A stretch of 64,000 bases of DNA from positions 1 to 64,000 of the forward strand of contig JAFRFB010000003.1 of NCBI GenBank assembly GCA_017434555.1, in the 5' to 3' direction. Position numbers and translations under genes: made by a program. The notes below the pieces were generated by a model. The model did no database searches, was not told the origin of the DNA, and saw only the letters and a program-made list of their open reading frames with translations. Of this stretch, positions 1 to 64,000 are shown one piece after another (position 1 is the first letter of the stretch; each line of letters starts with the position of its first letter). Source of the DNA: Methanobrevibacter sp. (GTDB lineage Archaea > Methanobacteriota > Methanobacteria > Methanobacteriales > Methanobacteriaceae).

Positions 1-2
1 AA

Positions 3-158
3 ATCGGAGAGCTGGTAATGGAGCATCTTGAAAAGACGGATCAAATCGCTTATGTCCGTTTTGCTTCTGTGTATCGGCAGTTTGCAGATGTGCAGAACTT
101 TATGCAGGAACTGCAGCGGATCATGGCCAACAATAAGTCGGAAGAGGCGAAGAAGTAA
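3..158 (+). CDS. nrdR: NrdR C-terminal fragment (5' truncated by window edge)
   Basis: The reading frame open from base 3 encodes about 51 residues containing ELVMEHL followed by [13 protein letters not shown] recognise this as the end of the ATP-cone domain of NrdR, the bacterial repressor of ribonucleotide reductase genes. Only the C-terminus is present. Codons such as CGG, CTG, CAG and GCC and a GC content near one half contrast sharply with everything downstream, which is very AT-rich. The gene has no functional link to the viral genes that follow. It is most likely a chimeric-contig end or the flank of an integration or transfer junction. The identity is fairly sure; the biological meaning of its position is not. 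Confidence 0.75.
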
Positions 159-206
159 ATTTGAAACCATTATTAAAGATATTAATGGGCTTGTTTTTGT
201 GAACAC

Positions 207-216
207 ATTTATATAT
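207..216 (+). promoter_or_regulatory. archaeal TATA box of the first small operon
   Basis: CATTTATATATGATGT carries a canonical archaeal TATA element. The same 16 bases recur at 6021-6036 in front of another small-gene operon. Transcription would start about 25 bp downstream, shortly before the GGTGATT ribosome binding site of the gene at 258. Confidence 0.6.
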
Positions 217-257
217 GATGTGGAATAGATAATATAAACAGAGAAAGGTGATTAATT

Positions 258-500
258 ATGAAAACAGATATTAATGAATTCTTAAATGAACAAATTGAAA
301 TGGTTGAAGAACTTTGCGGTGAATTAACCACTATTGAAAAAGAAAACTTAAAAAATGACTTCTTTAGGAAATTTGAAAACATTGCATCTGAACTGCACGT
401 TGATGTGGATTTAATCTTAGATGATTTTGATTTGATGATTCCGATTTATGAGTCTGATTTTGATATGGAGGTTGCTGTTGAGGTTATTGGTGTGAATTAA
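258..500 (+). CDS. small acidic hypothetical protein
   Basis: An 80-residue, strongly acidic protein with no motif I recognise. It is predicted largely helical at the N-terminus (NEFLNEQIEMVEELCGEL) and ends in a run of Asp/Glu and hydrophobic residues. The ATG follows GAAAGGTGATTAATT, a good match to the Methanobacteriales anti-Shine-Dalgarno at about 6 nt spacing, with a TATA box 40-50 bp upstream. It is the first gene of a two-gene unit with 546-842. The layout (TATA, acidic small protein, then a second small protein) is repeated by the genes at 6106 and 6355, so these are probably analogous accessory early genes. Function unknown. Confidence 0.75.
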   Translation: MKTDINEFLNEQIEMVEELCGELTTIEKENLKNDFFRKFENIASELHVDVDLILDDFDLMIPIYESDFDMEVAVEVIGVN

Positions 501-545
501 GAAAATATTCACACTATTATTTTTTTTTATTGGGTGGTTCTTAGT

Positions 546-842
546 ATGTTTGAGTCTGAATTAGAATTAGTTGAGGATTTAATTAAAGGATACGGTGAAA
601 GTATCTCATTAGGTGATTTACGAGATGATTTACTTGAACATGAAAAATATTATACTACTGTGGATGTGGAACCTGAAGTAATTAATATTTATCATGTGAG
701 TACTGGGTATCAGATTGTTAATGAAAACCGTGTACTCGGCGTGGCAGATAATTTTTATGATGTTTGTAGTATTATACGTTCATGGTGCAATCGTAATGGT
801 ATAAGTTTACGAGATATAGTAATTGACGGCGACTGCATATAA
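546..842 (+). CDS. hypothetical small accessory protein
   Basis: A 98-residue protein starting MFESELELVEDL. I chose ATG 546 over the GTG at 534 because GGGTGG (531-536) then lies at a suitable distance. The C-terminal half (GYQIVNENRVLGV, then VCSIIRSWCNRNG, then DIVIDGDC) has the same alternating pattern as the small protein at 6691: a short beta strand, a turn, a helix, then a D-IID ending. The two may be distant relatives. Not recognised as a known family. It ends 40 bp before the first silent adhesin cassette. Confidence 0.65.
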   Translation: MFESELELVEDLIKGYGESISLGDLRDDLLEHEKYYTTVDVEPEVINIYHVSTGYQIVNENRVLGVADNFYDVCSIIRSWCNRNGISLRDIVIDGDCI

Positions 843-882
843 TTTAAACATTTTATAATCCTTATTTTTTTTAGTATATGTA

Positions 883-1203
883 TATTTTTCATGGGAATAT
901 GCAATCCCTTTAAATATTAAAGCTAATTTCAATATTGTCACTAGTATTGTTTCAATTATAATAACTCCAACAGTTACACTCATTGACAACTGGGTTTATA
1001 TAACTGATTTAAATAATCAAAAAATATATTTTATAGAAATTACTGGAGTTGAATCTGATGGTTCAACCATGTTACTTAATAGAGCCACTACTTATGGGGC
1101 TGATAGGTCAATGTATATGTCTACATTTGTTTCTGCAATAGTTCTAGTTAAATATCAGTCAAAAGATGGAATAACCTTATTTAATGAAATTCTTGAAAAA
1201 TAA
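883..1203 (+). CDS. silent adhesin C-terminal cassette A (no start codon)
   Basis: An open frame of 106 codons plus stop begins at the recombination-site-like sequence TTTTCATGGGAATATGC. It reads YFSWEYAIPLNIKANF, aligning with YSWEHTSTLYIHAKYY at the constant/variable junction of the expressed adhesin on the other strand. There is no start codon, promoter or ribosome binding site of its own. It ends TLFNEILEK followed by TAA, directly before cassette B. The rest has no recognisable domain and is shorter than cassettes B and C. I read it as a stored alternative C-terminus that becomes translatable only after inversion places it next to the constant region at 2713-3663. It could instead be a decayed cassette. 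Confidence 0.65.
   Translation, partial: YFSWEYAIPLNIKANFNIVTSIVSIIITPTVTLIDNWVYITDLNNQKIYFIEITGVESDGSTMLLNRATTYGADRSMYMSTFVSAIVLVKYQSKDGITLFNEILEK
886..902 (+). repeat. locus 1 crossover-site copy, cassette A
   Basis: TTTTCATGGGAATATGC matches the 17-bp site TATTCATGGGAACATAC at 1208-1224 at 13 positions, including the contiguous core TTCATGGGAA. It lies exactly at the 5' end of cassette A, in the orientation opposite to the copy in the expressed gene (2696-2712). Confidence 0.6.
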
Positions 1204-1207
1204 ATAA

Positions 1208-1224
1208 TATTCATGGGAACATAC
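1208..1224 (+). repeat. locus 1 crossover site, cassette B (inverted repeat partner of 2696-2712)
   Basis: TATTCATGGGAACATAC is identical over 17 bp to the reverse complement of 2696-2712. Both copies sit at the same codon position of homologous protein sequence (YSWEHT), so inversion between them preserves the reading frame. Confidence 0.8.
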
Positions 1225-2062
1225 AAACCATTTAAATATTCATGTAAATTATGATATCAATTTATTAAGATGTATAGATTTAAATATCATAGATTGTATT
1301 ATTATGAAATTCACTGGTAATGAATTCATTAGTTATAATACAAACCCATTTACGTATACTGGAATAATAACTATTGATTGGGGGGATAACACAATAGAAA
1401 CATATGCTGGTGGAGCATTAACTCACACCTATGCTTCAAATGATAATTATACTATAATAATAACTGGAAATATTAGTGCGATAAATAACGCAACCAGATA
1501 TTCAGATAGTACCCTCACAGCAGGTGTTTTTAGAGTAAATGGATTAAACTATGTGAGCCTACCATCAAGTATTATAAGTATAGGTGACCTTAGTTTTTAC
1601 AATAATACTGATTTAACAGAAATTTATCTATCCAAAAACATCATGACTTTAGGTGGTAATTTGTTTAGGGGTTGTACTAATCTGTCTGAGATTATATTCC
1701 CACCAAATGTTACAGAAATACCAAAGTATTGTTGTTATAACTGTAGTAATTTAATTAGTGTTGTGTTGCCACCTAACTTAATTACTTTTACAGACTATAA
1801 CTGTTTTTCTAATTGTGATCTCCATAGCCTAGATGTTCCTAAAACAGTTACAAACATTAAGTATTCCTATTTTAATAATAATAGTAATTTAACAAATGTT
1901 ATTTTAAATTGGGATACTTCTGAAACAATATTAACCTTAGGTGATTCTAACTGGAACAATAACGTCTGTTCTACAACTATATTTAGCATACCTCCAAATA
2001 CCACCATGTTATATTATAAGAAGGGATATTCTTTAAGCCAATTAATTGAAAGAGAAGTTTAG
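1208..2062 (+). CDS. silent adhesin C-terminal cassette B, BspA-type LRR (no start codon at its true 5' end)
   Basis: From the crossover site the frame reads YSWEHTNHLNIHVNYD and continues without a stop for 284 codons. It aligns with the expressed C-terminus (YSWEHTSTLYIHAKYY). The internal ATG at 1304 is probably not a real start because the cassette is open upstream to the repeat. Content in order: end of an Ig-like strand; a PKD-like stretch (TIDWGDNTIETY, LTHTY); then BspA-type leucine-rich repeats (LTEIYLSKNI, LSEIIFPPNV, LISVVLPPNL, LHSLDVPKTV); then a tail ending IPPNTTMLYYKKGYSLSQLI that matches the end of the expressed protein. LRR_5/BspA repeats are typical of adhesins, so this is likely an alternative receptor-binding tip. 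It faces the expressed gene tail to tail. Confidence 0.8.
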   Translation, partial: YSWEHTNHLNIHVNYDINLLRCIDLNIIDCIIMKFTGNEFISYNTNPFTYTGIITIDWGDNTIETYAGGALTHTYASNDNYTIIITGNISAINNATRYSDSTLTAGVFRVNGLNYVSLPSSIISIGDLSFYNNTDLTEIYLSKNIMTLGGNLFRGCTNLSEIIFPPNVTEIPKYCCYNCSNLISVVLPPNLITFTDYNCFSNCDLHSLDVPKTVTNIKYSYFNNNSNLTNVILNWDTSETILTLGDSNWNNNVCSTTIFSIPPNTTMLYYKKGYSLSQLIEREV

Positions 2063-2082
2063 TTTTTGAAACATCATTTTTT

Positions 2083-3663
2083 TTATGATGATGCTTCAAC
2101 TAACTTACTAGCAGGGTATCCTTTTGCAGTGTATAAATCAGCAGTATTCGGTGGAATAGTAAAAGAGCCAATACTATTACTATTATATGCCCATCGATCA
2201 GAGTATTGCAGGATAGTTGATGAATCAGTCCAATTAAGAATTACATTAGCGTAATTACCCATTAATGCTTTTTCACCAATACTTATGACAGTATTAGGAA
2301 TATTTATACTAGTTACATTTGCACATCCCATGAGAGCATATGTTCCTATACTGGTTATTGCAGGGAAACTAACAGTATTTATAGTACATGCAAGCTGGGT
2401 ATTGTATGAATCATAGAATAATGCATTATTTGTACTACAAGATTTTATACTTTTAATATTCCCGATTATTTCTATGGTATAATTATCACTAGTATTATAT
2501 GTATGACTTATTGAATTGTCCTCATATGTATCTGTATTTCCATCACTCCAATCAATTATAACAACACCAGAGTGCCTTATTTTATTGTTTAATATTAATT
2601 TATTTCCTGTGAATTCTATTATGAAACTGATAATATTAACGGATAAATTACTACTAACAAAATCATAGTATTTTGCGTGAATATATAAAGTAGACGTATG
2701 TTCCCATGAATAAGATACGTTGCATGTACCATTACTATCTGTGGTTGCTGTTCCGATGATATTATTGTCGTCGTCGATGAAGTCTATGTTTTTACCGGTG
2801 ATTGGGTTGTCGTTTTCATCGGTGAGTGTTGCTGTGAATGTTACTAGTTCGTTAACGTTGGCTGTGTTTTTATCACTGGTTAATGTGAGGTTTATTGGGT
2901 TTACGGTTAAGTTAACTGTGTTGCTGGTACAGGTTTGGTAGTCGTCGGTTCCTTCGAATACTGCAGTTAATACTTGACTTCCACTGGTGGTTGGTATGTG
3001 GTTGTAAGTGTATGCTCCGTTACTATCTGTGTATATGGTTGTTATTAGTTGGTTGCCGTTGTAGATTTTTACTGGTGCATTTTTCAAGTAACCTTCCAAG
3101 TCAATATTAGCTACTGTTTCATCATCTTTATCAGCTTCTAATACTCCACTTAGGGTGCATGTGTCTCCTACGTAGCATGTATTTTGTGTGCTTGTTAGGT
3201 TTATATGTGTGTATACGTCTATTCCTCCGACACTTGCTTCAATATCTAATACTTTGTTTATTAATGTTGTTAGTCCTTCATTTGCTGATGCTGTTACTCC
3301 TTTGGTTTCTAAGTTAGTTGTTAATAATTGTCCGGCAGTGTAAATGTTTTGTGCATGACTGTTATTATTGATGTTTAATGTTATTGTGTTACTTCTATGT
3401 TGTGTTTCGTTTTGTTCTTCTGTTTGTATTAGTAGGTTTATTGTTCCGGTGGTTTGTGGGTAGTATTTGTATATTAGTATGCCGTTTGTGATGTTATCGG
3501 TTAGGTCTTCTATTAGTGTTAATGTTTCATTAGTTATACTGTATAGTTTGTATTCTGTGTAGGTATTGGTGAGTTCTGAGACATCACAGATTAGTGTTAC
3601 TGCGTGTCCTAGTTTTAAAGTTGATATATCATTGTTTAAGGTTATGTCGGTTAGTATTGTCAT
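2083..3663 (-). CDS. expressed adhesin, locus 1 (Ig-like domains with PKD/LRR tip)
   Basis: A 526-residue protein without signal peptide, which suits a virion fibre rather than a host surface protein. The N-terminal part (KLGHAVTLICDVSELTNTY, then YKYYPQTTG, then NNNSHAQNIY) is clearly homologous to the adhesin at 47567. Next come two Ig-like beta-sandwich repeats around residues 150-250 and 255-330. From about residue 317 the variable cassette C carries a PKD-like region (VIIDWSDGNTDTY) and BspA-type LRRs (VTSINIPNTVISIGEKAL). The ATG follows AAAGGAGAAC. It is transcribed against nearly all neighbours and diverges from the HNH operon across the operator-paired region 3664-4209. The 17-bp site at 2696-2712 separates constant from variable parts. 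Confidence 0.85.
   Translation of the reverse strand: MTILTDITLNNDISTLKLGHAVTLICDVSELTNTYTEYKLYSITNETLTLIEDLTDNITNGILIYKYYPQTTGTINLLIQTEEQNETQHRSNTITLNINNNSHAQNIYTAGQLLTTNLETKGVTASANEGLTTLINKVLDIEASVGGIDVYTHINLTSTQNTCYVGDTCTLSGVLEADKDDETVANIDLEGYLKNAPVKIYNGNQLITTIYTDSNGAYTYNHIPTTSGSQVLTAVFEGTDDYQTCTSNTVNLTVNPINLTLTSDKNTANVNELVTFTATLTDENDNPITGKNIDFIDDDNNIIGTATTDSNGTCNVSYSWEHTSTLYIHAKYYDFVSSNLSVNIISFIIEFTGNKLILNNKIRHSGVVIIDWSDGNTDTYEDNSISHTYNTSDNYTIEIIGNIKSIKSCSTNNALFYDSYNTQLACTINTVSFPAITSIGTYALMGCANVTSINIPNTVISIGEKALMGNYANVILNWTDSSTILQYSDRWAYNSNSIGSFTIPPNTADLYTAKGYPASKLVEASS
2696..2712 (-). repeat. locus 1 crossover site inside the expressed adhesin
   Basis: Read on the minus strand this is TATTCATGGGAACATAC, identical to 1208-1224 on the plus strand. 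It encodes YSWEHT at the end of an Ig-like domain, at about residue 317 of the adhesin. Upstream flank on the coding strand: CAACGTATCTTA, a 12-mer also present at the start of the silent cassette of locus 2. Confidence 0.8.
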
Positions 3664-3699
3664 ATTTTTTGTTCTCCTTTTGTAGGGGGTTATTTTTGT

Positions 3700-3718
3700 G
3701 AGTATTTAATAAATACTT
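3700..3718. promoter_or_regulatory. operator palindrome 1 (RAGTATTnnnnnAATACTY)
   Basis: GAGTATT-TAATA-AATACTT is an almost perfect 19-bp inverted repeat. Its partner 3841-3859 lies exactly 141 bp away, as in the second copy of the element near 11.2 kb. Confidence 0.65.
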
Positions 3719-3840
3719 GTTGTTTTATCTATAGTTTTGGTATGATACTTGACAGTAAAGTTTATATATTATTTGTTTATGGGTAAGAGTCAATATTGAT
3801 AATATCCTATTGTTAATAGTAAAACAACTGGATATTATGT

Positions 3841-3859
3841 GAGTATTTATTAAATACTC
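3841..3859. promoter_or_regulatory. operator palindrome 2 (RAGTATTnnnnnAATACTY)
   Basis: GAGTATT-TATTA-AATACTC is a perfect inverted repeat with 9-bp arms around one central base. It is preceded by GGATATTATGT, matching the flank GGGATTATGT of palindrome 4 (11295-11313). Confidence 0.7.
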
Positions 3860-4209
3860 ATATTTTAGTGGAGTTTCGTTTTTTGTAGTGTATTGTTTTT
3901 CTTTTTATTATTATTTTTTTAACTTTTTAACCATAAAATTTATATAGTAGTTTAGTATATATTATAATTGTAGGATGAAAAAAAATAAATTGGTTGAATT
4001 GAAAAATTAAAAACAAATCTTTTAAGTTCAAAAATATAAAATTTAATAATTCTTTCTCCAAATAATCAAAGGATTAAAATTATTTTTTCAATTTAAATAA
4101 CCATTTTATTTAACCTTCCTACAAGAAAAAGATAAAACCCAAAAAGAAGGAGTGTGAAGACAATAAAACACAATAAACTTTTAAAAATAATAGGAGAATG
4201 TGATGCGCT

Positions 4210-4575
4210 ATGAGTTACATTGCACAAATAGAAAACAATATTCATGGAGGCAAATACAATTGGAGATTCCAATCAGTAGCTCAAGAATTACTGCAAGCTG
4301 AAGGTAAATGTCAAGTCTGTGGATCCAAGCAGGATTTGGAAGTGCATCATATAGTGCACGGTAAAGTATACGATAAAAGCTACACTAATCCCTCAAATAT
4401 TATAGTATTATGTAGGGATTGTCATACACGATATCACAGGGCATATGATACAGTGAATGCTAAAACTTTCATTGAGTTTGTTAAACGTAGAAATCATAGT
4501 ACATTACAAAGTAAAGTGAATAAACTAACACATGAGAATAAATTATTACAAAAAAGAGTAGACTTAAGGATGTGA
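4210..4575 (+). CDS. HNH endonuclease
   Basis: A 121-residue protein with an HNH zinc-finger nuclease domain. CQVCGSKQDLEVHHIVHG supplies the first CxxC pair and the HH of the active site, then NPSNIIVLCRDCHTRYH supplies the Asn, the second CxxC and the final His. The metal-dependent nuclease presumably nicks or cuts DNA; phage HNH enzymes near packaging genes can assist terminase. The start ATG lies after AGGAGAATGTGATGCGCT. It is followed by an overlapping coiled-coil gene, and a second HNH gene (5195) ends the same operon. The two HNH proteins share N-terminal pattern GKY/GRY-x-[WY]-x-FQ but differ widely elsewhere. Confidence 0.88.
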   Translation: MSYIAQIENNIHGGKYNWRFQSVAQELLQAEGKCQVCGSKQDLEVHHIVHGKVYDKSYTNPSNIIVLCRDCHTRYHRAYDTVNAKTFIEFVKRRNHSTLQSKVNKLTHENKLLQKRVDLRM

Positions 4576-4580
4576 AACGA

Positions 4581-4916
4581 ATGACTATTACTGATTTAAT
4601 GGAGAAAGAAATAGAAACTAAAAAGAAGTTAACCAGTGAATTACAGGGTAAATTAGATGAATTAACCGAATTAGAATTGAATATTGCATGTGAGAAAAAT
4701 AAGATTTTGAATGATCCTTTGATTGGTGAGAAAATTGAGGGTCGTGTAACTGATAAATCCAAGGATGCATTTGTTGCTAAAAGTTTAGAAAAAGAAAACA
4801 ATAAAAAAACTTGGTTGCAGAATGATATAAGTAAAATTAAGCAGGATATTGGTTTGTGTGATGATACTATTCGTTTGTATAAATATGTTATTCGTGAGAA
4901 GGAGTTGGGTGTATGA
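4581..4916 (+). CDS. coiled-coil hypothetical protein
   Basis: A 111-residue charged protein predicted to form two long helices (heptad-like KLTSELQGKLDELTELELNI, then DISKIKQDIGLCDDTIRLYK). ATG 4581 is preferred over GTG 4572 because AAGGATGTG (4567-4575) serves as ribosome binding site. The end, IKQDIGLCDDTIRL, resembles LKRELNLCDDKIKL in the protein at 56170, so the two are probably paralogues in separate operons. It lies between the HNH gene and 4913, with a 4-nt ATGA-type overlap to the latter. Role unknown. Confidence 0.7.
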   Translation: MTITDLMEKEIETKKKLTSELQGKLDELTELELNIACEKNKILNDPLIGEKIEGRVTDKSKDAFVAKSLEKENNKKTWLQNDISKIKQDIGLCDDTIRLYKYVIREKELGV

Positions 4917-5185
4917 TTGATTGGATTCATGTTTGCTGTAATACTATTGAAAATATTAGTATTAGTTTGTATGTTAATAATAATAAGAAATCTTATCAGC
5001 GAATAAGTATGCTTAATGAGGATACAGGTGAAAGGATTCAAAAGGATATTATTGCACCTGTTGATTTCCACACAGTAATCTCCACAATATTATATAGTAC
5101 AAGTTTGGATGAGGTTATTACTGGTTTTAATGATACATGGGCAAGTAATGTTCTAGAGGAAATGATAAATAATATTAAAAATTAA
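4913..5185 (+). CDS. hypothetical protein of the HNH operon
   Basis: A 90-residue protein beginning MIDWIHVCCNTIENIS, overlapping the upstream gene by 4 nt (ATGA), which implies translational coupling. It has an N-terminal beta-rich half and a helical C-terminal half (TVISTILYSTSLDEVI, VLEEMINNIK). No family recognised. Position between two HNH nuclease genes in one operon is the only functional hint. Confidence 0.68.
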   Translation: MIDWIHVCCNTIENISISLYVNNNKKSYQRISMLNEDTGERIQKDIIAPVDFHTVISTILYSTSLDEVITGFNDTWASNVLEEMINNIKN

Positions 5186-5194
5186 TGGGGAAAA

Positions 5195-5755
5195 TTGAGT
5201 AGACAAATACATAAAGGACGATACATCTACGAGTTCCAACACCTCGTACCCAGATTATTACGGGAGAATAAGGAATGTTTTATATGTGGGTCATCTGAGC
5301 ATTTGGGTCCGCATCATTTGAAAAAGGTTAAACCCAGTAAAGAGTTATATGCTAACGAGGATAATATTGTGATTATTTGCAAAACATGTCATAATCGGTA
5401 TCATAATCAGTATAAACGGGTTAATCCTAAAACATTCCTTTTATTTGCTCGTAAAATGTGGAATAAACAAGGAGATTCTTTGAAAAGGGAACGTAATATG
5501 TATCGTAATAAGTATAAGAAATGTAATAAAATTGTAGTGGAGGATAAAATGAATGCATTAATGATGAAACAGATTAGGGGTTTGCCAGTTATTGAATCTT
5601 ATAGTGATTTTGTTGATGCTTATAATGATCATTTGGTTAGTGTTGCTAGTATTATTCAGGTGATTGGTGATGCTAGGTATAGGCGTTATCGTAAAGAAGC
5701 TTTGGGTAAAGGTGATATTCAGCAGAGACCTTATGGTTTAAGATTCGGACACTAA
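5195..5755 (+). CDS. HNH endonuclease, second copy
   Basis: A 186-residue protein with TTG start after GGGGAAAA. The HNH core is CFICGSSEHLGPHHLKK, then NEDNIVIICKTCHNRYHNQY, giving two CxxC zinc-binding pairs and the His-His and Asn-His catalytic elements. The C-terminal extension (about residues 95-186) is basic in the middle (KRERNMYRNKYKKC) and absent from the first HNH protein at 4210. The genes flank two small unknown genes. Such nucleases can be homing enzymes, packaging helpers or restriction-type enzymes; the sequence does not decide between these. Confidence 0.87.
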   Translation: MSRQIHKGRYIYEFQHLVPRLLRENKECFICGSSEHLGPHHLKKVKPSKELYANEDNIVIICKTCHNRYHNQYKRVNPKTFLLFARKMWNKQGDSLKRERNMYRNKYKKCNKIVVEDKMNALMMKQIRGLPVIESYSDFVDAYNDHLVSVASIIQVIGDARYRRYRKEALGKGDIQQRPYGLRFGH

Positions 5756-6105
5756 ATTATTATGTTTTTTTTGCCGATGATACATTTTACTAAAAAAAAT
5801 AGTGTTTTTTTTTTAGTTTTTTTTTATTATTTTATTGGATTAATGATAGCTTTTAAAATATAATATGATTGATTTATAAATTTAAATAAAAACGATTTTC
5901 AGAAAAACATATGTCTTAATAAATTCCGATTAAAATATTCAAGCTTATAATCCTGAAATAATAAAAAATTGAACTCTTTAGGGTGTGTGGAGGCTTATTT
6001 TTTTCTTTTTTCATGGTCTGCATTTATATATGATGTCGACCAATATAATAATAGATGAATACAAATGTATTCATATTAACCCAAAAAGAAAAGGAGACAA
6101 TTAAA
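5756..6105 (+). promoter_or_regulatory. AT-rich intergenic region with promoter and leader of the 6.1 kb operon
   Basis: 350 bp. It begins with T-rich tracts that could end the HNH operon, then shows nothing recognisable until the promoter. TATA box TTTATATATG is at 6023-6032, an 18-bp palindrome at 6056-6073 (TGAATACA-AA-TGTATTCA) and the leader AACCCAAAAAGAAAAGGAG at 6078-6096. Confidence 0.6.
6056..6073. promoter_or_regulatory. operator-like palindrome downstream of TATA box
   Basis: TGAATACA-AA-TGTATTCA starts 33 bp after the start of the TATA box, i.e. at or just after the expected transcription start. An almost identical palindrome has the same 33-bp offset at 6938-6955. Confidence 0.65.
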
Positions 6106-6306
6106 ATGAACTTAAAAGAATTCGCAAACGAAATAAGAAACTCAACTGAATTAATCGTAACTGAATATGATAACATAATCAAAGTAGAAGCATTAGAATT
6201 AGAATTAAACCACGAATTAGAAGAAGTACTCGCAAATGTTCAATTCATGGATAATCTCAAATTAGAAAAACTTGACGTATTATCCGCAGTAATAAGTGAA
6301 GTATGA
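6106..6306 (+). CDS. small acidic hypothetical protein
   Basis: A 66-residue acidic, helical protein (MNLKEFANEIRNSTELI). The upstream in-frame ATG at 6055 lies inside the palindrome and before the AAAAGGAGAC ribosome binding site, so ATG 6106 is chosen. It is the first gene of an operon that parallels 258-842: an acidic helical protein followed by one or two small mixed alpha/beta proteins. Codon use in this short gene is rich in AAC, ATC and CTC, unlike the T-rich codons of the following two genes. No known family. Confidence 0.7.
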   Translation: MNLKEFANEIRNSTELIVTEYDNIIKVEALELELNHELEEVLANVQFMDNLKLEKLDVLSAVISEV

Positions 6307-6354
6307 ATAATCTTCTACATTTTATTTTTTTTTATATTAGGGTGTGTGATTTGT

Positions 6355-6660
6355 ATGATTGATTGGGAAACTGAAGAAAAAATATTAAACCTTAGAAATG
6401 AAATCAGCCGTGAATTAAAATTATCTGCAATGAGTTATACTGACTTTAATCGTTTTATTGTAATTGAAGATGGTGATGGTTTGGAGGAGTTAGTTCAGGT
6501 GAAAGAGGTTACTTTTGAGGCTGAACCTAATACACGGGTTGGTGCTGTTGAGAGGATTATACATGATTTCACTGAGAGGTTGGGTTGGGAGTATGTTAGT
6601 ACTTTCAAGCAGTCTTGGGTTGATTCTTGTATTTTGTATCATATTTATTTTAAATTTTAA
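6355..6660 (+). CDS. hypothetical protein
   Basis: A 101-residue protein starting MIDWETEEKILNLRNEIS; ATG 6355 is preferred to GTG 6346 because AGGGTGTG precedes it. It has an acidic N-terminal helix, a central VIEDGDGLEEL turn, and an aromatic C-terminus (WEYVSTFKQSW, LYHIYFKF). Same operon as 6106 and 6691. Function not recognised. Confidence 0.65.
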   Translation: MIDWETEEKILNLRNEISRELKLSAMSYTDFNRFIVIEDGDGLEELVQVKEVTFEAEPNTRVGAVERIIHDFTERLGWEYVSTFKQSWVDSCILYHIYFKF

Positions 6661-6690
6661 CTTTCCTTTTTTTTGGTGGTGGTTATGGTT

Positions 6691-6855
6691 ATGTTTTCTT
6701 GTAAGCAGTGTTATTTTAATGTGGTTGATGATGCTTGGTGGACTGTTGATGAGTATGGTGTTTGTTGGGGTATTGGTTTGACTCCTGAGGAGTCTATAAG
6801 TGAGGCGGAGTTTTTAGGTTTGGATTGTAGTGATGTTTTTATTGATTATTCTTAA
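6691..6855 (+). CDS. small hypothetical protein
   Basis: A 54-residue protein beginning MFSCKQCYFNVVDDAWW. GGTGGTGG at 6675-6682 places the ribosome binding site before ATG 6691 rather than the upstream GTG or ATG codons. The CxxC and the pattern WTVDEYGVCWGIG, EESISEAEFLGLD, DVFIDYS suggest a compact strand-strand-helix fold. It is reminiscent of the C-terminal half of the protein at 546-842. Third gene of its operon. Function unknown. Confidence 0.6.
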   Translation: MFSCKQCYFNVVDDAWWTVDEYGVCWGIGLTPEESISEAEFLGLDCSDVFIDYS

Positions 6856-6904
6856 ATTCTTTTTTTCTTTTTATTAGTGTTTTTTTATTTTTTATACCAT
6901 AAAG

Positions 6905-6913
6905 TTTATATAG
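6905..6913 (+). promoter_or_regulatory. TATA box of the 6.99 kb operon
   Basis: TTTATATAG within CCATAAAGTTTATATAGTAG. Very similar sequences stand at 3931-3950 and 56056-56075. The palindrome at 6938 begins 33 bp downstream. Confidence 0.65.
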
Positions 6914-6937
6914 TAGTAAAACTAATATAAGTATAGA

Positions 6938-6955
6938 TGAATACAATTGTATTCA
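6938..6955. promoter_or_regulatory. operator-like palindrome downstream of TATA box
   Basis: TGAATACAATTGTATTCA is a perfect 18-bp inverted repeat. It differs from 6056-6073 by one central base and keeps the same distance to its TATA box, and it is followed by AAACCCAAAAAAAATAAGAGGAG, the shared leader. The two operons probably share one DNA-binding regulator. Confidence 0.68.
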
Positions 6956-6991
6956 ACTAAACCCAAAAAAAATAAGAGGAGACAAGAAAAA

Positions 6992-7132
6992 ATGAACACA
7001 AAAAATTTAACTACAAACGAATGCGGAAACTGCGGACACCACGACGGATGCATCTGTATAAACATCCAAAGCCCAAACTACGGCAACGATGAAATAATCG
7101 TCGACTGCGAATACTTTGAGGGAGGCTACTAA
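6992..7132 (+). CDS. Cys-rich miniprotein
   Basis: A 46-residue protein with five Cys (NECGNCGHHDGCICIN and VDCEYF). The spacing suggests a small zinc-binding or disulphide-stabilised fold. ATG 6992 follows AGAGGAGACAAG; the upstream in-frame ATG at 6947 lies in the operator palindrome and is unlikely. Codons are unusually C-rich (GGA AAC TGC GGA CAC CAC). It is followed after 2 nt by the gene at 7135. Two other Cys-rich miniproteins occur at 7614 and 44290. Function unknown. Confidence 0.65.
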   Translation: MNTKNLTTNECGNCGHHDGCICINIQSPNYGNDEIIVDCEYFEGGY

Positions 7133-7134
7133 AT

Positions 7135-7575
7135 ATGATCCCTCAAAACTTTAATAATTGTCATAGTAAATGGGGAGCACATCCAGAATACACTTACTAC
7201 ACCAGACACTACGGAGAAATCATCAAAGTACATGAGGACGGTTCATGTGATATTAAAACAAAACCACTATTAAGTTATGAAGAAGGTGAAATCATCCGTA
7301 ATGTCAACTTATTTTATGTTGACCCGTGGAATGAAGACCGCAGAGACATGATCATAGACCGTCTTAAAAAAAATATACGAGTTGGTTGTTGGGTGGAATT
7401 AATGGAGCAACGCAACCTATTCTATATCTACACATGGGAGAAAAAATATCGCTATGGAGAATTTAAGTATGTTTTCAAAAGCGGTAGTCCACATCAAGGA
7501 CCACGTAAAAGATTCTTAATTGAACGAGTCTGGACAAGTGAAGAAAAAATGAATAATGGAAGATGGAATCACTAA
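7135..7575 (+). CDS. hypothetical basic/aromatic protein
   Basis: A 146-residue protein rich in Trp, Tyr, His and basic residues (HPEYTYYTRHYGEI, WEKKYRYGEFKYVF, GPRKRFLIERVW). The mix of beta-type segments suggests a small barrel that could bind nucleic acid, but I recognise no family. It starts 2 nt after the Cys-rich gene and is probably cotranscribed with it from the promoter at 6905. Confidence 0.68.
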   Translation: MIPQNFNNCHSKWGAHPEYTYYTRHYGEIIKVHEDGSCDIKTKPLLSYEEGEIIRNVNLFYVDPWNEDRRDMIIDRLKKNIRVGCWVELMEQRNLFYIYTWEKKYRYGEFKYVFKSGSPHQGPRKRFLIERVWTSEEKMNNGRWNH

Positions 7576-7613
7576 ACTAAAAATAGTGCAAAAATAATAA
7601 TGGGGATAGTGTT

Positions 7614-7742
7614 ATGGTTTGTAAATATTGTGCAACTTGTGAAAAAGAAAATATTGATGATATCTGTTTACATGCAGACAGAGACTGCTACGATGATTGC
7701 AGTTTCTGTTTAATTCATGATTATTGTAAATACGAGGGGTGA
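7614..7742 (+). CDS. Cys-rich miniprotein (8 Cys in 42 residues)
   Basis: A short gene with ATG after TGGGGATAGTGTT, encoding 42 residues with eight cysteines in four close groups (VCKYCATC, ICLH, DCYDDCSFC, YCKY). The regular CxxC spacing suggests binding of one or two zinc ions or an Fe-S type cluster. It lies between 7135 and 7751; the stop overlaps the region that serves as ribosome binding site for the next gene. No family recognised. Confidence 0.6.
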   Translation: MVCKYCATCEKENIDDICLHADRDCYDDCSFCLIHDYCKYEG

Positions 7743-7750
7743 TAGAATTG

Positions 7751-8044
7751 ATGAGGTTTGAGGAAGAAATTTTTGGTTGTATGGAGGATTATCCGTTAAA
7801 AACGGATACTCCACCAGAAGACATTAATGTAAATGATACTGCTTTTTTAGTAAATAGTAACTGTGAATTTAGTTATGATAATATTACTGGTTATTTTCAA
7901 GAGGATTTATTATATTGTATTATTTGTGATTTAGAGTTCATTGACTCTGATTTATCCGAATATAGAGTGGAGAAATCCTGTAATGGAGGCTGTTATGCTT
8001 ATGCAAGAGCAAGAATTAAAAGAATTAAAGAAATCACATACTAA
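7751..8044 (+). CDS. hypothetical acidic protein
   Basis: A 97-residue acidic protein starting MRFEEEIFGCMEDYPLK. ATG 7751 is preferred over the GTG at 7739 because GAGGGGTGA (7734-7742) is then well placed. It contains six Cys (FGCM, SNCEF, LYCIICDLEF, KSCNGGCYAY). The C-terminus overlaps the next gene by about 50 nt in another frame, suggesting translational coupling. Function unknown. Confidence 0.62.
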   Translation: MRFEEEIFGCMEDYPLKTDTPPEDINVNDTAFLVNSNCEFSYDNITGYFQEDLLYCIICDLEFIDSDLSEYRVEKSCNGGCYAYARARIKRIKEITY

Positions 8045-8846
8045 TATTTTAAGAGTACAACAGGATAATGATGGTGTGTGGAATGTTGGATCATATACTA
8101 ATAAAGACTATGATTTAAGCTTATTACATGCAACACGATTAGCTAGTAAACAATATAATCATGATTGTATTATAGTTATGGAGTATTTTAATGGTTATTA
8201 TCGTAAATATAGTTCTGATGGTGAGTTATTAAACGAATATTATAATAATACTGGTGATGGTGTTAATGATTATAAGGTGGATGAGATTGTTACTGGTTGT
8301 CCTGTAAGTGAAACTCCTTGTTATTTCCCATTTTGCACTAATAATTTAAGTTGTAATTTTATGCCAACTAATGTTGTGATTGAAGATAATGATAATGTGG
8401 ATGAAATCATAACCTCTCCAGTTAACGGGGAATTAGTAGAACCAGTTAAAGAAGAAAAAGAGGTAGAAAAGGTTGGTTGTATGACTAGTGTTAAACAATA
8501 CTTTAATTACCAAGAGGAATTAACTCTTGTTAGAAGAAAATTAGATGATATAATATATGAGCAAAAAGAGCTAGGAAAAGAAATAAAAACAGATATAAGA
8601 ACTGTATTCACTGCATATGATATACCTAATTTAACTTATGATGTTGAATTAACAGGTAAAGGGATAAGAATAAAAATGTATTCAAAGAAATATAATAATG
8701 ATGAATTAATAACTCCAATTAACACAGATTTATTATTGAAATTAAACAAGTTAATAGGTATGGATGCATTGTTAAATATTCAAAGTGAACGTAAAGTTGC
8801 TGGTAATCATGTTCATGTTTTAGAATTAATATATGAATTAGAATAA
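7995..8846 (+). CDS. hypothetical protein, two-part
   Basis: About 283 residues. The frame is open upstream into the preceding gene, but GGAGG at 7985-7989 points to a start at ATG 7995 or 8001. Residues 10-80 (VWNVGSYTNKDYDLSL, CIIVMEYFNGYY) form one small domain. A stretch with six Cys follows (CPVSETPCYFPFCTNNLSC), then an acidic linker. The C-terminal domain has a coiled-coil start (EELTLVRRKLDDIIYEQKEL) and a beta-rich end. Not assigned to a known family. Confidence 0.65.
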   Translation: MLMQEQELKELKKSHTNILRVQQDNDGVWNVGSYTNKDYDLSLLHATRLASKQYNHDCIIVMEYFNGYYRKYSSDGELLNEYYNNTGDGVNDYKVDEIVTGCPVSETPCYFPFCTNNLSCNFMPTNVVIEDNDNVDEIITSPVNGELVEPVKEEKEVEKVGCMTSVKQYFNYQEELTLVRRKLDDIIYEQKELGKEIKTDIRTVFTAYDIPNLTYDVELTGKGIRIKMYSKKYNNDELITPINTDLLLKLNKLIGMDALLNIQSERKVAGNHVHVLELIYELE

Positions 8847-8870
8847 AATGGGGATGGTGTTTAAAGTTTT

Positions 8871-9221
8871 ATGGTTAGTCCAAATATTAGTTTCAGAGTA
8901 GAAGATGAATTCAAACAATTCATTGATAATAAAGCATTAGAATTAGGAATAACACGTGGTGAATTATTAAGGAATATTGTTTATAATATACTTAATTATC
9001 CAGTAACTGATAAACCATTCAAAACATTAACAGTGGGTAAGTTAATGGAATTATTAGAACCTTTACCCTGTGAGTTACCGTTAATAGCTTATACTGAAGA
9101 AGCTGATTATGCTTTGGATGAATTGAAATTATTAGGTTTAATTGGTGGTTTGAAATTAACTAAATTTGATAAAAATATAGATAAAATTGAATGGGAATTA
9201 ACTGATTTAATAAAAAAATAA
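8871..9221 (+). CDS. ribbon-helix-helix-like DNA-binding protein
   Basis: A 116-residue protein. The N-terminus NISFRVEDEFKQFIDNKALE followed by LGITRGELLRNIVYNIL has the strand-helix-turn-helix arrangement of ribbon-helix-helix regulators (hydrophobic-polar strand, helix with FKQFID, GITRGEL turn). The rest is an acidic small domain. RHH dimers bind palindromic operators, and several palindromes lie in nearby promoters, but no site can be assigned to it. Three further RHH-like proteins occur at 55626, 56684 and 57566. Confidence 0.65.
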   Translation: MVSPNISFRVEDEFKQFIDNKALELGITRGELLRNIVYNILNYPVTDKPFKTLTVGKLMELLEPLPCELPLIAYTEEADYALDELKLLGLIGGLKLTKFDKNIDKIEWELTDLIKK

Positions 9222-9232
9222 TAGTGTTAATT

Positions 9233-9304
9233 GTGAATAAGGATAAAATTTTAAAAAACAAGACTCCTGAGTTAGATAAGTTCCGTCATAAAAGATTTCA
9301 TTAA
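9233..9304 (+). CDS. possible 23-residue peptide
   Basis: GTG-initiated short frame (MNKDKILKNKTPELDKFRHK). It is basic and starts 11 nt after the preceding stop without a clear ribosome binding site. Listed only because it fills the gap; it may be chance. Confidence 0.25.
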   Translation: MNKDKILKNKTPELDKFRHKRFH

Positions 9305-9420
9305 TGATTTAAGAGTATTATTTTTAAAATCTTGTCAGGTGATGTTTAAAGGATTAGGTTAAAATAGTATTAATCACTAATAATTATTATATATACTGTT
9401 AATATGATGGTGATTAATTT

Positions 9421-10203
9421 ATGAGTTTATTTAATCGTGGAGATAAAAAAACACCTGAAGAAAAATATCAGGAATTATATAATACTAATCAGGGTAATAT
9501 TGAAAATGCGGATTATGTTGTACGGTTAGATGTTGCTGTTGGTCAGTATGGTAATGATGATGTTGTTGCTGGTGCAATGATGGGTGAAACAGGTAAACTT
9601 ATAGCTATGAGTAAATATGGTGATACTAAATGGAAGAATACTACTATGGCTATGAAACATGATGGTGTTATTATTCATTATACTGGTGAAATTGTTTTAT
9701 ACTCTGATATGAGGGAGATTCGAATATCCTCTTTGGATAAATCTTTGTATGGTTATAAACAATTAATTTTTGTAACTAATAATGGGAATTATATATTTAA
9801 AGGTGATGCTGTTTTTATTGATGTGATTACTAATCTTATCGTTGTTTCCCGTGACCGTTATAATGGTTGGATCAGTGATGGTTTGATTAGTGCTGGTGAA
9901 AATTTATCTGATGATGAGTGGACTAAATTGATTAATGGTGAACCATTAAAACGTAAAAATACAAACAATAATAATGAGGGTAATAGTGATTTAGATAGGT
10001 TATTACGTGCTGGTGAATTACATGAACGTGGTTTATTATCAGATGAGGAATTTGAGGATATTAAAAATAAATTATTAAATAAGAATAATACTGAATCTGA
10101 TATTAATGAAGTTGAAAGTCCGGGTATGTTTTGTCCAAGTTGTGGTGTTGAAATAAAAGAGGAATATAAATTCTGTATTAACTGTGGACACGAATTAAAA
10201 TAA
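9421..10203 (+). CDS. SHOCT-domain and zinc-ribbon protein with PH-like N-terminus
   Basis: A 260-residue protein. Residues about 25-150 form a beta-rich domain (DGVIIHYTGEIVLYSDM, LIFVTNNGNYIFKGDA) resembling the bacterial PH-like fold. A SHOCT domain follows near residues 195-225 (LLRAGELHERGLLSDEEF), then a C-terminal zinc ribbon (FCPSCGVEIKEEYKFCINCG). This architecture is common in bacteria and archaea, where SHOCT is thought to mediate oligomerisation. It has its own promoter (TTATATATAC near 9387) and GGTGATTAATTT before ATG. It converges with the methyltransferase gene, overlapping by 9 nt at the ends. Role in the virus unknown. Confidence 0.78.
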   Translation: MSLFNRGDKKTPEEKYQELYNTNQGNIENADYVVRLDVAVGQYGNDDVVAGAMMGETGKLIAMSKYGDTKWKNTTMAMKHDGVIIHYTGEIVLYSDMREIRISSLDKSLYGYKQLIFVTNNGNYIFKGDAVFIDVITNLIVVSRDRYNGWISDGLISAGENLSDDEWTKLINGEPLKRKNTNNNNEGNSDLDRLLRAGELHERGLLSDEEFEDIKNKLLNKNNTESDINEVESPGMFCPSCGVEIKEEYKFCINCGHELK

Positions 10204-11136
10204 TCTTGTTTGATTAGTAAATATTCTTTTTTCAGCTATTTCAAAATAATCCTTATTTAATTCAATTCCAATAAACCTCCGGTTAAGGTTACGACAAGCA
10301 ACACCAGTACTGCCACTGCCCATGGTGAAGTCTAATACGAGGTCATTTTCATCAGTATATGTTTCGATTAGGTCTTCTAGTAGGTCTACTGGTTTTTCTG
10401 TTGGGTGGTATTTGTTATATGATTTGCGATATTGTAATACATTGCTTTTGAATTTATGTCCTTTTTTGAGCTTAAATTTGAGCTTAAATTTGAGATTAAT
10501 ATCAGATAACTCTTCATATGGTTTAAAACAATTTAATTCATCAATATGATAAACATTTATTAATTCATTATAAGTTTCTTCTGTGCATAAACTAAACTGA
10601 CTACTTCCAATACGATAAAAAAAATGTTCTGCTCTACGATGACCTAATCTTCGTTCAATATCTTTATATGTAACATCTAATTCTTTTAATAATCTTTGAG
10701 CATATATTCTTAATGGATGTGTATTGTCAGAGTCATGTTTTTTACGGAACACACTTAAATCTTCAACATAGGATACTGGTGCTTTTTTACATGATAAGCT
10801 ATTTGCAAAATGGTCTTTAAACCAATAATAAGGATATAAGAATGGTAGATTTTCTGGTTTGTATTGTCTTAAATAACTGGTGTATGGTTCTTGGCTGAAT
10901 AGTATTAGATTTCCATTTACTCTTAATAGTTTTTCACAGCATTTAAACATTTGGTCTGTTGGTATATTATTGTCCCATTCTGTTGTACTGTTTTTCCAAC
11001 CGTCTAGATTTAATCCTTTGACGGTTCCGTATGGTGGATCGGTTAGTATTAGGTCTACTTTTGTTTTTTCATTGATTAGTTTTTGCATTTCTTCGATGCA
11101 TTCGCCTTGGATTAATCTTATTTGTGTTGTTTGCAC
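10195..11136 (-). CDS. DNA methyltransferase (beta-class, N6-adenine or N4-cytosine)
   Basis: A 313-residue enzyme. Catalytic motif IV DPPYG stands near residue 35 and the S-adenosylmethionine motif I DFTMGSGSTG near residue 275, the IV-before-I order of beta-class amino-methyltransferases. YHPTEKPVDLLEDLI is the conserved segment before motif I. The central part (about 90-230) is likely target recognition and includes KFKLKFKLKKG, coded by two and a half copies of a 12-bp repeat (10468-10494). No restriction partner is adjacent, so it is an orphan enzyme, possibly protecting viral DNA from host restriction. It is read divergently from the membrane-protein operon at 11475. Confidence 0.9.
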   Translation of the reverse strand: MQTTQIRLIQGECIEEMQKLINEKTKVDLILTDPPYGTVKGLNLDGWKNSTTEWDNNIPTDQMFKCCEKLLRVNGNLILFSQEPYTSYLRQYKPENLPFLYPYYWFKDHFANSLSCKKAPVSYVEDLSVFRKKHDSDNTHPLRIYAQRLLKELDVTYKDIERRLGHRRAEHFFYRIGSSQFSLCTEETYNELINVYHIDELNCFKPYEELSDINLKFKLKFKLKKGHKFKSNVLQYRKSYNKYHPTEKPVDLLEDLIETYTDENDLVLDFTMGSGSTGVACRNLNRRFIGIELNKDYFEIAEKRIFTNQTRLF

Positions 11137-11153
11137 TTTATTCTTTTTTCTGC

Positions 11154-11172
11154 AAGTATTGTTAAAATACTT
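11154..11172. promoter_or_regulatory. operator palindrome 3 (RAGTATTnnnnnAATACTY)
   Basis: AAGTATT-GTTAA-AATACTT, 7-bp perfect arms. Same consensus as the palindromes near 3.7-3.86 kb. Confidence 0.65.
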
Positions 11173-11294
11173 ATTGAAATATCCTTATGTTAATGTGGAT
11201 ATTTGATGGAAAAGCTTAAATAGTAGTTTTCTATGGTGAGAGTTAATATTGAAAAATACTATTATGTTACATATAAAAGTGAGGGGGATTATGT

Positions 11295-11313
11295 GAGTAT
11301 TTTAACAATACTC
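11295..11313. promoter_or_regulatory. operator palindrome 4 (RAGTATTnnnnnAATACTY)
   Basis: GAGTATT-TTAAC-AATACTC, 7-bp perfect arms, preceded by GGATTATGT as palindrome 2 is by GATATTATGT. Confidence 0.65.
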
Positions 11314-11474
11314 ATACCCTTGGAAAATTTAATACAATATTCTTTTTTTGATGGGTAAGAGTGGATAGTGAAGAAAAGGAAAAAAAATTATATAATTTTT
11401 TTTTTTGAGGGTTTTTATATTAATTCATTCTTTTTTTTAAATAATATTTTAAGAGTGAGTGTAATAATAGAACG

Positions 11475-11831
11475 ATGGTTGAAACATATAAATATAAATC
11501 AAAAGCAGCTACTGCTATCTCTTTTTTAGCTGCATTAATTGCTTATCTTGGTAAAGATGGTTTGGCACAATATATCCCACCGGAATATGCTAGTTTAATT
11601 CCTATTTTAGTGTTTGCTGCGGGGTATGTTATAACACAGGAAACTGAGAATACTCGTGTTGCTGTTGCAGAGCAAATGGTGCATGAGGAATATGAAAACA
11701 ATACTAATAATACTAATGATGATGTTGGTGTTGTTGTTAATTTAACTTTAGATGGTGAAGATGTCATCTCCGATACTAATGCTGATGCTGATGTTGATGA
11801 TGGTGTTGGGGATGATGAAGATATTGCATAA
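11475..11831 (+). CDS. small membrane protein, holin-like
   Basis: A 118-residue protein with two predicted membrane segments (residues about 11-28, AATAISFLAALIAYLG, and 40-57, ASLIPILVFAAGYVITQ). A very acidic tail follows, ending in Asp/Gly repeats. Size, topology and grouping with two more small membrane proteins resemble holin cassettes, which permeabilise the membrane to release an endolysin. The endoisopeptidase is far away at 54 kb, so the lysis role is an inference. Read divergently from the methyltransferase across the operator pair. Confidence 0.68.
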   Translation: MVETYKYKSKAATAISFLAALIAYLGKDGLAQYIPPEYASLIPILVFAAGYVITQETENTRVAVAEQMVHEEYENNTNNTNDDVGVVVNLTLDGEDVISDTNADADVDDGVGDDEDIA

Positions 11832-11852
11832 AAAAAAATTTTTGGTTTTTTT

Positions 11853-12041
11853 ATGTTTGAATTTAGTAAATTAGATAATAAGAGCATTCTTATAACCGGT
11901 TTAGTTATTTGTGCAATTGTTGCAATGTTTCTTAATTACGAACAGATTGCTTTAAGCATTGGTTCTGGTTTGGTTGGTTACCTCAGTAAAGATGTTATAA
12001 CAGTATCTGAATCGGATAATCTTAATGGAGGTGACAAATAA
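11853..12041 (+). CDS. small membrane protein, holin-like
   Basis: A 62-residue protein with two hydrophobic segments (SILITGLVICAIVAMFL at about 11-27 and IALSIGSGLVGYL at about 32-44) and short polar ends. It starts 21 nt after the preceding membrane protein. LVGYLSKD in this protein and LIAYLGKD in the neighbour suggest a shared hairpin design, perhaps a holin/antiholin pair. No family recognised with certainty. Confidence 0.62.
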   Translation: MFEFSKLDNKSILITGLVICAIVAMFLNYEQIALSIGSGLVGYLSKDVITVSESDNLNGGDK

Positions 12042-12050
12042 AAATATATT

Positions 12051-12401
12051 ATGCCTTCTAGTAATGATAAAGTGATTTGTTATCATGAAGAACAAATCCA
12101 GAACCAGTCTCGTAAAATTGCTGAATTGGAGGCTAGGGCGGATTATAAAGATAAAAGAATTGATGAAATTATACTTAATAGTAAACGGATGGAAGATAAG
12201 ATAGATGGTTTAAGTAAAGCTGTTAATACTCTTACTGTTAAATTGGTTGAGGATGATGCTACTTTGAAGCATCATACTGGTGAGTTAAGTGAGCGTGTTA
12301 CTGCTTTGGAAACTAGGCAGGATACTACTTATAAGTTGATTGGTTTGGTTTCCGTTTTCTTACTAGGTATGGAGTTTATTTTGAAGTATGTTATAAGATA
12401 A
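12051..12401 (+). CDS. coiled-coil protein with C-terminal membrane anchor (XhlA-like)
   Basis: A 116-residue protein. Residues 10-95 are heptad-rich (SRKIAELEARADYKDKRIDE, then KMEDKIDGLSKAVNTLTVKL type repeats) and the last 20 residues are hydrophobic (LIGLVSVFLLGMEFILKYV). The same layout occurs in XhlA/hemolysin-type phage lysis accessory proteins. It follows the two holin-like genes by 9 nt, completing a three-gene membrane cassette directly upstream of the packaging genes. The lysis role is inferred from topology and context only. Confidence 0.65.
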   Translation: MPSSNDKVICYHEEQIQNQSRKIAELEARADYKDKRIDEIILNSKRMEDKIDGLSKAVNTLTVKLVEDDATLKHHTGELSERVTALETRQDTTYKLIGLVSVFLLGMEFILKYVIR

Positions 12402-12851
12402 ATATCTCTCCATTTTACCTATTTTATCATCTGTAATTTTAATAGTAACCTTTATATACTTGTATACTTGGGTGTCACATCAATAATCACAACATATATA
12501 AAAAGACAGTAAAACTATATAAACTAGTACAGTAAAAGACAGTAAACCATAATCAATTTTAAGTCTTTTATACAGTAAAAAAGACACTAAAAACTCTTTA
12601 TTTTATATACTCTTTTTTACCAATGAATACTAAATCACCAGTATAAAACCACCCCGTATATAAGTCCAAATCTAAAAGTGTATTATCACGCCTCTTAGGT
12701 AAAAGTAAATAATGATATTATACCAAAAATAAATAATTTTTGAGTATACATAATATTTTTTATTTTTTTTAAAATATTTTTTTTTAATTTGAGCTAAAAA
12801 ATTTTTTTTTTCGGGAAATTATTAAAATAAAAGGGTTAAGTTATTTTTTTT
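12402..12851. other. AT-rich non-coding region before terS: promoter and ACAGTAAA direct repeats (candidate packaging site)
   Basis: 450 bp without a credible gene. TATA-like TTTATATAC lies at 12451-12459. Four copies of ACAGTAAA start at 12506, 12529, 12539 and 12572, and an ACACTAAA variant follows at 12584. The stretch AAAGACAGTAAA occurs twice. A repeat array next to the small terminase gene is where pac/cos recognition sites of tailed viruses usually lie. The last 120 bp is homopolymeric A/T sequence. Confidence 0.5.
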
Positions 12852-13430
12852 ATGATAGAAAAACAGAAACATGTTGATGCATTCAATTACTACTTTAGCC
12901 TAATAAACAAAGGTTACATTCCATCACAAGCAATCGAAGCTACGGCTGAACATTGTAAGATGAAAAAACGTACCATATGGAAATGGCATAAAGAATTCGA
13001 TTGGAAAGCAAAAACAAAAGTAAGAAATATTGAAATTCAAAAAGAAGTTGAAAAAGAACAAAACCGTACATTAGCACAAAACAAAGCTAATTACCTGAAT
13101 ATTTGTCATAAACTTCTTGATGAGGAAATTAAAGAACAATTTCAAAATAGTAAAGTTAAATCCACGAAAGATGCGTTGGAAGTAATTAAATTAGCTTTAC
13201 TTTTACAGAATGCACCAACAGAAGTTACAAAGAATAGTAATATTAATGTTGACTTAAGTGTTGAAGAATTCGATGAGGATTTAATCGACCAAATTCTTGA
13301 AGAGGAATTAGAAGCAGAAGCTGCATTAAAAGAAGAATTAGTTAAAAAGTACAGGATAAAAAGTGTACGTGCTTCGCAGAAAGAAAGTGAATCAATTAAT
13401 GATTTGGAAGAGGATGAAATCATCGAATAA
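12852..13430 (+). CDS. terS: terminase small subunit
   Basis: A 192-residue protein. Residues about 10-50 form a helix-turn-helix DNA-binding region (GYIPSQAIEATAEHCKMKKR, then TIWKWHKEFDWK), followed by a long helical oligomerisation segment and an acidic tail rich in Glu (ILEEELEAEAALKEEL). Small terminases recognise the packaging site and hand the DNA to TerL; the HTH, the size and the position 28 bp before terL support the call. The preceding repeats (12506-12580) could be its binding site. Individual terS sequences diverge strongly, so the call leans on synteny. Confidence 0.82.
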   Translation: MIEKQKHVDAFNYYFSLINKGYIPSQAIEATAEHCKMKKRTIWKWHKEFDWKAKTKVRNIEIQKEVEKEQNRTLAQNKANYLNICHKLLDEEIKEQFQNSKVKSTKDALEVIKLALLLQNAPTEVTKNSNINVDLSVEEFDEDLIDQILEEELEAEAALKEELVKKYRIKSVRASQKESESINDLEEDEIIE

Positions 13431-13458
13431 TATAATATAATATATAATTTTTAGATAA

Positions 13459-15276
13459 ATGGATAAAAAGGATAAAGTTAAAAATGATTTATACCTTTTT
13501 TACCGATATTTCATAGCTTCAAATTATCCAGATAGTGTACCAGCACCACATATTAAAAAACTAGCCCAAAAACTAACATCATTATACAGGGGCAAAACAG
13601 ATAAAAACAGACTAGCCGTATCAATGCCACCAAGGCATGATATTAGTGATGATACTCCAGTATATACAAGTAATCATGGATGGATTACTCATGGAGAATT
13701 ACAAGTAGGTGATAAAGTATTATCACCAAATGGTGGAACCGTTGATGTTGTGAAAGTCTTACCTAAAACCACAGCAGACAATTGCCTAGTATTCAGTAAT
13801 GGGGATAAAATAATATGTGGAGATTATCATTTATGGAAATTCCATGATTATAAAAATAATATAACTAATTTATTTCCAACTCATGAGGTAATGAATCGTG
13901 AGACATATATTGGAAATACTAATGTTGCTAATTTTAAAATACCTTACAAAAACCATTACATTAGTTTAATAGATAAATACAAAATACCTGAACCAGTACA
14001 ATCAAATTGTATAACTGTAAGCAGTCCGGATGGAATGTATTTAGTAGGAAAGAATAAAACTCCTACACATAACAGTAAATCATCAATGGTAACATTAGCG
14101 TTCCCATTATGGTTAATATTCCAAAATCCAAATACAAAAATACTAATTGTTAACAATAGTGCAGGTTTATCTGAGAAATTCGGTATTCAGATAAGGGAGC
14201 ATGTTAAAAAGATTGGTCCTAAATTTGGTGTTTATTTATCTGATGTTAAAAGGTCAAGTACACATATCATGTTCACCGATAAAAACGGTGAATTATATAA
14301 TGGTAGTATAAGATTAACTGGTGCTTCTGGTTCAATTACGGGTCAAGATGCAGATTATTTAATCATTGACGACCCATATTTTGGTTTTGATGATATAACT
14401 CCATCACAATTACGTAAAAAAATAGATTGGTATCAAACAATCATTTTACAACGTTTAGAACCACATAGTAAACTTATTGTATTGCATACGAGGTTTCATA
14501 GTAATGATTTAATTGGTTATTTTGAGAAGTTTGATAAGGATAGTTATGATTTTATTAAATTTCCAGCTTTAGATGAATTTGATGAGCCTTTGTGGAAGCA
14601 ACGTTATAGTAAAGAATTTTTATTAAAACTTAAAAAGGATGTTGGTGAGCGTGTTTTCCAATCTGTTTATCAGCAACAACCTATTGATATGACATCTGAT
14701 TTCTTTAATGTTAAACATTTCAAATTTGGTTATCCTAAGGGTTACGTTCAGGAAGCTGTTGTAAGGGCATGGGATATTGCTAGTAGTGATAATTTTACTG
14801 ATAATGATTTTACTGCTGGTGTGAAGATGGCTCGTTTTGGTGACCAAGCTGTTATATTGGATTTGATTCATGGAAGATTCGGTGGTAATACTAATCGGAT
14901 GATTCAGAATACTGCTTTTATGGATACTCCGACTTGTCATGTTGTTGTTGAGACTGGTGTTGCTGCTGCTGGTGAGTTATTATATCAAGAGTGGAAGAAG
15001 CAGTTAACTGGTTTTTTTGTTGAGAAAGCTAAGGTGTCTGGTGGTAAGAGTAAATCTGATCGTGCTACTCCATTACGTAATGCTATTCAGGATGGTAAGG
15101 TTTGGATTGCTATTGAAGATGCTGCGACTAGGCAGGCTTTTATTGATGAGTTGAGTACATTCCCTGTTGGGGATTTTGACGACATTACTGATGCGACTGC
15201 TCATGCTTATAATTATCTTTTTATGGATGAGGAAAAGAAGCAGTATGATGCTAAGGTGGGTATTGTCTACCTTTAA
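13459..15276 (+). CDS. terL: terminase large subunit with in-frame intein
   Basis: A 605-residue precursor; removal of the 145-residue insertion at residues 61-205 leaves a 460-residue TerL of normal size. Splicing restores the Walker A region MPPRH/SKSSM, which phage terminases usually show as PPRHSKSE. Walker B is ADYLIIDDP (about 298-306). The RNase H-like nuclease begins RAWDIASSD (about 436) and ends with DDITDATAHAYNY. TerL is the ATP-driven packaging motor and headful or cos nuclease. The gene follows terS and precedes the portal gene. An unspliced precursor would have a disrupted ATP-binding loop, so packaging depends on splicing. Confidence 0.93.
   Translation: MDKKDKVKNDLYLFYRYFIASNYPDSVPAPHIKKLAQKLTSLYRGKTDKNRLAVSMPPRHDISDDTPVYTSNHGWITHGELQVGDKVLSPNGGTVDVVKVLPKTTADNCLVFSNGDKIICGDYHLWKFHDYKNNITNLFPTHEVMNRETYIGNTNVANFKIPYKNHYISLIDKYKIPEPVQSNCITVSSPDGMYLVGKNKTPTHNSKSSMVTLAFPLWLIFQNPNTKILIVNNSAGLSEKFGIQIREHVKKIGPKFGVYLSDVKRSSTHIMFTDKNGELYNGSIRLTGASGSITGQDADYLIIDDPYFGFDDITPSQLRKKIDWYQTIILQRLEPHSKLIVLHTRFHSNDLIGYFEKFDKDSYDFIKFPALDEFDEPLWKQRYSKEFLLKLKKDVGERVFQSVYQQQPIDMTSDFFNVKHFKFGYPKGYVQEAVVRAWDIASSDNFTDNDFTAGVKMARFGDQAVILDLIHGRFGGNTNRMIQNTAFMDTPTCHVVVETGVAAAGELLYQEWKKQLTGFFVEKAKVSGGKSKSDRATPLRNAIQDGKVWIAIEDAATRQAFIDELSTFPVGDFDDITDATAHAYNYLFMDEEKKQYDAKVGIVYL
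13639..14073 (+). other. mini-intein in TerL with class 3 (W-C-T) signature
   Basis: 145 residues between H60 and S206. Block A is DISDDTPVYTSNHGW, with Asp instead of Cys/Ser/Ala at position 1. Block B has the conserved His followed by Trp two residues later (GDYHLW; H124, W126). Block F carries Cys at the usual Asp position (NCITV; C184). Block G is TPTHN followed by Ser, with Thr (T203) two residues before the terminal Asn. Trp, Cys and Thr at these places plus a +1 Ser are the hallmark of class 3 inteins, which initiate splicing from the internal Cys. There is no endonuclease domain. Confidence 0.85.
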
Positions 15277-15356
15277 AAAATTTTTATTATATTATTATTA
15301 TTTTTTTATTATTTATTATTTGAATTAAATTTTAGGAGAAATTGTTATAAGGAAAA

Positions 15357-16682
15357 ATGGGTTTGAGAGATAAATTAAGAGGTATTTTACCAGTAGTACG
15401 TAAACCTGAATATAATAGTAATTTCTCCGAATTTGTTTCTAACTATGGTTGGATTTTCAGCAGTGCAAATAAAAACGAAGGAGATTACCGTTTATATGAA
15501 TTAGCTGAAAATAATGTTTATGTCTACCGTAGTATTGAAGTAATCAGTGATACATTATTAATTAACGGGTTTAAAATTAACAATCCTGATGATGAAAGAG
15601 TTAATTTTGAGCGTACTAATTATTTATATAATTTATTCAATAATCCTCAAGGATACAGTAGTGAATTATCCTATGCAATGTTTCACAAGCAATATGTGAA
15701 AAGTTATGAGTTAACTGGTGATTCATTTATTGAAGTTAATTATGAGAACTTCAATTGGGATAATGATGATTATTATAAAGTAATTAATGGTTTTAATTTT
15801 GTACCGGGGGATTTGTTAAGATGGTTTGAGGATACAGGTCAGTGGGGTTATCGTACTCAGCCTAGTATTCGTTATGAACCTGATGAATTGATTCATATTT
15901 ATGATCCTCAGATTAAGTTGAAAGATTTGAAATGGGGTGTGTCTAAACTTGAAAAGATACGTTTACCTATCTATATGATGTTTAAAGGTTTAACCCATAA
16001 TCAAGAGTTACTTGATAATGATGGTTTAGACCCTCGTGCTATTCTTGCTTTTGATAAGGAGATTAGTAATGAAACTTTTGAAGCTGAATTAGAACGTTTA
16101 AGTGAAATGAGTAAACATCGTAAGAAGGGTGGTACTTTAGCTGTTAAAGGTGCATCTTTCCAATCCAGTAGTGTTACTAATCAGGATATGGATTTTATTT
16201 CATTGATGAATCTTAGTCGTGATATGATTTTATCCGCTTATGGTGTTCAACCGGGTAAAGCTGGTATAAGGGAGACTGCTAGTCTTGGTACTGGTACTGG
16301 TGAATCACAGGATAAAGATTTTAAGGACATGATGAAAGCTAAAGCAACTCTTATTGAGGGTTGTTTTAATAAGTGTCTTGGTCGTAATGGTTTTGAAGAA
16401 TTATTCCAGTTTAATGAGATGGATATTGAGGATAAGTTGAAACGTTCTCAAATTGAAACTAATCAGATTAATAGTGGTGTTCGTACTATTAATGAGGTTC
16501 GTAAAACTTATGGTTGGGAACCTGTAATATGGGGTGATACTCCAGTAAATATGATGAATGACCCATACACTACTGATACTAATGATGGTGGTGTGGTTAT
16601 GGATGATTCATTGAAACGCTATGAAAATAATTTAAACCGTGCTAAATGGTTGGATTATTGGAGTGATAATAATGGTTGGTGA
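15357..16682 (+). CDS. portal protein
   Basis: A 441-residue protein in the position and size range of phage portal proteins. Typical features: EYNSNFSEFVSNYGW lead-in; ENNVYVYRSIEVISDTL (multiple portals show N-x-V-x-x-[AC]-I-x-x-I here); ELIHIYDPQ; the stem-like helical region; and ILSAYGVQPGKAG near residue 300, equivalent to the PP-x-x-x-G segment. The portal forms the dodecameric ring through which DNA enters and leaves the head. It overlaps the next gene by 11 nt (ATG 16672). Confidence 0.87.
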   Translation: MGLRDKLRGILPVVRKPEYNSNFSEFVSNYGWIFSSANKNEGDYRLYELAENNVYVYRSIEVISDTLLINGFKINNPDDERVNFERTNYLYNLFNNPQGYSSELSYAMFHKQYVKSYELTGDSFIEVNYENFNWDNDDYYKVINGFNFVPGDLLRWFEDTGQWGYRTQPSIRYEPDELIHIYDPQIKLKDLKWGVSKLEKIRLPIYMMFKGLTHNQELLDNDGLDPRAILAFDKEISNETFEAELERLSEMSKHRKKGGTLAVKGASFQSSSVTNQDMDFISLMNLSRDMILSAYGVQPGKAGIRETASLGTGTGESQDKDFKDMMKAKATLIEGCFNKCLGRNGFEELFQFNEMDIEDKLKRSQIETNQINSGVRTINEVRKTYGWEPVIWGDTPVNMMNDPYTTDTNDGGVVMDDSLKRYENNLNRAKWLDYWSDNNGW

Positions 16683-18603
16683 ATTATTAACACCAGTATT
16701 ACAGAAGAGTTTCTCCCGTGGTGAACGATCATTTTATAATACCTTACATAATGGTATTGATAATAATATCTTATATGTTTTGAGTTGGTTGAAAACTCAT
16801 GAAGCTGATTGGTTACTTGGTTTTGATGATGAAGATGAATTTGATGAAGCATTCCGTGTTTCTCAATTATATTCTGAGTTGAAAAAAAGGATTAAAAGTA
16901 ATGCTGATAATGGTATAGGTTTATTGCCACGTTTTTATCGTATTGGTTCAAGGGTTGGTGCTTTGGACTTGCATAAAAGAACTGATTTCACTAATCGTGA
17001 CCAACAGGCTTTGAATATTTTATTTGATTATAATACTGAGTTAATCACTAATGTTAATGTGGATTCATGTTTAGGTATTAAGGATATACTTATGGCTGGT
17101 GCAATGGGTGCTATTGCATTTAATAAGTTAAATGAGAGTATTCTTAATTCTTCCAATGTTGTTACACGTCATTCCGGTGCTAGTATTCGTAACCGTTGTA
17201 CTATGATTGCTCGTACTGAGTATGGTAGAACTGTTAATACTGGTTTGTTGCAGTGTTATGTGAATAATGGTGTTTACAGTGTTGATATTGTAACTGCTGG
17301 TGATGACCGTGTCTGTGATGACTGCATTGAAATTGAAAGGAACAATCCATACAGTATAGAGGAAGCAATGAATCTCATACCGGTTCATAGTAATTGTTAT
17401 GATGATAAAACTGAAGTATTCACTAATCATGGGTGGAAATTCTTTAAAGATGTTGATGAAGGAGATAAAATATTATCTTTAAATCCTGAAACATTTGAAA
17501 CAGAGTTTTTAGATTATGTTCAAAAAATAGAACATAAAAATGATTATGGTTATATGTATCATATCCATAATATGTGGTTTGATACTTGTGTTACTCCAGA
17601 TCATGATTGTTTTATTTTACAAAGAAAACAGTTTGATGGAATTAGAGATTACTATCCTGAATTCCGTAAGCCATATGAGTTAAATTCTGAATCTTATTTC
17701 ATAAGACAAGTTGAAAACAATAATGTTTCTCCTAAGAATATTAATGTTAATGGTTTGGAATTTAAAACTGAGGATTATTTATTTTTCATGGCTTGGTATT
17801 TAAGTGATGGTAATATTCTTCATAATGATGTAACTGCTAAAAAAAAGAATTATCCTATTAAAATAACTCAAATAACCGAACATACTCGTAAAATAATGGA
17901 GCCTCAATTTAAAAGAATTGCTGATTATTTGGGTATTAAATTATATGTTGGTAAGGAGTATTTTGAGTTCCATTCCAAAGAGTTGCATGATTATTTAAAA
18001 CCATTAGGTTATGCTCATGAGAAATATGTTCCTAAGGAATTATTCAAATTAAGTAGAAATGATTTGAAGTTTTTCTTAGATACTTATGTTTTGGGTGATG
18101 GTACTACAAGTAAACCTCAAACTAAAAATAAATTAGGTATTAACTCAAAGAGTCATAAAGAAATAATTACTTCAAGTTTAAAACTTATTGATGGTTTGAG
18201 TTATATTATATTGCTGGCGGGTTTTTATCCTTCAGTAAGTTTGTCTAGTAAAGCAGGTACTGTGGTTAAACATCGTAATGGTGAATATGCTAGTAATCAT
18301 GATTGTTACGTTATAAGAATTAATACTACTCGAAAAATAAGTGTTTCATCATGTGATATTGATAAAATAGAATATAATGGTATGGTTTACTGTTTGGAAT
18401 TACCTAAGTATCATACTCTATGGACTCGCCGTAATGGTAGAACCTGTTGGAATGGTAATTGTCGTTGTTCTATTAGGCATGATAATGGTTCTCGTCTTGA
18501 CCCTGAACTTACTAGGGGTTGGGTTGTTAATATGACTAATAATGATTACACATTAAATCATACATACAGTAATCCTGATGATATTGGTTTTACTGTTAAT
18601 TAA
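16672..18603 (+). CDS. minor head (Mu F/SPP1 gp7-like) protein with LAGLIDADG intein
   Basis: A 643-residue precursor, of which 355 residues are an intein, leaving about 288 residues of host protein. The start ATG 16672 overlaps the portal gene; the GTG at 16639 is less likely. The extein contains RCTMIARTEYGRTVNTGLLQ and AGDDRVCDDCIEIE, and the spliced junction gives IPVHSN/CRCSIR. This is the HxNCRC motif that identifies the phage head morphogenesis family named after SPP1 gp7 and Mu gpF. These minor proteins sit near the portal and help head assembly or DNA ejection. The intein splits exactly the conserved metal-binding-like motif. Confidence 0.88.
   Translation: MVGELLTPVLQKSFSRGERSFYNTLHNGIDNNILYVLSWLKTHEADWLLGFDDEDEFDEAFRVSQLYSELKKRIKSNADNGIGLLPRFYRIGSRVGALDLHKRTDFTNRDQQALNILFDYNTELITNVNVDSCLGIKDILMAGAMGAIAFNKLNESILNSSNVVTRHSGASIRNRCTMIARTEYGRTVNTGLLQCYVNNGVYSVDIVTAGDDRVCDDCIEIERNNPYSIEEAMNLIPVHSNCYDDKTEVFTNHGWKFFKDVDEGDKILSLNPETFETEFLDYVQKIEHKNDYGYMYHIHNMWFDTCVTPDHDCFILQRKQFDGIRDYYPEFRKPYELNSESYFIRQVENNNVSPKNINVNGLEFKTEDYLFFMAWYLSDGNILHNDVTAKKKNYPIKITQITEHTRKIMEPQFKRIADYLGIKLYVGKEYFEFHSKELHDYLKPLGYAHEKYVPKELFKLSRNDLKFFLDTYVLGDGTTSKPQTKNKLGINSKSHKEIITSSLKLIDGLSYIILLAGFYPSVSLSSKAGTVVKHRNGEYASNHDCYVIRINTTRKISVSSCDIDKIEYNGMVYCLELPKYHTLWTRRNGRTCWNGNCRCSIRHDNGSRLDPELTRGWVVNMTNNDYTLNHTYSNPDDIGFTVN
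17395..18459 (+). other. intein with LAGLIDADG homing endonuclease
   Basis: 355 residues. It starts CYDDKTEVFTNHGW (Cys1) with block B VTPDH, and ends VYCLELPKYHTLW (block F) and CWNGN followed by Cys. This is a class 1 intein with Gly rather than His before the terminal Asn. Two LAGLIDADG-type motifs are present: FFMAWYLSDGNI (precursor residues about 368-380) and FFLDTYVLGDGTT (about 466-478), each with its acidic residue. Homing would target intein-free alleles of the same head gene in related viruses. Confidence 0.9.
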
Positions 18604-19214
18604 TGGTCATTTCGTTACCTTTTGAGAATATGAAGTATTTATAAAAAAAAATCCTTTTTTTTACATTCTATCTTTTATTTTGCGTATGTTTGCATTATTA
18701 TCTTTTTTTTTATTAGGTTATTCTTTGGGTATTGTAATTCACTTAAATAATTAAAAAAAATTATGTAATTCATTTTTTTTGTCTCTTCGATTTTTCGATT
18801 TTTGCCATATAAAAAAAAATAATCTCTTGACCAAGTTGATAGGAATTATTGTCGTTAAACTGTTTTCTTATCCCTAATACATAAAAAAGATATGATGTAA
18901 CCTCCGAAAAGAAGAAGATGTAGATAGGAAAAAAAATAAATGCCTCAGCTCAATTATAAAAAAAACATTTCTTTTTTCAATTGAATTTTTTTTTATGAGT
19001 GAATAATAAAAACTTTTTTTTCTCATATTTTTTTTTTCAATTGAAATAATTTTATTATTTCATTTTTTTTTATCAGTATGTTCTTTTAGAAAATTAAATT
19101 TTTTTTTTAATAAATAATCAAGGTTCGAATCCTTGGAAGAACGAAAAATTAAACCTATTTTTTTGGATTTCAAATCAAGATTTGAAATTATATATTTTAA
19201 ATTTGGAGTTGTTT
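18604..19214. other. long AT-rich intergenic region with tRNA-like remnant
   Basis: About 610 bp of mostly homopolymeric A/T sequence with no credible gene. Recognisable content: T tracts after the minor head gene (18637-18665), a GC-richer stretch CAACCTCCGAAAAGAAG-like near 18900, and the tRNA 3'-half-like structure at 19080-19142. The protease gene's ribosome binding site GGAG is at 19205-19208. Confidence 0.5.
19080..19142 (+). pseudogene. degenerate tRNA-like element (intact T-arm and acceptor)
   Basis: CAAGG-TTCGAAT-CCTTG is a perfect T-arm (5-bp stem, 7-nt loop). It is followed by GAAGAAC, which pairs with GTTCTTT at 19080. The D-arm and anticodon arm are replaced by about 30 nt of A/T sequence, so no functional tRNA is possible. 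It may be a decayed viral tRNA or an old attachment-site tRNA fragment. Confidence 0.55.
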
Positions 19215-20603
19215 ATGGAAGCTAAGCTTAAAAAATTCAGAGTATATGCACCTCCTGATGTTAAATCATATGGTTTGAATGAAGATGGTACTTTAACTAT
19301 TACTGGTATTGCAAGTACAACCAACAAAGATTTAGATGGTGACATTGTCACACCAGAAGCTTTGAAATCTTTAGCTAGACAAGTAATAGGATTAAACCTA
19401 CACTTAGACCATAATCACCATTATGATGGTGGTATTGGTGTAATAACTGATGCGGAATTAGAATCTAATTCCTTGAGGATTACTGCTAAGATTTTACCAG
19501 AATATGCTAAAGGTATCCAAGAACGTTTAGAATTAGGAATGAACTTTGGGTTCAGTATTGGTGGTTTACCAATAGTCAGCAGTATGAATCATAATGAAAT
19601 AAACGATTTCATATTATTAGAAATGAGTTTAACACTGCTCCCTGCAAACTGGGATACATTTGGTACTGTTGAATCCAAAGGAGTTGTTAAAAGTAAATGT
19701 TTGACAGGAGCTTGTCATTACATCCTGAAAGATATTAAAAAAGAGAAAATGGTTGATAATATGGAAAAAGATAAACCTTTAGAGATTTCACCTGAAATCA
19801 AACAAGAATTGGTTGATATTGTGAACGAAGCTGTTTACAATTTAAAACCACAACTTCTTGAAGAACTTAAAGGCGATATTAGTACTATTGTTGAAGATGT
19901 TGTGACTCAAACAGTAGCTAATGTTATGCCGGTTGATAAAGATTTAGATGAAGAAATCGATGAAAGTTCTGCAGATGAAATCGTAGATGAACCTGAAACC
20001 GAAGAAGTAGCTGATGAAATCATTGATGAACCTGAAACTGAAGAAGAGTTTGAGGAAAAAGAAGCATCAACCGAAGAAGAAGATGAATCTGAAGCTGAAG
20101 TTGATGTTGAAGCTGCCGAAGAGGTTGCAGATGAAGATGATGATGATGTTGAAACTAAATCCGAAGACGATGACGTAATCGAGGATGAACCAGCCACTAC
20201 TGAAGAAGCTGAAACTGAAACCACAATTGAAGAAGAAGATGAAGTAGTTGTGGATGATGAGGAAGTTGAAGAAAAAGATGTGACTGGTGTTGAAGAAGAA
20301 GCTGAAGTTGAATACGTTGAATCTAGTGGAGCACCTAAAGTAATTGTTGATGTTAAAGAATTAACTAAGGATTTATCTAAACAAATCCTCAAAGAGTTAG
20401 ATTTAAAATCATTAACAGATGAAATTACTAAAAATGTTGAAGATGGTGTTTTCAAGAAATTAGATGCTCAAAGAAAACAAAAAACTATCGGATCTAAAGA
20501 TAGTAAACTTAAGCAATTTCAACAAAAGAAATCCTCTACTAGTGAAAGCTTTTTAGGCAGTGATAAAAGAGACCTTCAAGGCCGTAACTTGAAATACTTA
20601 TAA
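19215..20603 (+). CDS. head maturation protease fused to acidic scaffold domain
   Basis: A 462-residue protein from ATG 19215 (GGAG 8 nt upstream). Residues about 20-165 match HK97-type prohead proteases: GIASTTNKDLDGDIVTPEAL, the His-containing LHLDHNHHYDGG and the Ser-containing NFGFSIGG, followed by EMSLTLLPAN. The remaining 290 residues are extremely acidic (residues about 240-370 are mostly Asp/Glu with Val, Ala and Thr), ending in a helical basic tail. This fits a scaffold fused to the protease, cleaved during capsid maturation. Located directly before the capsid gene. Confidence 0.87.
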   Translation: MEAKLKKFRVYAPPDVKSYGLNEDGTLTITGIASTTNKDLDGDIVTPEALKSLARQVIGLNLHLDHNHHYDGGIGVITDAELESNSLRITAKILPEYAKGIQERLELGMNFGFSIGGLPIVSSMNHNEINDFILLEMSLTLLPANWDTFGTVESKGVVKSKCLTGACHYILKDIKKEKMVDNMEKDKPLEISPEIKQELVDIVNEAVYNLKPQLLEELKGDISTIVEDVVTQTVANVMPVDKDLDEEIDESSADEIVDEPETEEVADEIIDEPETEEEFEEKEASTEEEDESEAEVDVEAAEEVADEDDDDVETKSEDDDVIEDEPATTEEAETETTIEEEDEVVVDDEEVEEKDVTGVEEEAEVEYVESSGAPKVIVDVKELTKDLSKQILKELDLKSLTDEITKNVEDGVFKKLDAQRKQKTIGSKDSKLKQFQQKKSSTSESFLGSDKRDLQGRNLKYL

Positions 20604-20711
20604 GAGAATTTACTAGAAAACTATAAAATTTAATTTTTTTTTAATTAAACTAAAAATATTTTTTTAATTTTAAAATTTATTCATTTTAAACCCAAAAAGA
20701 GTGATAAAGTT

Positions 20712-21773
20712 ATGAATCTTAAAGAGAAATTTTTACAAAAACAACAATTTACTTACAAATTCGCTGATAACCCATTTGATGCAAATGGTGTATTAGAAGC
20801 TGGTTGGAAAGAACCAACCTACAAAGAGTTCTTTGAAAGAATGGCTGATAAACCAGTCTTACTTGAACAATCTGCAGTTATTCCAATGACTGCATTACAA
20901 CATGACTTAGACATGATGGACACCGACTTTGACTTTGAAAGTCAAAGAGACAAAGCAACCGGTGTATCATTACCTTTAACCGAAAATGAAATTGATAAAG
21001 GATTCGGTAGAAAACAATTAAACGCACAACCACTTCAAGCTAAAACTGTTTTAACCGATAACTTCCTTGAAGAAAACATTGAATCTGAAGATTTCATGAC
21101 CCATTGGATGAATTACTTATCCGATAAAACTGGTCCTGCATTAGAAAGATGGGGATTATTCAGTAAAACCACTTCAACTGCACCTGCTAAATCTGGTTTT
21201 AAAATGATTAACGGTGTAATTGCACAATTAGAAACTATTGCTACTGATGAAAATAATAAAGCAAAAGGTATTGCTGACCTTGTCTACAATAACAATGTAA
21301 GTGAAGGTATTCTTGAAAGTGTGCAAACTTATGTTGAACAAGAAGGTAATGTTGATAAAGCTAGACTTGTTTTACCTCCTGCTATTCACAGTAAATTCAT
21401 GTTAGAAATTGCTAAAAACAAAGACACCCCTCTTGGTGACCTTGTTTTCCAAGAAGCTAACTTAACCAGTATCATGGGTATTGAAGTTGTTGCTGACCCT
21501 ATTCTTAAAGATGTAAGAAACGGTTATGATAAAATGGGTTTCACTGATGGTGTATACGACCCTACTGCAGCTACTCCTACTGATAAATTAACCTACGGTT
21601 TCCTTGGTAAACCTGAAAACATCGTATTCGGTATGATGAGAGAATTCGATGTAAAACACCAATATGATATTGATGTTTTAGGTTACAAAATTGCTTTACT
21701 TGCTAAAGCTGATGCTAAAGTTTTATGGGATCAAGACACTCTTGCTATTCCATTCACTAGAAACAACAAATAG
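20712..21773 (+). CDS. major capsid protein (HK97 fold)
   Basis: A 353-residue protein directly after the protease/scaffold gene. It shows the features of HK97-fold capsid proteins: a helical N-arm (LKEKFLQKQQFTYKFADNPF), an E-loop-like segment, a spine-helix region (EGILESVQTYVEQEGNVDKA), then ARLVLPPAIHSKFM and IMGIEVVADPIL, and a C-terminal beta strand with LGYKIALLAKADAKVLW. Codon choice is richer in AAC, GAC and TTC than in neighbouring genes, as expected for a highly expressed structural gene. The leader AAACCCAAAAAGAGTGATAAAG precedes ATG. Confidence 0.88.
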   Translation: MNLKEKFLQKQQFTYKFADNPFDANGVLEAGWKEPTYKEFFERMADKPVLLEQSAVIPMTALQHDLDMMDTDFDFESQRDKATGVSLPLTENEIDKGFGRKQLNAQPLQAKTVLTDNFLEENIESEDFMTHWMNYLSDKTGPALERWGLFSKTTSTAPAKSGFKMINGVIAQLETIATDENNKAKGIADLVYNNNVSEGILESVQTYVEQEGNVDKARLVLPPAIHSKFMLEIAKNKDTPLGDLVFQEANLTSIMGIEVVADPILKDVRNGYDKMGFTDGVYDPTAATPTDKLTYGFLGKPENIVFGMMREFDVKHQYDIDVLGYKIALLAKADAKVLWDQDTLAIPFTRNNK

Positions 21774-21857
21774 AGAATAATAAAAATTATATAATATTTT
21801 TTTTATTATTCTTTTTTTTCTAAATATTATTTATTATTTTTGAGAGTATAAAGAATA

Positions 21858-22319
21858 ATGACTGATGATTATTGGAATGATTTAAATTTAGTCCAGAAAT
21901 GGAGTAAAAAGCAAAGATATAATTACATATTAACTTATCTTCATTCACAAATCGACTCAGAAACACCTAAAGAGGAACCTAAAGAAAAGGAACCTGAAGT
22001 TATTAAAACTGGTAATGTTGCTGTGCATGTTACTGATAGTGAAGATGAACCTATTAAAGATGCTGTTGTAACTTTAAATGATAATACTAATGAGTTCACA
22101 TGCACTACAGGGTCTGCTGGTGGTTGTACTATGAGTAATGTTCCTGTTGGTACTTATGAATGTACAACTGAAGCTGAAGGATATATTACTAGTATTGATG
22201 ATTATACTGTTGCTGAAGGGGATAATACTTTAGAGATTGTCCTTGATGAGGAAACTGTTGAAGGTTCCGGTGGTGGTATGGTCATGGATGGCGATGATGA
22301 TGTGGATGATGATTTCTAG
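21858..22319 (+). CDS. head-associated Ig-like protein with N-terminal YW module
   Basis: A 153-residue protein. Residues 4-35 (DYWNDLNLVQKWSKKQRYNY, then ILTYLHSQI) form a helical module that recurs twice in the next protein. Residues about 50-130 are a carboxypeptidase-regulatory/Ig-like beta sandwich (VAVHVTDSEDEPIKDAVVTL, then CTTGSAGGCTMSNVPVGTYE). Such domains decorate phage heads and tails. A Gly/Asp tail closes the protein. Position right after the capsid gene suggests a capsid decoration or vertex protein whose YW module docks on the shell. Confidence 0.72.
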   Translation: MTDDYWNDLNLVQKWSKKQRYNYILTYLHSQIDSETPKEEPKEKEPEVIKTGNVAVHVTDSEDEPIKDAVVTLNDNTNEFTCTTGSAGGCTMSNVPVGTYECTTEAEGYITSIDDYTVAEGDNTLEIVLDEETVEGSGGGMVMDGDDDVDDDF

Positions 22320-22347
22320 GAAAATTGGGGTGAATATTTAAATTATT

Positions 22348-22560
22348 ATGACTGATTATTGGGAAGATTTAGAAGCTCCACGTACTTGGGGTAAAGCTGA
22401 ATTATTTAATTATGTTATGAATTATATTGACTCCACTATCTCTGGTGAAGAGTCTGATGTTGATTACTGGAGTAATTTATCTTTGCCTTTAAGACAGAGT
22501 AAAGAGTTAAGATTCAATTTTATAATGAATCATATTGATGAGAGTTTAGAAGAAGAATAA
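22348..22560 (+). CDS. small protein with two YW modules
   Basis: A 70-residue protein made of two copies of the module found at the N-terminus of the preceding protein: DYWEDLEAPRTWGKAELFNY with VMNYIDSTI, and DYWSNLSLPLRQSKELRFNF with IMNHIDESL. It has no Ig domain. The repeats suggest a capsid-binding helical unit used in one or two copies. Family not recognised. Confidence 0.7.
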   Translation: MTDYWEDLEAPRTWGKAELFNYVMNYIDSTISGEESDVDYWSNLSLPLRQSKELRFNFIMNHIDESLEEE

Positions 22561-22665
22561 AAAAATAAAAAAAGAAGAAGATAAAATTTTGTTTTATTTT
22601 TTATCTTTTTTTTCTTATATATTCTTTTTCAGAGGTTATTTAAAATATAATTTAATTTATTTTTT
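22561..22665 (+). terminator. T-rich terminator-like region
   Basis: AAGATAAAA and TTTTATTTTTTATCTT form a weak hairpin, followed by TTTTTTTTCTT. Archaeal transcription ends at such U tracts. Confidence 0.4.
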
Positions 22666-22668
22666 TTT

Positions 22669-23232
22669 ATGTTAGATATTGAGGAATTACGAGTATTACT
22701 TAAATTAGAGGGCATTGATTTAAGTAATTATTCGGATAATGATTTAAACATATTAGTTACTAATAAAATCCAAGAATTGAATGGGTTAATTGAATTAGAT
22801 GTTAATCCAGTTCATCGCAGACAATACGAGTCTCATTTTCATTATGATACCTTAAGATTAAATTATTATCCTGTGCGTAAAATAGCATCGGTTAAAATTA
22901 ACGGTCAACCGTTACATCCTGAAAGGTATCATGCAGATTATGAGTTGGGATTAATATATTTCCATGAACACATAAGTGGTGACGTGGAAATTAAATATTT
23001 ATCCGGTGTTAATGATGATGTTTTCCAATCAAGGATTGCTCCTTTAATAAGGGATATGGTTGCTTATACTTTAACTTATAATCAGTTACAGTTAGGTGAT
23101 GGTGTATCCAGTATTAAAGAGGGTGATGTATCCGTTAATTACGATACTAGTAATAATCGTGGAAATAGAATTAATAAAAGAGTTGAAGAATTACGTAATC
23201 ATTATTCTTCAGCTAGAATAAAATGGTTATAA
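22669..23232 (+). CDS. head-tail connector (gp6/gp15-like adaptor)
   Basis: A 187-residue protein. It has an N-terminal helical region (LDIEELRVLLKLEGIDLSNY), then DTLRLNYYPVRKIASVKING, the beta element typical of phage adaptor proteins (YYPV-x-x-I-x-x-V), and a C-terminal helical part. Adaptors dock to the portal and extend the DNA channel. It is the first of four small genes between capsid and sheath, in the usual connector order. Confidence 0.72.
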   Translation: MLDIEELRVLLKLEGIDLSNYSDNDLNILVTNKIQELNGLIELDVNPVHRRQYESHFHYDTLRLNYYPVRKIASVKINGQPLHPERYHADYELGLIYFHEHISGDVEIKYLSGVNDDVFQSRIAPLIRDMVAYTLTYNQLQLGDGVSSIKEGDVSVNYDTSNNRGNRINKRVEELRNHYSSARIKWL

Positions 23233-23242
23233 AAAAGTTATT

Positions 23243-23599
23243 ATGGTTTTATTTTTCCCAAATGAACAATTAGAATTATACGAGTACACTGAAAAAGAAT
23301 CACGGGACGCGTTTCTTGGTGAAAGTGAATACTCATATGATTATATAACTACTGTTCCATGTGATTTTCAACCTATGACTCCTAAAGACAGTCTTCAAGA
23401 GTATGGTAAAATCCTTGAAGACACTTATAAGATTTATGTTAGTGGTGAAGTAAAAATCACAGACACCATGATATTAAAACTAAAAGGGCAACGGGAGACT
23501 TATAAAATTATTGGTTCTCCTAGTAATTATAATCATTTTTTACATCATCATAAAATTGTTGTGCAAAAACAACGCAAACCAAAGAAATTACATAAATAA
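23243..23599 (+). CDS. head closure / neck protein (gp16-like)
   Basis: A 118-residue, beta-rich protein: VPCDFQPMTPKDSLQEYGKI, TYKIYVSGEVKITDTMILKL, TYKIIGSPSNYNHF. Short beta-barrel proteins of this size between the adaptor and the gp10-like protein are typically head-closure proteins, which gate the DNA. It starts 11 nt after the adaptor gene. The call relies on order and the oligonucleotide-barrel-like pattern. Confidence 0.65.
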   Translation: MVLFFPNEQLELYEYTEKESRDAFLGESEYSYDYITTVPCDFQPMTPKDSLQEYGKILEDTYKIYVSGEVKITDTMILKLKGQRETYKIIGSPSNYNHFLHHHKIVVQKQRKPKKLHK

Positions 23600-23601
23600 T
23601 T

Positions 23602-23961
23602 ATGGGCGTTAATGTAAGTTTAACCTTTAATGATAGTTTCTACAAGAAACTAGACACTAACAGTATAACGGAAGCAATCACAGATACAGTAAATGATGTT
23701 ACTGAGGCTGCTGTTAGTGAATGTCAAAGTGAATGCCCTGTCCGTACAGGTAATCTGCGTGACAGTCATTACACTGAAATAGATGATTATACTGGTAGTA
23801 TTTTAAATACTGCTGAGTATTGGATTTATGTTGTTTACGGTACTTATAAAATGTCTGCTAATAATTATCCTAGTCGTGCATGGAATAATATGTTAAGTCA
23901 AAACACAATTGGAAACCTGTTTCATGAAAATTTAATTAAACATGGAGTTGATGTTGAATGA
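23602..23961 (+). CDS. HK97 gp10-like neck/tail completion protein
   Basis: A 119-residue protein with the signature of the HK97 gp10 family: CPVRTGNLRDSHYTEI followed by NTAEYWIYVVYGTYKM (R-x-G-x-L-R-x-S ... Y-x-x-Y-V-E-[YF]-G-T). The family joins heads to tails. It overlaps the next gene by 4 nt (ATGA). Confidence 0.8.
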   Translation: MGVNVSLTFNDSFYKKLDTNSITEAITDTVNDVTEAAVSECQSECPVRTGNLRDSHYTEIDDYTGSILNTAEYWIYVVYGTYKMSANNYPSRAWNNMLSQNTIGNLFHENLIKHGVDVE

Positions 23962-24641
23962 TACCTCCAGTTAAAGCAATACGTAGAGTTTTATTTGATA
24001 ATGTCCGGTATAATGGGGAGATTGTACCTGTTATTAAAAGGACGTATCCTAAAGATGAAACTCCTTGTATTACTGTTGATGATAGTGGAGGTTCTGCTTT
24101 TATGCAACGCCATATTACTAATGAATATTATCCTTTAGATAATAGTCATCCGCAATTTGATGAGGAAGACCCTTTTAAGTTGCAATCACAACAGGTTTTA
24201 CGTGAAGTTCATCAGGGCACTGTTAATGTTAATGTATGGTGTGATGATGAATTCATGAGGGAGGATTTAATCACTCAAGTGGAGAAATTATTCAAACAAG
24301 CACAATCAGATTATTACTTGTTTTGTGATAATTACCGTGATAGTGAATGTGCCTATACTGGTGGTCCGTGTATGGCTTCTGTGAATAACACGGATAAAAG
24401 AGGGGTTAAAGGACAATGTCCTAATCCTGAATTATATAATTATAAGAATATTTTCACTACTTATAATCTTATACGTTCTAGTTTTATTGTTAATCAACCA
24501 TTCACGTTAGATGATTTAAGTAAAACTGAACCTGTTTTACGTAGTGTGTTCCGTGTTAGCACAGGTTATTATGTGGATCATATTATTGGTGGTCATATTA
24601 GTAACAATGTGGAGTCAGACAACCCTGTTGTCTTAAAATAA
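23958..24641 (+). CDS. tail terminator/completion-like protein
   Basis: A 227-residue protein overlapping the gp10-like gene. Beta strands and an alternating pattern (VPVIKRTYPKDETPCITVDD, TVNVNVWCDDEFMREDLITQ) resemble tail terminator proteins. The central insertion is Cys-rich (CDNYRDSECAYTGGPCMAS, GQCPNPE). Longer than most tail terminators. The position between the gp10-like gene and the sheath supports the role; sequence support is modest. Confidence 0.6.
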   Translation: MIPPVKAIRRVLFDNVRYNGEIVPVIKRTYPKDETPCITVDDSGGSAFMQRHITNEYYPLDNSHPQFDEEDPFKLQSQQVLREVHQGTVNVNVWCDDEFMREDLITQVEKLFKQAQSDYYLFCDNYRDSECAYTGGPCMASVNNTDKRGVKGQCPNPELYNYKNIFTTYNLIRSSFIVNQPFTLDDLSKTEPVLRSVFRVSTGYYVDHIIGGHISNNVESDNPVVLK

Positions 24642-24762
24642 TAAAATTTTTTTTTCATTCTTTTTTTTTATATCAATTAAAATATTTTTTTTTTATTCTT
24701 TTTTTTCTTAATATTAAAGAAAAAATTAATTCTTTTTTATCTTTATTTTTTTTTATAGTGTT
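24642..24762 (+). terminator. T-tract terminator region between head and tail modules
   Basis: Several runs of 8-9 T within 120 bp follow the last connector gene. Multiple U tracts are the archaeal termination signal. Confidence 0.45.
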
Positions 24763-25023
24763 ATGTCAAATAAAACTGAAGAAAACAAGGAAAAAGTAGT
24801 TAAAAACGAGAAAACTACTAAAAAAACCACTAAAAATGCTGATAAGAAAATATTGGTGGATTTAGTGCAAGCTTCAGATGTAAGATTAACCAGCATCATC
24901 ATGGATTTATCAAAACATGGTCTAATCGACCAATACTATGAGGAACTGGCTAATAAACAAAAAGGACTACCTAATACTCCTTCAATCACTGAAGCTGAAT
25001 TTAAAAAAATTATAGGAGATTAA
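24763..25023 (+). CDS. small Lys-rich protein preceding the sheath
   Basis: An 86-residue protein. The first 30 residues are Lys, Glu and Thr only (low complexity), and the rest is helical (LVQASDVRLTSIIMDLSKHG, ITEAEFKKIIGD). It is encoded 13 nt before the sheath gene in the same tail operon. Comparable small genes before xkdK-type sheath genes exist in PBSX-like modules. Function unknown. Confidence 0.65.
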   Translation: MSNKTEENKEKVVKNEKTTKKTTKNADKKILVDLVQASDVRLTSIIMDLSKHGLIDQYYEELANKQKGLPNTPSITEAEFKKIIGD

Positions 25024-25036
25024 AAAAACTGAGATT

Positions 25037-26212
25037 ATGCCAATCAATAAAATACCAGGCGTATATTACGATGAAGACGTAACATACGAGTTAACCGGTG
25101 AAGGAAGTAAAATACCAGTCATCATAGGGGCAACAGGTAATACTTATGATGAAGAAAATAATCCTACTTATAAAATTGATGGTACACAAATCAGAAAATA
25201 CTCTGGTTGGGATGAAGTGAATGTTGCAACTAATGCAACAAATCCGGGTATTGGAGTATGGACTGAAAATACTACTAATCAATTATCTAATTTTTTAAAA
25301 GAATTCTTTGAAGAAGCAAAATTACAAGCCAACGATGATATTGGTGTTCCTCATATTTATGTCATTGATGTAGGTGATGGTAAAACTAAACAATCATGGT
25401 TAAATGCTATTGACCTTGCTAAATCCAAATTAGATGCAACTATCGAAGCATATATTGGATGTGACACAATTACTGGTTACACTATTAAGGACTTCATCAC
25501 AGGTGTTTCTACTAAACTTAAAGAATGCACTGTTGAATTAGATTTACGTACTGGATTCACAACTAAAGGATATAGTAATCCGTCAAGTGTAACTGATGCT
25601 GATTTAATTGCATTAACTGGTAGTTCAACTGGAAATCAAGAATCACGTATAGGTATTATGGAGCCTTTACTTGCAGGTAAAACTTTTGCAAGAATCTGTG
25701 TAACTCCAGCTAATACTGAACCGGGATTCTTTGAGTATCGTAGTGTTGAACCGGGAACATTTAAAGACCGTACTAGAGCACAAATGTTAGCATTACAAAA
25801 TGCAGGTATTATTTTCAACCGTGATGAACACATCAACGGCAATGTTTACCCTAAAATTAATTTATGTGTTTCTAGTGCTTTTGCAAGTAATCCAAGACCT
25901 GCTGATGCTATGTTCCATGCTCGTTTTAATGCGGATGATTTGCTCAGGGAAGTCTTTGAGGCTTGTTACAGTCAAATTAAAGCTAATGAATCAGCTACTA
26001 ACATTGCTTACTTACAAACACGTATCAATAAGATTGTTAACGACCGTGTAAGTAGTGAAGAAATGATTCAATATGATGAGAAAACTGGTAAAGGTACTAA
26101 GTTAATCGCTACTCCTAGTGATGCAAACCCTTATAGTATCATCATATCTGGTCAAATGCAACCACAAAAATGTACTGTTGCTATTGAAGTAACTGCAACA
26201 TTAGTAATATAA
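25037..26212 (+). CDS. contractile tail sheath protein
   Basis: A 391-residue protein. The start INKIPGVYYDEDVTYELTGE, then VIIGATGNTY, is the N-terminal signature of tail sheath proteins (xPGVY followed by an IIG-x-x-G strand). The C-terminal domain includes ERCYSQI-like DLLREVFEACYSQIKANE and ends with beta strands IIISGQMQPQKCTVAIEV, similar to subtilis XkdK-type sheaths. It is followed at once by a tube gene, which makes this a contractile, myovirus-like tail, unlike the flexible tails described for the known Methanobacteriales viruses. Confidence 0.83.
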   Translation: MPINKIPGVYYDEDVTYELTGEGSKIPVIIGATGNTYDEENNPTYKIDGTQIRKYSGWDEVNVATNATNPGIGVWTENTTNQLSNFLKEFFEEAKLQANDDIGVPHIYVIDVGDGKTKQSWLNAIDLAKSKLDATIEAYIGCDTITGYTIKDFITGVSTKLKECTVELDLRTGFTTKGYSNPSSVTDADLIALTGSSTGNQESRIGIMEPLLAGKTFARICVTPANTEPGFFEYRSVEPGTFKDRTRAQMLALQNAGIIFNRDEHINGNVYPKINLCVSSAFASNPRPADAMFHARFNADDLLREVFEACYSQIKANESATNIAYLQTRINKIVNDRVSSEEMIQYDEKTGKGTKLIATPSDANPYSIIISGQMQPQKCTVAIEVTATLVI

Positions 26213-26297
26213 AGGGATAATTTTATTGTTGAACTTTTTTTTTAATTTTAAAATTTATTAATTTTAAAGTTAAATGGAGGATAGGAAATAAAGAAAA

Positions 26298-26690
26298 ATG
26301 GCTAATGTAACAAGATATAATCTAGCTCAAATCGTTTTTGAGGACACTGAAATTACAACTGATTCTTTTAAAACCACTTGGAAAATCGAAACTGATGATT
26401 TAACTGCTTGTAATAGTTATAATCCATATGGTGTTGATATTACTAGTGAAAGTTTTGATTGGGAAATGAGTGATGTTGCTGCACATCACAGACCTTTCTT
26501 CCAAGAAATGATTGAGAAACAGAAAGCAGATCCTACTAATCTTGCAATGATTGCTACTTATGATTATAATAAGTATACTGGTGATATTGCAGAAGATGAT
26601 GTGTATGATGGAGTATACATTACTGAGCTTAGTAAGGAAACTGCTAATAAACCGTTCAGTGTTAAAGGCGGAGCATTAAGAAAATTATAA
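26298..26690 (+). CDS. tail tube protein
   Basis: A 130-residue protein after the sheath gene, matching XkdM-type tube proteins in size and place. Beta-rich segments: QIVFEDTEITTDSFKTTWKI, CNSYNPYGVDITSESFDWEM (the YxPyG-x-x-x-x turn), MIATYDYNKYTGDI. Tube proteins stack in hexamers inside the sheath. Ribosome binding site GGAGGATAGG lies about 13 nt before ATG. Confidence 0.82.
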   Translation: MANVTRYNLAQIVFEDTEITTDSFKTTWKIETDDLTACNSYNPYGVDITSESFDWEMSDVAAHHRPFFQEMIEKQKADPTNLAMIATYDYNKYTGDIAEDDVYDGVYITELSKETANKPFSVKGGALRKL

Positions 26691-26867
26691 AAAAAATTAA
26701 TAATTATTTTTTTTTAAAGAGAGTTTAAAATATTTAATTATTATTATTTTTTTTTAACTCTAATATTTTTTTTTATTTTAAATATTATTTTTTTTTGAGG
26801 CTAAATAAAAAATTTATTTTTTCATAATTACATATTTTTTTTTGAGGGGAGGCTTAGTTTTAGAGTA
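26691..26867 (+). terminator. T-tract-rich spacer after the tube gene
   Basis: About 180 bp with at least five runs of 8 or more T, repeating ATATTTTTTTTTA-like units. It probably attenuates transcription after the high-level sheath/tube genes. GAGGGGAGG (26844-26852) starts the next unit. Confidence 0.45.
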
Positions 26868-27638
26868 ATGGTTACAGAAAACACAGCACCTACAGAGGCT
26901 ACATTAAAATTAGAAAAACAATTACTACGCACAACATGGGTGAAAGAATCCGAATTAATACTAACATATGTACCTGAAGAAGATTTAACTAAAAATCAAC
27001 ACAAATTATTATTAAAATGTATTGATAAAGAGGATTTCACTGATAAACAATTTGCTGATTTAAAATTATTATTAAACAAATACCGTTTACTATTACAAAA
27101 ATTAAATCCAGAAGAAACAATTCAAAATGTTGAAGATGTAATGGATTTAATCCAAACAGAACAAGAGTTCATTGATTTAATGGAAAGTGATGCTGAAAAA
27201 TACTTAACAGTACACTTACCATATAAAGGAAAAATTCTACCATTTGAATTTGAAATACTACCATTGGAAGATAGTCGTGTAGTGGAAACATTACAAAATC
27301 ATGTTGATATATTCAAGGATTTTGATACAAGTGAAGCTACTACTTATGCTTTAGCAATGGATAAAAAACCAGAAGACTTAACTGAAGAGGAATCTCGTAT
27401 TATTAATAAATTGAATAGTCAGATTGCTGAGTTGGTGGGTGTTCGTAAGTATAAGGTGGTTAATAATTTCCTTGCTCATCAATTACGTATACGTGGTAGT
27501 GATGCTGATGTGGAAACACGTAAGCATTTTTGGGAGAAATTCCATTTTAATGCTAGGTTTAGTATTTTTGTAGTGGTGGAGAATCGTTTAGGTTTAACTG
27601 AGGTAAGTAACGAGAAATTATTTCCGTTTGGCGAATAG
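26868..27638 (+). CDS. tail assembly chaperone (XkdN/gpG-like)
   Basis: A 256-residue, mostly helical acidic protein between the tube and tape measure genes. HLPYKGKILPFEFEILPLED is the short beta element seen in several tail chaperones. In tailed viruses this position holds chaperones that wrap the tape measure, often with a frameshifted extension. The small gene at 27628-27822 overlaps its end in the +1 frame, consistent with that arrangement. Confidence 0.7.
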   Translation: MVTENTAPTEATLKLEKQLLRTTWVKESELILTYVPEEDLTKNQHKLLLKCIDKEDFTDKQFADLKLLLNKYRLLLQKLNPEETIQNVEDVMDLIQTEQEFIDLMESDAEKYLTVHLPYKGKILPFEFEILPLEDSRVVETLQNHVDIFKDFDTSEATTYALAMDKKPEDLTEEESRIINKLNSQIAELVGVRKYKVVNNFLAHQLRIRGSDADVETRKHFWEKFHFNARFSIFVVVENRLGLTEVSNEKLFPFGE

Positions 27639-27822
27639 TTTTATGGGTGATTTATATTTCGAGGTTTCTAAACATCTTGGTAAACCGGTCAGTTGGGTGA
27701 TTAAGAATAAGTTCACTCCTGATGTTAAGTTTTTATTGATGAAGTATGCTCAAATCTTCCGTAATCGTAAGAAGCATTATGATGAGATTAAGGATGAGTA
27801 TGAGAATAATAAATTAATTTAA
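27628..27822 (+). CDS. tail assembly chaperone second part (gpT-like), probably frameshift-expressed
   Basis: A 64-residue frame (from TTG 27628; ATG 27643 is an alternative start) overlapping the end of the chaperone gene in the +1 frame. GDLYFEVSKHLGKPVSWVIK and FRNRKKHYDEI resemble the short second chaperone parts of contractile phages. No ribosome binding site lies directly before either start, which favours a +1 slip within 27607-27638. Alternatively it is translated by coupling from TTG or ATG. Confidence 0.6.
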   Translation: MANSFMGDLYFEVSKHLGKPVSWVIKNKFTPDVKFLLMKYAQIFRNRKKHYDEIKDEYENNKLI

Positions 27823-27887
27823 TCAATAAAAAAACTTTTTTTTTTTAATCTTTTTTTCTTTATTTTAACTTTTAATTTTTTTTTGTA
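27823..27887 (+). terminator. T-tract region before tRNA-Ser
   Basis: Two T-rich runs (CTTTTTTTTTTAATC and AATTTTTTTTTGTAG) end the chaperone unit and border the tRNA gene. Confidence 0.4.
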
Positions 27888-27973
27888 GCTGAGGTTGGCT
27901 AGCCGGGTAGGTCGGAGGACTGCTAATCCTCTGTGCATAATTGCACTCGTGGGTTCAAATCCCATCCTCAGCG
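27888..27973 (+). tRNA. tRNA-Ser (anticodon GCU)
   Basis: Complete cloverleaf: acceptor GCTGAGG/CCTCAGC, anticodon arm GAGGA-CTGCTAA-TCCTC with anticodon GCT, a long class II variable arm (TGTGCATAATTGCACTC) and T-arm GTGGGTTCAAATCCCAT. No CCA is encoded. It reads AGC/AGT serine codons; AGT is very common in the viral genes, so the tRNA probably supports late translation. It stands alone between the tail chaperone and tape measure genes. Confidence 0.93.
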
Positions 27974-28048
27974 TATCTATTCTTTTTTTATTATTTTATT
28001 TTTAATTAAAAATTCTTTTTTTTTACACTGGAATAAACGAGATAAATC

Positions 28049-31000
28049 ATGGCATCTAATGAAGATATTTTAATGCAATTCACAGCACAAGACGACATAA
28101 GTAGTGTTGCTGAAGAAATAGAAGCAAATGTAAGTAGTGCATTCCTCTCTGCAACAAGTGCTGTTGAAGAATTAGACATGGGTTTAAGTAACTTAGTCTC
28201 AAGTGCAGATGCCGTATCTTCAGCTTTCGGTGAAATGGAATCCAGTATAGATTCCGCAGAATCCAGTGCAGATAGCTTCCAATCAACAATAGGTAATATT
28301 GATGGTGGAAACTTATCTGAAGTAACCTCAAGTGCAACCGAAGCAAGCGAAGCATTAAGTAGTGCTGAGGAAGAAGCATCTAATTTAGCCGGTCAATTAC
28401 TTGACCTTGACGGAACAACCGTAGATATTAGTATTGAATCCAGTGGTCTTGACGTTGACACAGATTTAAATGTAGATTCCACAAATGGACAAGATACAAG
28501 TGCTTTAAGAACCAGCATGTACGATGATATGGTTAACTTATCCGGTTCAATAAAAGATGTTGGTGATTCAGCAGTTGAAGCAGCAAGTACTGCTGAACAA
28601 GGATGGTTAAGATTCGGAAACGCTGTTAATAATACGGGTGGAAACTGGGAAGCTCAAGAAGAAAGTATTAAATCATGGGTTAAAACATATTCCAATAATC
28701 TCGGTCGTGGAGTAGCAGACACACGTACTGCAATGACAACATTTCTTAATATGGGTATGAGTTTAGATGAAACTCAAAAAACCATGGAAGCAGTATCCAA
28801 TTATGCAGCACAATTCGGAATAAGTCAAGCCGAAGCATCCAAGATGATACAAATGTCATTCATGGGTGCAGGACGTAGTATTAAAAAATTAGGTTTAGAC
28901 ATTGCTGATTTTAAAGATGCTGCTGGTAATGTTGATCGTGAAAAATTATTAGCTGCAATCATGGAAAAAACCAGTGGAGCAGCTGAAAAATATGCTGATA
29001 CTTATGAGGCACGTGTTCAAAAAATGAACAATGCCATTAACAGTCTACGTACTGATTTTGGTAGGGAGATTATTAATACTATTGAACCATTAATACCTGT
29101 TGTTCAACAAGCATTCCAAGCATTTAGTAGTTTACCACAACCAATAAAATCAACAGTGCTTGCTTTTGCAGGTTTAGCAGGTGGTGCAGCCATTGTCGCA
29201 GGACCATTAATAAAAATGAGAGCCTACATGAACATGGCTGGACTGGAAATGGGTACTCTTAGAAAAAGTATAGGATTATTACAAACTGGTTATAAAGCAT
29301 TAGCTGGTGGTGAAGGTATTAGTGGAGCCATTTCAGCTATGAAAAACTTTTCTAAACCTACTGAAAAAGTAGTGGAGGAAGCTGCCAAAGTTGGTGCTTT
29401 AGCACCTGAAGCTAGTGCTGCTGCAGGGGGTGCTACTGCAACTGGTGGTGCTTTATCAGGTATTGCATCTGCATTCACAAGTATGATTGTGCCATTACTT
29501 GCTATTGCAGCAGTTGTTGCTGTGATGATTCCTATTATTGCAGGTTTAGCTGCAGAAGCATTAATATTTATTAAAGGTATTCAATTATTAATCGATGCAT
29601 TAGACTTTGATAAGATTGATTTAACTAGTGCTATTGAGGGTATTAAACAGGTTGGTAGTGCTTTACTTGAAATGGGTATTGCAATGGCAGAGATGACCTT
29701 TGCTAATGTTATGACTGGTTTGGCAGTTTTAACAAGTGGTTTAACTGGTTTGGTTAATCCCGTTCAAGTTGCTGGTGCATTATTAATTAATGCTGCTAAA
29801 GAATTAGAAGTATTTAACAATGTAAATATTGACTCTAATGTTCCTAAGAATATTAAAAAAATTAGTGAATCTTTAAAGTTAGTTTCAGAGGCTATGAATA
29901 GTTTAACTACTGTTGTAGTGGATATGGCAGTGGGTAATCTTGCAACATTAGGTGGTTTATTAGGTAATGTATCCGATGCAATTACTACTGCTAAAAATGA
30001 AATTACTAATGCAGCTAAAGAAATTGAAACTTTAAAAGATTTACCTGACATTGATGAAGGTGCTGTTAATAAATTAAAGAAAGTTTCATCTGGTTTGGAT
30101 AGTGTTGCTACTGCTATGGAGGCATTGCGTAGTCTTCGTGATGGTCAAAACTGGGATAATTTATTCAGTGGTTTAACTAACCTCTTTGGTGGAATTAATA
30201 TTGGTCAGGCATTGTCAAGTGTTCGTCAGGATATTTATGATGCGTCTGTTGCGTTAAAACAATTCACTGGTGTTAGTGATATTCCGGAGGATGTTGCAGG
30301 TAAATTGAAAAAAGTTGCTAGTACTTTGAAAAGTGTTAGTGAAAGTGTTGAAACTTTACGTAAGCTTCGTGATGATTATAATTGGGATTCAACATGGGGT
30401 AATATTTTCCAAGGTACAGATATTCCGGGTGCAATTAACAGTATTAAAAATGATTTATTTAAGGTTGCTGCTAGTTTACGTAGTTTAAATGGTATTAGTG
30501 CTATCCCTGAAGGGTTAGGTAATAAGATTCAACGTGTTACTTGGACTGTTAATAATGTTAAGGGTTCTGTTTCTGCTTTAAATGGTGTTCCTCAAGTTAG
30601 TGAGGGTGCTAGTGATCGTGTAACTAAGGCAGTTACAACAGTTAGTAATGTTGCAAGACAATTAAACCGTTTAGGTAATATTAATGTTAGTGGTGGTATT
30701 GGTGAATCATTAAGACAGGTCAGGGAAGCTATTACTAGTTTGCGTACTACTTTAAATAAAGCTAGTGGTGGTTTTAGAACTGGTGGTGTTAATATTGGAC
30801 GTAATATAAGGTCTGGTATTAGTGCTGGTTTAAATAATCTGTCTGGTGTTGTAAGGTCTCGTGTTAGTAGTGCTACTAGTTCTGGTGCGGGTGTTGCAAG
30901 GTCTGGTGGTGCTCGTATGGGAAGTAGTGGAACAAGTGGATTCCAATCTAACTTTAAATTAGCACAAGTTGTTAGTTCTGAAATGACTTATAGTGTTCAA

Positions 31001-31465
31001 GCAGTTCAAAACGGTACTGCACCATTTGTAGAAGCTGTAAGGCAAATGGCTAAGGAAGCTGTTGAAGCTGCAAAAAATGAATTAGAACAACAATCACCGG
31101 GTAAAATTGCACGTATGTGGGGTGCTGAGATGGGTTTCTCATCCGACCTTGTATATTCTCGTGGTCAAGGTTTAATTAGTGCTATGCGTGATATCACTGG
31201 TCGTGTTGTAGCTGTTGGTAATGGTAATTTAAATCCTGCTTGGGATAGTTTTAATTTTGATTATAATCGTTTAAATACAATTAATAATATGCGTGGGTCT
31301 AGTGATTTAGGTAAGACACAGAGACCTGTTAATATTATTGTTGGTGAGGGTGCTGTGCAATTGGATGCACGTAACTTAACTACTGAGGAGTCACGTCAAA
31401 TAATGGTTAATGCTATGGAAGGCATTGATGATATTGAGTATATTGAAGTAAATAAAAACATATAA
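28049..31465 (+). CDS. tail tape measure protein
   Basis: The longest gene, 1138 residues. It has an N-terminal helical region rich in Ser and Ala (QDDISSVAEEIEANVSSAFL), a conserved tape-measure core about residues 180-340 (AGRSIKKLGLDIADF), strongly hydrophobic segments near 370-395 and 470-510 (FTSMIVPLLAIAAVVAVMI), then degenerate helical repeats about residues 590-930 (SVSEAMNSL, SVATAMEALRSLR, SVSESVETLRKLR), and a glycine-rich C-terminal part. Tape measures set tail length and enter the cell on ejection. The gene sits between chaperones and hub genes as expected. Confidence 0.88.
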   Translation: MASNEDILMQFTAQDDISSVAEEIEANVSSAFLSATSAVEELDMGLSNLVSSADAVSSAFGEMESSIDSAESSADSFQSTIGNIDGGNLSEVTSSATEASEALSSAEEEASNLAGQLLDLDGTTVDISIESSGLDVDTDLNVDSTNGQDTSALRTSMYDDMVNLSGSIKDVGDSAVEAASTAEQGWLRFGNAVNNTGGNWEAQEESIKSWVKTYSNNLGRGVADTRTAMTTFLNMGMSLDETQKTMEAVSNYAAQFGISQAEASKMIQMSFMGAGRSIKKLGLDIADFKDAAGNVDREKLLAAIMEKTSGAAEKYADTYEARVQKMNNAINSLRTDFGREIINTIEPLIPVVQQAFQAFSSLPQPIKSTVLAFAGLAGGAAIVAGPLIKMRAYMNMAGLEMGTLRKSIGLLQTGYKALAGGEGISGAISAMKNFSKPTEKVVEEAAKVGALAPEASAAAGGATATGGALSGIASAFTSMIVPLLAIAAVVAVMIPIIAGLAAEALIFIKGIQLLIDALDFDKIDLTSAIEGIKQVGSALLEMGIAMAEMTFANVMTGLAVLTSGLTGLVNPVQVAGALLINAAKELEVFNNVNIDSNVPKNIKKISESLKLVSEAMNSLTTVVVDMAVGNLATLGGLLGNVSDAITTAKNEITNAAKEIETLKDLPDIDEGAVNKLKKVSSGLDSVATAMEALRSLRDGQNWDNLFSGLTNLFGGINIGQALSSVRQDIYDASVALKQFTGVSDIPEDVAGKLKKVASTLKSVSESVETLRKLRDDYNWDSTWGNIFQGTDIPGAINSIKNDLFKVAASLRSLNGISAIPEGLGNKIQRVTWTVNNVKGSVSALNGVPQVSEGASDRVTKAVTTVSNVARQLNRLGNINVSGGIGESLRQVREAITSLRTTLNKASGGFRTGGVNIGRNIRSGISAGLNNLSGVVRSRVSSATSSGAGVARSGGARMGSSGTSGFQSNFKLAQVVSSEMTYSVQAVQNGTAPFVEAVRQMAKEAVEAAKNELEQQSPGKIARMWGAEMGFSSDLVYSRGQGLISAMRDITGRVVAVGNGNLNPAWDSFNFDYNRLNTINNMRGSSDLGKTQRPVNIIVGEGAVQLDARNLTTEESRQIMVNAMEGIDDIEYIEVNKNI

Positions 31466-31483
31466 AATTTTTGAATAAATATT

Positions 31484-32056
31484 ATGCAGATGTATGATTA
31501 CGATAATCTAGATTCTAAATTATTTAACATTAGTATTGATGGTTTAGATTTAATTGGAGAGAGTTTTTCACCTAGTGAAAGTTATAATCGCAGAGAATTA
31601 AGCCGTCATACTATTATAGGTGGTACTCAAAAGGTTATACGTACCACTTATGTTCAACGTGATTTTACTTTCAATACTCATGTTCGCATAGATCCATTAT
31701 ATCCTGATATTTATGATTCTACTTTTCGTTTATGGATGAGTAAACCTGTTGAAGTGGTTAGTAAAGAATTAGGTGGGAAATTTAATGCTGAGTGCACGGT
31801 TAAAAAAACTCATGAAAACCCCTCATCATTATCATTAGAGATTCATTTAATAGAAATCCCTGATGAAAACTCATTAATACCAAATGATAATTTCATTGTA
31901 CCGTATGATAAAATATTACCTAAAGTGAAAGTAACTACAAAGGATTCTTCTAAGAGTAAGGATAAGTCTAAAAAGAAAAATAAGAAAGTTATTAATAAGT
32001 CTAAGAAGGTTAATTCTAAAAATAAAGGTGGTAAGATTACTTCTGCCTTATCCTAA
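31484..32056 (+). CDS. baseplate hub-proximal protein (XkdP-position)
   Basis: A 190-residue protein directly after the tape measure. Residues 1-130 are beta-rich (LFNISIDGLDLIGESFSPSE, FTFNTHVRIDPLYPDI, VEVVSKELGGKFNAECTVKK), a pattern like distal tail/hub adaptor domains. The last 45 residues are almost all Lys, Ser and Asn and presumably disordered. It fills the place of XkdP in PBSX modules but lacks an obvious LysM domain. Confidence 0.62.
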   Translation: MQMYDYDNLDSKLFNISIDGLDLIGESFSPSESYNRRELSRHTIIGGTQKVIRTTYVQRDFTFNTHVRIDPLYPDIYDSTFRLWMSKPVEVVSKELGGKFNAECTVKKTHENPSSLSLEIHLIEIPDENSLIPNDNFIVPYDKILPKVKVTTKDSSKSKDKSKKKNKKVINKSKKVNSKNKGGKITSALS

Positions 32057-32075
32057 AATTTTATTTTTTTAATAA

Positions 32076-33125
32076 ATGTGTGCTGTTTATTCAAGTCCTA
32101 AAAATTATAGTATTGTTCGTGCAGGTTTAGAAGTTTACAAAACCGATGAAGAAAACTTCAAACCGTATATATCTGCAGGTGCAAGTAACAGTTCTTCAAG
32201 CAATAGTGAAACAGATAGTAGTGATAGTTCAACAGATGATACTAATAGTATTGGTTACACTTATCATCAAGGTGAAATAAGAGAAATCTACCATTATGCT
32301 AATTTATACTCTGCTAATTATGAAAGCGATTATAAAGAAATGAATAATAGTGCAACCATTACAGTACCTGAGGTTGATAAGAATCGTTTTTACAAAGGAG
32401 TAAGAGTTTCACTTAAAAAAGAATGGGAAGAACCCGGTAAAACTTTAGTTTGGGATGATTTAAAAAGTGTAACAACAGGTTTTATCACTGAACAAACATT
32501 TAATGAAGAAACCGTTGAAGTTAAAATTGATGGTTTATCCAAACTATTAGACCAGAAATATACTTTTGATTTCTCTAATATGAAACGTTCAAAGATATTG
32601 GAGGAAATTATTAAAACGGCTGGTTTGGAAGCTGATATTGATGTTACTGGTTTGGATGATGATGTAACCTCATTTAAATCAAGCAGTAGTGACAGTAGTA
32701 GTGGTTCGGGTAAAAGTACTGGTAGTGCTACTATTGATGAGGCTGTTGAGAATGCTATTAATGGTGTTAGTGGTGATTTAGCAAAAGCCAAAGCTATTGA
32801 TAAAGCATTCAAAGAGCATGTTATTTATAGTTATTATTTTGATTGTAAATACCCGGACTTGGATAAAGCGTGGAGTGTTGCTCATTTGAATTGTGCTGAT
32901 GGTGCTAATGTATTATGTGCAATGTTCATAAAAGGTGGTTTCGATGCAGTCATACACCACACACCCGGCAAAGATGGTAATGGTCATTATATTGTTAGGG
33001 TTAAAGTTAAAGGTAAAGTTTATGCTACTGATAATGCTGCAAGTGATGGTCAGCATACCACAAGAAGTTTCGGTGAAGTTTGGGGTCCATCATCAGGTAC
33101 AGCAAAAGGTACTAAAATAGGATAA
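32076..33125 (+). CDS. baseplate hub protein with embedded transglutaminase-like peptidase domain
   Basis: A 349-residue protein. The N-terminal 200 residues resemble XkdQ/gp27-type hub proteins (EIYHYANLYSANYESDYKEM, RVSLKKEWE, TTGFITEQTFNEETVEVKID, LEEIIKTAGLEADI). A Ser-rich linker leads to a transglutaminase-like domain with catalytic triad candidates Cys about 273 (HLNCADGANVL), His about 303 (GHYIVRVKV) and Asp about 318 (YATDNA). Such domains in methanogen viruses probably act on the cell wall at entry. The hub normally continues with another barrel, which here appears in the next gene. Confidence 0.78.
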   Translation: MCAVYSSPKNYSIVRAGLEVYKTDEENFKPYISAGASNSSSSNSETDSSDSSTDDTNSIGYTYHQGEIREIYHYANLYSANYESDYKEMNNSATITVPEVDKNRFYKGVRVSLKKEWEEPGKTLVWDDLKSVTTGFITEQTFNEETVEVKIDGLSKLLDQKYTFDFSNMKRSKILEEIIKTAGLEADIDVTGLDDDVTSFKSSSSDSSSGSGKSTGSATIDEAVENAINGVSGDLAKAKAIDKAFKEHVIYSYYFDCKYPDLDKAWSVAHLNCADGANVLCAMFIKGGFDAVIHHTPGKDGNGHYIVRVKVKGKVYATDNAASDGQHTTRSFGEVWGPSSGTAKGTKIG

Positions 33126-33165
33126 AAAAAAATAATAATAAGTGAGGTTCAAATAGTTTCCTATT

Positions 33166-34476
33166 ATGTCTAATTTTTGGGTTTGTAGTGATAATATTGA
33201 TGGTAAAGAAAATAAAAGGATTAATACATTATGTGATGCTTTGAAAAAAGCAGGGCACACAGCACATAATGGTGGAGTTGGTCCTAATACCGTCCAATCA
33301 CATGGTTTAACTAGTAATGCTAAAGGGCAGATTGGTGTTTTTATTGTTGGTGGTTCTGATGCTGGAATGTATGTTGATTTCCGTGATGGTTTGAAAAGAG
33401 GTTATTATCATTATAAGTATATGTGGGTTGTTTTTGCAAGTGATACTGCAACAACGGATAAATGGATTACTTGTAATGGTTTAAGTAATACTTCTTTGGT
33501 TCGTGCATGGGATGATAATTATAGTGGTTCCAGTATTGAATCTGTTGGTAAAACTGCTAAATCATATTTTGACTCTAATAAGAAATATATTGGTTACGCT
33601 TGTGGTAAGAAAGGTTGTGATTTTAAAGAGGTAACTGATAATTTCATTAAAGCTATAGGTGGTGACACGGATAGTTCATCATCATCTAATAGCAGTAGTG
33701 GTGCTAGCTCTTGTAAGGAAGCTGTTCAGAAGTTGTTAACTCATTGGGATGGTTATGTGGAATGCCGTATACGTGATGGTGTTGTGCATATTCATAAAAT
33801 CCGTGAACCTCAAAAGAACTGCACATTATTATTACAAGAGGGAGTTAATGTTTTTTCAAGTAGTATTAAAGTAACTGATGTTAATCCTGATACAGTTAAT
33901 CATTTAATTGTTCATTGGAGTGGTGGAACAATCACTTTTAAAGATGAAGAATTAATTAATCGTTTCGGTGATATTGTTAAAGAGGTTGATGCTGTTAAAA
34001 CTATCTCCAATACTGTGGATAAAAAAGAGTCTAATAAGAATAAATCAAATAAATCAAATAATAATACTTCTAATTCTAATAATAATAGTGAATCAGAATC
34101 AAAAAATAATTCAAGTAAAACCAATACTATACTAAGACCAATAACAAAATATGAGGATGCTTTAAGTTTTGGTAATATTGAATGGAATAAAATCAAAAGA
34201 GATAATGGGCATACTATTGAATGTCAAGTGCAAGGTTCACCGGAATGGCGTGTAGGTGAATGGGTTAGAGTAATATTCCCAAGTTTCGGTGAAAACGGTT
34301 ACATGTATACTTCAAGAGCATCACATTCTGATGATGGTGGTGACTGGAATGTTAACCTTGCATTAGTAGATTATCCACCCGGTTGGGGTGCTGAAACTAC
34401 AGACGACAATAGTACAGATGATGAAGATTCTGAAAGTACAGATGACACTAGCAGTGACACTACTAGTGAATCATAA
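33166..34476 (+). CDS. hub-like protein with N-terminal methanogen surface-protein domain
   Basis: A 436-residue protein. Residues 1-165 (WVCSDNIDGKENKRINTLCD, HNGGVGPNTV, VFIVGGSDAGMYVDFRDG, RAWDDNYSG) form a domain I recall from Methanobacteriales wall-associated proteins with pseudomurein-binding repeats. It is not a classical phage domain. After a Ser-rich linker, residues about 185-290 (VQKLLTHWDGYVECRIRDG, VHIHKIREPQKN, DTVNHLIVHWSGG) resemble the C-terminal half of XkdQ-type hubs, followed by an Asn/Ser linker and QGSPEWRVGEWVRVIFPSFG. Together with the preceding gene it looks like one hub protein split into two. Confidence 0.68.
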   Translation: MSNFWVCSDNIDGKENKRINTLCDALKKAGHTAHNGGVGPNTVQSHGLTSNAKGQIGVFIVGGSDAGMYVDFRDGLKRGYYHYKYMWVVFASDTATTDKWITCNGLSNTSLVRAWDDNYSGSSIESVGKTAKSYFDSNKKYIGYACGKKGCDFKEVTDNFIKAIGGDTDSSSSSNSSSGASSCKEAVQKLLTHWDGYVECRIRDGVVHIHKIREPQKNCTLLLQEGVNVFSSSIKVTDVNPDTVNHLIVHWSGGTITFKDEELINRFGDIVKEVDAVKTISNTVDKKESNKNKSNKSNNNTSNSNNNSESESKNNSSKTNTILRPITKYEDALSFGNIEWNKIKRDNGHTIECQVQGSPEWRVGEWVRVIFPSFGENGYMYTSRASHSDDGGDWNVNLALVDYPPGWGAETTDDNSTDDEDSESTDDTSSDTTSES

Positions 34477-34496
34477 AATAGTTTAAGGTTCATATT

Positions 34497-35249
34497 ATGG
34501 GTGATTCAAAAAATATAACTGCAACAAAAGGACGTTTACACAGTCAATTCAGTAATGTAGTTAATAATGTACTAACCAGTAAAAATATTCCCGGTCAAAT
34601 CCAAAAAGCCGTCGATAATGAAAAAATAAGAACTGGTGTAATTACTAAATTCTATCCATACCTTGACAAAGCAGAAGTCCAATTAGATAATCTTGATAAA
34701 ACTATTGTTTGTAAGATACTTCATCGTTTTGGTGGTGAAATGATTGATTTTTTCACACCATTAGAATATGAATCTGATTACTGTGAAAACCTCCATGAAC
34801 CTTATATTATTCCTAAAGCAGCACAACATGTTTGTGTCTTAAATATTAATGATGCTGATAGTGAGGAGAATTTAATTTTAGGTTACTATCAAAATGAGGA
34901 GATTGTTGGTTTTGACCCTGCTAAACCGGGTAATGTTAAACTTGCTTTTTTAAGAGAGACTAATGAGTATTGGATTGAATTTGGTAATGATGGTTTAAAT
35001 ATAAGATTACCAAATAAACCTGAATTAGCTTCAGGATTATTAGATGAAGAAATGGAGGATGTGGATTATGTTTCCACCTCTGACGTCACATCATTAGTTA
35101 ATGATTCTGTTAATGAAGCAGTTAATAATATTACTGATGTTGATACTAGTGATTTTTATACTAGAAGTGAAGTTGATGAAATAGTTAATAATGCAGTGGG
35201 TAGTGTTCAGGATTTGATTGGTGACCTTGACGATTATATAACAGGATAA
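34497..35249 (+). CDS. baseplate spike-like protein (gpV/OB-fold)
   Basis: A 250-residue protein. RTGVITKFYPYLDKAEVQLD is the start of an OB-fold as in gpV/gp5-type spikes, with NLILGYYQNEEIVGF as a later strand. The C-terminal third is helical and ends SVQDLIGDLDDYITG, a module repeated at the end of the 54-residue protein at 47349. Located between hub and gp25-like wedge genes. The spike pierces or contacts the envelope under the hub. Confidence 0.7.
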   Translation: MGDSKNITATKGRLHSQFSNVVNNVLTSKNIPGQIQKAVDNEKIRTGVITKFYPYLDKAEVQLDNLDKTIVCKILHRFGGEMIDFFTPLEYESDYCENLHEPYIIPKAAQHVCVLNINDADSEENLILGYYQNEEIVGFDPAKPGNVKLAFLRETNEYWIEFGNDGLNIRLPNKPELASGLLDEEMEDVDYVSTSDVTSLVNDSVNEAVNNITDVDTSDFYTRSEVDEIVNNAVGSVQDLIGDLDDYITG

Positions 35250-35266
35250 AATTGTGGTGATTATTT

Positions 35267-35725
35267 ATTTTACCCGTAGATACAAATAGTTACGATTATA
35301 ATTTTTACAAAACCTTAAACGAGGATGTGAAATTAGTAAGTAATGAATATGGAGAATGGGATCTTGATTTTAAAAACGGTGATTGGGTTAATTGTACTGG
35401 TATTGATAGCTTGGTTAATGCTTGTATCATAGCAATAATGACCAGATTCAATGAATTAGGTTACTGTAGTTTATATGAAGATTTCGGTTGCAGAATCCAT
35501 GAAGTAATTAAACAATCCAAAGGCAGAAACGCAGCATATAAGATTGAAGTTTATGTTACTGAAGTATTGAATAATATGCGTAGGATTAAAACTGTTAATT
35601 GGGTGCAGGTTACGGATAATCCGGAAGATAATTATTATAATTATAAAATTAGTTTCAGTGTTACAAGTATACATGATGAAGATAATAGTGATGGTGAATT
35701 AATCGAGGAGAGTTTCTATATATGA
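35267..35725 (+). CDS. baseplate wedge protein (gp25/W-like, XkdS position), apparent AUU start
   Basis: The frame is open from 35261, but it has no ATG, GTG or TTG before GTG 35327, which has no well-spaced ribosome binding site. GGTGA (35256-35260) is followed after 6 nt by ATT at 35267, the same spacing as in the GGTGATTAATT-ATG starts at 258 and 9421. Translation from ATT gives ILPVDTNSYDYNFYKTLNED before the gp25-like part: WDLDFKNGDWVNCTGIDSLV, ACIIAIMTRFNELGYCSLYE, DFGCRIHE. gp25-like proteins join wedges to the tail. The end overlaps the baseplate J gene by 4 nt (ATGA). Confidence 0.8.
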   Translation: MLPVDTNSYDYNFYKTLNEDVKLVSNEYGEWDLDFKNGDWVNCTGIDSLVNACIIAIMTRFNELGYCSLYEDFGCRIHEVIKQSKGRNAAYKIEVYVTEVLNNMRRIKTVNWVQVTDNPEDNYYNYKISFSVTSIHDEDNSDGELIEESFYI

Positions 35726-36921
35726 GTTATATTATTAATGAGGATGGGGAGAAAATTTATTCTCCAGCTAATTATATTCAACAGTATTATGAGGATATTT
35801 TTTTAAGGAATCTTGAAAATGCTTATAATAATGGTTTAATATCTCGTAGTGATGAATTCACATCTTATGTTAAATCTAAACAGGATATTAGTAATTTTTA
35901 TGTGATGAACTTATCTGTTTTCAGTGATGAAGTGGATGATGTTTATTATGATATGACTGATGTTTATAATAGTAATAAAGTTGATTATGCTATTAACAAT
36001 GATTTAGATAGTATAGGTGATATTGTTGGGTGTCTTCGACCTGAGGCTACTTATGCTAGTGTATTGTTAACTTTCACTACTGATGAATATGATACTGTTA
36101 AAACTATACCTGAGGGTTTGCTTGTATCTACTAATGATGGTGTTTATTATCGTACTGTTGAGGAGGTTGAATTAGCCCCTCATACTACTAGTATTAGTAT
36201 TCAGGCGGAAGCTGTTGAGGCTGGTAGTGGTAGTCGTGTTTTAGAGGATACTTTAACTAGGATTGTTAGTGATGCTAGTGAAACAAGTATTGGTGTTAAC
36301 CTTAAAACTGTTACTAATACTGTGAATAGTAGTGGTGGTGTTAATGGTTTTAATGATGATGATTACCGTGATTTGATTTTGAATCATCGTAAAGAGAATA
36401 TTCGTGGTAGTTGGGAGGCTTTTGAGAAGTTTTTCAGTAATTATGATGGTTTGAATAGTTGGAAAGTAGTTCCTAATTGGGATGTTACTGGTACTATTAA
36501 GGTGGTGTTGGATCCGGGTACTCCTTATCAGTTGAATGATGTTTATAATCAATTAAAAAGTAGTGTTTGTCAGATTGATGATGATATTACTATGTTTAGT
36601 TATGAACCTGTACGTATTAGTATTTATGCTAGTTGTAATGTTGATATTGATTTAGTTAATCCTTATAGTAGTATTGAAAAGGAGGCTATTCAGTCACGTA
36701 TTGTTGATGCTATTATGTTATATGTTAATGGTGATGTTACTAATTTTAAGGGTTTGAGTATTGGTGAGGATTTTATTCCTTATCAGTTGGGTGTTTTTAT
36801 TAAGGGTATTGTTCCTGAGTTGAAGAATATTACTTTTAAGTATCCGTCTGCTCCGGTTACTATTGAGGATGAGCAGAAGGGTGTTGTTACTAGTGATGAT
36901 ATTATTATTGAAATGGAATAA
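35722..36921 (+). CDS. baseplate J-like wedge protein
   Basis: A 399-residue protein with the baseplate J pattern: DSIGDIVGCLRPEATYASVL, TIPEGLLVSTNDGVYYRTVE, then IQAEAVEAGSGSRVLEDTL and GGVNGFNDDDYRDLI, ending with VEPELKN-like IVPELKNITFKYPS. Baseplate J (gp6/XkdT) forms the iris of contractile baseplates. It follows the gp25-like gene as in PBSX, P2 and R-type tailocins. Confidence 0.87.
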   Translation: MSYIINEDGEKIYSPANYIQQYYEDIFLRNLENAYNNGLISRSDEFTSYVKSKQDISNFYVMNLSVFSDEVDDVYYDMTDVYNSNKVDYAINNDLDSIGDIVGCLRPEATYASVLLTFTTDEYDTVKTIPEGLLVSTNDGVYYRTVEEVELAPHTTSISIQAEAVEAGSGSRVLEDTLTRIVSDASETSIGVNLKTVTNTVNSSGGVNGFNDDDYRDLILNHRKENIRGSWEAFEKFFSNYDGLNSWKVVPNWDVTGTIKVVLDPGTPYQLNDVYNQLKSSVCQIDDDITMFSYEPVRISIYASCNVDIDLVNPYSSIEKEAIQSRIVDAIMLYVNGDVTNFKGLSIGEDFIPYQLGVFIKGIVPELKNITFKYPSAPVTIEDEQKGVVTSDDIIIEME

Positions 36922-36970
36922 AATAATTTAAATTATTAAATTTTTTTTTTATTTGTTTTTTTTTGTAGTT

Positions 36971-39868
36971 ATGGTTGAGAATAGTTTACAATCAATGCTT
37001 GATAAATACTCATTTTTCTTTAATAAAAATGAGGGTTCTAATTTTTATAAAGTTGTTGATGTTAATAATGAAAATTTCAAATTATTATATAATAGTTTGT
37101 TTCAGGTTTATGAAAGTTTTCATTTGAATAAAAGATTGTTGGTTTGGAAGGAGCAGAGTGTACCTTATGATTACAGGATTCATTTTGTTTGTAATTATCC
37201 TAATATTAAAAGTGTAAATATATTAAAAAATGACACTCTCATATATACTAACTCATATGAAAGAAGTGAAAATAAAACAAACTTTCAATTTACTTACATT
37301 TGCAACTACACAACTTCAAACAATTCCCTTGTAAATGCATATAAATGCACTTCTTGTGGTGAAATCTACTTCGACACCACCACACCATTAATATGCACAA
37401 ATTGTAACCATGAAAACCTAGAACAAATCAACATTTACCAATGCAATAATTGTAATGAAATATACTTAGGCAACACAGAAGAACCATGCACACACTGCAA
37501 CAACAACGAATTCACACAATTACAAGCATACTACTGTAATAATTGTAATGAAATATACCTCAGCGAAACAGTTCTAAGTGAATGTCCTAATTGTCAAACA
37601 CCTTACACTTCAAGACCCAACAGAACATTATACTATGATGAAGACAACATAAACATAAATGATAACAGTATAAACCTAAATGAAACAAACGAAACTGAAG
37701 ACACAATAATAGATACAATAATACTGAATCCACCTGAACCGGAAACTGAAAGTGAAAGATTCATTAACTCAGCAGATGATGTGGAGTCAACACCGGAAAA
37801 CCCATATCATATACCAATACCAATAATACCCGATGATAAATTCTTAATCACCGTTGAAACATATGATGAATATATTGTCTCAAAAGGATTTCCAGAAAAC
37901 GACACTCCAACATATGATAGTAACGGAAGATTAATTGGTGATCCATTCGACCATGATTACAGTTTAGACCAATACGGTAAATTAAACCAAATACCAAGAA
38001 AACAATATATAGAAGTAACCAATCCTGAATTATATCATCTAACTGAACCCCCATATAATAATCGTGGAACAGAAGATGATTATCATTACATGAAAAGAAT
38101 ACTGGAATATAACCTAAGATTATGGGATACTCCAGCACCAGTATTAGAGATTTGGAAACTATACGGTTTACCTGCAACATTACTAAACCGTGAAAGATTA
38201 CTAGTCAGAATGTTTGATGAAAACAAACATGAATTCGACAAGGAAACTGGTTTGGTTGGATGTTGGAAACCACAAGTATGGGAGCATAAAGACCGTTTCT
38301 GTGATGGTGGAGGTAGTCTTGGTGAATATTTCTTTGCTGAAGCAGATACTATAAGACCAACAATATGGCAGAATGTTACTATAAAATTCCGATTATTAAA
38401 TAGTTTTGCTGAAGAAATAATTGATGATTATCTTGTTGATATTTATTATTATCTTGAAGATGAACATGATAATGTTAAATTATTGAAAGCTGATTATTCA
38501 ATGGATACTGCTGTTATTAGTTATAAAGTATTTGAGAGTAATCTTGATAAATCTCATGTTTTAAGGTTTGTTGCACATAAAAATGATGATACTGTTATTG
38601 GTACAGAAGAAATCATAATTAATATAAGGAATTGTGATGATGGTGACTGGTATGTTTCCAGTACTGGTGATGATGTCCTTGGTGATGGTAGTAGGGATAA
38701 TCCATTCCAAACACTTAATAAAGCAATTAGTGTAGTTTCAAATGCACGTGATTTAATTGTAGTTAGTGGAGACCTCACTTTATCTGATGAAAACAGCATA
38801 CCAGTAGTTAACACTAATTGTACTATACTTGGTTGTGATGATGTTTCCATTACAAGTAATTATCATCGCAGATTCTTCCATTTAGTCGGTTCACATAATA
38901 TTACTTTACATTTAGTTAACTTATTATTGAAAACCAGTGAAGTAAGCACTAGTATTAAATTTGTTGATTTTAAAAATACTAATTCTAATTTTTATGATTA
39001 TGAAACTGTTATTATTAATGGTGGATTAGCCGTACTGGAAGCAGATATTAATACTGATAGTTATTATCCTTTTGATTATATTCATGTTAATGGTTCCTTG
39101 AAAAGTAAGGAAGAAGTTCCATTAACTAATAAAAATTTAACCTTAAAATTAAATGATACTAGTTTTGCAACAATTACTACAGATGATAATGGGGAGTTTA
39201 ATGAATGGGTTAATATTAATAGTGAATATTCAGAGGATACTCAAGTGTTATCTTTAGTATTTGATCATACTGATTATTTTGAAACCACCAAAGAATGGAA
39301 TATAACCTATAAAGAACCAGAATATCTAAGGGTTAGAATAGGTGAAAGTATAGAATTAACCAGTAGTGGACATGATAGTAATGTTGATGTTTCATTTTAT
39401 ATTAGTGATGATACTTTAATTGATACTGTAACCTCTGATAGTAACGGTGATGCAGTATTAGAATGGACTCCTGAATGGGGAACATATACAGTATACACTT
39501 ATGAGGATAATATTGGTGAAACTGTTAAAAATGAATGGTTAATAGACACAATCATAATTATAAGTGAATTATCTAATAATGTTTTCATTGATGATGTTAG
39601 TTTCAATAATGATGGTGAATTCAATATAAATCAACGTACTATTATTACTTTAAATGATTTAAACGGTTTATTAACAGATTTAGAGTTCACAGATGATTTA
39701 AAATATAATATGGTTTATAGTGAGTTGCAAGGTTATTCTGATGATGAATTAACTGGTACTGATTTAACACCAAAAGATTATAGTATACTACAACAGGCCA
39801 TTACTGATATAATTGTTGAAGATAATGGTGATGTTAAAATACAAAGAAACGAGGAAGAAATTATATAA
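36971..39868 (+). CDS. large baseplate/tail protein with zinc ribbons, beta-helix-like and Ig-like domains
   Basis: A 965-residue protein from ATG 36971. Domains in order: N-terminal attachment region; three successive CxxC zinc-ribbon repeats about residues 122-205 (CTSCGEIYFD, CNNCNEIYLG, CNNCNEIYLS), two of them coded by near-identical DNA; an Asn-rich linker; middle region about 290-540; a segment DWYVSSTGDDVLGDGSRDNP that begins a parallel beta-helix; and Ig-like repeats (NLTLKLNDTSFATITTDDNG, IELTSSGHDSNVDVSFYISD). The section 37230-38200 uses A/C-rich codons unlike its flanks. Likely a baseplate-associated adhesin in the position of XkdU. Confidence 0.72.
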   Translation: MVENSLQSMLDKYSFFFNKNEGSNFYKVVDVNNENFKLLYNSLFQVYESFHLNKRLLVWKEQSVPYDYRIHFVCNYPNIKSVNILKNDTLIYTNSYERSENKTNFQFTYICNYTTSNNSLVNAYKCTSCGEIYFDTTTPLICTNCNHENLEQINIYQCNNCNEIYLGNTEEPCTHCNNNEFTQLQAYYCNNCNEIYLSETVLSECPNCQTPYTSRPNRTLYYDEDNININDNSINLNETNETEDTIIDTIILNPPEPETESERFINSADDVESTPENPYHIPIPIIPDDKFLITVETYDEYIVSKGFPENDTPTYDSNGRLIGDPFDHDYSLDQYGKLNQIPRKQYIEVTNPELYHLTEPPYNNRGTEDDYHYMKRILEYNLRLWDTPAPVLEIWKLYGLPATLLNRERLLVRMFDENKHEFDKETGLVGCWKPQVWEHKDRFCDGGGSLGEYFFAEADTIRPTIWQNVTIKFRLLNSFAEEIIDDYLVDIYYYLEDEHDNVKLLKADYSMDTAVISYKVFESNLDKSHVLRFVAHKNDDTVIGTEEIIINIRNCDDGDWYVSSTGDDVLGDGSRDNPFQTLNKAISVVSNARDLIVVSGDLTLSDENSIPVVNTNCTILGCDDVSITSNYHRRFFHLVGSHNITLHLVNLLLKTSEVSTSIKFVDFKNTNSNFYDYETVIINGGLAVLEADINTDSYYPFDYIHVNGSLKSKEEVPLTNKNLTLKLNDTSFATITTDDNGEFNEWVNINSEYSEDTQVLSLVFDHTDYFETTKEWNITYKEPEYLRVRIGESIELTSSGHDSNVDVSFYISDDTLIDTVTSDSNGDAVLEWTPEWGTYTVYTYEDNIGETVKNEWLIDTIIIISELSNNVFIDDVSFNNDGEFNINQRTIITLNDLNGLLTDLEFTDDLKYNMVYSELQGYSDDELTGTDLTPKDYSILQQAITDIIVEDNGDVKIQRNEEEII

Positions 39869-40170
39869 TGGTTGATAAAGATTGTGGGGAAACTAATAAT
39901 GAGTGTAAATATTTACATCATGAACCATATTACACTCCTAATAATTATGATTTATTCTTTGATTATAATAATATACCTGTAAATATACCTATTGAAAAAG
40001 CAAATGACTTACGTAATAGGTTGCAGAAATTAATGCCTTTAACAAAAATAATCCATTTAAACATGAATAGTGAAACATTAAAAGAAGATAATAATATCCA
40101 CTTACACTCATCAATGAAAATAAACAATCCCGATAATAATGATACTATGATGGAGGTTAACTTTTTATGA
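39868..40170 (+). CDS. hypothetical protein in the fibre region
   Basis: A 100-residue acidic protein overlapping both neighbours (ATAATGG at 39868; ATGA at 40167). It has a short Cys pair (DCGETNNECKYLHHEPY), a central helix (EKANDLRNRLQKLMPLT) and a polar end. No family recognised; tight coupling implies a structural or chaperone role for the adjacent tail proteins. Confidence 0.6.
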   Translation: MVDKDCGETNNECKYLHHEPYYTPNNYDLFFDYNNIPVNIPIEKANDLRNRLQKLMPLTKIIHLNMNSETLKEDNNIHLHSSMKINNPDNNDTMMEVNFL

Positions 40171-40856
40171 ATATTAATATTAAAGGCACATATAAATTCA
40201 AAATAAAACTAAGTAATGGGGAATACCGTGTTATAACTGGTGAGAATCTTATAACTTTCCTTGGTGAATCATTCTTCTTAAACCGTCCGATTAACAATAA
40301 TTTTAATGCAATGAAATATATTGTATTGGGAAACGGTACTAATCGTCCTCGTAAAATGGACACTAGTCTTGGTAATGAAACAATACGTAAAGAATGTGTT
40401 AAAAAAGCAGACTTGGATAATAAAAGAATACTATTAACTGTTAATTTTGATATTAATGAATTATTAGGTACAACTGAAATTGGTGTTGCTAATGATGATA
40501 TATTAATCTCTCATGATGTTTATGAAAAAATAACTAATAGTACATTAGAAAGTAGTATTGGTGAAGTTGAAGTAGAATACAGTTTCCAATTATCCACCTC
40601 AGCAATACGTAGTGATTGGAACGAACTAACCAGTACATATAATGGTTATAATATTTACTACACTAATGAACCTAACGAAATTATTGGTGTGTTAGAGGAG
40701 AATACTAATTGTGGTTATCGTAAAACAAGTAGTTTAAATGAATTATCACAATATATGGGAGCTTATTATTATGACCGTGGATTAGGTTACTTATATATAA
40801 GGAATACTAAAGGAACTAATCCAGTTAATGATACTATACTTGTTCAAACAAAATAA
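40167..40856 (+). CDS. tail fibre-associated protein
   Basis: A 229-residue beta-rich protein beginning MNINIKGTYKFKIKLSNGEY. FNAMKYIVLGNGTNRPRKMD followed by TSLGNETIRKEC is a pattern I know from phage tail/baseplate fibre proteins (a Y-x-x-x-G-x-G-T...P-x-x-x-D-T-x-L motif). The remainder is a jelly-roll-like set of strands. Coupled to the preceding gene and followed by the large tail protein at 40907. Confidence 0.65.
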   Translation: MNINIKGTYKFKIKLSNGEYRVITGENLITFLGESFFLNRPINNNFNAMKYIVLGNGTNRPRKMDTSLGNETIRKECVKKADLDNKRILLTVNFDINELLGTTEIGVANDDILISHDVYEKITNSTLESSIGEVEVEYSFQLSTSAIRSDWNELTSTYNGYNIYYTNEPNEIIGVLEENTNCGYRKTSSLNELSQYMGAYYYDRGLGYLYIRNTKGTNPVNDTILVQTK

Positions 40857-40906
40857 AAAAAAATTAAACTATAAAAAAAAATATAAGAGGGGAATTTAAT
40901 AGATTT

Positions 40907-43291
40907 ATGGCTGATAATTGTAATCCAAATTATAAAAATTTAAGTCGCATACAATCATTCAGTGAACAAAGATATGTTACCGTTCAATTAATGGAACAAG
41001 CTTGTATGAATGATGAATACTTAAAACAAACAACCGATGAATTATCATATTTATCACCACCAGCAGTAAGAAAAGTATTCAATCCCGTTAATGTTGACCC
41101 AAGTCAAAGTTGGGGTTATCAAATCAATACTGACAATACCATAAGTTTTAATTCATCCACCACTAAAGATGTTTTCGTTGACTTCACAGAAGAAACAATA
41201 GACTTAGTGGATATGGAAAACACTACCTGTGACATTATAGTACCAACTGGTGGAACCAGTAAAGTTGCAAGATTAACCGTTCATGAAGATTCAACATTAA
41301 ATAAAGAAACTACAGATTGGGATGCACGTGCAGGTACAAATGAATTCTGGTATGTAGGATATGATAAAAGTAAAACATACCAATCATTACCTGAATGGGA
41401 TAATAATATATGGGATAAAAAAATACCATCAATCGTCCGTGCACAAACAATAAAAATCAAAAACATAACCACTAATAAAAAAGCAAGATTAAGTGGTGTA
41501 GTTTTAAGAGTACACTACGGTGGAGGTGTTACTTCAAATGTTGGTTCACCTTTATATGTTCAACTAAGAAAAACACATAAAACAAAAGTTGAAAAATATA
41601 ATATGACTGGTGAGTTCGGTAATAAGGAATTCAAATTCGAATCATATGATCCTAAAGAATATGAGGAGATTTATGTACCTGATAGTAATCCTGAGGATGC
41701 TTTAGCCACAGCAGTTTATTACCCTGACACTACAACACCCGGTAATGTGACTATTAGTTTTGATAATCCTCCTGCTGTTGAAGCTGATACTACTTATGCA
41801 TTAGTTTTTGCAAGTCCGTTATCTCATTATGCTCATGCTCCACGTATTGGTGGATGGGGTCGTAAATGTGACCCTGACCCATACAGTGATGGTTTTGCGT
41901 TCATCTCAGAGGATAATGGTTATACTTGGAACCGTTACGGAAAAGATGATTACACTGAATCATATAGTTTTGGTAAAAGATGGCCACGTGATTTTGCTTT
42001 TGAATGCCATATACTAGAATATGATGATGAATTCACAGCTAATGCAGAGGAAGCATTGTATTTAAAACCAATTTATACTAATCCTATTCGTAGGGTGCAA
42101 TTGTCAAGTGATGCTGATAAAAATAATCAGACTATTATTTATGAGGTTTCAACTACAGGACATCCTGATGATTGGATTGATGTTACTAGTTCACGTCTTG
42201 CTGTTTTCGACCCTGATGAAAATGGAGAGTATTCACGTGTTTTATTTGCACGTGCAAGAATGAAAACTACTAATACTGCCAATAGTCCTACTATTAAAAA
42301 TATTCGTCTTGGTATTGTTACAGAGGTTCCTAAAGAAATGTATGTCCGTACGCATTATTATAATCCAAATACTGAACCTATGCTTGGAGCGAATATGTGG
42401 GGTCGTTTATATGCTCCATTTACCACAGAACCCTCCACGGATTGTAGTGTTGAAATCATAAGTAATCGTTTAGATAATGAGAAATTTAAAATTATTAATC
42501 CAATTAATTTAAGTGAGTATTCTTGGATTGATGGTATAGATGAAAGTGATGTTACAGATAAAACTGAATCACAATTAATCCAATACTTAACTGATAATCC
42601 AAGTAAAGTAACATTACTGGAAGAAAACAATATTTATGTCCTCGGTTTCTTTACAGAAATAAAATTAAATAACAGTCCTGCTTATCCATTAAAAGGTTGC
42701 TACTTACAACCAGCTAATAGTAGTATAAGAGCATTTAACTTTGGAGAATGGTATGATTTCACATTTGATTATACAGATAATATTTTAACATTCCATGAAT
42801 CAATATTAACCGACCAGTTAATTGAGGGAACTTTACAAATAGATTATAATCCTGTTTTTATTGATAATTTAACTAGTTTAGAAGTGGGTCGTCGTGTTGA
42901 TTCTGATATGGGTGTTGATGAAGGTTTAATATTAGATTATTTCAAAGAAACTTTTGTTATTACAAGTGAGCATATTGAAACACGTACTGTTAACTTAAGA
43001 GTTTCACCTGTTGACCCTATCCGGTCAGTAGTGTTGAATAAGGATACTGATGATGAAACTGTTTTGAATGAGAATGTTGATTATACTGTTGATGCTGATA
43101 ATAAAAAGTTAATTTTTGGTGTTGTTGGTAGTGATGGTGTTTCTTCAAGGTTGAATCTTGGTGATACTTTAACTGTTGTATATACTCCTTGTATTGAAGA
43201 TGCAGGTATTAGTATTGGTTATCATGCGCATCGTAGTGATAAACGTAAAGATGTTCATATAGAACCGAATTACCTTGAGTATAAGGTGTAA
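40907..43291 (+). CDS. large tail/baseplate protein with carbohydrate-binding-like domains
   Basis: A 794-residue, beta-rich protein. NYKNLSRIQSFSEQRYVTVQ forms an N-terminal segment. Residues 210-350 resemble a jelly-roll (VYYPDTTTPGNVTISFDNPP, YALVFASPLSHYAHAP), a pattern common in phage baseplate upper and carbohydrate-binding proteins. The C-terminus contains VSPVDPIRSVVLNKD and LTVVYTPCIEDAGISIGY. Probably a peripheral baseplate protein holding fibres; ribosome binding site AGAGGGGAA. Confidence 0.65.
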   Translation: MADNCNPNYKNLSRIQSFSEQRYVTVQLMEQACMNDEYLKQTTDELSYLSPPAVRKVFNPVNVDPSQSWGYQINTDNTISFNSSTTKDVFVDFTEETIDLVDMENTTCDIIVPTGGTSKVARLTVHEDSTLNKETTDWDARAGTNEFWYVGYDKSKTYQSLPEWDNNIWDKKIPSIVRAQTIKIKNITTNKKARLSGVVLRVHYGGGVTSNVGSPLYVQLRKTHKTKVEKYNMTGEFGNKEFKFESYDPKEYEEIYVPDSNPEDALATAVYYPDTTTPGNVTISFDNPPAVEADTTYALVFASPLSHYAHAPRIGGWGRKCDPDPYSDGFAFISEDNGYTWNRYGKDDYTESYSFGKRWPRDFAFECHILEYDDEFTANAEEALYLKPIYTNPIRRVQLSSDADKNNQTIIYEVSTTGHPDDWIDVTSSRLAVFDPDENGEYSRVLFARARMKTTNTANSPTIKNIRLGIVTEVPKEMYVRTHYYNPNTEPMLGANMWGRLYAPFTTEPSTDCSVEIISNRLDNEKFKIINPINLSEYSWIDGIDESDVTDKTESQLIQYLTDNPSKVTLLEENNIYVLGFFTEIKLNNSPAYPLKGCYLQPANSSIRAFNFGEWYDFTFDYTDNILTFHESILTDQLIEGTLQIDYNPVFIDNLTSLEVGRRVDSDMGVDEGLILDYFKETFVITSEHIETRTVNLRVSPVDPIRSVVLNKDTDDETVLNENVDYTVDADNKKLIFGVVGSDGVSSRLNLGDTLTVVYTPCIEDAGISIGYHAHRSDKRKDVHIEPNYLEYKV

Positions 43292-43344
43292 AAAAAAGAA
43301 ATTTAATAATATTTTTATAAGAGGTTAAAAAAAAGGAATATATT

Positions 43345-44265
43345 ATGGCTGGTAATGATGAAACATTGGAATTAGAACACATCGGAGACGAGGAAAATAA
43401 TAGTGGAACCGAATCCACAGAATCCTCATATCATCAAAGATTTGTTACAAGAGTATTCCATGAAAAAAACAATCAAGTAATCGGTGCAGAAGTAATAATC
43501 TACGATGATGACCAAAACAAAATAGATAGTATTGTTGTAGCTGACAGCACAAGTCTTGAAGAATTCCAAACAAAATGGGAAAACATCAGTAAATACTACG
43601 TACTTAACGAGGATGCTGATTTATCCAGTGATTTACAAGAATTAGTAGATAATGGGGATTTAACAACATTACAAGAAATATTAACTAATACTGATGATAC
43701 TACCAATATTAATGCAACAACTTTAAACGGAACTTATAATGCTTCTAGTTTTGCATCATCAGATCATGAACATGATGATAAATATTGTATAACAAATCAC
43801 CAATCCAGTAATAAAGACTATGGAATTGCAACAAGTAACTTCTATGGTCATGTTAAAATCGCAGATAATTTGAATGATTCAACTTTTAACGAAGCTACTG
43901 CTTTAAGCAGTCATCAGGGATACGAGTTAAATCAGAAGATTAACACTGTTGATGAAAAGTTTAAATGGTCTAATGTTATATCTGTTGGTAGTTATATTAA
44001 ATACAGGGTTAATGAGGATTTAAGATTAGTTGTTTGTAATTATAATCGTAGTAATTACACTGGTTGTAAAAATACAACTGGTGTGAAAACATTACATGGT
44101 GAGGGTACTATCCCGTCTTATTATGCACCAACAGGTAGGGTGTTAACTCCTTTGTACAGGGGTGACCTTACTTTATATTATAATACTGATGGTAGTATTA
44201 GTTTATATAATTTAACTACTATTAAGAAGTTTAGTATTCATGCTCAGGTAATGTGGCACTACTAA
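43345..44265 (+). CDS. tail fibre / receptor-binding protein
   Basis: A 306-residue protein. The N-terminal region (YHQRFVTRVFHEKNNQVIGA) is followed by HEHDDKYC and YGHVKIADNLNDSTF, which are repeat elements of trimeric tail fibres. The last 110 residues form a beta-rich head ending HAQVMWHY. The same kind of aromatic His-Tyr ending closes the proteins at 49877 (FHGLYHYQ) and 53567 (YGSVVYHY), so the three fibres share a tip design. Confidence 0.75.
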   Translation: MAGNDETLELEHIGDEENNSGTESTESSYHQRFVTRVFHEKNNQVIGAEVIIYDDDQNKIDSIVVADSTSLEEFQTKWENISKYYVLNEDADLSSDLQELVDNGDLTTLQEILTNTDDTTNINATTLNGTYNASSFASSDHEHDDKYCITNHQSSNKDYGIATSNFYGHVKIADNLNDSTFNEATALSSHQGYELNQKINTVDEKFKWSNVISVGSYIKYRVNEDLRLVVCNYNRSNYTGCKNTTGVKTLHGEGTIPSYYAPTGRVLTPLYRGDLTLYYNTDGSISLYNLTTIKKFSIHAQVMWHY

Positions 44266-44289
44266 AAAGAGTATAAAAAAAAGAGGATA

Positions 44290-44430
44290 ATGGTTAGGAA
44301 ATCAGAGGATAATTCATTTTGTGATGGTTGTTGTAATCGTAGAACATGCAATCATGACCTTGAAAAATGTTGTTATCTTGTACGGAATGAATGTATGCTC
44401 CAAGAGGGGTATGTAGTAAGAACAAAATAA
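44290..44430 (+). CDS. Cys-rich miniprotein
   Basis: A 46-residue protein from ATG 44290 (ribosome binding site AGAGGAT just upstream) with seven Cys: FCDGCCNRRTC, EKCCYLVRNEC. It starts 25 nt after the fibre gene and is followed by a 700-bp non-coding region. The spacing suggests metal binding or disulphides. No family recognised. Confidence 0.55.
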   Translation: MVRKSEDNSFCDGCCNRRTCNHDLEKCCYLVRNECMLQEGYVVRTK

Positions 44431-45146
44431 AACTATTTTGGTAAAAATATTGCAGATGATACAGAAAATCATTTTTTTTCTGTTGATGCAAAAAAAAAAC
44501 ATTAATTGGGAATGTCAAAAAAAAATAAAATAAAACAATATTTTTTCCCTTAAATAAAACGTTTTTTTTATTACTTTTTTTACTTTTTTTTCTAGAATTT
44601 TTTTTTAAGTATTTTTCAAAGGTGATTGGGTGGAAAAAAAATTTATTCTTTTCCCCCCTAGTATAAGATGAGATATAAAATTTCTTAATTTTTTTTTCAT
44701 GTATGTGTATAAAAAAAATGGTGTGAAAATTTTTTATAATATAAAAAAATAGAATGGATTTTTATTTTATATTTTCCCTCAAAAATAAAAACATAAAATA
44801 ATATTTTTATAATTTTTTTATTCTTTTTTTCTTCAAAATAAAATGCATGTAAAAGAAAATATGAAATTTTAAACTTTATTTTTATAATTTAATGGGAAAA
44901 AAATAAGACTTCACCCCACCTATGATTATTTAAATTTAAAATTCAATTTTTTTTCATAAAAAAAAGTTATATTTATAAAAGACTATAAAAAAGGGATTAA
45001 AAAAAAAATTAAATAAATAATTTTTTGTTTTATTTTTTTATATTGACAAATAAAAAAAATGAAAATGATATGGTAGTTGTTGAACAAGGTATAAAAAAAA
45101 CTATTCTTTTTTTATATGATTATATAAATTGGAGGGTTGGTATTTT
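44431..45146. other. extended A/T homopolymer region
   Basis: About 715 bp composed of A and T runs with few other bases. I see only scattered T tracts (terminator-like) and, at its end, a TTG-initiated frame at 45043-45150 encoding 35 residues (MTNKKNENDMVVVEQGIKKT). Its TGA overlaps the GTG start of the next gene as GTGA; it may be a coupled leader peptide. Confidence 0.45.
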
Positions 45147-45953
45147 GTGAGTTTAGAATTCGTAGTAAATAATCAACAACTCAGAAGAGTAGATACAACA
45201 AATGTTGTAAGTAACAATAAGAACGTATACACTTGTAAATTTACTTTCATAGACTCTGAATGGGATGAACTCCATAAATTCGCAATCTTCACAGATGGAT
45301 GGGGTAAAATAACAAAAGTCCATCTTGGAAAGGATAGTGATATATTAACATGTTTAGTCCCCGATGAAGTTTTAGAAGGAGCAAACTTCAAAGTCGCTGT
45401 TTACGGTGGGGATTTAATCTCAACCAACAATGTAACTGTAAGTATAATTGAATCAGGATACAAAAATCATATGCATCATCCTCATAATGGTCATCATCAT
45501 AGTTGCCCATCTAAAAAGGATGTATTTGTGGAAATATTTGATTCATTAGATACAAAATTCGATAGCATTGCTTATAATAATAATTATTTGCATGTTTTTA
45601 ATGGTAGTAAATTATTAGAATCCGTTTACTTACCTTCACTTACAGAAGAAGATGTTAACCTTCTAATACAAGTGTTTGCAACAGACTTCCAAAACTTATT
45701 GGATGATAAAGCAGATAAGAATCATACCCATTCTCTTGCAACCAGTACCGATGATGGTTTCATGTCCAAAGAGGATAAAATGAAACTTGATGGTTTTGAT
45801 CCAGACTCATTAATTGTTGATGATGAACTGGATATGGATAGTAATTATCCAGTTGCAAACCATGCTATCGCCACAGCGTTAGCTGGTAAAAAGGATGATT
45901 TTGACTTTGCTACGGAATTGGATAAAGTAATCCAAAATTTAATAGACGAATAA
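45147..45953 (+). CDS. tail fibre with BppU-like N-terminal domain
   Basis: A 268-residue protein from GTG 45147 (GGAGGG 10 nt upstream). Residues 1-110 (LEFVVNNQQLRRVDTTNVVS, KVHLGKDSDILTCLVPDEVL, FKVAVYGGDLISTNNVTVSI) match a beta domain I know from baseplate fibres of Firmicutes phages. A His-rich stretch (HMHHPHNGHHHSC) follows, then a coiled-coil/fibre part with DKADKNHTHSLATSTDDGFM, a motif of trimeric fibres. It ends ELDKVIQNLIDE; the next protein ends ELDGVIQNLIS, which may be a shared docking helix. Confidence 0.7.
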   Translation: MSLEFVVNNQQLRRVDTTNVVSNNKNVYTCKFTFIDSEWDELHKFAIFTDGWGKITKVHLGKDSDILTCLVPDEVLEGANFKVAVYGGDLISTNNVTVSIIESGYKNHMHHPHNGHHHSCPSKKDVFVEIFDSLDTKFDSIAYNNNYLHVFNGSKLLESVYLPSLTEEDVNLLIQVFATDFQNLLDDKADKNHTHSLATSTDDGFMSKEDKMKLDGFDPDSLIVDDELDMDSNYPVANHAIATALAGKKDDFDFATELDKVIQNLIDE

Positions 45954-46043
45954 AATAAAAAAATCGAATTTTATTTAAATATAAAAAAATATATAAACAA
46001 TATTTTTTTAAAATATTTTTTTTGGTAAAAAATTAGATATATT

Positions 46044-46964
46044 ATGGCTGTAAGTAATCAAACATTATACGAACATTTAAGAACATTAAACAAACAATGG
46101 TTTTACGATAAAACTGAATTAGACACTGCATTAGAAGCAAAAGCAGATAATGTTGAAATACCAACAAAAACATCTGACTTAACCAATGATAGTAACTTCA
46201 TATCCACCAGCAACACTGCAGGTTTAATAAAAAATGATGGTACTATTGATACTAATGCATATTTAACCGAACACCAAGACATATCTGGTAAAGCAAACAG
46301 TGCAGACTTAGCAACTGTTGCAACAAGTGGAAGTTACAATGACTTAGAGGATGTTCCACAAACTTTCACTCCTGCAGACCACACACAAGCTTCCAGTACA
46401 ATTACTGATACTGCAACTTATTCTAATATTGGTAATGTTGCTACTACTCAAGCTTCCATTAATGCAGCTATTGATACTAAATTAGGTGCATTATTATCCG
46501 TAGAATTAATAGAAGTAGCAGTATCATTACCAACTGCAGCAGCAAGTACAATGAACAAATTCTACCTTGTTGCAGAATCCACCTCAGCAACCAATGACAA
46601 TTATGAAATCTACGTAACTGTCAGAACTGGTTCCAGTGGAAGTTACGAGTATGACTGGGAAAAAGTCGATACAGCAAGAATCGACTTATCTGGCAAAGCA
46701 GATGTCTCACATACTCATGGTAACTTAACCAATGATGGTAAAATTGGTTCCAACGCTGATTACTTTGTAACCACCACAACTGGTGGAGCAGTAACCAGTC
46801 AAGCAAGCATTGGTAACATCAGCACCTCCGGTGCAATCGGTAGTACTAGTGGTAAAGTTATTACAACTACTACTAATGGTGTTTTAACTGCTAGTGATTG
46901 GACTGATGAATTGGATGGTGTTATCCAAAATTTAATCAGTTACGGACAATCCCAACAATCCTAG
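46044..46964 (+). CDS. tail fibre protein
   Basis: A 306-residue Ser/Thr/Ala-rich protein with typical fibre repeats: FYDKTELDTALEAKADNVEI, TKTSDLTNDSNFISTSNTAG, DISGKANSADLATVATSGSY, LSGKADVSHTHGNLTNDGKI. It contains one globular insertion around residues 150-215 (KFYLVAESTSATNDNYEIYV). Codons are richer in AAC, ACC and TCC than neighbours. C-terminal ELDGVIQNLIS matches the end of the preceding fibre. Confidence 0.72.
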   Translation: MAVSNQTLYEHLRTLNKQWFYDKTELDTALEAKADNVEIPTKTSDLTNDSNFISTSNTAGLIKNDGTIDTNAYLTEHQDISGKANSADLATVATSGSYNDLEDVPQTFTPADHTQASSTITDTATYSNIGNVATTQASINAAIDTKLGALLSVELIEVAVSLPTAAASTMNKFYLVAESTSATNDNYEIYVTVRTGSSGSYEYDWEKVDTARIDLSGKADVSHTHGNLTNDGKIGSNADYFVTTTTGGAVTSQASIGNISTSGAIGSTSGKVITTTTNGVLTASDWTDELDGVIQNLISYGQSQQS

Positions 46965-47135
46965 ACTGGATATAAAAAGGAAAAAACATTTAGATAAAAA
47001 AATATGTTAAATGGATGATTTTAGGGAGGAAAATATATAAAATTTAATTTCTTCCTTTAATTATTCATTCAATAAAAAATAAATAATTGAAAGAGTGAAA
47101 AAATCTCTCTTTTTTTTTTGATACTTTAAAAAATT

Positions 47136-47333
47136 ATGAATTTTAGTGCAATTCCATCAGATATTATAAATAAAACAGTTAAAGTTTTCATAGGCAACTT
47201 CAGTTTCTATGGAGAATGCATAGAACTTGGTGAGGAAGAAGAAAATTATTTAAAATTAAAAGAAACAGATGATAATATTTTATTAATCAATATTACTAGT
47301 GTTGATGTTTTAACAATTATTGAAAATGAATAA
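47136..47333 (+). CDS. small beta-rich protein (Sm-like barrel candidate)
   Basis: A 65-residue protein: INKTVKVFIGNFSFYGECIE, LGEEEENYLKLKETD, ILLINITSVDVLTI. The order of five short strands with a Gly in the second and an NITSVDVLTI ending resembles Sm-like or similar SH3-type barrels, but without the signature Sm residues. It sits between fibre genes and a 54-residue fibre-like protein. Function unknown. Confidence 0.5.
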   Translation: MNFSAIPSDIINKTVKVFIGNFSFYGECIELGEEEENYLKLKETDDNILLINITSVDVLTIIENE

Positions 47334-47348
47334 AAAAAAATAAAGATT

Positions 47349-47513
47349 ATGACTGAAGAAGAAATTATTAATCCATTATCAGGCTTATACAATCATATAA
47401 TGTCACTTGTAGGGCAGAATCACTACACTAAAACTCAATCAGATAATAAATATGCAACACAAGCAAGTGTAGATGACTTAATCGGTGATTTGGATGATTA
47501 TATTACAAATTAA
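47349..47513 (+). CDS. 54-residue fibre-like protein sharing a module with the spike protein
   Basis: A short gene (ATG 47349) encoding MTEEEIINPLSGLYNHIMSL, then YTKTQSDNKYATQASVDDLI and GDLDDYITN. YTKTQSDNKYA is a trimeric-fibre motif, and DDLIGDLDDYIT recurs as QDLIGDLDDYITG at the end of the baseplate spike protein (34497-35249). Directly upstream of adhesin locus 2. It may be a docking peptide linking adhesin to baseplate. Confidence 0.6.
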   Translation: MTEEEIINPLSGLYNHIMSLVGQNHYTKTQSDNKYATQASVDDLIGDLDDYITN

Positions 47514-47566
47514 AAAAAAAATAGAATAATAAAAAAATTTTATTAATATTTTGGAGGGGGTTATTT

Positions 47567-49186
47567 TTGAGTATTAATAATGATTTAACTTTAATAAATG
47601 ATAATAATAATTTTAAGTTAGGACACAGTGTAACTTTCGTATGTGATGTCTCTAATTTAACCAATACTTATGAAGAATTCAAATTATATAATATAGTTAA
47701 TAATGAATTAACTGAATTAGTAGATGTTAGTGATAGTGTTACTAATGGATTATTAATATATAAATACTATCCACAAACCACTGGAATAATAAATATAGTA
47801 CTACAAACAGAAGAAGTATCTGAAATTATACATCAAAGTAACACAATAACATTAACTGTAAATAATAATAGTCATGCACAGAATATTTACAATGCTAATG
47901 CAGCATTAGTATCTAACTTAACCAGTATGGGAGTAATAGGAGCATCCGTTAATGATGGTTTAGCTACTAATATTGCTAAAGTGTTGAGTGTTCCACCAAC
48001 ACAACGTGGAATAGAACTAGACACTAGTATAACATGCACCTGCCCAAGTAGTGCATCAGTCGGCGTACCATTCAATATAACAGGAGTATTAACATCCAGT
48101 TATGATGACACAAGCCAAAGTAATGTTGATATGCACGGTGGAGAAATACAAGGAGCAACCATTGAAATCTACAATGGTAACACTTTACTAGGAACCTGCA
48201 CAACCAACATCGATGGAGAATACAGTTACTCATACACACCAACCGTGACTGGGAATTTAAGCATACACGCCATCTATGATTCAGCAAACGACTTCTACGA
48301 AGACAGTGCAAGTAACAGTAACAGTGTAAGCGTACATGTACCTGTATCAAGCGTAACATTAACCGCCACTGTCTGTGATAGTAACAATCAAGCAATTGGC
48401 AGTCCTTCCGATTCTGCTATTCTCTCATATGTTGATGGTGAGTCAGCACTTTTAACCGCAACAGTATTAGACAGTAACAACGACCCGGTTGTTGGAAAAA
48501 CAGTCAGTTTCGATATTGTTGACCATGATGCTGGTACTGTTATCTCGAATATTGGAACTGCGACTACTGATTCGTCCGGTATATGTTCCGTATATTACTA
48601 CTCAAAAGATGCAGATGTTTTAAATATAAAATGTTCTTGTAACAATATTGAATCATCATCAGTACAAATCGAAGATTGTTGGAAATATGACTCATTAACC
48701 ACAAATAACAATCGATTAAGTGTTACCAAAGGTTCTGCTTCACTCACATACTCCAATGATGGAGTAAAGATAAAAGGAACTGCTACAACAGACACATTAA
48801 TAAAATATCTTGATTTAACACTCCCAAATAAATATAGTGTTGAAATAGACATCAATTCATTTGTAACAACTGATTATACATCAGAATGTGTAGTTGAAAA
48901 TGTATCTGTTGTTCGAGATGTAACTTACTCAAAAATCGGATATTACAAATACAATATTACTGACAGTTCTGCTCCAATTATAGAGTATAATCTTGAGAAT
49001 TGGGATTGGATAAATGGGGATACTTTAAAATATGAATTTGACTCATCAACACAATCTATGAAGATTTATCAAAATGGAGTATTGAAAGGTACAATAACTA
49101 ATGTTACACAGAACAATACTTTAAGATTTAAAACCCACAATGGAAGATGGACAGTATTCAAGAATTTAAAAATCAAGTCTTTATAG
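47567..49186 (+). CDS. expressed adhesin, locus 2 (Ig-like domains, variable tip)
   Basis: A 539-residue protein from TTG 47567 after GGAGGGGG. Residues 1-140 (KLGHSVTFVCDVSNLTNTY, YKYYPQTTG, NNNSHAQNIY) are homologous to the N-terminus of adhesin 1. Two Ig-like domains follow (TCPSSASVGVPFNITGVLTS; VTLTATVCDSNNQAIGSPSD). At about residues 341-350 lies the inverted-repeat site. The variable tip after it (YYYSKDADVLNIKCSC, then a lectin-like jelly-roll KYLDLTLPNKYSVEIDINSF and TLKYEFDSSTQSMKIYQNG) resembles the silent cassette coded on the opposite strand. No signal peptide, consistent with a virion protein. Confidence 0.85.
   Translation: MSINNDLTLINDNNNFKLGHSVTFVCDVSNLTNTYEEFKLYNIVNNELTELVDVSDSVTNGLLIYKYYPQTTGIINIVLQTEEVSEIIHQSNTITLTVNNNSHAQNIYNANAALVSNLTSMGVIGASVNDGLATNIAKVLSVPPTQRGIELDTSITCTCPSSASVGVPFNITGVLTSSYDDTSQSNVDMHGGEIQGATIEIYNGNTLLGTCTTNIDGEYSYSYTPTVTGNLSIHAIYDSANDFYEDSASNSNSVSVHVPVSSVTLTATVCDSNNQAIGSPSDSAILSYVDGESALLTATVLDSNNDPVVGKTVSFDIVDHDAGTVISNIGTATTDSSGICSVYYYSKDADVLNIKCSCNNIESSSVQIEDCWKYDSLTTNNNRLSVTKGSASLTYSNDGVKIKGTATTDTLIKYLDLTLPNKYSVEIDINSFVTTDYTSECVVENVSVVRDVTYSKIGYYKYNITDSSAPIIEYNLENWDWINGDTLKYEFDSSTQSMKIYQNGVLKGTITNVTQNNTLRFKTHNGRWTVFKNLKIKSL
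48589..48614 (+). repeat. locus 2 crossover site in the expressed adhesin
   Basis: 26 bp beginning CGTAT and containing TTACTACTCAAAAGAT. It matches the reverse complement of 49732-49757 at 24 of 26 positions. It codes for YYYSKD at the constant/variable junction. Confidence 0.82.
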
Positions 49187-49757
49187 TTTTGTAATTACCA
49201 TATTCTTGATTGTTACATTTCTATTTGAATATAATTTGATTTTAAATCCACTATGATTACTGCTATCGGCTTGTTTTTGATACTTTTGAGTATTGTTCAG
49301 ATAACAAGTTACAACTCCATTGTTTACAATAAACTTTAAAGTATCTCCAACCTTTAATATAGGAGAAGTAGATGTAACATTGCCTCCTAAATCGACAATT
49401 CTCCCCCAATTTAGATTATTCCCAGAAGTTTCACAAAATATTCCTTCACAACTAATCCCTGCACTATACTTATTACTTATTATAATCCCAGTTATTTCAA
49501 CACTTAATTCATAATTAGTAGGCATTGGAATATCTAAACTTGCAAAGTGGTCGCTATTGATTCCATTTCCAGTTATTGAAACTCCATTGCTTGAATGAGA
49601 GATGGATATTCCAGTTGTTGATGGTGTGAACATATCGTGTGAGGTTGTGAGAGAGTTATTATACCATTTGTTTGTTATTGCTACACTTGAACTTTCGATG
49701 TTGTTACAACTTGCTTTAATATATAAATCTCCTGTATCTTTTGAGTAGTAAGATACG
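49181..49757 (-). CDS. silent adhesin C-terminal cassette (locus 2), no start codon at its true 5' end
   Basis: Read from the repeat at 49757 the frame gives VSYYSKDTGDLYIKASCNNI, then ESSSVAITNKW, and runs 192 codons to a stop that overlaps the stop of the expressed adhesin tail to tail (49181-49186). The ATG at 49633 is internal. The cassette has the same layout as the expressed tip (Ig strand end, then a jelly-roll: DIPMPTNYELSVEITGI, DTLKFIVNNGVVTCYLNNTQ) but only moderate identity. No promoter or ribosome binding site precedes it. I read it as the stored alternative tip; inversion of 48589-49757 would exchange the two. Confidence 0.8.
49732..49757 (-). repeat. locus 2 crossover site at the silent cassette
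   Basis: Inverted copy of 48589-48614 with two mismatches; the 16-bp core TTACTACTCAAAAGAT is identical. Just upstream on the minus strand is AACAACGTATCTTA, which matches the flank of the locus 1 site. Confidence 0.82.
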
Positions 49758-49876
49758 TTGTTGTTTTTTTTTATTCAATTTATTATTATTTTATATTATT
49801 TTTTTTATTTTTTCTTATTTTTTTTTTATTAAATAAAATTTTAACTTAAATAAATTAATTTTTTTGAGGTGAGTAG

Positions 49877-52759
49877 TTGCCAACTAATTTAAATGAATAT
49901 GTTAATGAGAAGCATTATACGAAAAGTGAAACCTATACTCAAAATGAAATCTTAAGACTTTTAGAAAACTTAGATATTAATTTGGATGATTTTGAGGGTA
50001 ATATCTTATATGTATCAGAGTTACCATCTGAGAATATTTGTACTAAGTGTTTATATGTCTTAAATTATAGTGGTTTGTATATTTATAGTAGTGGTGAGTG
50101 GGTTAATGTTGTTGAGGGAAACGAAACAGTATTATCACTTGTCAGTGACATGTCCACACTAAGAACAAACTTAACAAGTTTATACACTAGTTTAACCAAT
50201 TTCAACAAAGCATTAATCGATTTCAGTGAAGATAATGAGAATTTAGATTCTGATTTAACAAAATTAAAGGATAATCTTCAAGTATTTATTGACCGTGTGG
50301 GTAATATGATTACTGCGATTGATGCATTAGAAGATGGTTTGGATCAACTGGATGAGGATACCACTCGTTTAGATACTGCTTTAACTACCTTAAATACTAG
50401 TATGAGTAGTTTTGATACTAGGTTGAATACTTTTGATTCTGATTTACAAACACTACAAGATAATCTTGATACTACTAATAGTAATGTTTCTGATTTGGAG
50501 GATGGTCTAACTGGTTTTGAAACTCAATTGGATGGTTTTAGTAGTACTATTAGTCAGTTGAATACTGATGCAGGTACATTAACCACACGCTTAGACAACC
50601 TCTACGATACATTATTCGATGCCAACGGTGACCTTGTAAGTACCGATGCAGACATTACCAATTTAAGTTTAAGATTAACTAACTTGTTAAGTGACCTTGC
50701 AGTATTGGGTGAGTTTTTGGATGGTTTTGAAGGAAACCTAACGGATTTCAAAGCAGAAATGCAAGAACAAGGAATCACCCTTGAAACTATTGATATGAAT
50801 AGTAACATCCTTAAATTATTCGGTGCTATTGCCAGTGTTAAAGCTGATGTTACTGAAATCACTGAGGATTCTATTCCAGCGGTGCAGACTGATATTAGTA
50901 ATGTGCAAACTGATTTATGGGGTGAGGATAAAGACCAATCCAATCCGGACAGTAATTCTGTCATGGGTAATATTAGTGATTTGACTACGAATGTTATTCC
51001 TGCTGTGCAATCTGATATAGGTGACACACAAGACGATATACAAGACTTACAAGATACTATAGGTGATGAAAACAATCCTGCTGAGGGAACACTACGTAAA
51101 TTAATTAATAATGCACAATCATCAATATCCAGTTTAACAAGTAGTATTACAACTGCAACTAATGACGTAACAGACTTGTTAAAAGAAATGTATAAAGGTA
51201 CTGGTAATAATTATAATGCAAATGCAACATTACAGAATCCAGCGAATGGTACATTAGCAAAGAATGTTAAAGATGCTCAATCCGCAGCTTCAACTGCACA
51301 ATCCACAGCAAATAGTGTGCAAAGTTTAGCCAATACTGCTAAATCAACTGCTGAAACTGCAAAGAGTACAGCGGAAACTGCTAAAAGTAGTGCCGAATCT
51401 GCACAAGCAAGTATAGCTACTGTGCAAAGTGATATTGATGATTTAAATAATCAAATTGATAATAGTGACCCTAATAACCCTGGTTTAAAACAACAAATCG
51501 CTTCAACTCAATCAAGCATATCTAGTGCTAATAGTAGTATTGCAAATGCATTCACAGAATTATTCGGTACTGGAACAGATAGTGATAGTGCTAATGGTGA
51601 CAGTATATGGGCAAAACTCAAAACATTAATAAGTAATGTAGGTTACAATAGTGACGCCGCTAATACAAGTGGTACAAGCTTATGGAGTAGAGTAAAAGGA
51701 TTATCAAGTGAATTATCAACTTTAGATGGTAAAATAGGTTTCAGTAGCGACATTGCAAGTAATGACGATGGTGCTAGTTTATGGGCAAGATTCAAATATA
51801 ATAGTGATGAATTATCATCTTTAAGTAGTGATGTTGGTAATAGTGGTGATTCTGCTTCTAATAATGATGGAGCAAGTTTATGGGCTAAATTCAATTATGC
51901 AATAAGTCAAATCACTAGTATTAATGGTGTGATTGGTTCTAGTGGTGATAGTAGTAATGGTACAAGCTTATGGAGTAAAATCAATAAAGCCAATGAAGAT
52001 ATAACTACAATAAATGCTAATGTGGGTGCAAGTGGAAATACGGCCAGTAATAGTAATGATGCGAGTTTATGGGCGAGATTTAATTATGCTTTACAGCAAA
52101 TCAGTAATTTAAACACTAGTATTAATAGTGCTAATGCTGAAATGTACGGTACTGGAACTGATGAAACTACAGCTGATGGGGACAGTATATGGGCTAAAAT
52201 TAAAAACCTTAAACAGAATGTTGGTAATGTTGATTTTGCAACTAAAGGTGATTTGCAAACACAAGTAACTGCCGCTCAAAACGCAGCTGATGCCGCACAA
52301 ACAAGTGCAACAAATGCAGCTACAAGTGCAAGTAATGCTCAAAGTGCTGCTGATGCAGCTCAACAATCTGCCGACGATGCCAACGATGCAATCACTGGTG
52401 TGCGAAGTGCAGCTGCACTAACAGAAACAACATTAAGCAACCTTGTAAGTTATTGCCAATGGGGTAATGCTAGTGTTGTTAGTGTTTCCGGAACAGCAGT
52501 TGAAGAAAGACCAAATACTAGTTTAAAACTTGTAGAAGTGTATTGTAATTATAATTACTCTTTTACTTCAAGCAATTTAAATCAATGGGTTGATACTGGT
52601 TTAACTATTGGTTATAAACCACGTAAGAATACTTTCATTGAAACAGACAGGCCATCAACTATGGCATACATAAATTCCTCAAATGGGCATATTTATGCAT
52701 ATTCAACCAGTTCAGGTACAGTACCAATTGTATTCCATGGATTATATCATTACCAATAA
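49877..52759 (+). CDS. long coiled-coil tail fibre with receptor-binding tip
   Basis: A 960-residue protein from TTG 49877 (GAGGTGAG upstream). Residues about 90-330 are coiled coil with heptads of Leu, Thr and Asp (LDQLDEDTTRLDTALTTLNT). Residues 560-770 carry degenerate repeats of about 45 residues, each with GASLWAKF- or GTSLWSRV-like motifs. A second Ala-rich coiled coil is AQNAADAAQTSATNAATSAS. The last 100 residues form a beta-rich head (SLKLVEVYCNYNYSFTSSNL) ending FHGLYHYQ. Probably the long side fibre of the virus, with the tip contacting the receptor. Confidence 0.8.
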   Translation: MPTNLNEYVNEKHYTKSETYTQNEILRLLENLDINLDDFEGNILYVSELPSENICTKCLYVLNYSGLYIYSSGEWVNVVEGNETVLSLVSDMSTLRTNLTSLYTSLTNFNKALIDFSEDNENLDSDLTKLKDNLQVFIDRVGNMITAIDALEDGLDQLDEDTTRLDTALTTLNTSMSSFDTRLNTFDSDLQTLQDNLDTTNSNVSDLEDGLTGFETQLDGFSSTISQLNTDAGTLTTRLDNLYDTLFDANGDLVSTDADITNLSLRLTNLLSDLAVLGEFLDGFEGNLTDFKAEMQEQGITLETIDMNSNILKLFGAIASVKADVTEITEDSIPAVQTDISNVQTDLWGEDKDQSNPDSNSVMGNISDLTTNVIPAVQSDIGDTQDDIQDLQDTIGDENNPAEGTLRKLINNAQSSISSLTSSITTATNDVTDLLKEMYKGTGNNYNANATLQNPANGTLAKNVKDAQSAASTAQSTANSVQSLANTAKSTAETAKSTAETAKSSAESAQASIATVQSDIDDLNNQIDNSDPNNPGLKQQIASTQSSISSANSSIANAFTELFGTGTDSDSANGDSIWAKLKTLISNVGYNSDAANTSGTSLWSRVKGLSSELSTLDGKIGFSSDIASNDDGASLWARFKYNSDELSSLSSDVGNSGDSASNNDGASLWAKFNYAISQITSINGVIGSSGDSSNGTSLWSKINKANEDITTINANVGASGNTASNSNDASLWARFNYALQQISNLNTSINSANAEMYGTGTDETTADGDSIWAKIKNLKQNVGNVDFATKGDLQTQVTAAQNAADAAQTSATNAATSASNAQSAADAAQQSADDANDAITGVRSAAALTETTLSNLVSYCQWGNASVVSVSGTAVEERPNTSLKLVEVYCNYNYSFTSSNLNQWVDTGLTIGYKPRKNTFIETDRPSTMAYINSSNGHIYAYSTSSGTVPIVFHGLYHYQ

Positions 52760-52778
52760 AAAAAAATATTGAATAATT

Positions 52779-53195
52779 ATGAGTGTTAAGTTGATACGTG
52801 ATTTGAAAAATTTATTTCATTCTTTTATTTTTTTCAAATCGGATGATGAATCAAATTTCCATACTTGGATAAATGAAAATGTAACCTATACTAACGGTGT
52901 ATTACAGAATCATAGTACTCTTACTCAAACTGGTGAATTATCCTTTAATGCATCTATTGTTAGTCCTAATTACCGGTTGGGTACTGTGTCTTGTAAATTG
53001 GTTAATGGTGTTGAAGGTCAGACTGTCCAGTTTATTAGTTCGTATGTTAATATGAGGACTATTACTGATGGTGAGGGTTATTGTGTTTCAAGTAGTGGTC
53101 GTTTTAACAGGGGTGAAACTGTTACTGTTATTGTGGAACCATTAAATGTTGATGGTGTGGATTATTCTGGTTGCACTTTAACATGTGAAACATAA
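52779..53195 (+). CDS. fibre-region protein with Ig-like end and NGVL motif
   Basis: A 138-residue protein. Residues 20-50 (ESNFHTWINENVTYTNGVLQ) contain the module F-x-x-W-(x)4-[VI]-x-Y-x-NGVL, repeated in the following protein. The C-terminal half is an Ig-like sandwich (YRLGTVSCKLVNGVEGQTVQ, GRFNRGETVTVIVEPLNV). Probably a small tail or head decoration, or an adaptor to the fibre. Not assigned to a family. Confidence 0.62.
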   Translation: MSVKLIRDLKNLFHSFIFFKSDDESNFHTWINENVTYTNGVLQNHSTLTQTGELSFNASIVSPNYRLGTVSCKLVNGVEGQTVQFISSYVNMRTITDGEGYCVSSSGRFNRGETVTVIVEPLNVDGVDYSGCTLTCET

Positions 53196-53214
53196 AAAAA
53201 ATAGAGAAAATTTT

Positions 53215-53538
53215 ATGGTTGATAGTAATATTATTGAAACAATTATATTTAATTTTAAGGAATCATTAGGGTTGAATTATTATTCACGTGATTCTGAAAA
53301 AGATGAATTTCTTAGATGGCTCCAAAAGAATATCAATTATGATAATGGTGTTCTTGAAATACCGGATAATCCTTTGATAACTGAAACAGAACAAGTAAAT
53401 GCAGGTAATGGTGATGTTTTTTTGAAAAATCTTGTTAAAACATGGGCGTATACTAAAAAGGATAAACAAGAGTATTGGAGTAGTTTATTAGTTAATAATA
53501 TCCGTTATGATAATGGAGTGTTAATTATTAACGATTGA
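53215..53538 (+). CDS. fibre-region protein with two NGVL modules
   Basis: A 107-residue protein from ATG 53215. Two copies of the module in the preceding protein are present: KDEFLRWLQKNINYDNGVLE and KQEYWSSLLVNNIRYDNGVL. The arrangement (one protein with the module plus an Ig domain, the next with the module twice) parallels the YW-module pair at 21858-22560. Function unknown; possibly a docking unit. Confidence 0.6.
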   Translation: MVDSNIIETIIFNFKESLGLNYYSRDSEKDEFLRWLQKNINYDNGVLEIPDNPLITETEQVNAGNGDVFLKNLVKTWAYTKKDKQEYWSSLLVNNIRYDNGVLIIND

Positions 53539-53566
53539 TTATTAATTTTATTATTTTTTTTTGGTT

Positions 53567-54202
53567 ATGAGAATAGAATTATATAAAACGAAAATAGAAT
53601 GCAGTTCACATAATATACTCGTAAATAGTACAGATACACTTATAACAGTATCATTAGTTGATTTTAACGGTAATCCAGTAACAGATACTGAAGCAACTGT
53701 TAGTGTGGATACTGGATATTTCACTAAATACACTAGAAATAATACTGATGTAATGATAAGTGGTTCCAGTACACAATCATATACTGGAAAAACTGGATCG
53801 GATGGAACATTCACATTAAAATACACTGCAACAAATATTGGATTGGCAACATTCACCACTGATAATTATCAAACCCAAGTCAACATCACCAAAGCTGATG
53901 ATAATACGTGGGAAACTATTACTTTAAATAATCCATCTTCTACTTTTGAGTTATTTGTGAATGAGCATATTAGATTATGTGAATTAAGAATGAATTACAC
54001 TACAAATAGTAATGTAGCATCCGGTGACCATGGTACTAGTACTAGTGTGCCAGTGGATTATAGACCATCTGGTGTGGTTGTAGGTAGTCTTCAACTTGGA
54101 GGTAGTTTAAGAGTTACTAGTGCTGGAGCGATTACATGGACTTTAGATGGTAATATTGGTGCTGGAATGCATATTTACGGTTCCGTAGTTTATCATTACT
54201 AG
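53567..54202 (+). CDS. short tail fibre with Ig-like domain and receptor-binding tip
   Basis: A 211-residue protein from ATG 53567. Residues 10-110 are a bacterial Ig-like (Big_1-type) domain: STDTLITVSLVDFNGNPVTD, TGSDGTFTLKYTATNIGLAT. Residues 115-211 form a beta-rich tip that ends GMHIYGSVVYHY, matching the endings of fibres 43345 and 49877. Just upstream of the endoisopeptidase gene. A host-recognition role is likely. Confidence 0.7.
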   Translation: MRIELYKTKIECSSHNILVNSTDTLITVSLVDFNGNPVTDTEATVSVDTGYFTKYTRNNTDVMISGSSTQSYTGKTGSDGTFTLKYTATNIGLATFTTDNYQTQVNITKADDNTWETITLNNPSSTFELFVNEHIRLCELRMNYTTNSNVASGDHGTSTSVPVDYRPSGVVVGSLQLGGSLRVTSAGAITWTLDGNIGAGMHIYGSVVYHY

Positions 54203-54250
54203 AAATATGGAAGAATGAACAAATTATTTTAAAAAAATTTTATAAGAGTT

Positions 54251-55279
54251 ATGGCAACAAAAATAACATTTAAAAATATACAAACAATAGCAAAAAAAAC
54301 AAAAGCATACGTTGAAAAAAACGGTAAATTACCATCTACTTTAACAGTAGATAATGTAAAATATACTTATCCACAAATCGGTTATATACTAGCTAAATCT
54401 GTTAATAATATTGGTAAAGATATAACTGTCATTAGTGTTGGTAAAGCACCTAAACCTCAAGGTGAAACAGTAAAATTCGATATTAATGAAGAAGATTATA
54501 AAAAATTAGCAAAAAACTACTCTAATTTCATTGAAGATAAAGAAAACCGTAAATTACCTAACTATAGTACGTATAATGGTAAAAGAATACATCAAAGAGT
54601 TTTCATTTACAGTTTAAGTAAAATCATTGTATGGTATACTAATCATAATAAGGTTTTACCTAGTAAATGTAGGTTTTACACTAGTGAAACTAAAGTATCT
54701 AAAACAACAACAAAAACTACAACCACAAATACAACCACTAAATCATCTGTTAAGACTAAATTAAACCCATACATGACTAATAGTGGTTGTAGTGGTCTTG
54801 GTCAGTGTACTGGGTATTTTTGTGCGTGCAACAGTCTTCAACAGTGTTTTTACCGTTTGACTGGTATTAAGGTTGCTGAATCAACTATTGCAAAATGGGC
54901 TGGAACCACATCTTCAGGTACTAGTCATCAAGGTATTGAAACTGCTGTTGCAATGTTCAATAAAACCTATAAGAAAAATGTTAAAATTAAATGGTATAAT
55001 TTCAGTGATTTAGGTAAGAATGATACTTCTAGATGGAGTAAATTCCAATCATTAATCACTAATGGTGCAATGTTCACTCATATTCTCTATAGATACAATT
55101 GGGGTCATTATGAAGTCCCTAAAAGTGTATCTGGTAGTAATGTGATTGTTTTAAATAGTTTAGGTAGTAGTTGTGGTTCGGGTACTTATTGTGGTTATAT
55201 TGAAACTAGAACTAAATCTACTGAGTTAGGTTATATGAAAGGAATAAGTCAGAAAAGTATTTGTGCATTAACAATTTAG
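54251..55279 (+). CDS. pseudomurein endoisopeptidase (PeiW/PeiP-like endolysin)
   Basis: A 342-residue enzyme. Two pseudomurein-binding repeats occupy residues about 5-62 (NIQTIAKKTKAYVEKNGKLP) and 75-148 (FIYSLSKIIVWYTNHNKVLP). A Thr/Lys linker leads to a papain-like C71/C39-type domain with Cys about 191 (GYFCACNSLQQCFYRLTG), His 286 (WGHYEVPKSV) and, in place of the usual Asp, Asn 302 (VLNSLG). Such enzymes cut the isopeptide bond in pseudomurein peptides and lyse Methanobacteriales cells, so this gene fixes the host order. It lies after the fibre genes with no holin adjacent. Confidence 0.88.
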   Translation: MATKITFKNIQTIAKKTKAYVEKNGKLPSTLTVDNVKYTYPQIGYILAKSVNNIGKDITVISVGKAPKPQGETVKFDINEEDYKKLAKNYSNFIEDKENRKLPNYSTYNGKRIHQRVFIYSLSKIIVWYTNHNKVLPSKCRFYTSETKVSKTTTKTTTTNTTTKSSVKTKLNPYMTNSGCSGLGQCTGYFCACNSLQQCFYRLTGIKVAESTIAKWAGTTSSGTSHQGIETAVAMFNKTYKKNVKIKWYNFSDLGKNDTSRWSKFQSLITNGAMFTHILYRYNWGHYEVPKSVSGSNVIVLNSLGSSCGSGTYCGYIETRTKSTELGYMKGISQKSICALTI

Positions 55280-55293
55280 AGGTTTAGTTATAC

Positions 55294-55491
55294 ATGAATT
55301 TTATTAGTAAGTTTTTTAAGCAAAGGGAATTAGGTAAGATGCAAAAAGAAGTAGTTGAATTATTAGCTGAGAATAATAATCAGTTGAATGATACTATTCT
55401 TGAAAAGCAGGTTAAAATTAATACTATAAGGTGTGAATTGGATTTGCCTGATAAGTCTGAGATTATTTACGAGGATGGTTTCGCACAATAA
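55294..55491 (+). CDS. small helical hypothetical protein
   Basis: A 65-residue protein 14 nt after the endolysin gene: FISKFFKQRELGKMQKEVVE, LLAENNNQLNDTILEKQV, ending IIYEDGFAQ. Amphipathic and coiled-coil-like. It could be a lysis accessory by position, but there is no membrane segment. Unrecognised. Confidence 0.6.
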   Translation: MNFISKFFKQRELGKMQKEVVELLAENNNQLNDTILEKQVKINTIRCELDLPDKSEIIYEDGFAQ

Positions 55492-55625
55492 AAAAACGTG
55501 TTGTATATTGAAAAGGGAGGAATGATTGATTCATTCCTCCTTATTTTTTTTTAAATTATTTTTGTGTATGATTGTGTGTTATAATGGTTTAAATACTTGT
55601 ACTTTTCATAGTAATTTATTATAAT

Positions 55626-56015
55626 ATGTCTGGTTTTGTTTTTGTTTCTGATTTGGTTAAATTAAGGTTGAAATCATTAAGTATTACTAATGGTGAGTCT
55701 TATGATTCGATATTGTCACGTTTATTGGATTGTAAGGTGGAGTCTTATGTTTGTGAGTATCGTGTTTTTGATACTGTTAATGATTGTTTTGTTGATTTAA
55801 GGGTGGATTGGGGTAGTCTTACTGAGAATTTGTGTTTTGGTTTTGATGGTGTTTATTCTGATTCGTTTCCTGTTAATCCTTGTGTGGATTATAATGTTTG
55901 GTGTGGTTTTAAGGAGGTTGTTTGTGGTTTGAGTTTTATTTTTAATGTTTTGGTTGTGTTGGATAGGGGTGGGTCTGTTGTTGTTGATGGTTTGGTTTTT
56001 AACAGGTTTAAGTAA
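55626..56015 (+). CDS. RHH-like regulator, paralogue of 56684
   Basis: A 129-residue protein. The N-terminal 35 residues (FVSDLVKLRLKSLSITNGES, YDSILSRLLDCKV) have the pattern of ribbon-helix-helix or VapB-like antitoxins that begin strand, K-x-x-L-x-x-L, GESYD-x-I-x-x-LL. The remaining beta-rich domain (VDLRVDWGSLTENLCFGFDG) is shared with the protein at 56684 (LKVCVDWGKSEENILYYNSD). Codons are almost exclusively T-ending. Promoter: TTTAAATAC near 55588. A DNA-binding role is inferred from the N-terminus only. Confidence 0.68.
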   Translation: MSGFVFVSDLVKLRLKSLSITNGESYDSILSRLLDCKVESYVCEYRVFDTVNDCFVDLRVDWGSLTENLCFGFDGVYSDSFPVNPCVDYNVWCGFKEVVCGLSFIFNVLVVLDRGGSVVVDGLVFNRFK

Positions 56016-56062
56016 ATTTGTTTTTCTTTTTATGTATATTTTTTTAATATTTTAACCATAAA

Positions 56063-56071
56063 GTATAAATA
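56063..56071 (+). promoter_or_regulatory. TATA box of the 56.2 kb gene
   Basis: GTATAAATA in the context ACCATAAAGTATAAATAGTA, matching the ACCATAAAGTTTATATAGTA promoter at 6895-6914 except at the TATA core. Confidence 0.55.
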
Positions 56072-56169
56072 GTATGAAAATATAATACTAACTATGGAAT
56101 TGTGAAAAGGATTAATAGAGTACTTGGGATAGGAAATAAACAAATAAAAATAAATCGGATGTGAATATA

Positions 56170-56454
56170 ATGGAAAATTTATTTGACACAAAAAAAGAAA
56201 TCATCAGCAAACTAAAAAATGCTGAAGACAAACTAAGTACTACAAAAAATGAATTAAAAAATAAAGAAAATGATCTCTGGTTAAACACTGAGTTCAAAAA
56301 ATTAGGTTACACTAATGATGATACTCGTAGGGCGTATGTGCATAATGAAACCAGTGACCTTAGATTAAATGAAGAATTAATTAATAATGAGATTAGGAGG
56401 TTAAAAAGAGAATTGAATTTATGTGATGATAAAATCAAATTAGTATCCTTCTAA
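56170..56454 (+). CDS. coiled-coil protein, paralogue of 4581
   Basis: A 94-residue helical protein from ATG 56170 (GTG 56161 is an alternative). Sequence: MENLFDTKKEIISKLKNAED, KLSTTKNELKNKENDL, ending RRLKRELNLCDDKIKLVSF. The LCDDKIKL end matches LCDDTIRL in the coiled-coil protein of the HNH operon. Monocistronic with its own TATA box at 56063. Function unknown. Confidence 0.65.
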   Translation: MENLFDTKKEIISKLKNAEDKLSTTKNELKNKENDLWLNTEFKKLGYTNDDTRRAYVHNETSDLRLNEELINNEIRRLKRELNLCDDKIKLVSF

Positions 56455-56683
56455 AAATTTCATGATTATATTATTGGGAGCATAATTTTATTCACAGTTT
56501 ATATTTTATTCTTTTTTTTTAACTTTTTTTAATGGAAAAAAAAGTCATCTTCTTAATAAATATTAAATTTGGGTAAAAAAAATAATATAAATGGGAATAT
56601 TATATAATCTTTTTTTGGGTATGATTATATGATATAAAAATATAAATGGAATAAAACTCCCAATATATAATTAATATATAATT

Positions 56684-57073
56684 ATGAGTAGTAATATACG
56701 TGTAAGTAGGGAAACAAAGCATAGATTGAAAGGACTAAGCCTAACCGATAATGAATCATATAATAATATTATTTTAAGATTACTAGATGTTAAATTAGAT
56801 GGTCGTGAAATTGATTATTTGATAAGTGATAATCATAGTAATCATGAGTTAAAAGTTTGTGTGGATTGGGGTAAATCAGAAGAAAACATATTATATTATA
56901 ATAGTGATGGTGATTTGAGTTTTGACTTACCGTTGACTTTGGGTGTTGATAAAGATTGGGATAGTTTTATTGGTGCTATTCAATCATTGGAGAATATTTT
57001 TAATATTATGGCTGTTTTAGGTTTTGATGAGCGTATTGAAGCTGGTGATGTCAGTATTAAACGCATATCATAG
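56684..57073 (+). CDS. RHH-like regulator
   Basis: A 129-residue protein of the same length and layout as 55626. The N-terminus SSNIRVSRETKHRLKGLSLT, DNESYNNIILRLLDV is a good match to ribbon-helix-helix/antitoxin N-termini (strand IRVSRETKHRL, then GESYNxII-like turn-helix). The C-terminal domain includes CVDWGKSEENILYYNSDGDL and ENIFNIMAVLGFDE. Ends 11 nt before the tRNA-Cys gene. No toxin gene lies beside it, so a promoter-binding regulator is more likely than an antitoxin. Confidence 0.7.
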   Translation: MSSNIRVSRETKHRLKGLSLTDNESYNNIILRLLDVKLDGREIDYLISDNHSNHELKVCVDWGKSEENILYYNSDGDLSFDLPLTLGVDKDWDSFIGAIQSLENIFNIMAVLGFDERIEAGDVSIKRIS

Positions 57074-57084
57074 TTTTATTATGT

Positions 57085-57161
57085 GACAAGTTGGCAGAGT
57101 GGTCTATAATGCGGTGGTCTGCAAAACCACTATTTCAGGAGTTCGAATCTCCTACTTGTCT
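57085..57161 (+). tRNA. tRNA-Cys (anticodon GCA)
   Basis: Acceptor GACAAGT/ACTTGTC, D-arm GGCAGAGTGGTCTATAATGC, anticodon arm GTGGT-CTGCAAA-ACCAC with anticodon GCA, T-arm AGGAG-TTCGAAT-CTCCT. All stems pair. No encoded CCA. The virus makes several unusually Cys-rich small proteins, which may explain why it carries this tRNA. Confidence 0.93.
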
Positions 57162-57193
57162 TTAATTATTTTTTTTCAAATATAATCGAAACA

Positions 57194-57222
57194 TTTATAT
57201 ATTAGTATACCAAATATACTAA
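57194..57222 (+). promoter_or_regulatory. TATA box overlapped by a 21-bp palindrome
   Basis: TTTATATA at 57194 runs into TTAGTATA-CCAAA-TATACTAA (57202-57222), a perfect inverted repeat with 8-bp arms. A regulator bound there would block TBP/TFB or polymerase at the promoter of the gene at 57255. Confidence 0.65.
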
Positions 57223-57254
57223 GTAGACAATACTTAACTAAGGAGACAAAAATA

Positions 57255-57548
57255 ATGAAAATCAAAACCCAAAACTTATCAAAAGAAAACTTCGACGAAG
57301 AAATTGAAAACATCTTAATCGAAAAAGAGATCATTACTGATGAAATGGTATATGAAGCAATAACTATTGGTAGTGTACCTTTCAAATCAACAGAAGACGA
57401 AAAAAATTTCATTGAAGAAAAATGTATATTAATCGAAGATGATGAATATTATTATATTTGTTGTCAAGAAAAAAATTTCACTAGAATGGCTGGTGAAGAT
57501 TATGGTGTTCAAAGAGTAGAAAAAAGAAAATACACCTATTTAAACTAA
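57255..57548 (+). CDS. hypothetical acidic protein
   Basis: A 97-residue protein (MKIKTQNLSKENFDEEIENI) with helical N-terminus and a mixed C-terminal part with ILIEDDEYYYICCQEKN. Ribosome binding site AAGGAGACAAAAATA, as in the leaders at 6090 and 6975. Its promoter carries an overlapping palindrome, so it is probably tightly controlled. It precedes the RHH-like gene at 57566 by 17 nt in one operon. Function unknown. Confidence 0.66.
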   Translation: MKIKTQNLSKENFDEEIENILIEKEIITDEMVYEAITIGSVPFKSTEDEKNFIEEKCILIEDDEYYYICCQEKNFTRMAGEDYGVQRVEKRKYTYLN

Positions 57549-57565
57549 ATAGTGGGGGTTAAAGG

Positions 57566-58024
57566 ATGGAAAGAGACACAAATATTAAATTAAAACAATC
57601 AACAAAAGAATTATTACAAAGTATGGGTCATAAAGGAGAAACATATAATGACATCATCCATAAAACAATACTTAAAAGCTACTGTTTGGATAGTGAATTG
57701 GATGAAATGATTAATAATATTGATTCTGCAAGTAAACGAGCATGCTTTTACCTTGGAGTATTATTTGGTAAAACATATGGTGATATAAACGGTGTTGATA
57801 TTAAGAATTATGATAAAATAAAGAATTTGAATAATGAGAATTTTAAATTTGTTTATACTCAGTTAGCGGATGCTAATGCTAATGATATTAGTTTTAAGCA
57901 TGATAATTTGTTTCGTTTGATTTCAGCAGAAATTATTAATTCACATAATATTTCTAATATTTCTGATGATGATATGAATTTATATTATGCTTATGGGAAG
58001 ACACTTTGTAATAGTTTCCCATAA
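57566..58024 (+). CDS. RHH-like protein with C-terminal helical domain
   Basis: A 152-residue protein. DTNIKLKQSTKELLQSMGHK, GETYNDIIHKTI has the strand, K-x-x-L-x-x-M-G-x-x-GETYND-x-I pattern of antitoxin or RHH DNA-binding N-termini. The rest is a helical domain (SASKRACFYLGVLFGKTYGD). Second gene of the palindrome-controlled operon, so autoregulation through the palindrome at 57202 is plausible. Located just before the integrase. Confidence 0.68.
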   Translation: MERDTNIKLKQSTKELLQSMGHKGETYNDIIHKTILKSYCLDSELDEMINNIDSASKRACFYLGVLFGKTYGDINGVDIKNYDKIKNLNNENFKFVYTQLADANANDISFKHDNLFRLISAEIINSHNISNISDDDMNLYYAYGKTLCNSFP

Positions 58025-58371
58025 AATACTATTTTTGTATTGTTTTGTGTAGAAAATTAGTGCACATTTTTTTCATGCTTATTTTTCTATGGTTATGGTG
58101 TGTTTTTTGGGTTAGGTTTATATACTGTGAATACTTAATTTATAGTATATATTCTTTATTATATGTTGTAGTATACTTTGAAAAGTAATTGTTTTTTTAG
58201 GGTCAAAATAATGGAATTATTATATATTTTTTCATTAAGTTTAAATATAGGATAATAAAAAAATCCATACCTATTCCCACCACTTCACTAAAAAAAAATA
58301 TTACTTCACAAATGGACTCCCCAAACATTTAAGAATATATAAAAAAATACACATATTCTAAGTGATGCCCA
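58025..58371. other. intergenic region before the integrase
   Basis: About 350 bp. A TATA-like TTTATATAC occurs at 58118-58126. AATACTTAATTTATA (58130-58144) is the reverse complement of a 15-mer at 59937-59951 on the far side of the integrase. The rest is AT-rich without further structure; the integrase ATG has no strong ribosome binding site. Confidence 0.5.
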
Positions 58372-59523
58372 ATGATTGAGGAGACAGATGAATTACTAAT
58401 AAAAGAGATATCAATCTCAAGAAACCTTTCAGAAAGAACAGAATTACTATACCGACTAGTACTAAGAAAATACATAAAATTCAACAAAATGTCCTTAACT
58501 GAAATGTTAAAAGAAGCTGAAAAAGAAGAAGATGAACAAATACCATGGAAAAGAAGAACAATACGAAAAAGATTACTGAACTTCAGAACCTACCTATACA
58601 ATAATTATATGCTAAGTACAGCAAAAATGAATTTCAGTAAAATATTAACAGTATACAAACACTTCGAAATAGAACTCCATGAATTACCAACTATAAGTGA
58701 AAAACAAGCTGAAGAAAGTATTATTCGATATAATGATTTACCTACAAAAGAGGAAATCCGTGAAGCATTGAAAATAACAACACCAATGCACCGAGCAATC
58801 ATACTATTTTTCTCCAGCAGTGGCTGTGCATCTGCAGAAACTCTAGGATTAACAATATCTGACTTCATTAAATCAGTAGAAGAATACTATAAATCTGATG
58901 ATATATACGAGATAATACATAACTTATACGGTCGTGATGATGTTGTACCTTGTTTTGAAATCAAAAGACGTAAAACAGGGAAAGTTTATTATGCATTCTG
59001 CAGTCCAGAAGCATTTAATGAAATATGCTCATACCTTTTAACACGTAAAGGATTAAGGAATAGTGATAGATTATTCAAAGTCACACAATTACATTTAATG
59101 CAATTGTTCCGTGATGTGAACAATACTTTAGGTTTAGGTACTGTTGGTAAAAATAATTATGTGAAGTTTAGAGCTCATATGCTCCGTAAATTTCATGCTA
59201 GTACATTATATAATGCGGGTATGACTTTAGATACTGTTAATGATTTACAAGGTAAATCTAAAAATAAGACTGATAGTAGTTATTTTATGGAGGATCCTGC
59301 GAAGTTGAAAGCTAAGTATATGGAGCATATGGGTGCATTGACAATTAATTTAGAAGTTAAACATTTGGATGTTAAAACTGTTGAATTTGTCCGTTTAGAA
59401 AATGAGTTGGTTCGTAAAACAGAAGAAGTTTCTAATTTAACTAGCCGTATGGATGTTTTGGAGAAGATTGTTTCTGATAATCTTAGTGATGAAGAGGTTA
59501 AAGTTATTGATAAGTATTTTTAA
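58372..59523 (+). CDS. int: tyrosine recombinase / integrase
   Basis: A 383-residue protein: N-terminal SAM-like core-binding domain (about 1-120), then the catalytic domain. RRKTGKVYYAF carries the active-site Lys; FRAHMLRKFHASTLYNAGM carries the H-x-x-R box; DSSYFMEDPAKLKAKYMEHM contains the candidate catalytic Tyr. The first Arg, usually in a G-x-R-x-x-E motif, is not evident: the matching place reads SGCASAETLGLT. The family performs integration and excision and could also catalyse the cassette inversions proposed here. A C-terminal coiled coil follows (LENELVRKTEEVSNLTSRMD). Confidence 0.85.
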   Translation: MIEETDELLIKEISISRNLSERTELLYRLVLRKYIKFNKMSLTEMLKEAEKEEDEQIPWKRRTIRKRLLNFRTYLYNNYMLSTAKMNFSKILTVYKHFEIELHELPTISEKQAEESIIRYNDLPTKEEIREALKITTPMHRAIILFFSSSGCASAETLGLTISDFIKSVEEYYKSDDIYEIIHNLYGRDDVVPCFEIKRRKTGKVYYAFCSPEAFNEICSYLLTRKGLRNSDRLFKVTQLHLMQLFRDVNNTLGLGTVGKNNYVKFRAHMLRKFHASTLYNAGMTLDTVNDLQGKSKNKTDSSYFMEDPAKLKAKYMEHMGALTINLEVKHLDVKTVEFVRLENELVRKTEEVSNLTSRMDVLEKIVSDNLSDEEVKVIDKYF

Positions 59524-60206
59524 CCTTTTATTTTTTATTATTTTTTTCTCAAATTATTAGTTCACAAATGCTCTCTTTCATTTTGTTTAAATACTCTTTT
59601 TTATAAAAATTTTATTTGTACCTGTAGTAATTTAAAAAAAAATATTATTTTTTTTCTTTATGGATCATAAAAAAAATTAGCATAGGATTTGTTGAATACG
59701 GTTTAAAAAATATAGGAGAATCCCCGTTCGTTTTAGTGTTAAATTAATAAATGGAGTGGTTTTTTTATTTTTTTTATTATATTGGAAGAAGGGATTATAC
59801 GAGGTTCGTACTCTCCCATTCTTTTAGTGTTTGGTTACATTTAAAAAAAAGTTCTTTAATAATTTCACGTATACCCAAAAAGAAATTTATTCGAGAAGAC
59901 AATTTTTAAAAATATTGTAACCAATTAATATATAGTATAAATTAAGTATTTATACTTTACTATAAATAAAGACCACACCCTTTTTTATACAAAAAAACAA
60001 CAATTTCTCACTTAATTAACTGATTTACTATATTCTCCATTTAAATTCAACATAATCGTATTTATGGTTAAAACCTTGTGTTTAAATGGTTAGCAAAGAC
60101 AAATAACAAATTATATATACTATAAAATAAATATTAAAAAGTAACCAGTAAATATACTTTACTGGCAAAAACATAAAACCCAAAAAGAAAAAAGAAGAGA
60201 TGACTT
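59524..60206. promoter_or_regulatory. control region downstream of integrase, start of rightward early operon
   Basis: About 680 bp without a gene. Elements: a GAAGAAGGGA/TCCCATTCTT hairpin near 59786-59822 followed by TTTT (terminator-like); ATACCCAAAAAGAA at 59871; palindrome AGTATAAAT-TAAGT-ATTTATACT at 59934-59956; TATA box TTATATATAC at 60111; palindrome with arms CCAGTAAA/TTTACTGG at 60145-60165; and the leader AACCCAAAAAGAA at 60177. An attP site would be expected around here but I cannot point to it. Confidence 0.55.
60145..60165. promoter_or_regulatory. operator-like palindrome of the right early operon
   Basis: CCAGTAAA-TATAC-TTTACTGG, perfect 8-bp arms, starting 34 bp after the start of the TATA box. 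This is the same geometry as the palindromes at 6056 and 6938. The half-site CAGTAAA is also the repeat unit before terS. Confidence 0.65.
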
Positions 60207-60377
60207 ATGGTCGAACAAATTTCCATAAAGAAATTTGAGGACTACCAACAAAAAATGCCAATGAGCGACATACTAACATTCGCAAAAATTGGATTCACAT
60301 GTTCTCAAATTCTAAAAAAAGAAGGTTTACTAAAACAATTCAAGGAGGCTATACAATGCATAGAACTCCAAGAATAA
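60207..60377 (+). CDS. small hypothetical protein, first gene of the right operon
   Basis: A 56-residue protein: MVEQISIKKFEDYQQKMPMS, DILTFAKIGFTCSQIL, KKEGLLKQFKEAIQC. ATG 60207 follows AAAGAAGAGATGACTT. The pattern suggests a small helix-turn-helix or helical protein (DILTFAKIGFTCSQILKKEG), which would suit a regulator of the operon, but this is weak. It overlaps the next gene by 22 nt. Confidence 0.58.
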   Translation: MVEQISIKKFEDYQQKMPMSDILTFAKIGFTCSQILKKEGLLKQFKEAIQCIELQE

Positions 60378-60649
60378 TACTAAACCACATAACCGGGAAA
60401 ATTCCTATCCTACTATTAATCCTATTAGTGTTTAGTAAAAAAAGTAAACCCATAGAATCTGAACAACCTGTACGACTAAATAAACAAACAGACAATAATC
60501 AACAAAAAATAAATACACATAAAAAATATTTCACATCCGAACTACTACTCATCATAGTAGTAATATTACTAATGATTATTGTACCATTATTATTACTCAA
60601 ATCAGGTTGTTTAGACTCAACAAACTATTATAACAGAAAACTAGCATAA
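60356..60649 (+). CDS. small membrane protein
   Basis: A 97-residue protein from ATG 60356 (CAAGGAGGC upstream; the open frame from 60299 is discarded). Two hydrophobic stretches: IPILLLILLVFS (about 17-28) and LLLIIVVILLMIIVPLLLL (about 62-80). Between them is a polar loop rich in Gln, Asn and Lys. Likely an inner-membrane protein of unknown role, possibly superinfection control, by analogy only. Confidence 0.62.
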   Translation: MHRTPRIILNHITGKIPILLLILLVFSKKSKPIESEQPVRLNKQTDNNQQKINTHKKYFTSELLLIIVVILLMIIVPLLLLKSGCLDSTNYYNRKLA

Positions 60650-60674
60650 AAACAAAATAATATGAGTTGAGTAA

Positions 60675-61382
60675 ATGATACCCAAAAAGAATAATAAACG
60701 AGAAGATTTCAAAAAACTATTCTACTCCAATTTGACAAGTATAGATATTCAAAGAAAACTAGACTTAAACAACTACGAATATCAAGAATTACTACAAGAA
60801 GTCAAAAAAGAATTAGGATTGCCAACTAGTTCCCGTAGAAAACCACACAGATACGGTAAATATGTTAAAAACGCATACTTCATCAAAAAATATGATGAAA
60901 ACGGGGAATTTGAAATAATAACATATTCACCAACATCCGAAGATGCAGAAGCAAAACTAAGACTAATCGACGATGGAATAAGCATATACGAAATCGACAA
61001 AGCAACCGATGAAAAAATGATGGAATTAATCCAAAACGATTACTTCACAAAAAATATGATCTGGTCAGACATACTGAAAAAATACCAAATACCATATCAT
61101 AAATTCTATGAATTACTCGCAAACATCAAAGACAATCTCGGACTATCGAGAGACATACGAACAACTAAAAACACACGTTATGTCTACAAACAAAAAAACA
61201 ATGGAAAATACCTTGTTAAAAAAAGCTTACACGGTAAAAGCTTCCAATTCGGTTACTACAACAACCTAAATGTTGCAGTGAAAGTAAGAGATTACCTTGA
61301 AGATATTCAATGGAATGTGAATCGTTGGCAAAATGAAAAAGAGAGGATAGTAAAAGAAGCAGAAATAGAAAATGGCTGTTAA
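60675..61382 (+). CDS. HTH-like / AP2-like DNA-binding protein
   Basis: A 235-residue protein. Two helix-turn-helix-like segments occur (FKKLFYSNLTSIDIQRKLDL and YFTKNMIWSDILKKYQIPYH). The C-terminal GKYLVKKSLHGKSFQFGYYN followed by NLNVAVKVRDYLEDI is the pattern of an AP2-like DNA-binding domain (three strands and a helix). Such proteins occur in Methanobacteriales mobile elements. A transcription or replication regulator is likely. Codons are A/C-rich. The end overlaps the next gene by 11 nt. Confidence 0.7.
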   Translation: MIPKKNNKREDFKKLFYSNLTSIDIQRKLDLNNYEYQELLQEVKKELGLPTSSRRKPHRYGKYVKNAYFIKKYDENGEFEIITYSPTSEDAEAKLRLIDDGISIYEIDKATDEKMMELIQNDYFTKNMIWSDILKKYQIPYHKFYELLANIKDNLGLSRDIRTTKNTRYVYKQKNNGKYLVKKSLHGKSFQFGYYNNLNVAVKVRDYLEDIQWNVNRWQNEKERIVKEAEIENGC

Positions 61383-61761
61383 TCAAATATACCCATTAAA
61401 ATGGGATGATGAGGAATTCAAAAAAATCCGTGATAAAAAAGGATTCATAGAAAATACAAGATTAAAATTAGCAAATACTGACCCACGTATTGAAAAATGC
61501 ATACTCTGTGGGACAAAATTTGTGAAAAAACATCATAGTGAAAAATATTGTGGTGATGAATGCAGGGAAGTTGCAAGAAGCCAACAATCAAGAAACAAAG
61601 CACACCGCTGGTACCACCGTCATAAACATGAACTATCTGAAAAACAAAGATGGGGTTTAGGCTCAGGTACAATAGGTGCACACAGACATGATGATTTTGA
61701 AAAAGAACAATCAGTAATTGAAAAAGAATTCCAACGCCTAAGACTAAAAAGAGACTTATGA
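61372..61761 (+). CDS. zinc-finger protein
   Basis: A 129-residue basic protein. CILCGTKFVKKHHSEKYCGD followed by ECREVARSQQ provides CxxC and CxxxC ligands of a single zinc finger. The flank is rich in Arg, Lys and His (RNKAHRWYHRHKHELSEKQR) and the protein ends in a charged helix. I have seen this combination in methanogen mobile-element proteins without known role; nucleic-acid binding is likely. It overlaps both neighbours by a few nucleotides. Confidence 0.7.
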   Translation: MAVNQIYPLKWDDEEFKKIRDKKGFIENTRLKLANTDPRIEKCILCGTKFVKKHHSEKYCGDECREVARSQQSRNKAHRWYHRHKHELSEKQRWGLGSGTIGAHRHDDFEKEQSVIEKEFQRLRLKRDL

Positions 61762-61991
61762 CTGAGTATATTAGAAAAGAAGAATTAAAAACATTTCCCA
61801 GTGAAGTAGAACAATTAATCATTAAAACAGACTTCACTAATCCAATAGAAACATTAAGCTTCTGCAATAGTTTAATTGACATGGGGAAATACTTCTTAAC
61901 ACAAGCTTACACTGAAGCCGTCAAAGAAGTACACTCTCCAGAGGAAATGGAAAAATTCATGAAACTAGTTGAAAAAAGACACTTAAAATAA
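61758..61991 (+). CDS. small helical hypothetical protein
   Basis: A 77-residue protein overlapping the zinc-finger gene by 4 nt (ATGA). Two helices: PIETLSFCNSLIDMGKYFLT and EEMEKFMKLVEKRHLK. It has no recognised motif. Member of the compact early operon 60207-62221. Confidence 0.65.
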   Translation: MTEYIRKEELKTFPSEVEQLIIKTDFTNPIETLSFCNSLIDMGKYFLTQAYTEAVKEVHSPEEMEKFMKLVEKRHLK

Positions 61992-61993
61992 TT

Positions 61994-62221
61994 ATGAATC
62001 AGATTAACAAGGATTTAAGAGACTGCCGTTTAGCCATAGAACATTACAAACGTATATTACAAGAGGATACTTGGATAAGTATTGGTGAAATGGTGGATGA
62101 TGGTAGACCAAAACTATCACATAGTGATCGTAACAGAATAAATCAGAAATTAGAAATCTTGGAAGAAAAACGTCAAGAATTATTAAAACAAGAAAAAGAT
62201 TACCAAGAGGTAATAAATTAA
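61994..62221 (+). CDS. small helical hypothetical protein
   Basis: A 75-residue coiled-coil-type protein (INKDLRDCRLAIEHYKRILQ, RINQKLEILEEKRQELLKQE). It starts 2 nt after the previous stop. The helix-turn-helix hairpin arrangement resembles 4581 and 56170 but without clear sequence identity. Unknown function. Confidence 0.63.
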   Translation: MNQINKDLRDCRLAIEHYKRILQEDTWISIGEMVDDGRPKLSHSDRNRINQKLEILEEKRQELLKQEKDYQEVIN

Positions 62222-62242
62222 ATTCGGAGGAGTATTTTTTTT

Positions 62243-62734
62243 ATGGATAAAATTATTATTAAAAACACTTGCAATGCAGACAGCAGAACTATGAAGTCTA
62301 ATGCCACATTGGATGATGTTAAAATCGCAACTGAGGAACATATACATGATGTTCAAAAAGGTATGAAATTCTTTGCAGAAAAATTAATAGAAGCTGGTAA
62401 AAATCATGACCATACAAAATTAGAAAATTTTGAAAAAGAATATGGCGCTCTTGTAATGTCTCGTGTAATGGATGATGAGTTTAAAGCTAATCCATGGTGG
62501 TCGAAACATGTGTTCGGAGAGCGTCATCATGTAAATATTGATTTCAAAGCAGATTGTAATTTAATTGATATTTTTGAGCATATCTGCGATGATGTGATGA
62601 GTGGTCGTGGTCGTGCAGGACATTTGACAAGTGCATTTATGGATATAGATCCAAAGTTATTATACTTAGCTTACTGGAATACTGTAAGAATGCTTGATAA
62701 TGTTGTGCAAGTATCAAACAAACCATTAAAATGA
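62243..62734 (+). CDS. DUF5662-like phage protein
   Basis: A 163-residue protein with many conserved His and Asp: EEHIHDVQKGMKFFAEKLIE, GKNHDHTKLENFEKEY, WWSKHVFGERHHVN, DLIDIFEHICDDVMSGR-like DCNLIDIFEHICDDVMSGRG. This arrangement (H-x-x-x-V, NHDHTK, H-x-x-x-x-x-HH) is that of the DUF5662 family found in many phages; an HD-like metal-dependent fold is plausible. GGAGGAG ribosome binding site. Biochemical role unknown. Confidence 0.75.
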   Translation: MDKIIIKNTCNADSRTMKSNATLDDVKIATEEHIHDVQKGMKFFAEKLIEAGKNHDHTKLENFEKEYGALVMSRVMDDEFKANPWWSKHVFGERHHVNIDFKADCNLIDIFEHICDDVMSGRGRAGHLTSAFMDIDPKLLYLAYWNTVRMLDNVVQVSNKPLK

Positions 62735-62763
62735 AATTTAAAATAAATTGAGGTGTTAAATTT

Positions 62764-63177
62764 ATGAGTGCTGAGGTTACTGAATTTGCGAATGGTGGAA
62801 GTGTAGCTGAAGAAACAGTTAATGATGATGGTTTACCATTTGCAAAAGCAGAAATTGTCCGTTTAATGAAAGATAATTTGGATGAGGATAAAATGATACG
62901 TGAAAGAGTTAAAGTGGAAATGAATAAATTCCTATACTCTATTTTACAAAATGTCTGTAAACAATTAAATGATTATCCATATACTACTGTTGATTATGAA
63001 ATGTTGAAAGAAGTATTATATCCTTATCAGAATATTACTCGTATTAATCAGGAAAAAGAAAGAATATTATTACATTTAGATGCTATTAAAGCTGATTGTG
63101 ATGCTTTAGGTGCTGATGTATCTAAAACTTTAAAGTTAAAAGACACTAAAGAAGAAGAGGAAGTTTTATTCAAATAA
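62764..63177 (+). CDS. histone-fold-like protein
   Basis: A 137-residue protein. Residues about 23-90 resemble an archaeal histone: [20 protein letters not shown] aligns with the LPIAPVGRIIKNAGA-type start, the long central helix is [20 protein letters not shown], and [18 protein letters not shown] matches the GRKTVKASDIELAV ending. About 50 extra C-terminal residues form another helix. The fold assignment comes from pattern matching only. A viral histone-like protein could bind DNA or interfere with host chromatin. It could also be a helical protein that mimics the pattern by chance. Confidence 0.62.
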
Positions 63178-63196
63178 AATGGAGGATTATGTTATA

Positions 63197-63745
63197 ATGA
63201 CTTTTATTGCACCGACATGGACTACTGGATTACTAGTGCAAATAGGTTACTTCATTATACCATTAGTTATTGGTATTGTGTTGTGGGTGATTTGTGCAAG
63301 TAAAGATAAACCAATGATTGGAACTGTACTGTTAATTGTTTGTATTGTATGTGCAGGGGTATGTACTAGTGTTTTATGGTGGCAGAATTATGAGGTTCCC
63401 TCTGTACAGACAAAGGTTGTTACTGTGGATACTTGGCAGCCAAAAGCAGGAATAGCCACTAATGAAAATGGTATGATGGTTATTGATAATGCAGACCAAC
63501 TAATGTTAATCACTACTGATGGTGAAGCATTCCTGAATGAGGAGAATTTCCTATTCCAGAAATTCGACACAAGAGATATACTGAATGAATTAAAACCTGG
63601 TACTGTGGCAGAGATAAAATATTATGGTTGGCGCGAGGGCTTTAATAGTGGTTTCCCAAATATTCTTAGTGTTGAAAAAATCATTGATGATTCTAATGCT
63701 GTGAATAAGACTGCAGGTGATTATTTCGGAACTAGAGTAATCTAA
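63197..63745 (+). CDS. membrane protein with DUF1523-like extracytoplasmic domain
   Basis: About 182 residues from ATG 63197 (GGAGG at 63181; ATG 63179 is the alternative). Two membrane segments at the start (LLVQIGYFIIPLVIGIVLWV and MIGTVLLIVCIVCAGVCTSV) precede a domain outside the membrane: VVTVDTWQPKAGIATNENGM, DILNELKPGTVAEIKYYGWR and GFPNILSVEKI. This matches the DUF1523 pattern of phage and bacterial membrane proteins. Function unknown; perhaps superinfection exclusion. Confidence 0.68.
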   Translation: MTFIAPTWTTGLLVQIGYFIIPLVIGIVLWVICASKDKPMIGTVLLIVCIVCAGVCTSVLWWQNYEVPSVQTKVVTVDTWQPKAGIATNENGMMVIDNADQLMLITTDGEAFLNEENFLFQKFDTRDILNELKPGTVAEIKYYGWREGFNSGFPNILSVEKIIDDSNAVNKTAGDYFGTRVI

Positions 63746-63798
63746 AAAAAAGAATAAGTATTATTTTAATTTTCTTTTTATGGGAGGTTGATTTTTTT

Positions 63799-64000
63799 AT
63801 GGAGTTAGAAGAGATTTGTAAGGAGTATTTTAATGATGTTAAACCTAAGCATATGCGTAGGTTTAATGAAACCACTCCAGAGGGTAATAATATTACTGGT
63901 TATATTTGTCACAAACCGAATAAGTATCTTGGCAGTATGTTAATCATGACTGTTAATGGTGAGGAGACAAATCAATTTATTCAAAGTATGCCTAAAATCC
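63799..64000 (+). CDS. hypothetical protein, truncated by window end
   Basis: An open frame of 67 codons from ATG 63799 (GGGAGGTTG upstream) runs off the right edge. The visible part (LEEICKEYFNDVKPKHMRRF, TGYICHKPNKYLGSML, NGEETNQFIQSMPKI) has no domain I can name with confidence. Continuation beyond the window is needed to assign it. Confidence 0.65.
   Translation, partial: MELEEICKEYFNDVKPKHMRRFNETTPEGNNITGYICHKPNKYLGSMLIMTVNGEETNQFIQSMPKI

Follow-up and report, generated by a model that had tools for sequence, protein, structure and literature searches.

The gin and cin systems of phages Mu and P1, which switch host range, rely on serine invertases that work with an enhancer on 26-bp sites and are encoded next to them. 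The shufflon of plasmid R64 joins a constant part to several alternative C-terminal cassettes, arranged in convergent pairs and provided with short sites, through the tyrosine recombinase Rci. Among archaeal viruses, inversion of tail-fibre genes has been established in phiCh1 and also occurs in phiH1 and ChaoS9 (PMC6471424, PMC3950731, PMC8651126). A survey of 209 read sets recovered no inversions in its six archaea (PMC5903667). For viruses of methanogens, no report of tail-fibre inversion was found in the literature searched, the two most relevant papers lying outside it.

The window analyzed here, a stretch of 64,000 nucleotides, covers positions 1 to 64,000 of a contig 98,209 bp long. This contig is a tailed archaeal virus, with a terminase (13459), a portal (15357), a tape measure (28049) and a baseplate protein (35722) as landmarks, and it encodes a protein with pseudomurein-binding repeats (54251). 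Its host is taken to be a rumen-type Methanobrevibacter; the assembly that contains the window, although rated 99% complete, gave no match to the MCR_alpha and archaeal SSU models, and this assignment therefore rests on the pseudomurein-binding repeats and on related MAGs. The last ~100 bp of the contig (98105-98209) are GC-rich, look bacterial and represent, like the left edge, a foreign end generated by an assembly chimera.

Near the left end lies an adhesin locus (locus 1) which is very probably a shufflon-like inversion switch of the virion adhesin tip, the likeliest enzyme being the tyrosine recombinase R2. With Mu and P1 it shares convergent alternative fibre C-termini in a presumed invertible segment. 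Its constant part, convergent alternative C-terminal cassettes, short sites and candidate tyrosine recombinase recall R64, from which it differs in that the R64 shufflon varies a plasmid pilus tip and uses one shared site sequence, whereas locus 1 holds one or two segments only. The haloviruses phiCh1, phiH1 and ChaoS9, with their recombinase Int1, are likewise tailed archaeal viruses, in which inversion by a tyrosine recombinase alters the expressed fibre, as we infer here. However, the phiCh1-type module carries its recombinase gene between two fibre genes, whereas in the present virus the putative recombinase is encoded at a distance, the tip cassettes are start-less, there are two loci and the host is a methanogen. 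The coordinates of the features are collected in the table.

Table. Features of the two adhesin loci, the recombinases and a related tip archive (window positions unless indicated).
Feature	Position	Strand	Remarks
Bacterial nrdR, C-terminal end	1..157	+	Assembly chimera at contig edge, not viral
Stored tip cassette A	886..1203	+	Starts at 14/17 site; 105 open codons
Stored tip cassette B	1208..2062	+	Starts at 17/17 site; 284 open codons; LRR_5 (E 1.7e-33)
Active tip T1	2083..2712	-	209 codons; PKD-like and BspA-type LRR_5
Candidate recombination site TATTCATGGGAACATAC	2696..2712	-	Constant/variable junction; codes YSWEH(T)
Constant part of adhesin 1	2713..3663	-	N-terminal region of ~150 aa common with adhesin 2, then Ig-like Big_3_5 and Big_1
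Ribosome-binding site of adhesin 1 (GGAG)	3674..3677	-	10 nt before ATG; absent from the cassettes
Adhesin 1 promoter region	3701..3858		17-bp palindromes 3701-3717 and 3842-3858, starts 141 bp apart
Adhesin 2	47567..49186	+	Active tip T2 begins at 48590; constant part homologous to that of adhesin 1; in tail module
Second-locus site CGTATATTACTACTCAAAAGAT	48589..48610	+	Codes VYYYSKD
Stored tip B2	49181..49757	-	Homologous to T2 (E 1e-19); start-less; open over 191 codons
Inverted copy of second-locus site	49736..49757	-	21/22
R1	58372..59523	+	Integrase
R3	Contig 95146-95961 (L005 15146-15961)		Tyrosine-recombinase-like, 271 aa, without N-terminal domain; adjoins R2; conserved in G047
R2	Contig 95958-97013, outside window		Non-integrase tyrosine recombinase
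Tip archive of G047 contig C71	Contig 15144-31056 (L183, which is 12001-32000: 3144-19056)		One expressed and one further tip on the same strand, 31 tandem start-less tips on the other

The first-pass annotation of this DNA had placed the same 17 bp in inverted orientation at the constant/variable junction of adhesin 1 (2696-2712, minus strand) and at the start of cassette B (1208-1224, plus strand), and inspection of the sequence confirmed both positions. It counted 13 matches of 17 in a third copy at the head of cassette A (886-902, plus strand); the recount gives 14, with three mismatches. In shuffled sequence, such sites occurred 0.43 times on average, and three of them were reached in one of 100 shuffles. 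The shared frame proposed for the three sites was found again, and the predicted YSWE(H/Y) reading holds for adhesin 1 and cassette B (YSWEHT) and fails for cassette A (FSWEY). Likewise, the homology said to follow each site begins, in T1 and B, with the first site residue and extends over their whole length (E 3e-29; 31% identity with gaps). In cassette A it is limited to about the first 17 residues (E 0.011), beyond which the cassette diverges. Cassette A gave no match in a Pfam search. Upstream of the cassette B site, which is abutted by a TAA codon (1205-1207), the homology is absent, and the 3' ends of T1 and B face each other tail to tail with 20 bp between them. At the DNA level, T1 and B match at every position of the 17-bp site, and their identity averages about 56% in the aligned codons; differences number 110 at third and 73 at second codon positions, which indicates that both evolve as protein.

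Also in line with the earlier reading, neither cassette has a start codon at its beginning or a ribosome-binding site; the ATG at 1304 is internal to cassette B and has no recognisable ribosome site. No recombinase frame was found between 886 and 3663. A scan of the whole contig (98,209 bp) for inverted repeats with homologous open frames pointing inward gave strong matches at locus 1 and at the second locus only. Locus 1 consists of one perfect segment (B/T1) plus cassette A with its 14/17 site, and the variation between tips is one of whole-domain cassettes, not of point changes.

In the mechanism that we propose, a recombinase, most likely the non-integrase tyrosine recombinase R2, would recombine the two inverted sites (2696-2712 and 1208-1224) and turn round the DNA between them, the copy at 886-902 perhaps being used less often. 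The expressed constant part, with its promoter, would become fused in frame to the other tip, and the displaced tip would be kept start-less on the opposite strand. In an AlphaFold model of adhesin 1, the site falls between strands 313-319 and 325-332 (pLDDT 74-91 over residues 261-340). At this point the final Ig-like domain still lacks its closing strand(s), so each cassette would supply the end of this domain together with a new binding domain. The position of the site, in the last Ig-like domain, is equivalent in both adhesins. The adhesin 1 model is poor beyond residue 344 and no fold is claimed for the locus 1 tip.

No signal peptide was apparent in adhesin 1, which, together with the N-terminal region that it has in common with the tail-module adhesin 2, favours a virion protein rather than a surface protein of the lysogen. 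The tips presumably bind host surface receptors; binding to a receptor or glycan appears likely from the BspA-type LRRs predicted in T1 and B and from the lectin-like model matches of the locus 2 tips described below. A TATA-like element, AATATATAAAC, lies at 3760-3770 (minus strand) between the two palindromes of the adhesin 1 promoter region. A similar pair of 17-bp palindromes (11155-11171 and 11296-11312), also 141 bp apart, was noticed upstream of a minus-strand gene for an N4/N6 DNA methyltransferase. The equal spacing suggests that adhesin 1 and the methyltransferase are regulated together, and the pairs are likely to be a shared operator pair.

At the second locus, the constant part of adhesin 2 is 43% identical to that of adhesin 1, and the site sequences of the two loci differ. 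The locus 2 tips were modelled as a beta sandwich with moderate confidence (pLDDT 67, pTM 0.68), and galectin-like and CBM66 lectin folds are among the best PDB matches of this model. Compared by sequence with solved structures, the same tips gave nothing significant.

Locus 1 is known from a single assembly in the collections searched. Close copies of either adhesin constant part occur nowhere else among the 139 family genomes searched, its own included, and adhesin queries against IMG/VR and phage records gave no match. The comparison of related contigs for an alternative orientation, suggested in the first-pass annotation, yielded no second copy of locus 1 in the 138 other family genomes or in IMG/VR, and no inverted junction was seen. 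An exact-pattern scan of IMG/VR for TWTTCATGGGAAYATRC returned 23 contigs, each matching once. Judged by terminase, the nearest relatives are a provirus in G047 (Methanobrevibacter sp. RGIG2231, from goat) and the IMG/VR virus G147 (IMGVR_UViG_3300031998_000038; 99.6 kb), whose TerL is 80% identical. G147 has an adhesin locus (56576-60857; L246/L247) in the same position and orientation as locus 1, in which one expressed and five stored tips alternate in orientation and form three convergent segments. With these three segments it stands nearer to the R64 shufflon than locus 1 does. Its tip site, GTATATTACTAC, is that of the second locus of the present virus, and its stored tip at 59631-60200 is homologous to B2 (E 4e-17).

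Turnover of tips at the sites was observed in two IMG/VR viruses, L221 and L224, which are 91% identical across the 4.2 kb between their two tip loci; identity stops at the tip site on both sides, and the sequences beyond are unrelated. The largest collection was found on contig C71 of G047, where a tail fibre is followed by 32 more tips, 31 of them oppositely oriented, to give 33 tips in all. Each cassette of this array is open over 136-159 codons and begins with ATAAAAGATA, a site which in many cases also provides the stop of the cassette before it. The start-less layout with intact frames recurs in G147, G053, L221-L226 and the 33-tip array, and many related rumen viruses appear, from their sequences, to carry the same kind of tip system. 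The L226 array comprises about 11 tips, of which two are inverted and most share the strand of the expressed fibre, and lies about 2 kb from an R2-type recombinase (2259-8004 and 10001-11035). Part of the G053 virus contig is duplicated; its copies, compared in search of an alternative junction, are identical and give no information. Tip pairs of high identity, with one member expressed and the other stored in a different virus, were also sought, and only distant pairs were found.

A search for tyrosine recombinases recovered three on the contig (R1, R2 and R3), and 49 recombinases were placed in a maximum-likelihood tree. R1 groups with the integrases of MSTV1 and vir080 (support 92/88) and is regarded as the integrase because an R1-type gene abuts host genes in the related G047 provirus. 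R2 belongs to a separate clade of 29 members (99/99), together with recombinases flanked by inverted hsdS or pglX-like pairs, and within it to a viral subclade (90/95) with G053, G062, G048 and G047. The R2 clade carries K in the GxA[KR]xETL motif where most integrases have R. Its members lie beside inverted hsdS pairs in Methanobrevibacter and Methanosphaera genomes (L071, L072, L087, L090), at phase-variable loci which concern host restriction specificity, whereas the present loci concern viral adhesin tips. Others lie beside pglX-like methyltransferase genes (L074, L076-L081), and several contigs break at the hsdS/pglX loci.

In the viruses, R2 of G053 and of G062 adjoins an endolysin and tip cassettes (within 10 kb), and tip cassettes lie within 10 kb of an R2 homologue in five of eight IMG/VR viruses, with two loci in L221, L222 and L224. 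None were detected near R2 in L223 and L227 (IMG/VR) or in G048 (outside IMG/VR). In G047, the junction between provirus and host lies at the R1 end, so that the ends of the present contig should be contiguous in the virus; no att core shared between the present virus and G047 was found. A distance of about 1.8 kb between R2 and cassette A presupposes a genome that is circular across these ends, both of which carry foreign sequence.

Locus 1 may be read without any inversion. Cassettes A and B, which lack starts and ribosome sites, could be dead duplicates, that is pseudogene debris of adhesin tips. The chance of remaining open, derived from shuffles, is about 2e-11 for the 284 codons of B and 2e-4 for the 105 codons of A, and this, with the third-position bias between T1 and B and the intact-frame layout in the relatives, makes debris very unlikely. 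Just as hard to sustain is the view that B is an ordinary gene starting at ATG 1304, from which an in-frame product of 252 aa would indeed arise, that A is a small gene and that the site is a conserved protein motif: the homology and the open frame of B extend back to 1208, exactly at the stop codon abutting the site, and a product from 1304, besides having no ribosome site, would miss the segment that completes the Ig-like domain. A third possibility, improbable though less so than these two, is that the stored tips act as donors in homologous recombination or gene conversion, as happens in pilin variation, with no dedicated inversion enzyme, the short shared stretch being merely the best-conserved place. 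The homology of the tips along their length would suit such a process, and the G047 array, with 31 cassettes in one orientation, is less mixed than free inversion predicts. Yet identity at locus 1 is confined to the 17-bp site abutting the cassette start, the remaining ~56% being a poor substrate, and the alternating convergent tips of G147 and the linked recombinases fit inversion.

If inversion is real, it might still be performed by the integrase R1 or a host recombinase instead of R2, which we consider somewhat unlikely. The second locus is about 8.6 kb away from R1, G147 keeps stored tips and has no close R2 homologue, and the two loci of the present virus use different sites, all of which would fit another enzyme. 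R2, on the other hand, is conserved in G047 as a second recombinase away from the integration end and falls in a clade tied to inverted gene pairs and tip cassettes. Taken together, the anatomy of the locus, the syntenic six-tip relative, the turnover of tips at the sites and the linked recombinase clade strongly support the tip switch of the first-pass annotation, and we infer that inversion occurs in the present virus and that R2 performs it. The third state then envisaged, which would use the cassette A site (14/17), is plausible and weaker, and represents the weakest part of this inversion reading.

Switches of this kind are already known from Mu/P1, R64 and phiCh1; what looks new is the lineage, the presence of two loci in one virus and the large archives of tips, a view open to revision. 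The chances are about even that the tailed viruses of ruminant methanogens share a widespread system of tip switching, in some cases at two loci in one virus and with as many as 33 tips per array, driven by a lineage of tyrosine recombinases which also flips hsdS/pglX-like defence genes of the host, the same class of enzyme then serving receptor and defence switching. Viruses of rumen methanogens are candidates for methane control, and their host choice is largely unknown. If the switch operates as proposed, one virus genome would encode several switchable receptor specificities, so that host range could not be read from one assembled genome and a host clone would not stay resistant for long. 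Receptor switching in the virus and restriction/pglX-type switching in the host would also be linked, in a testable way, through one recombinase lineage.

The terminase on contig C108 of G047 (L152, ~12600-13630; 945-aa frame) carries an insert of ~340 codons relative to that of the present virus, possibly an intein, and a HINT/homing-endonuclease-like gene was noticed at 1426-2457 of the same stretch.
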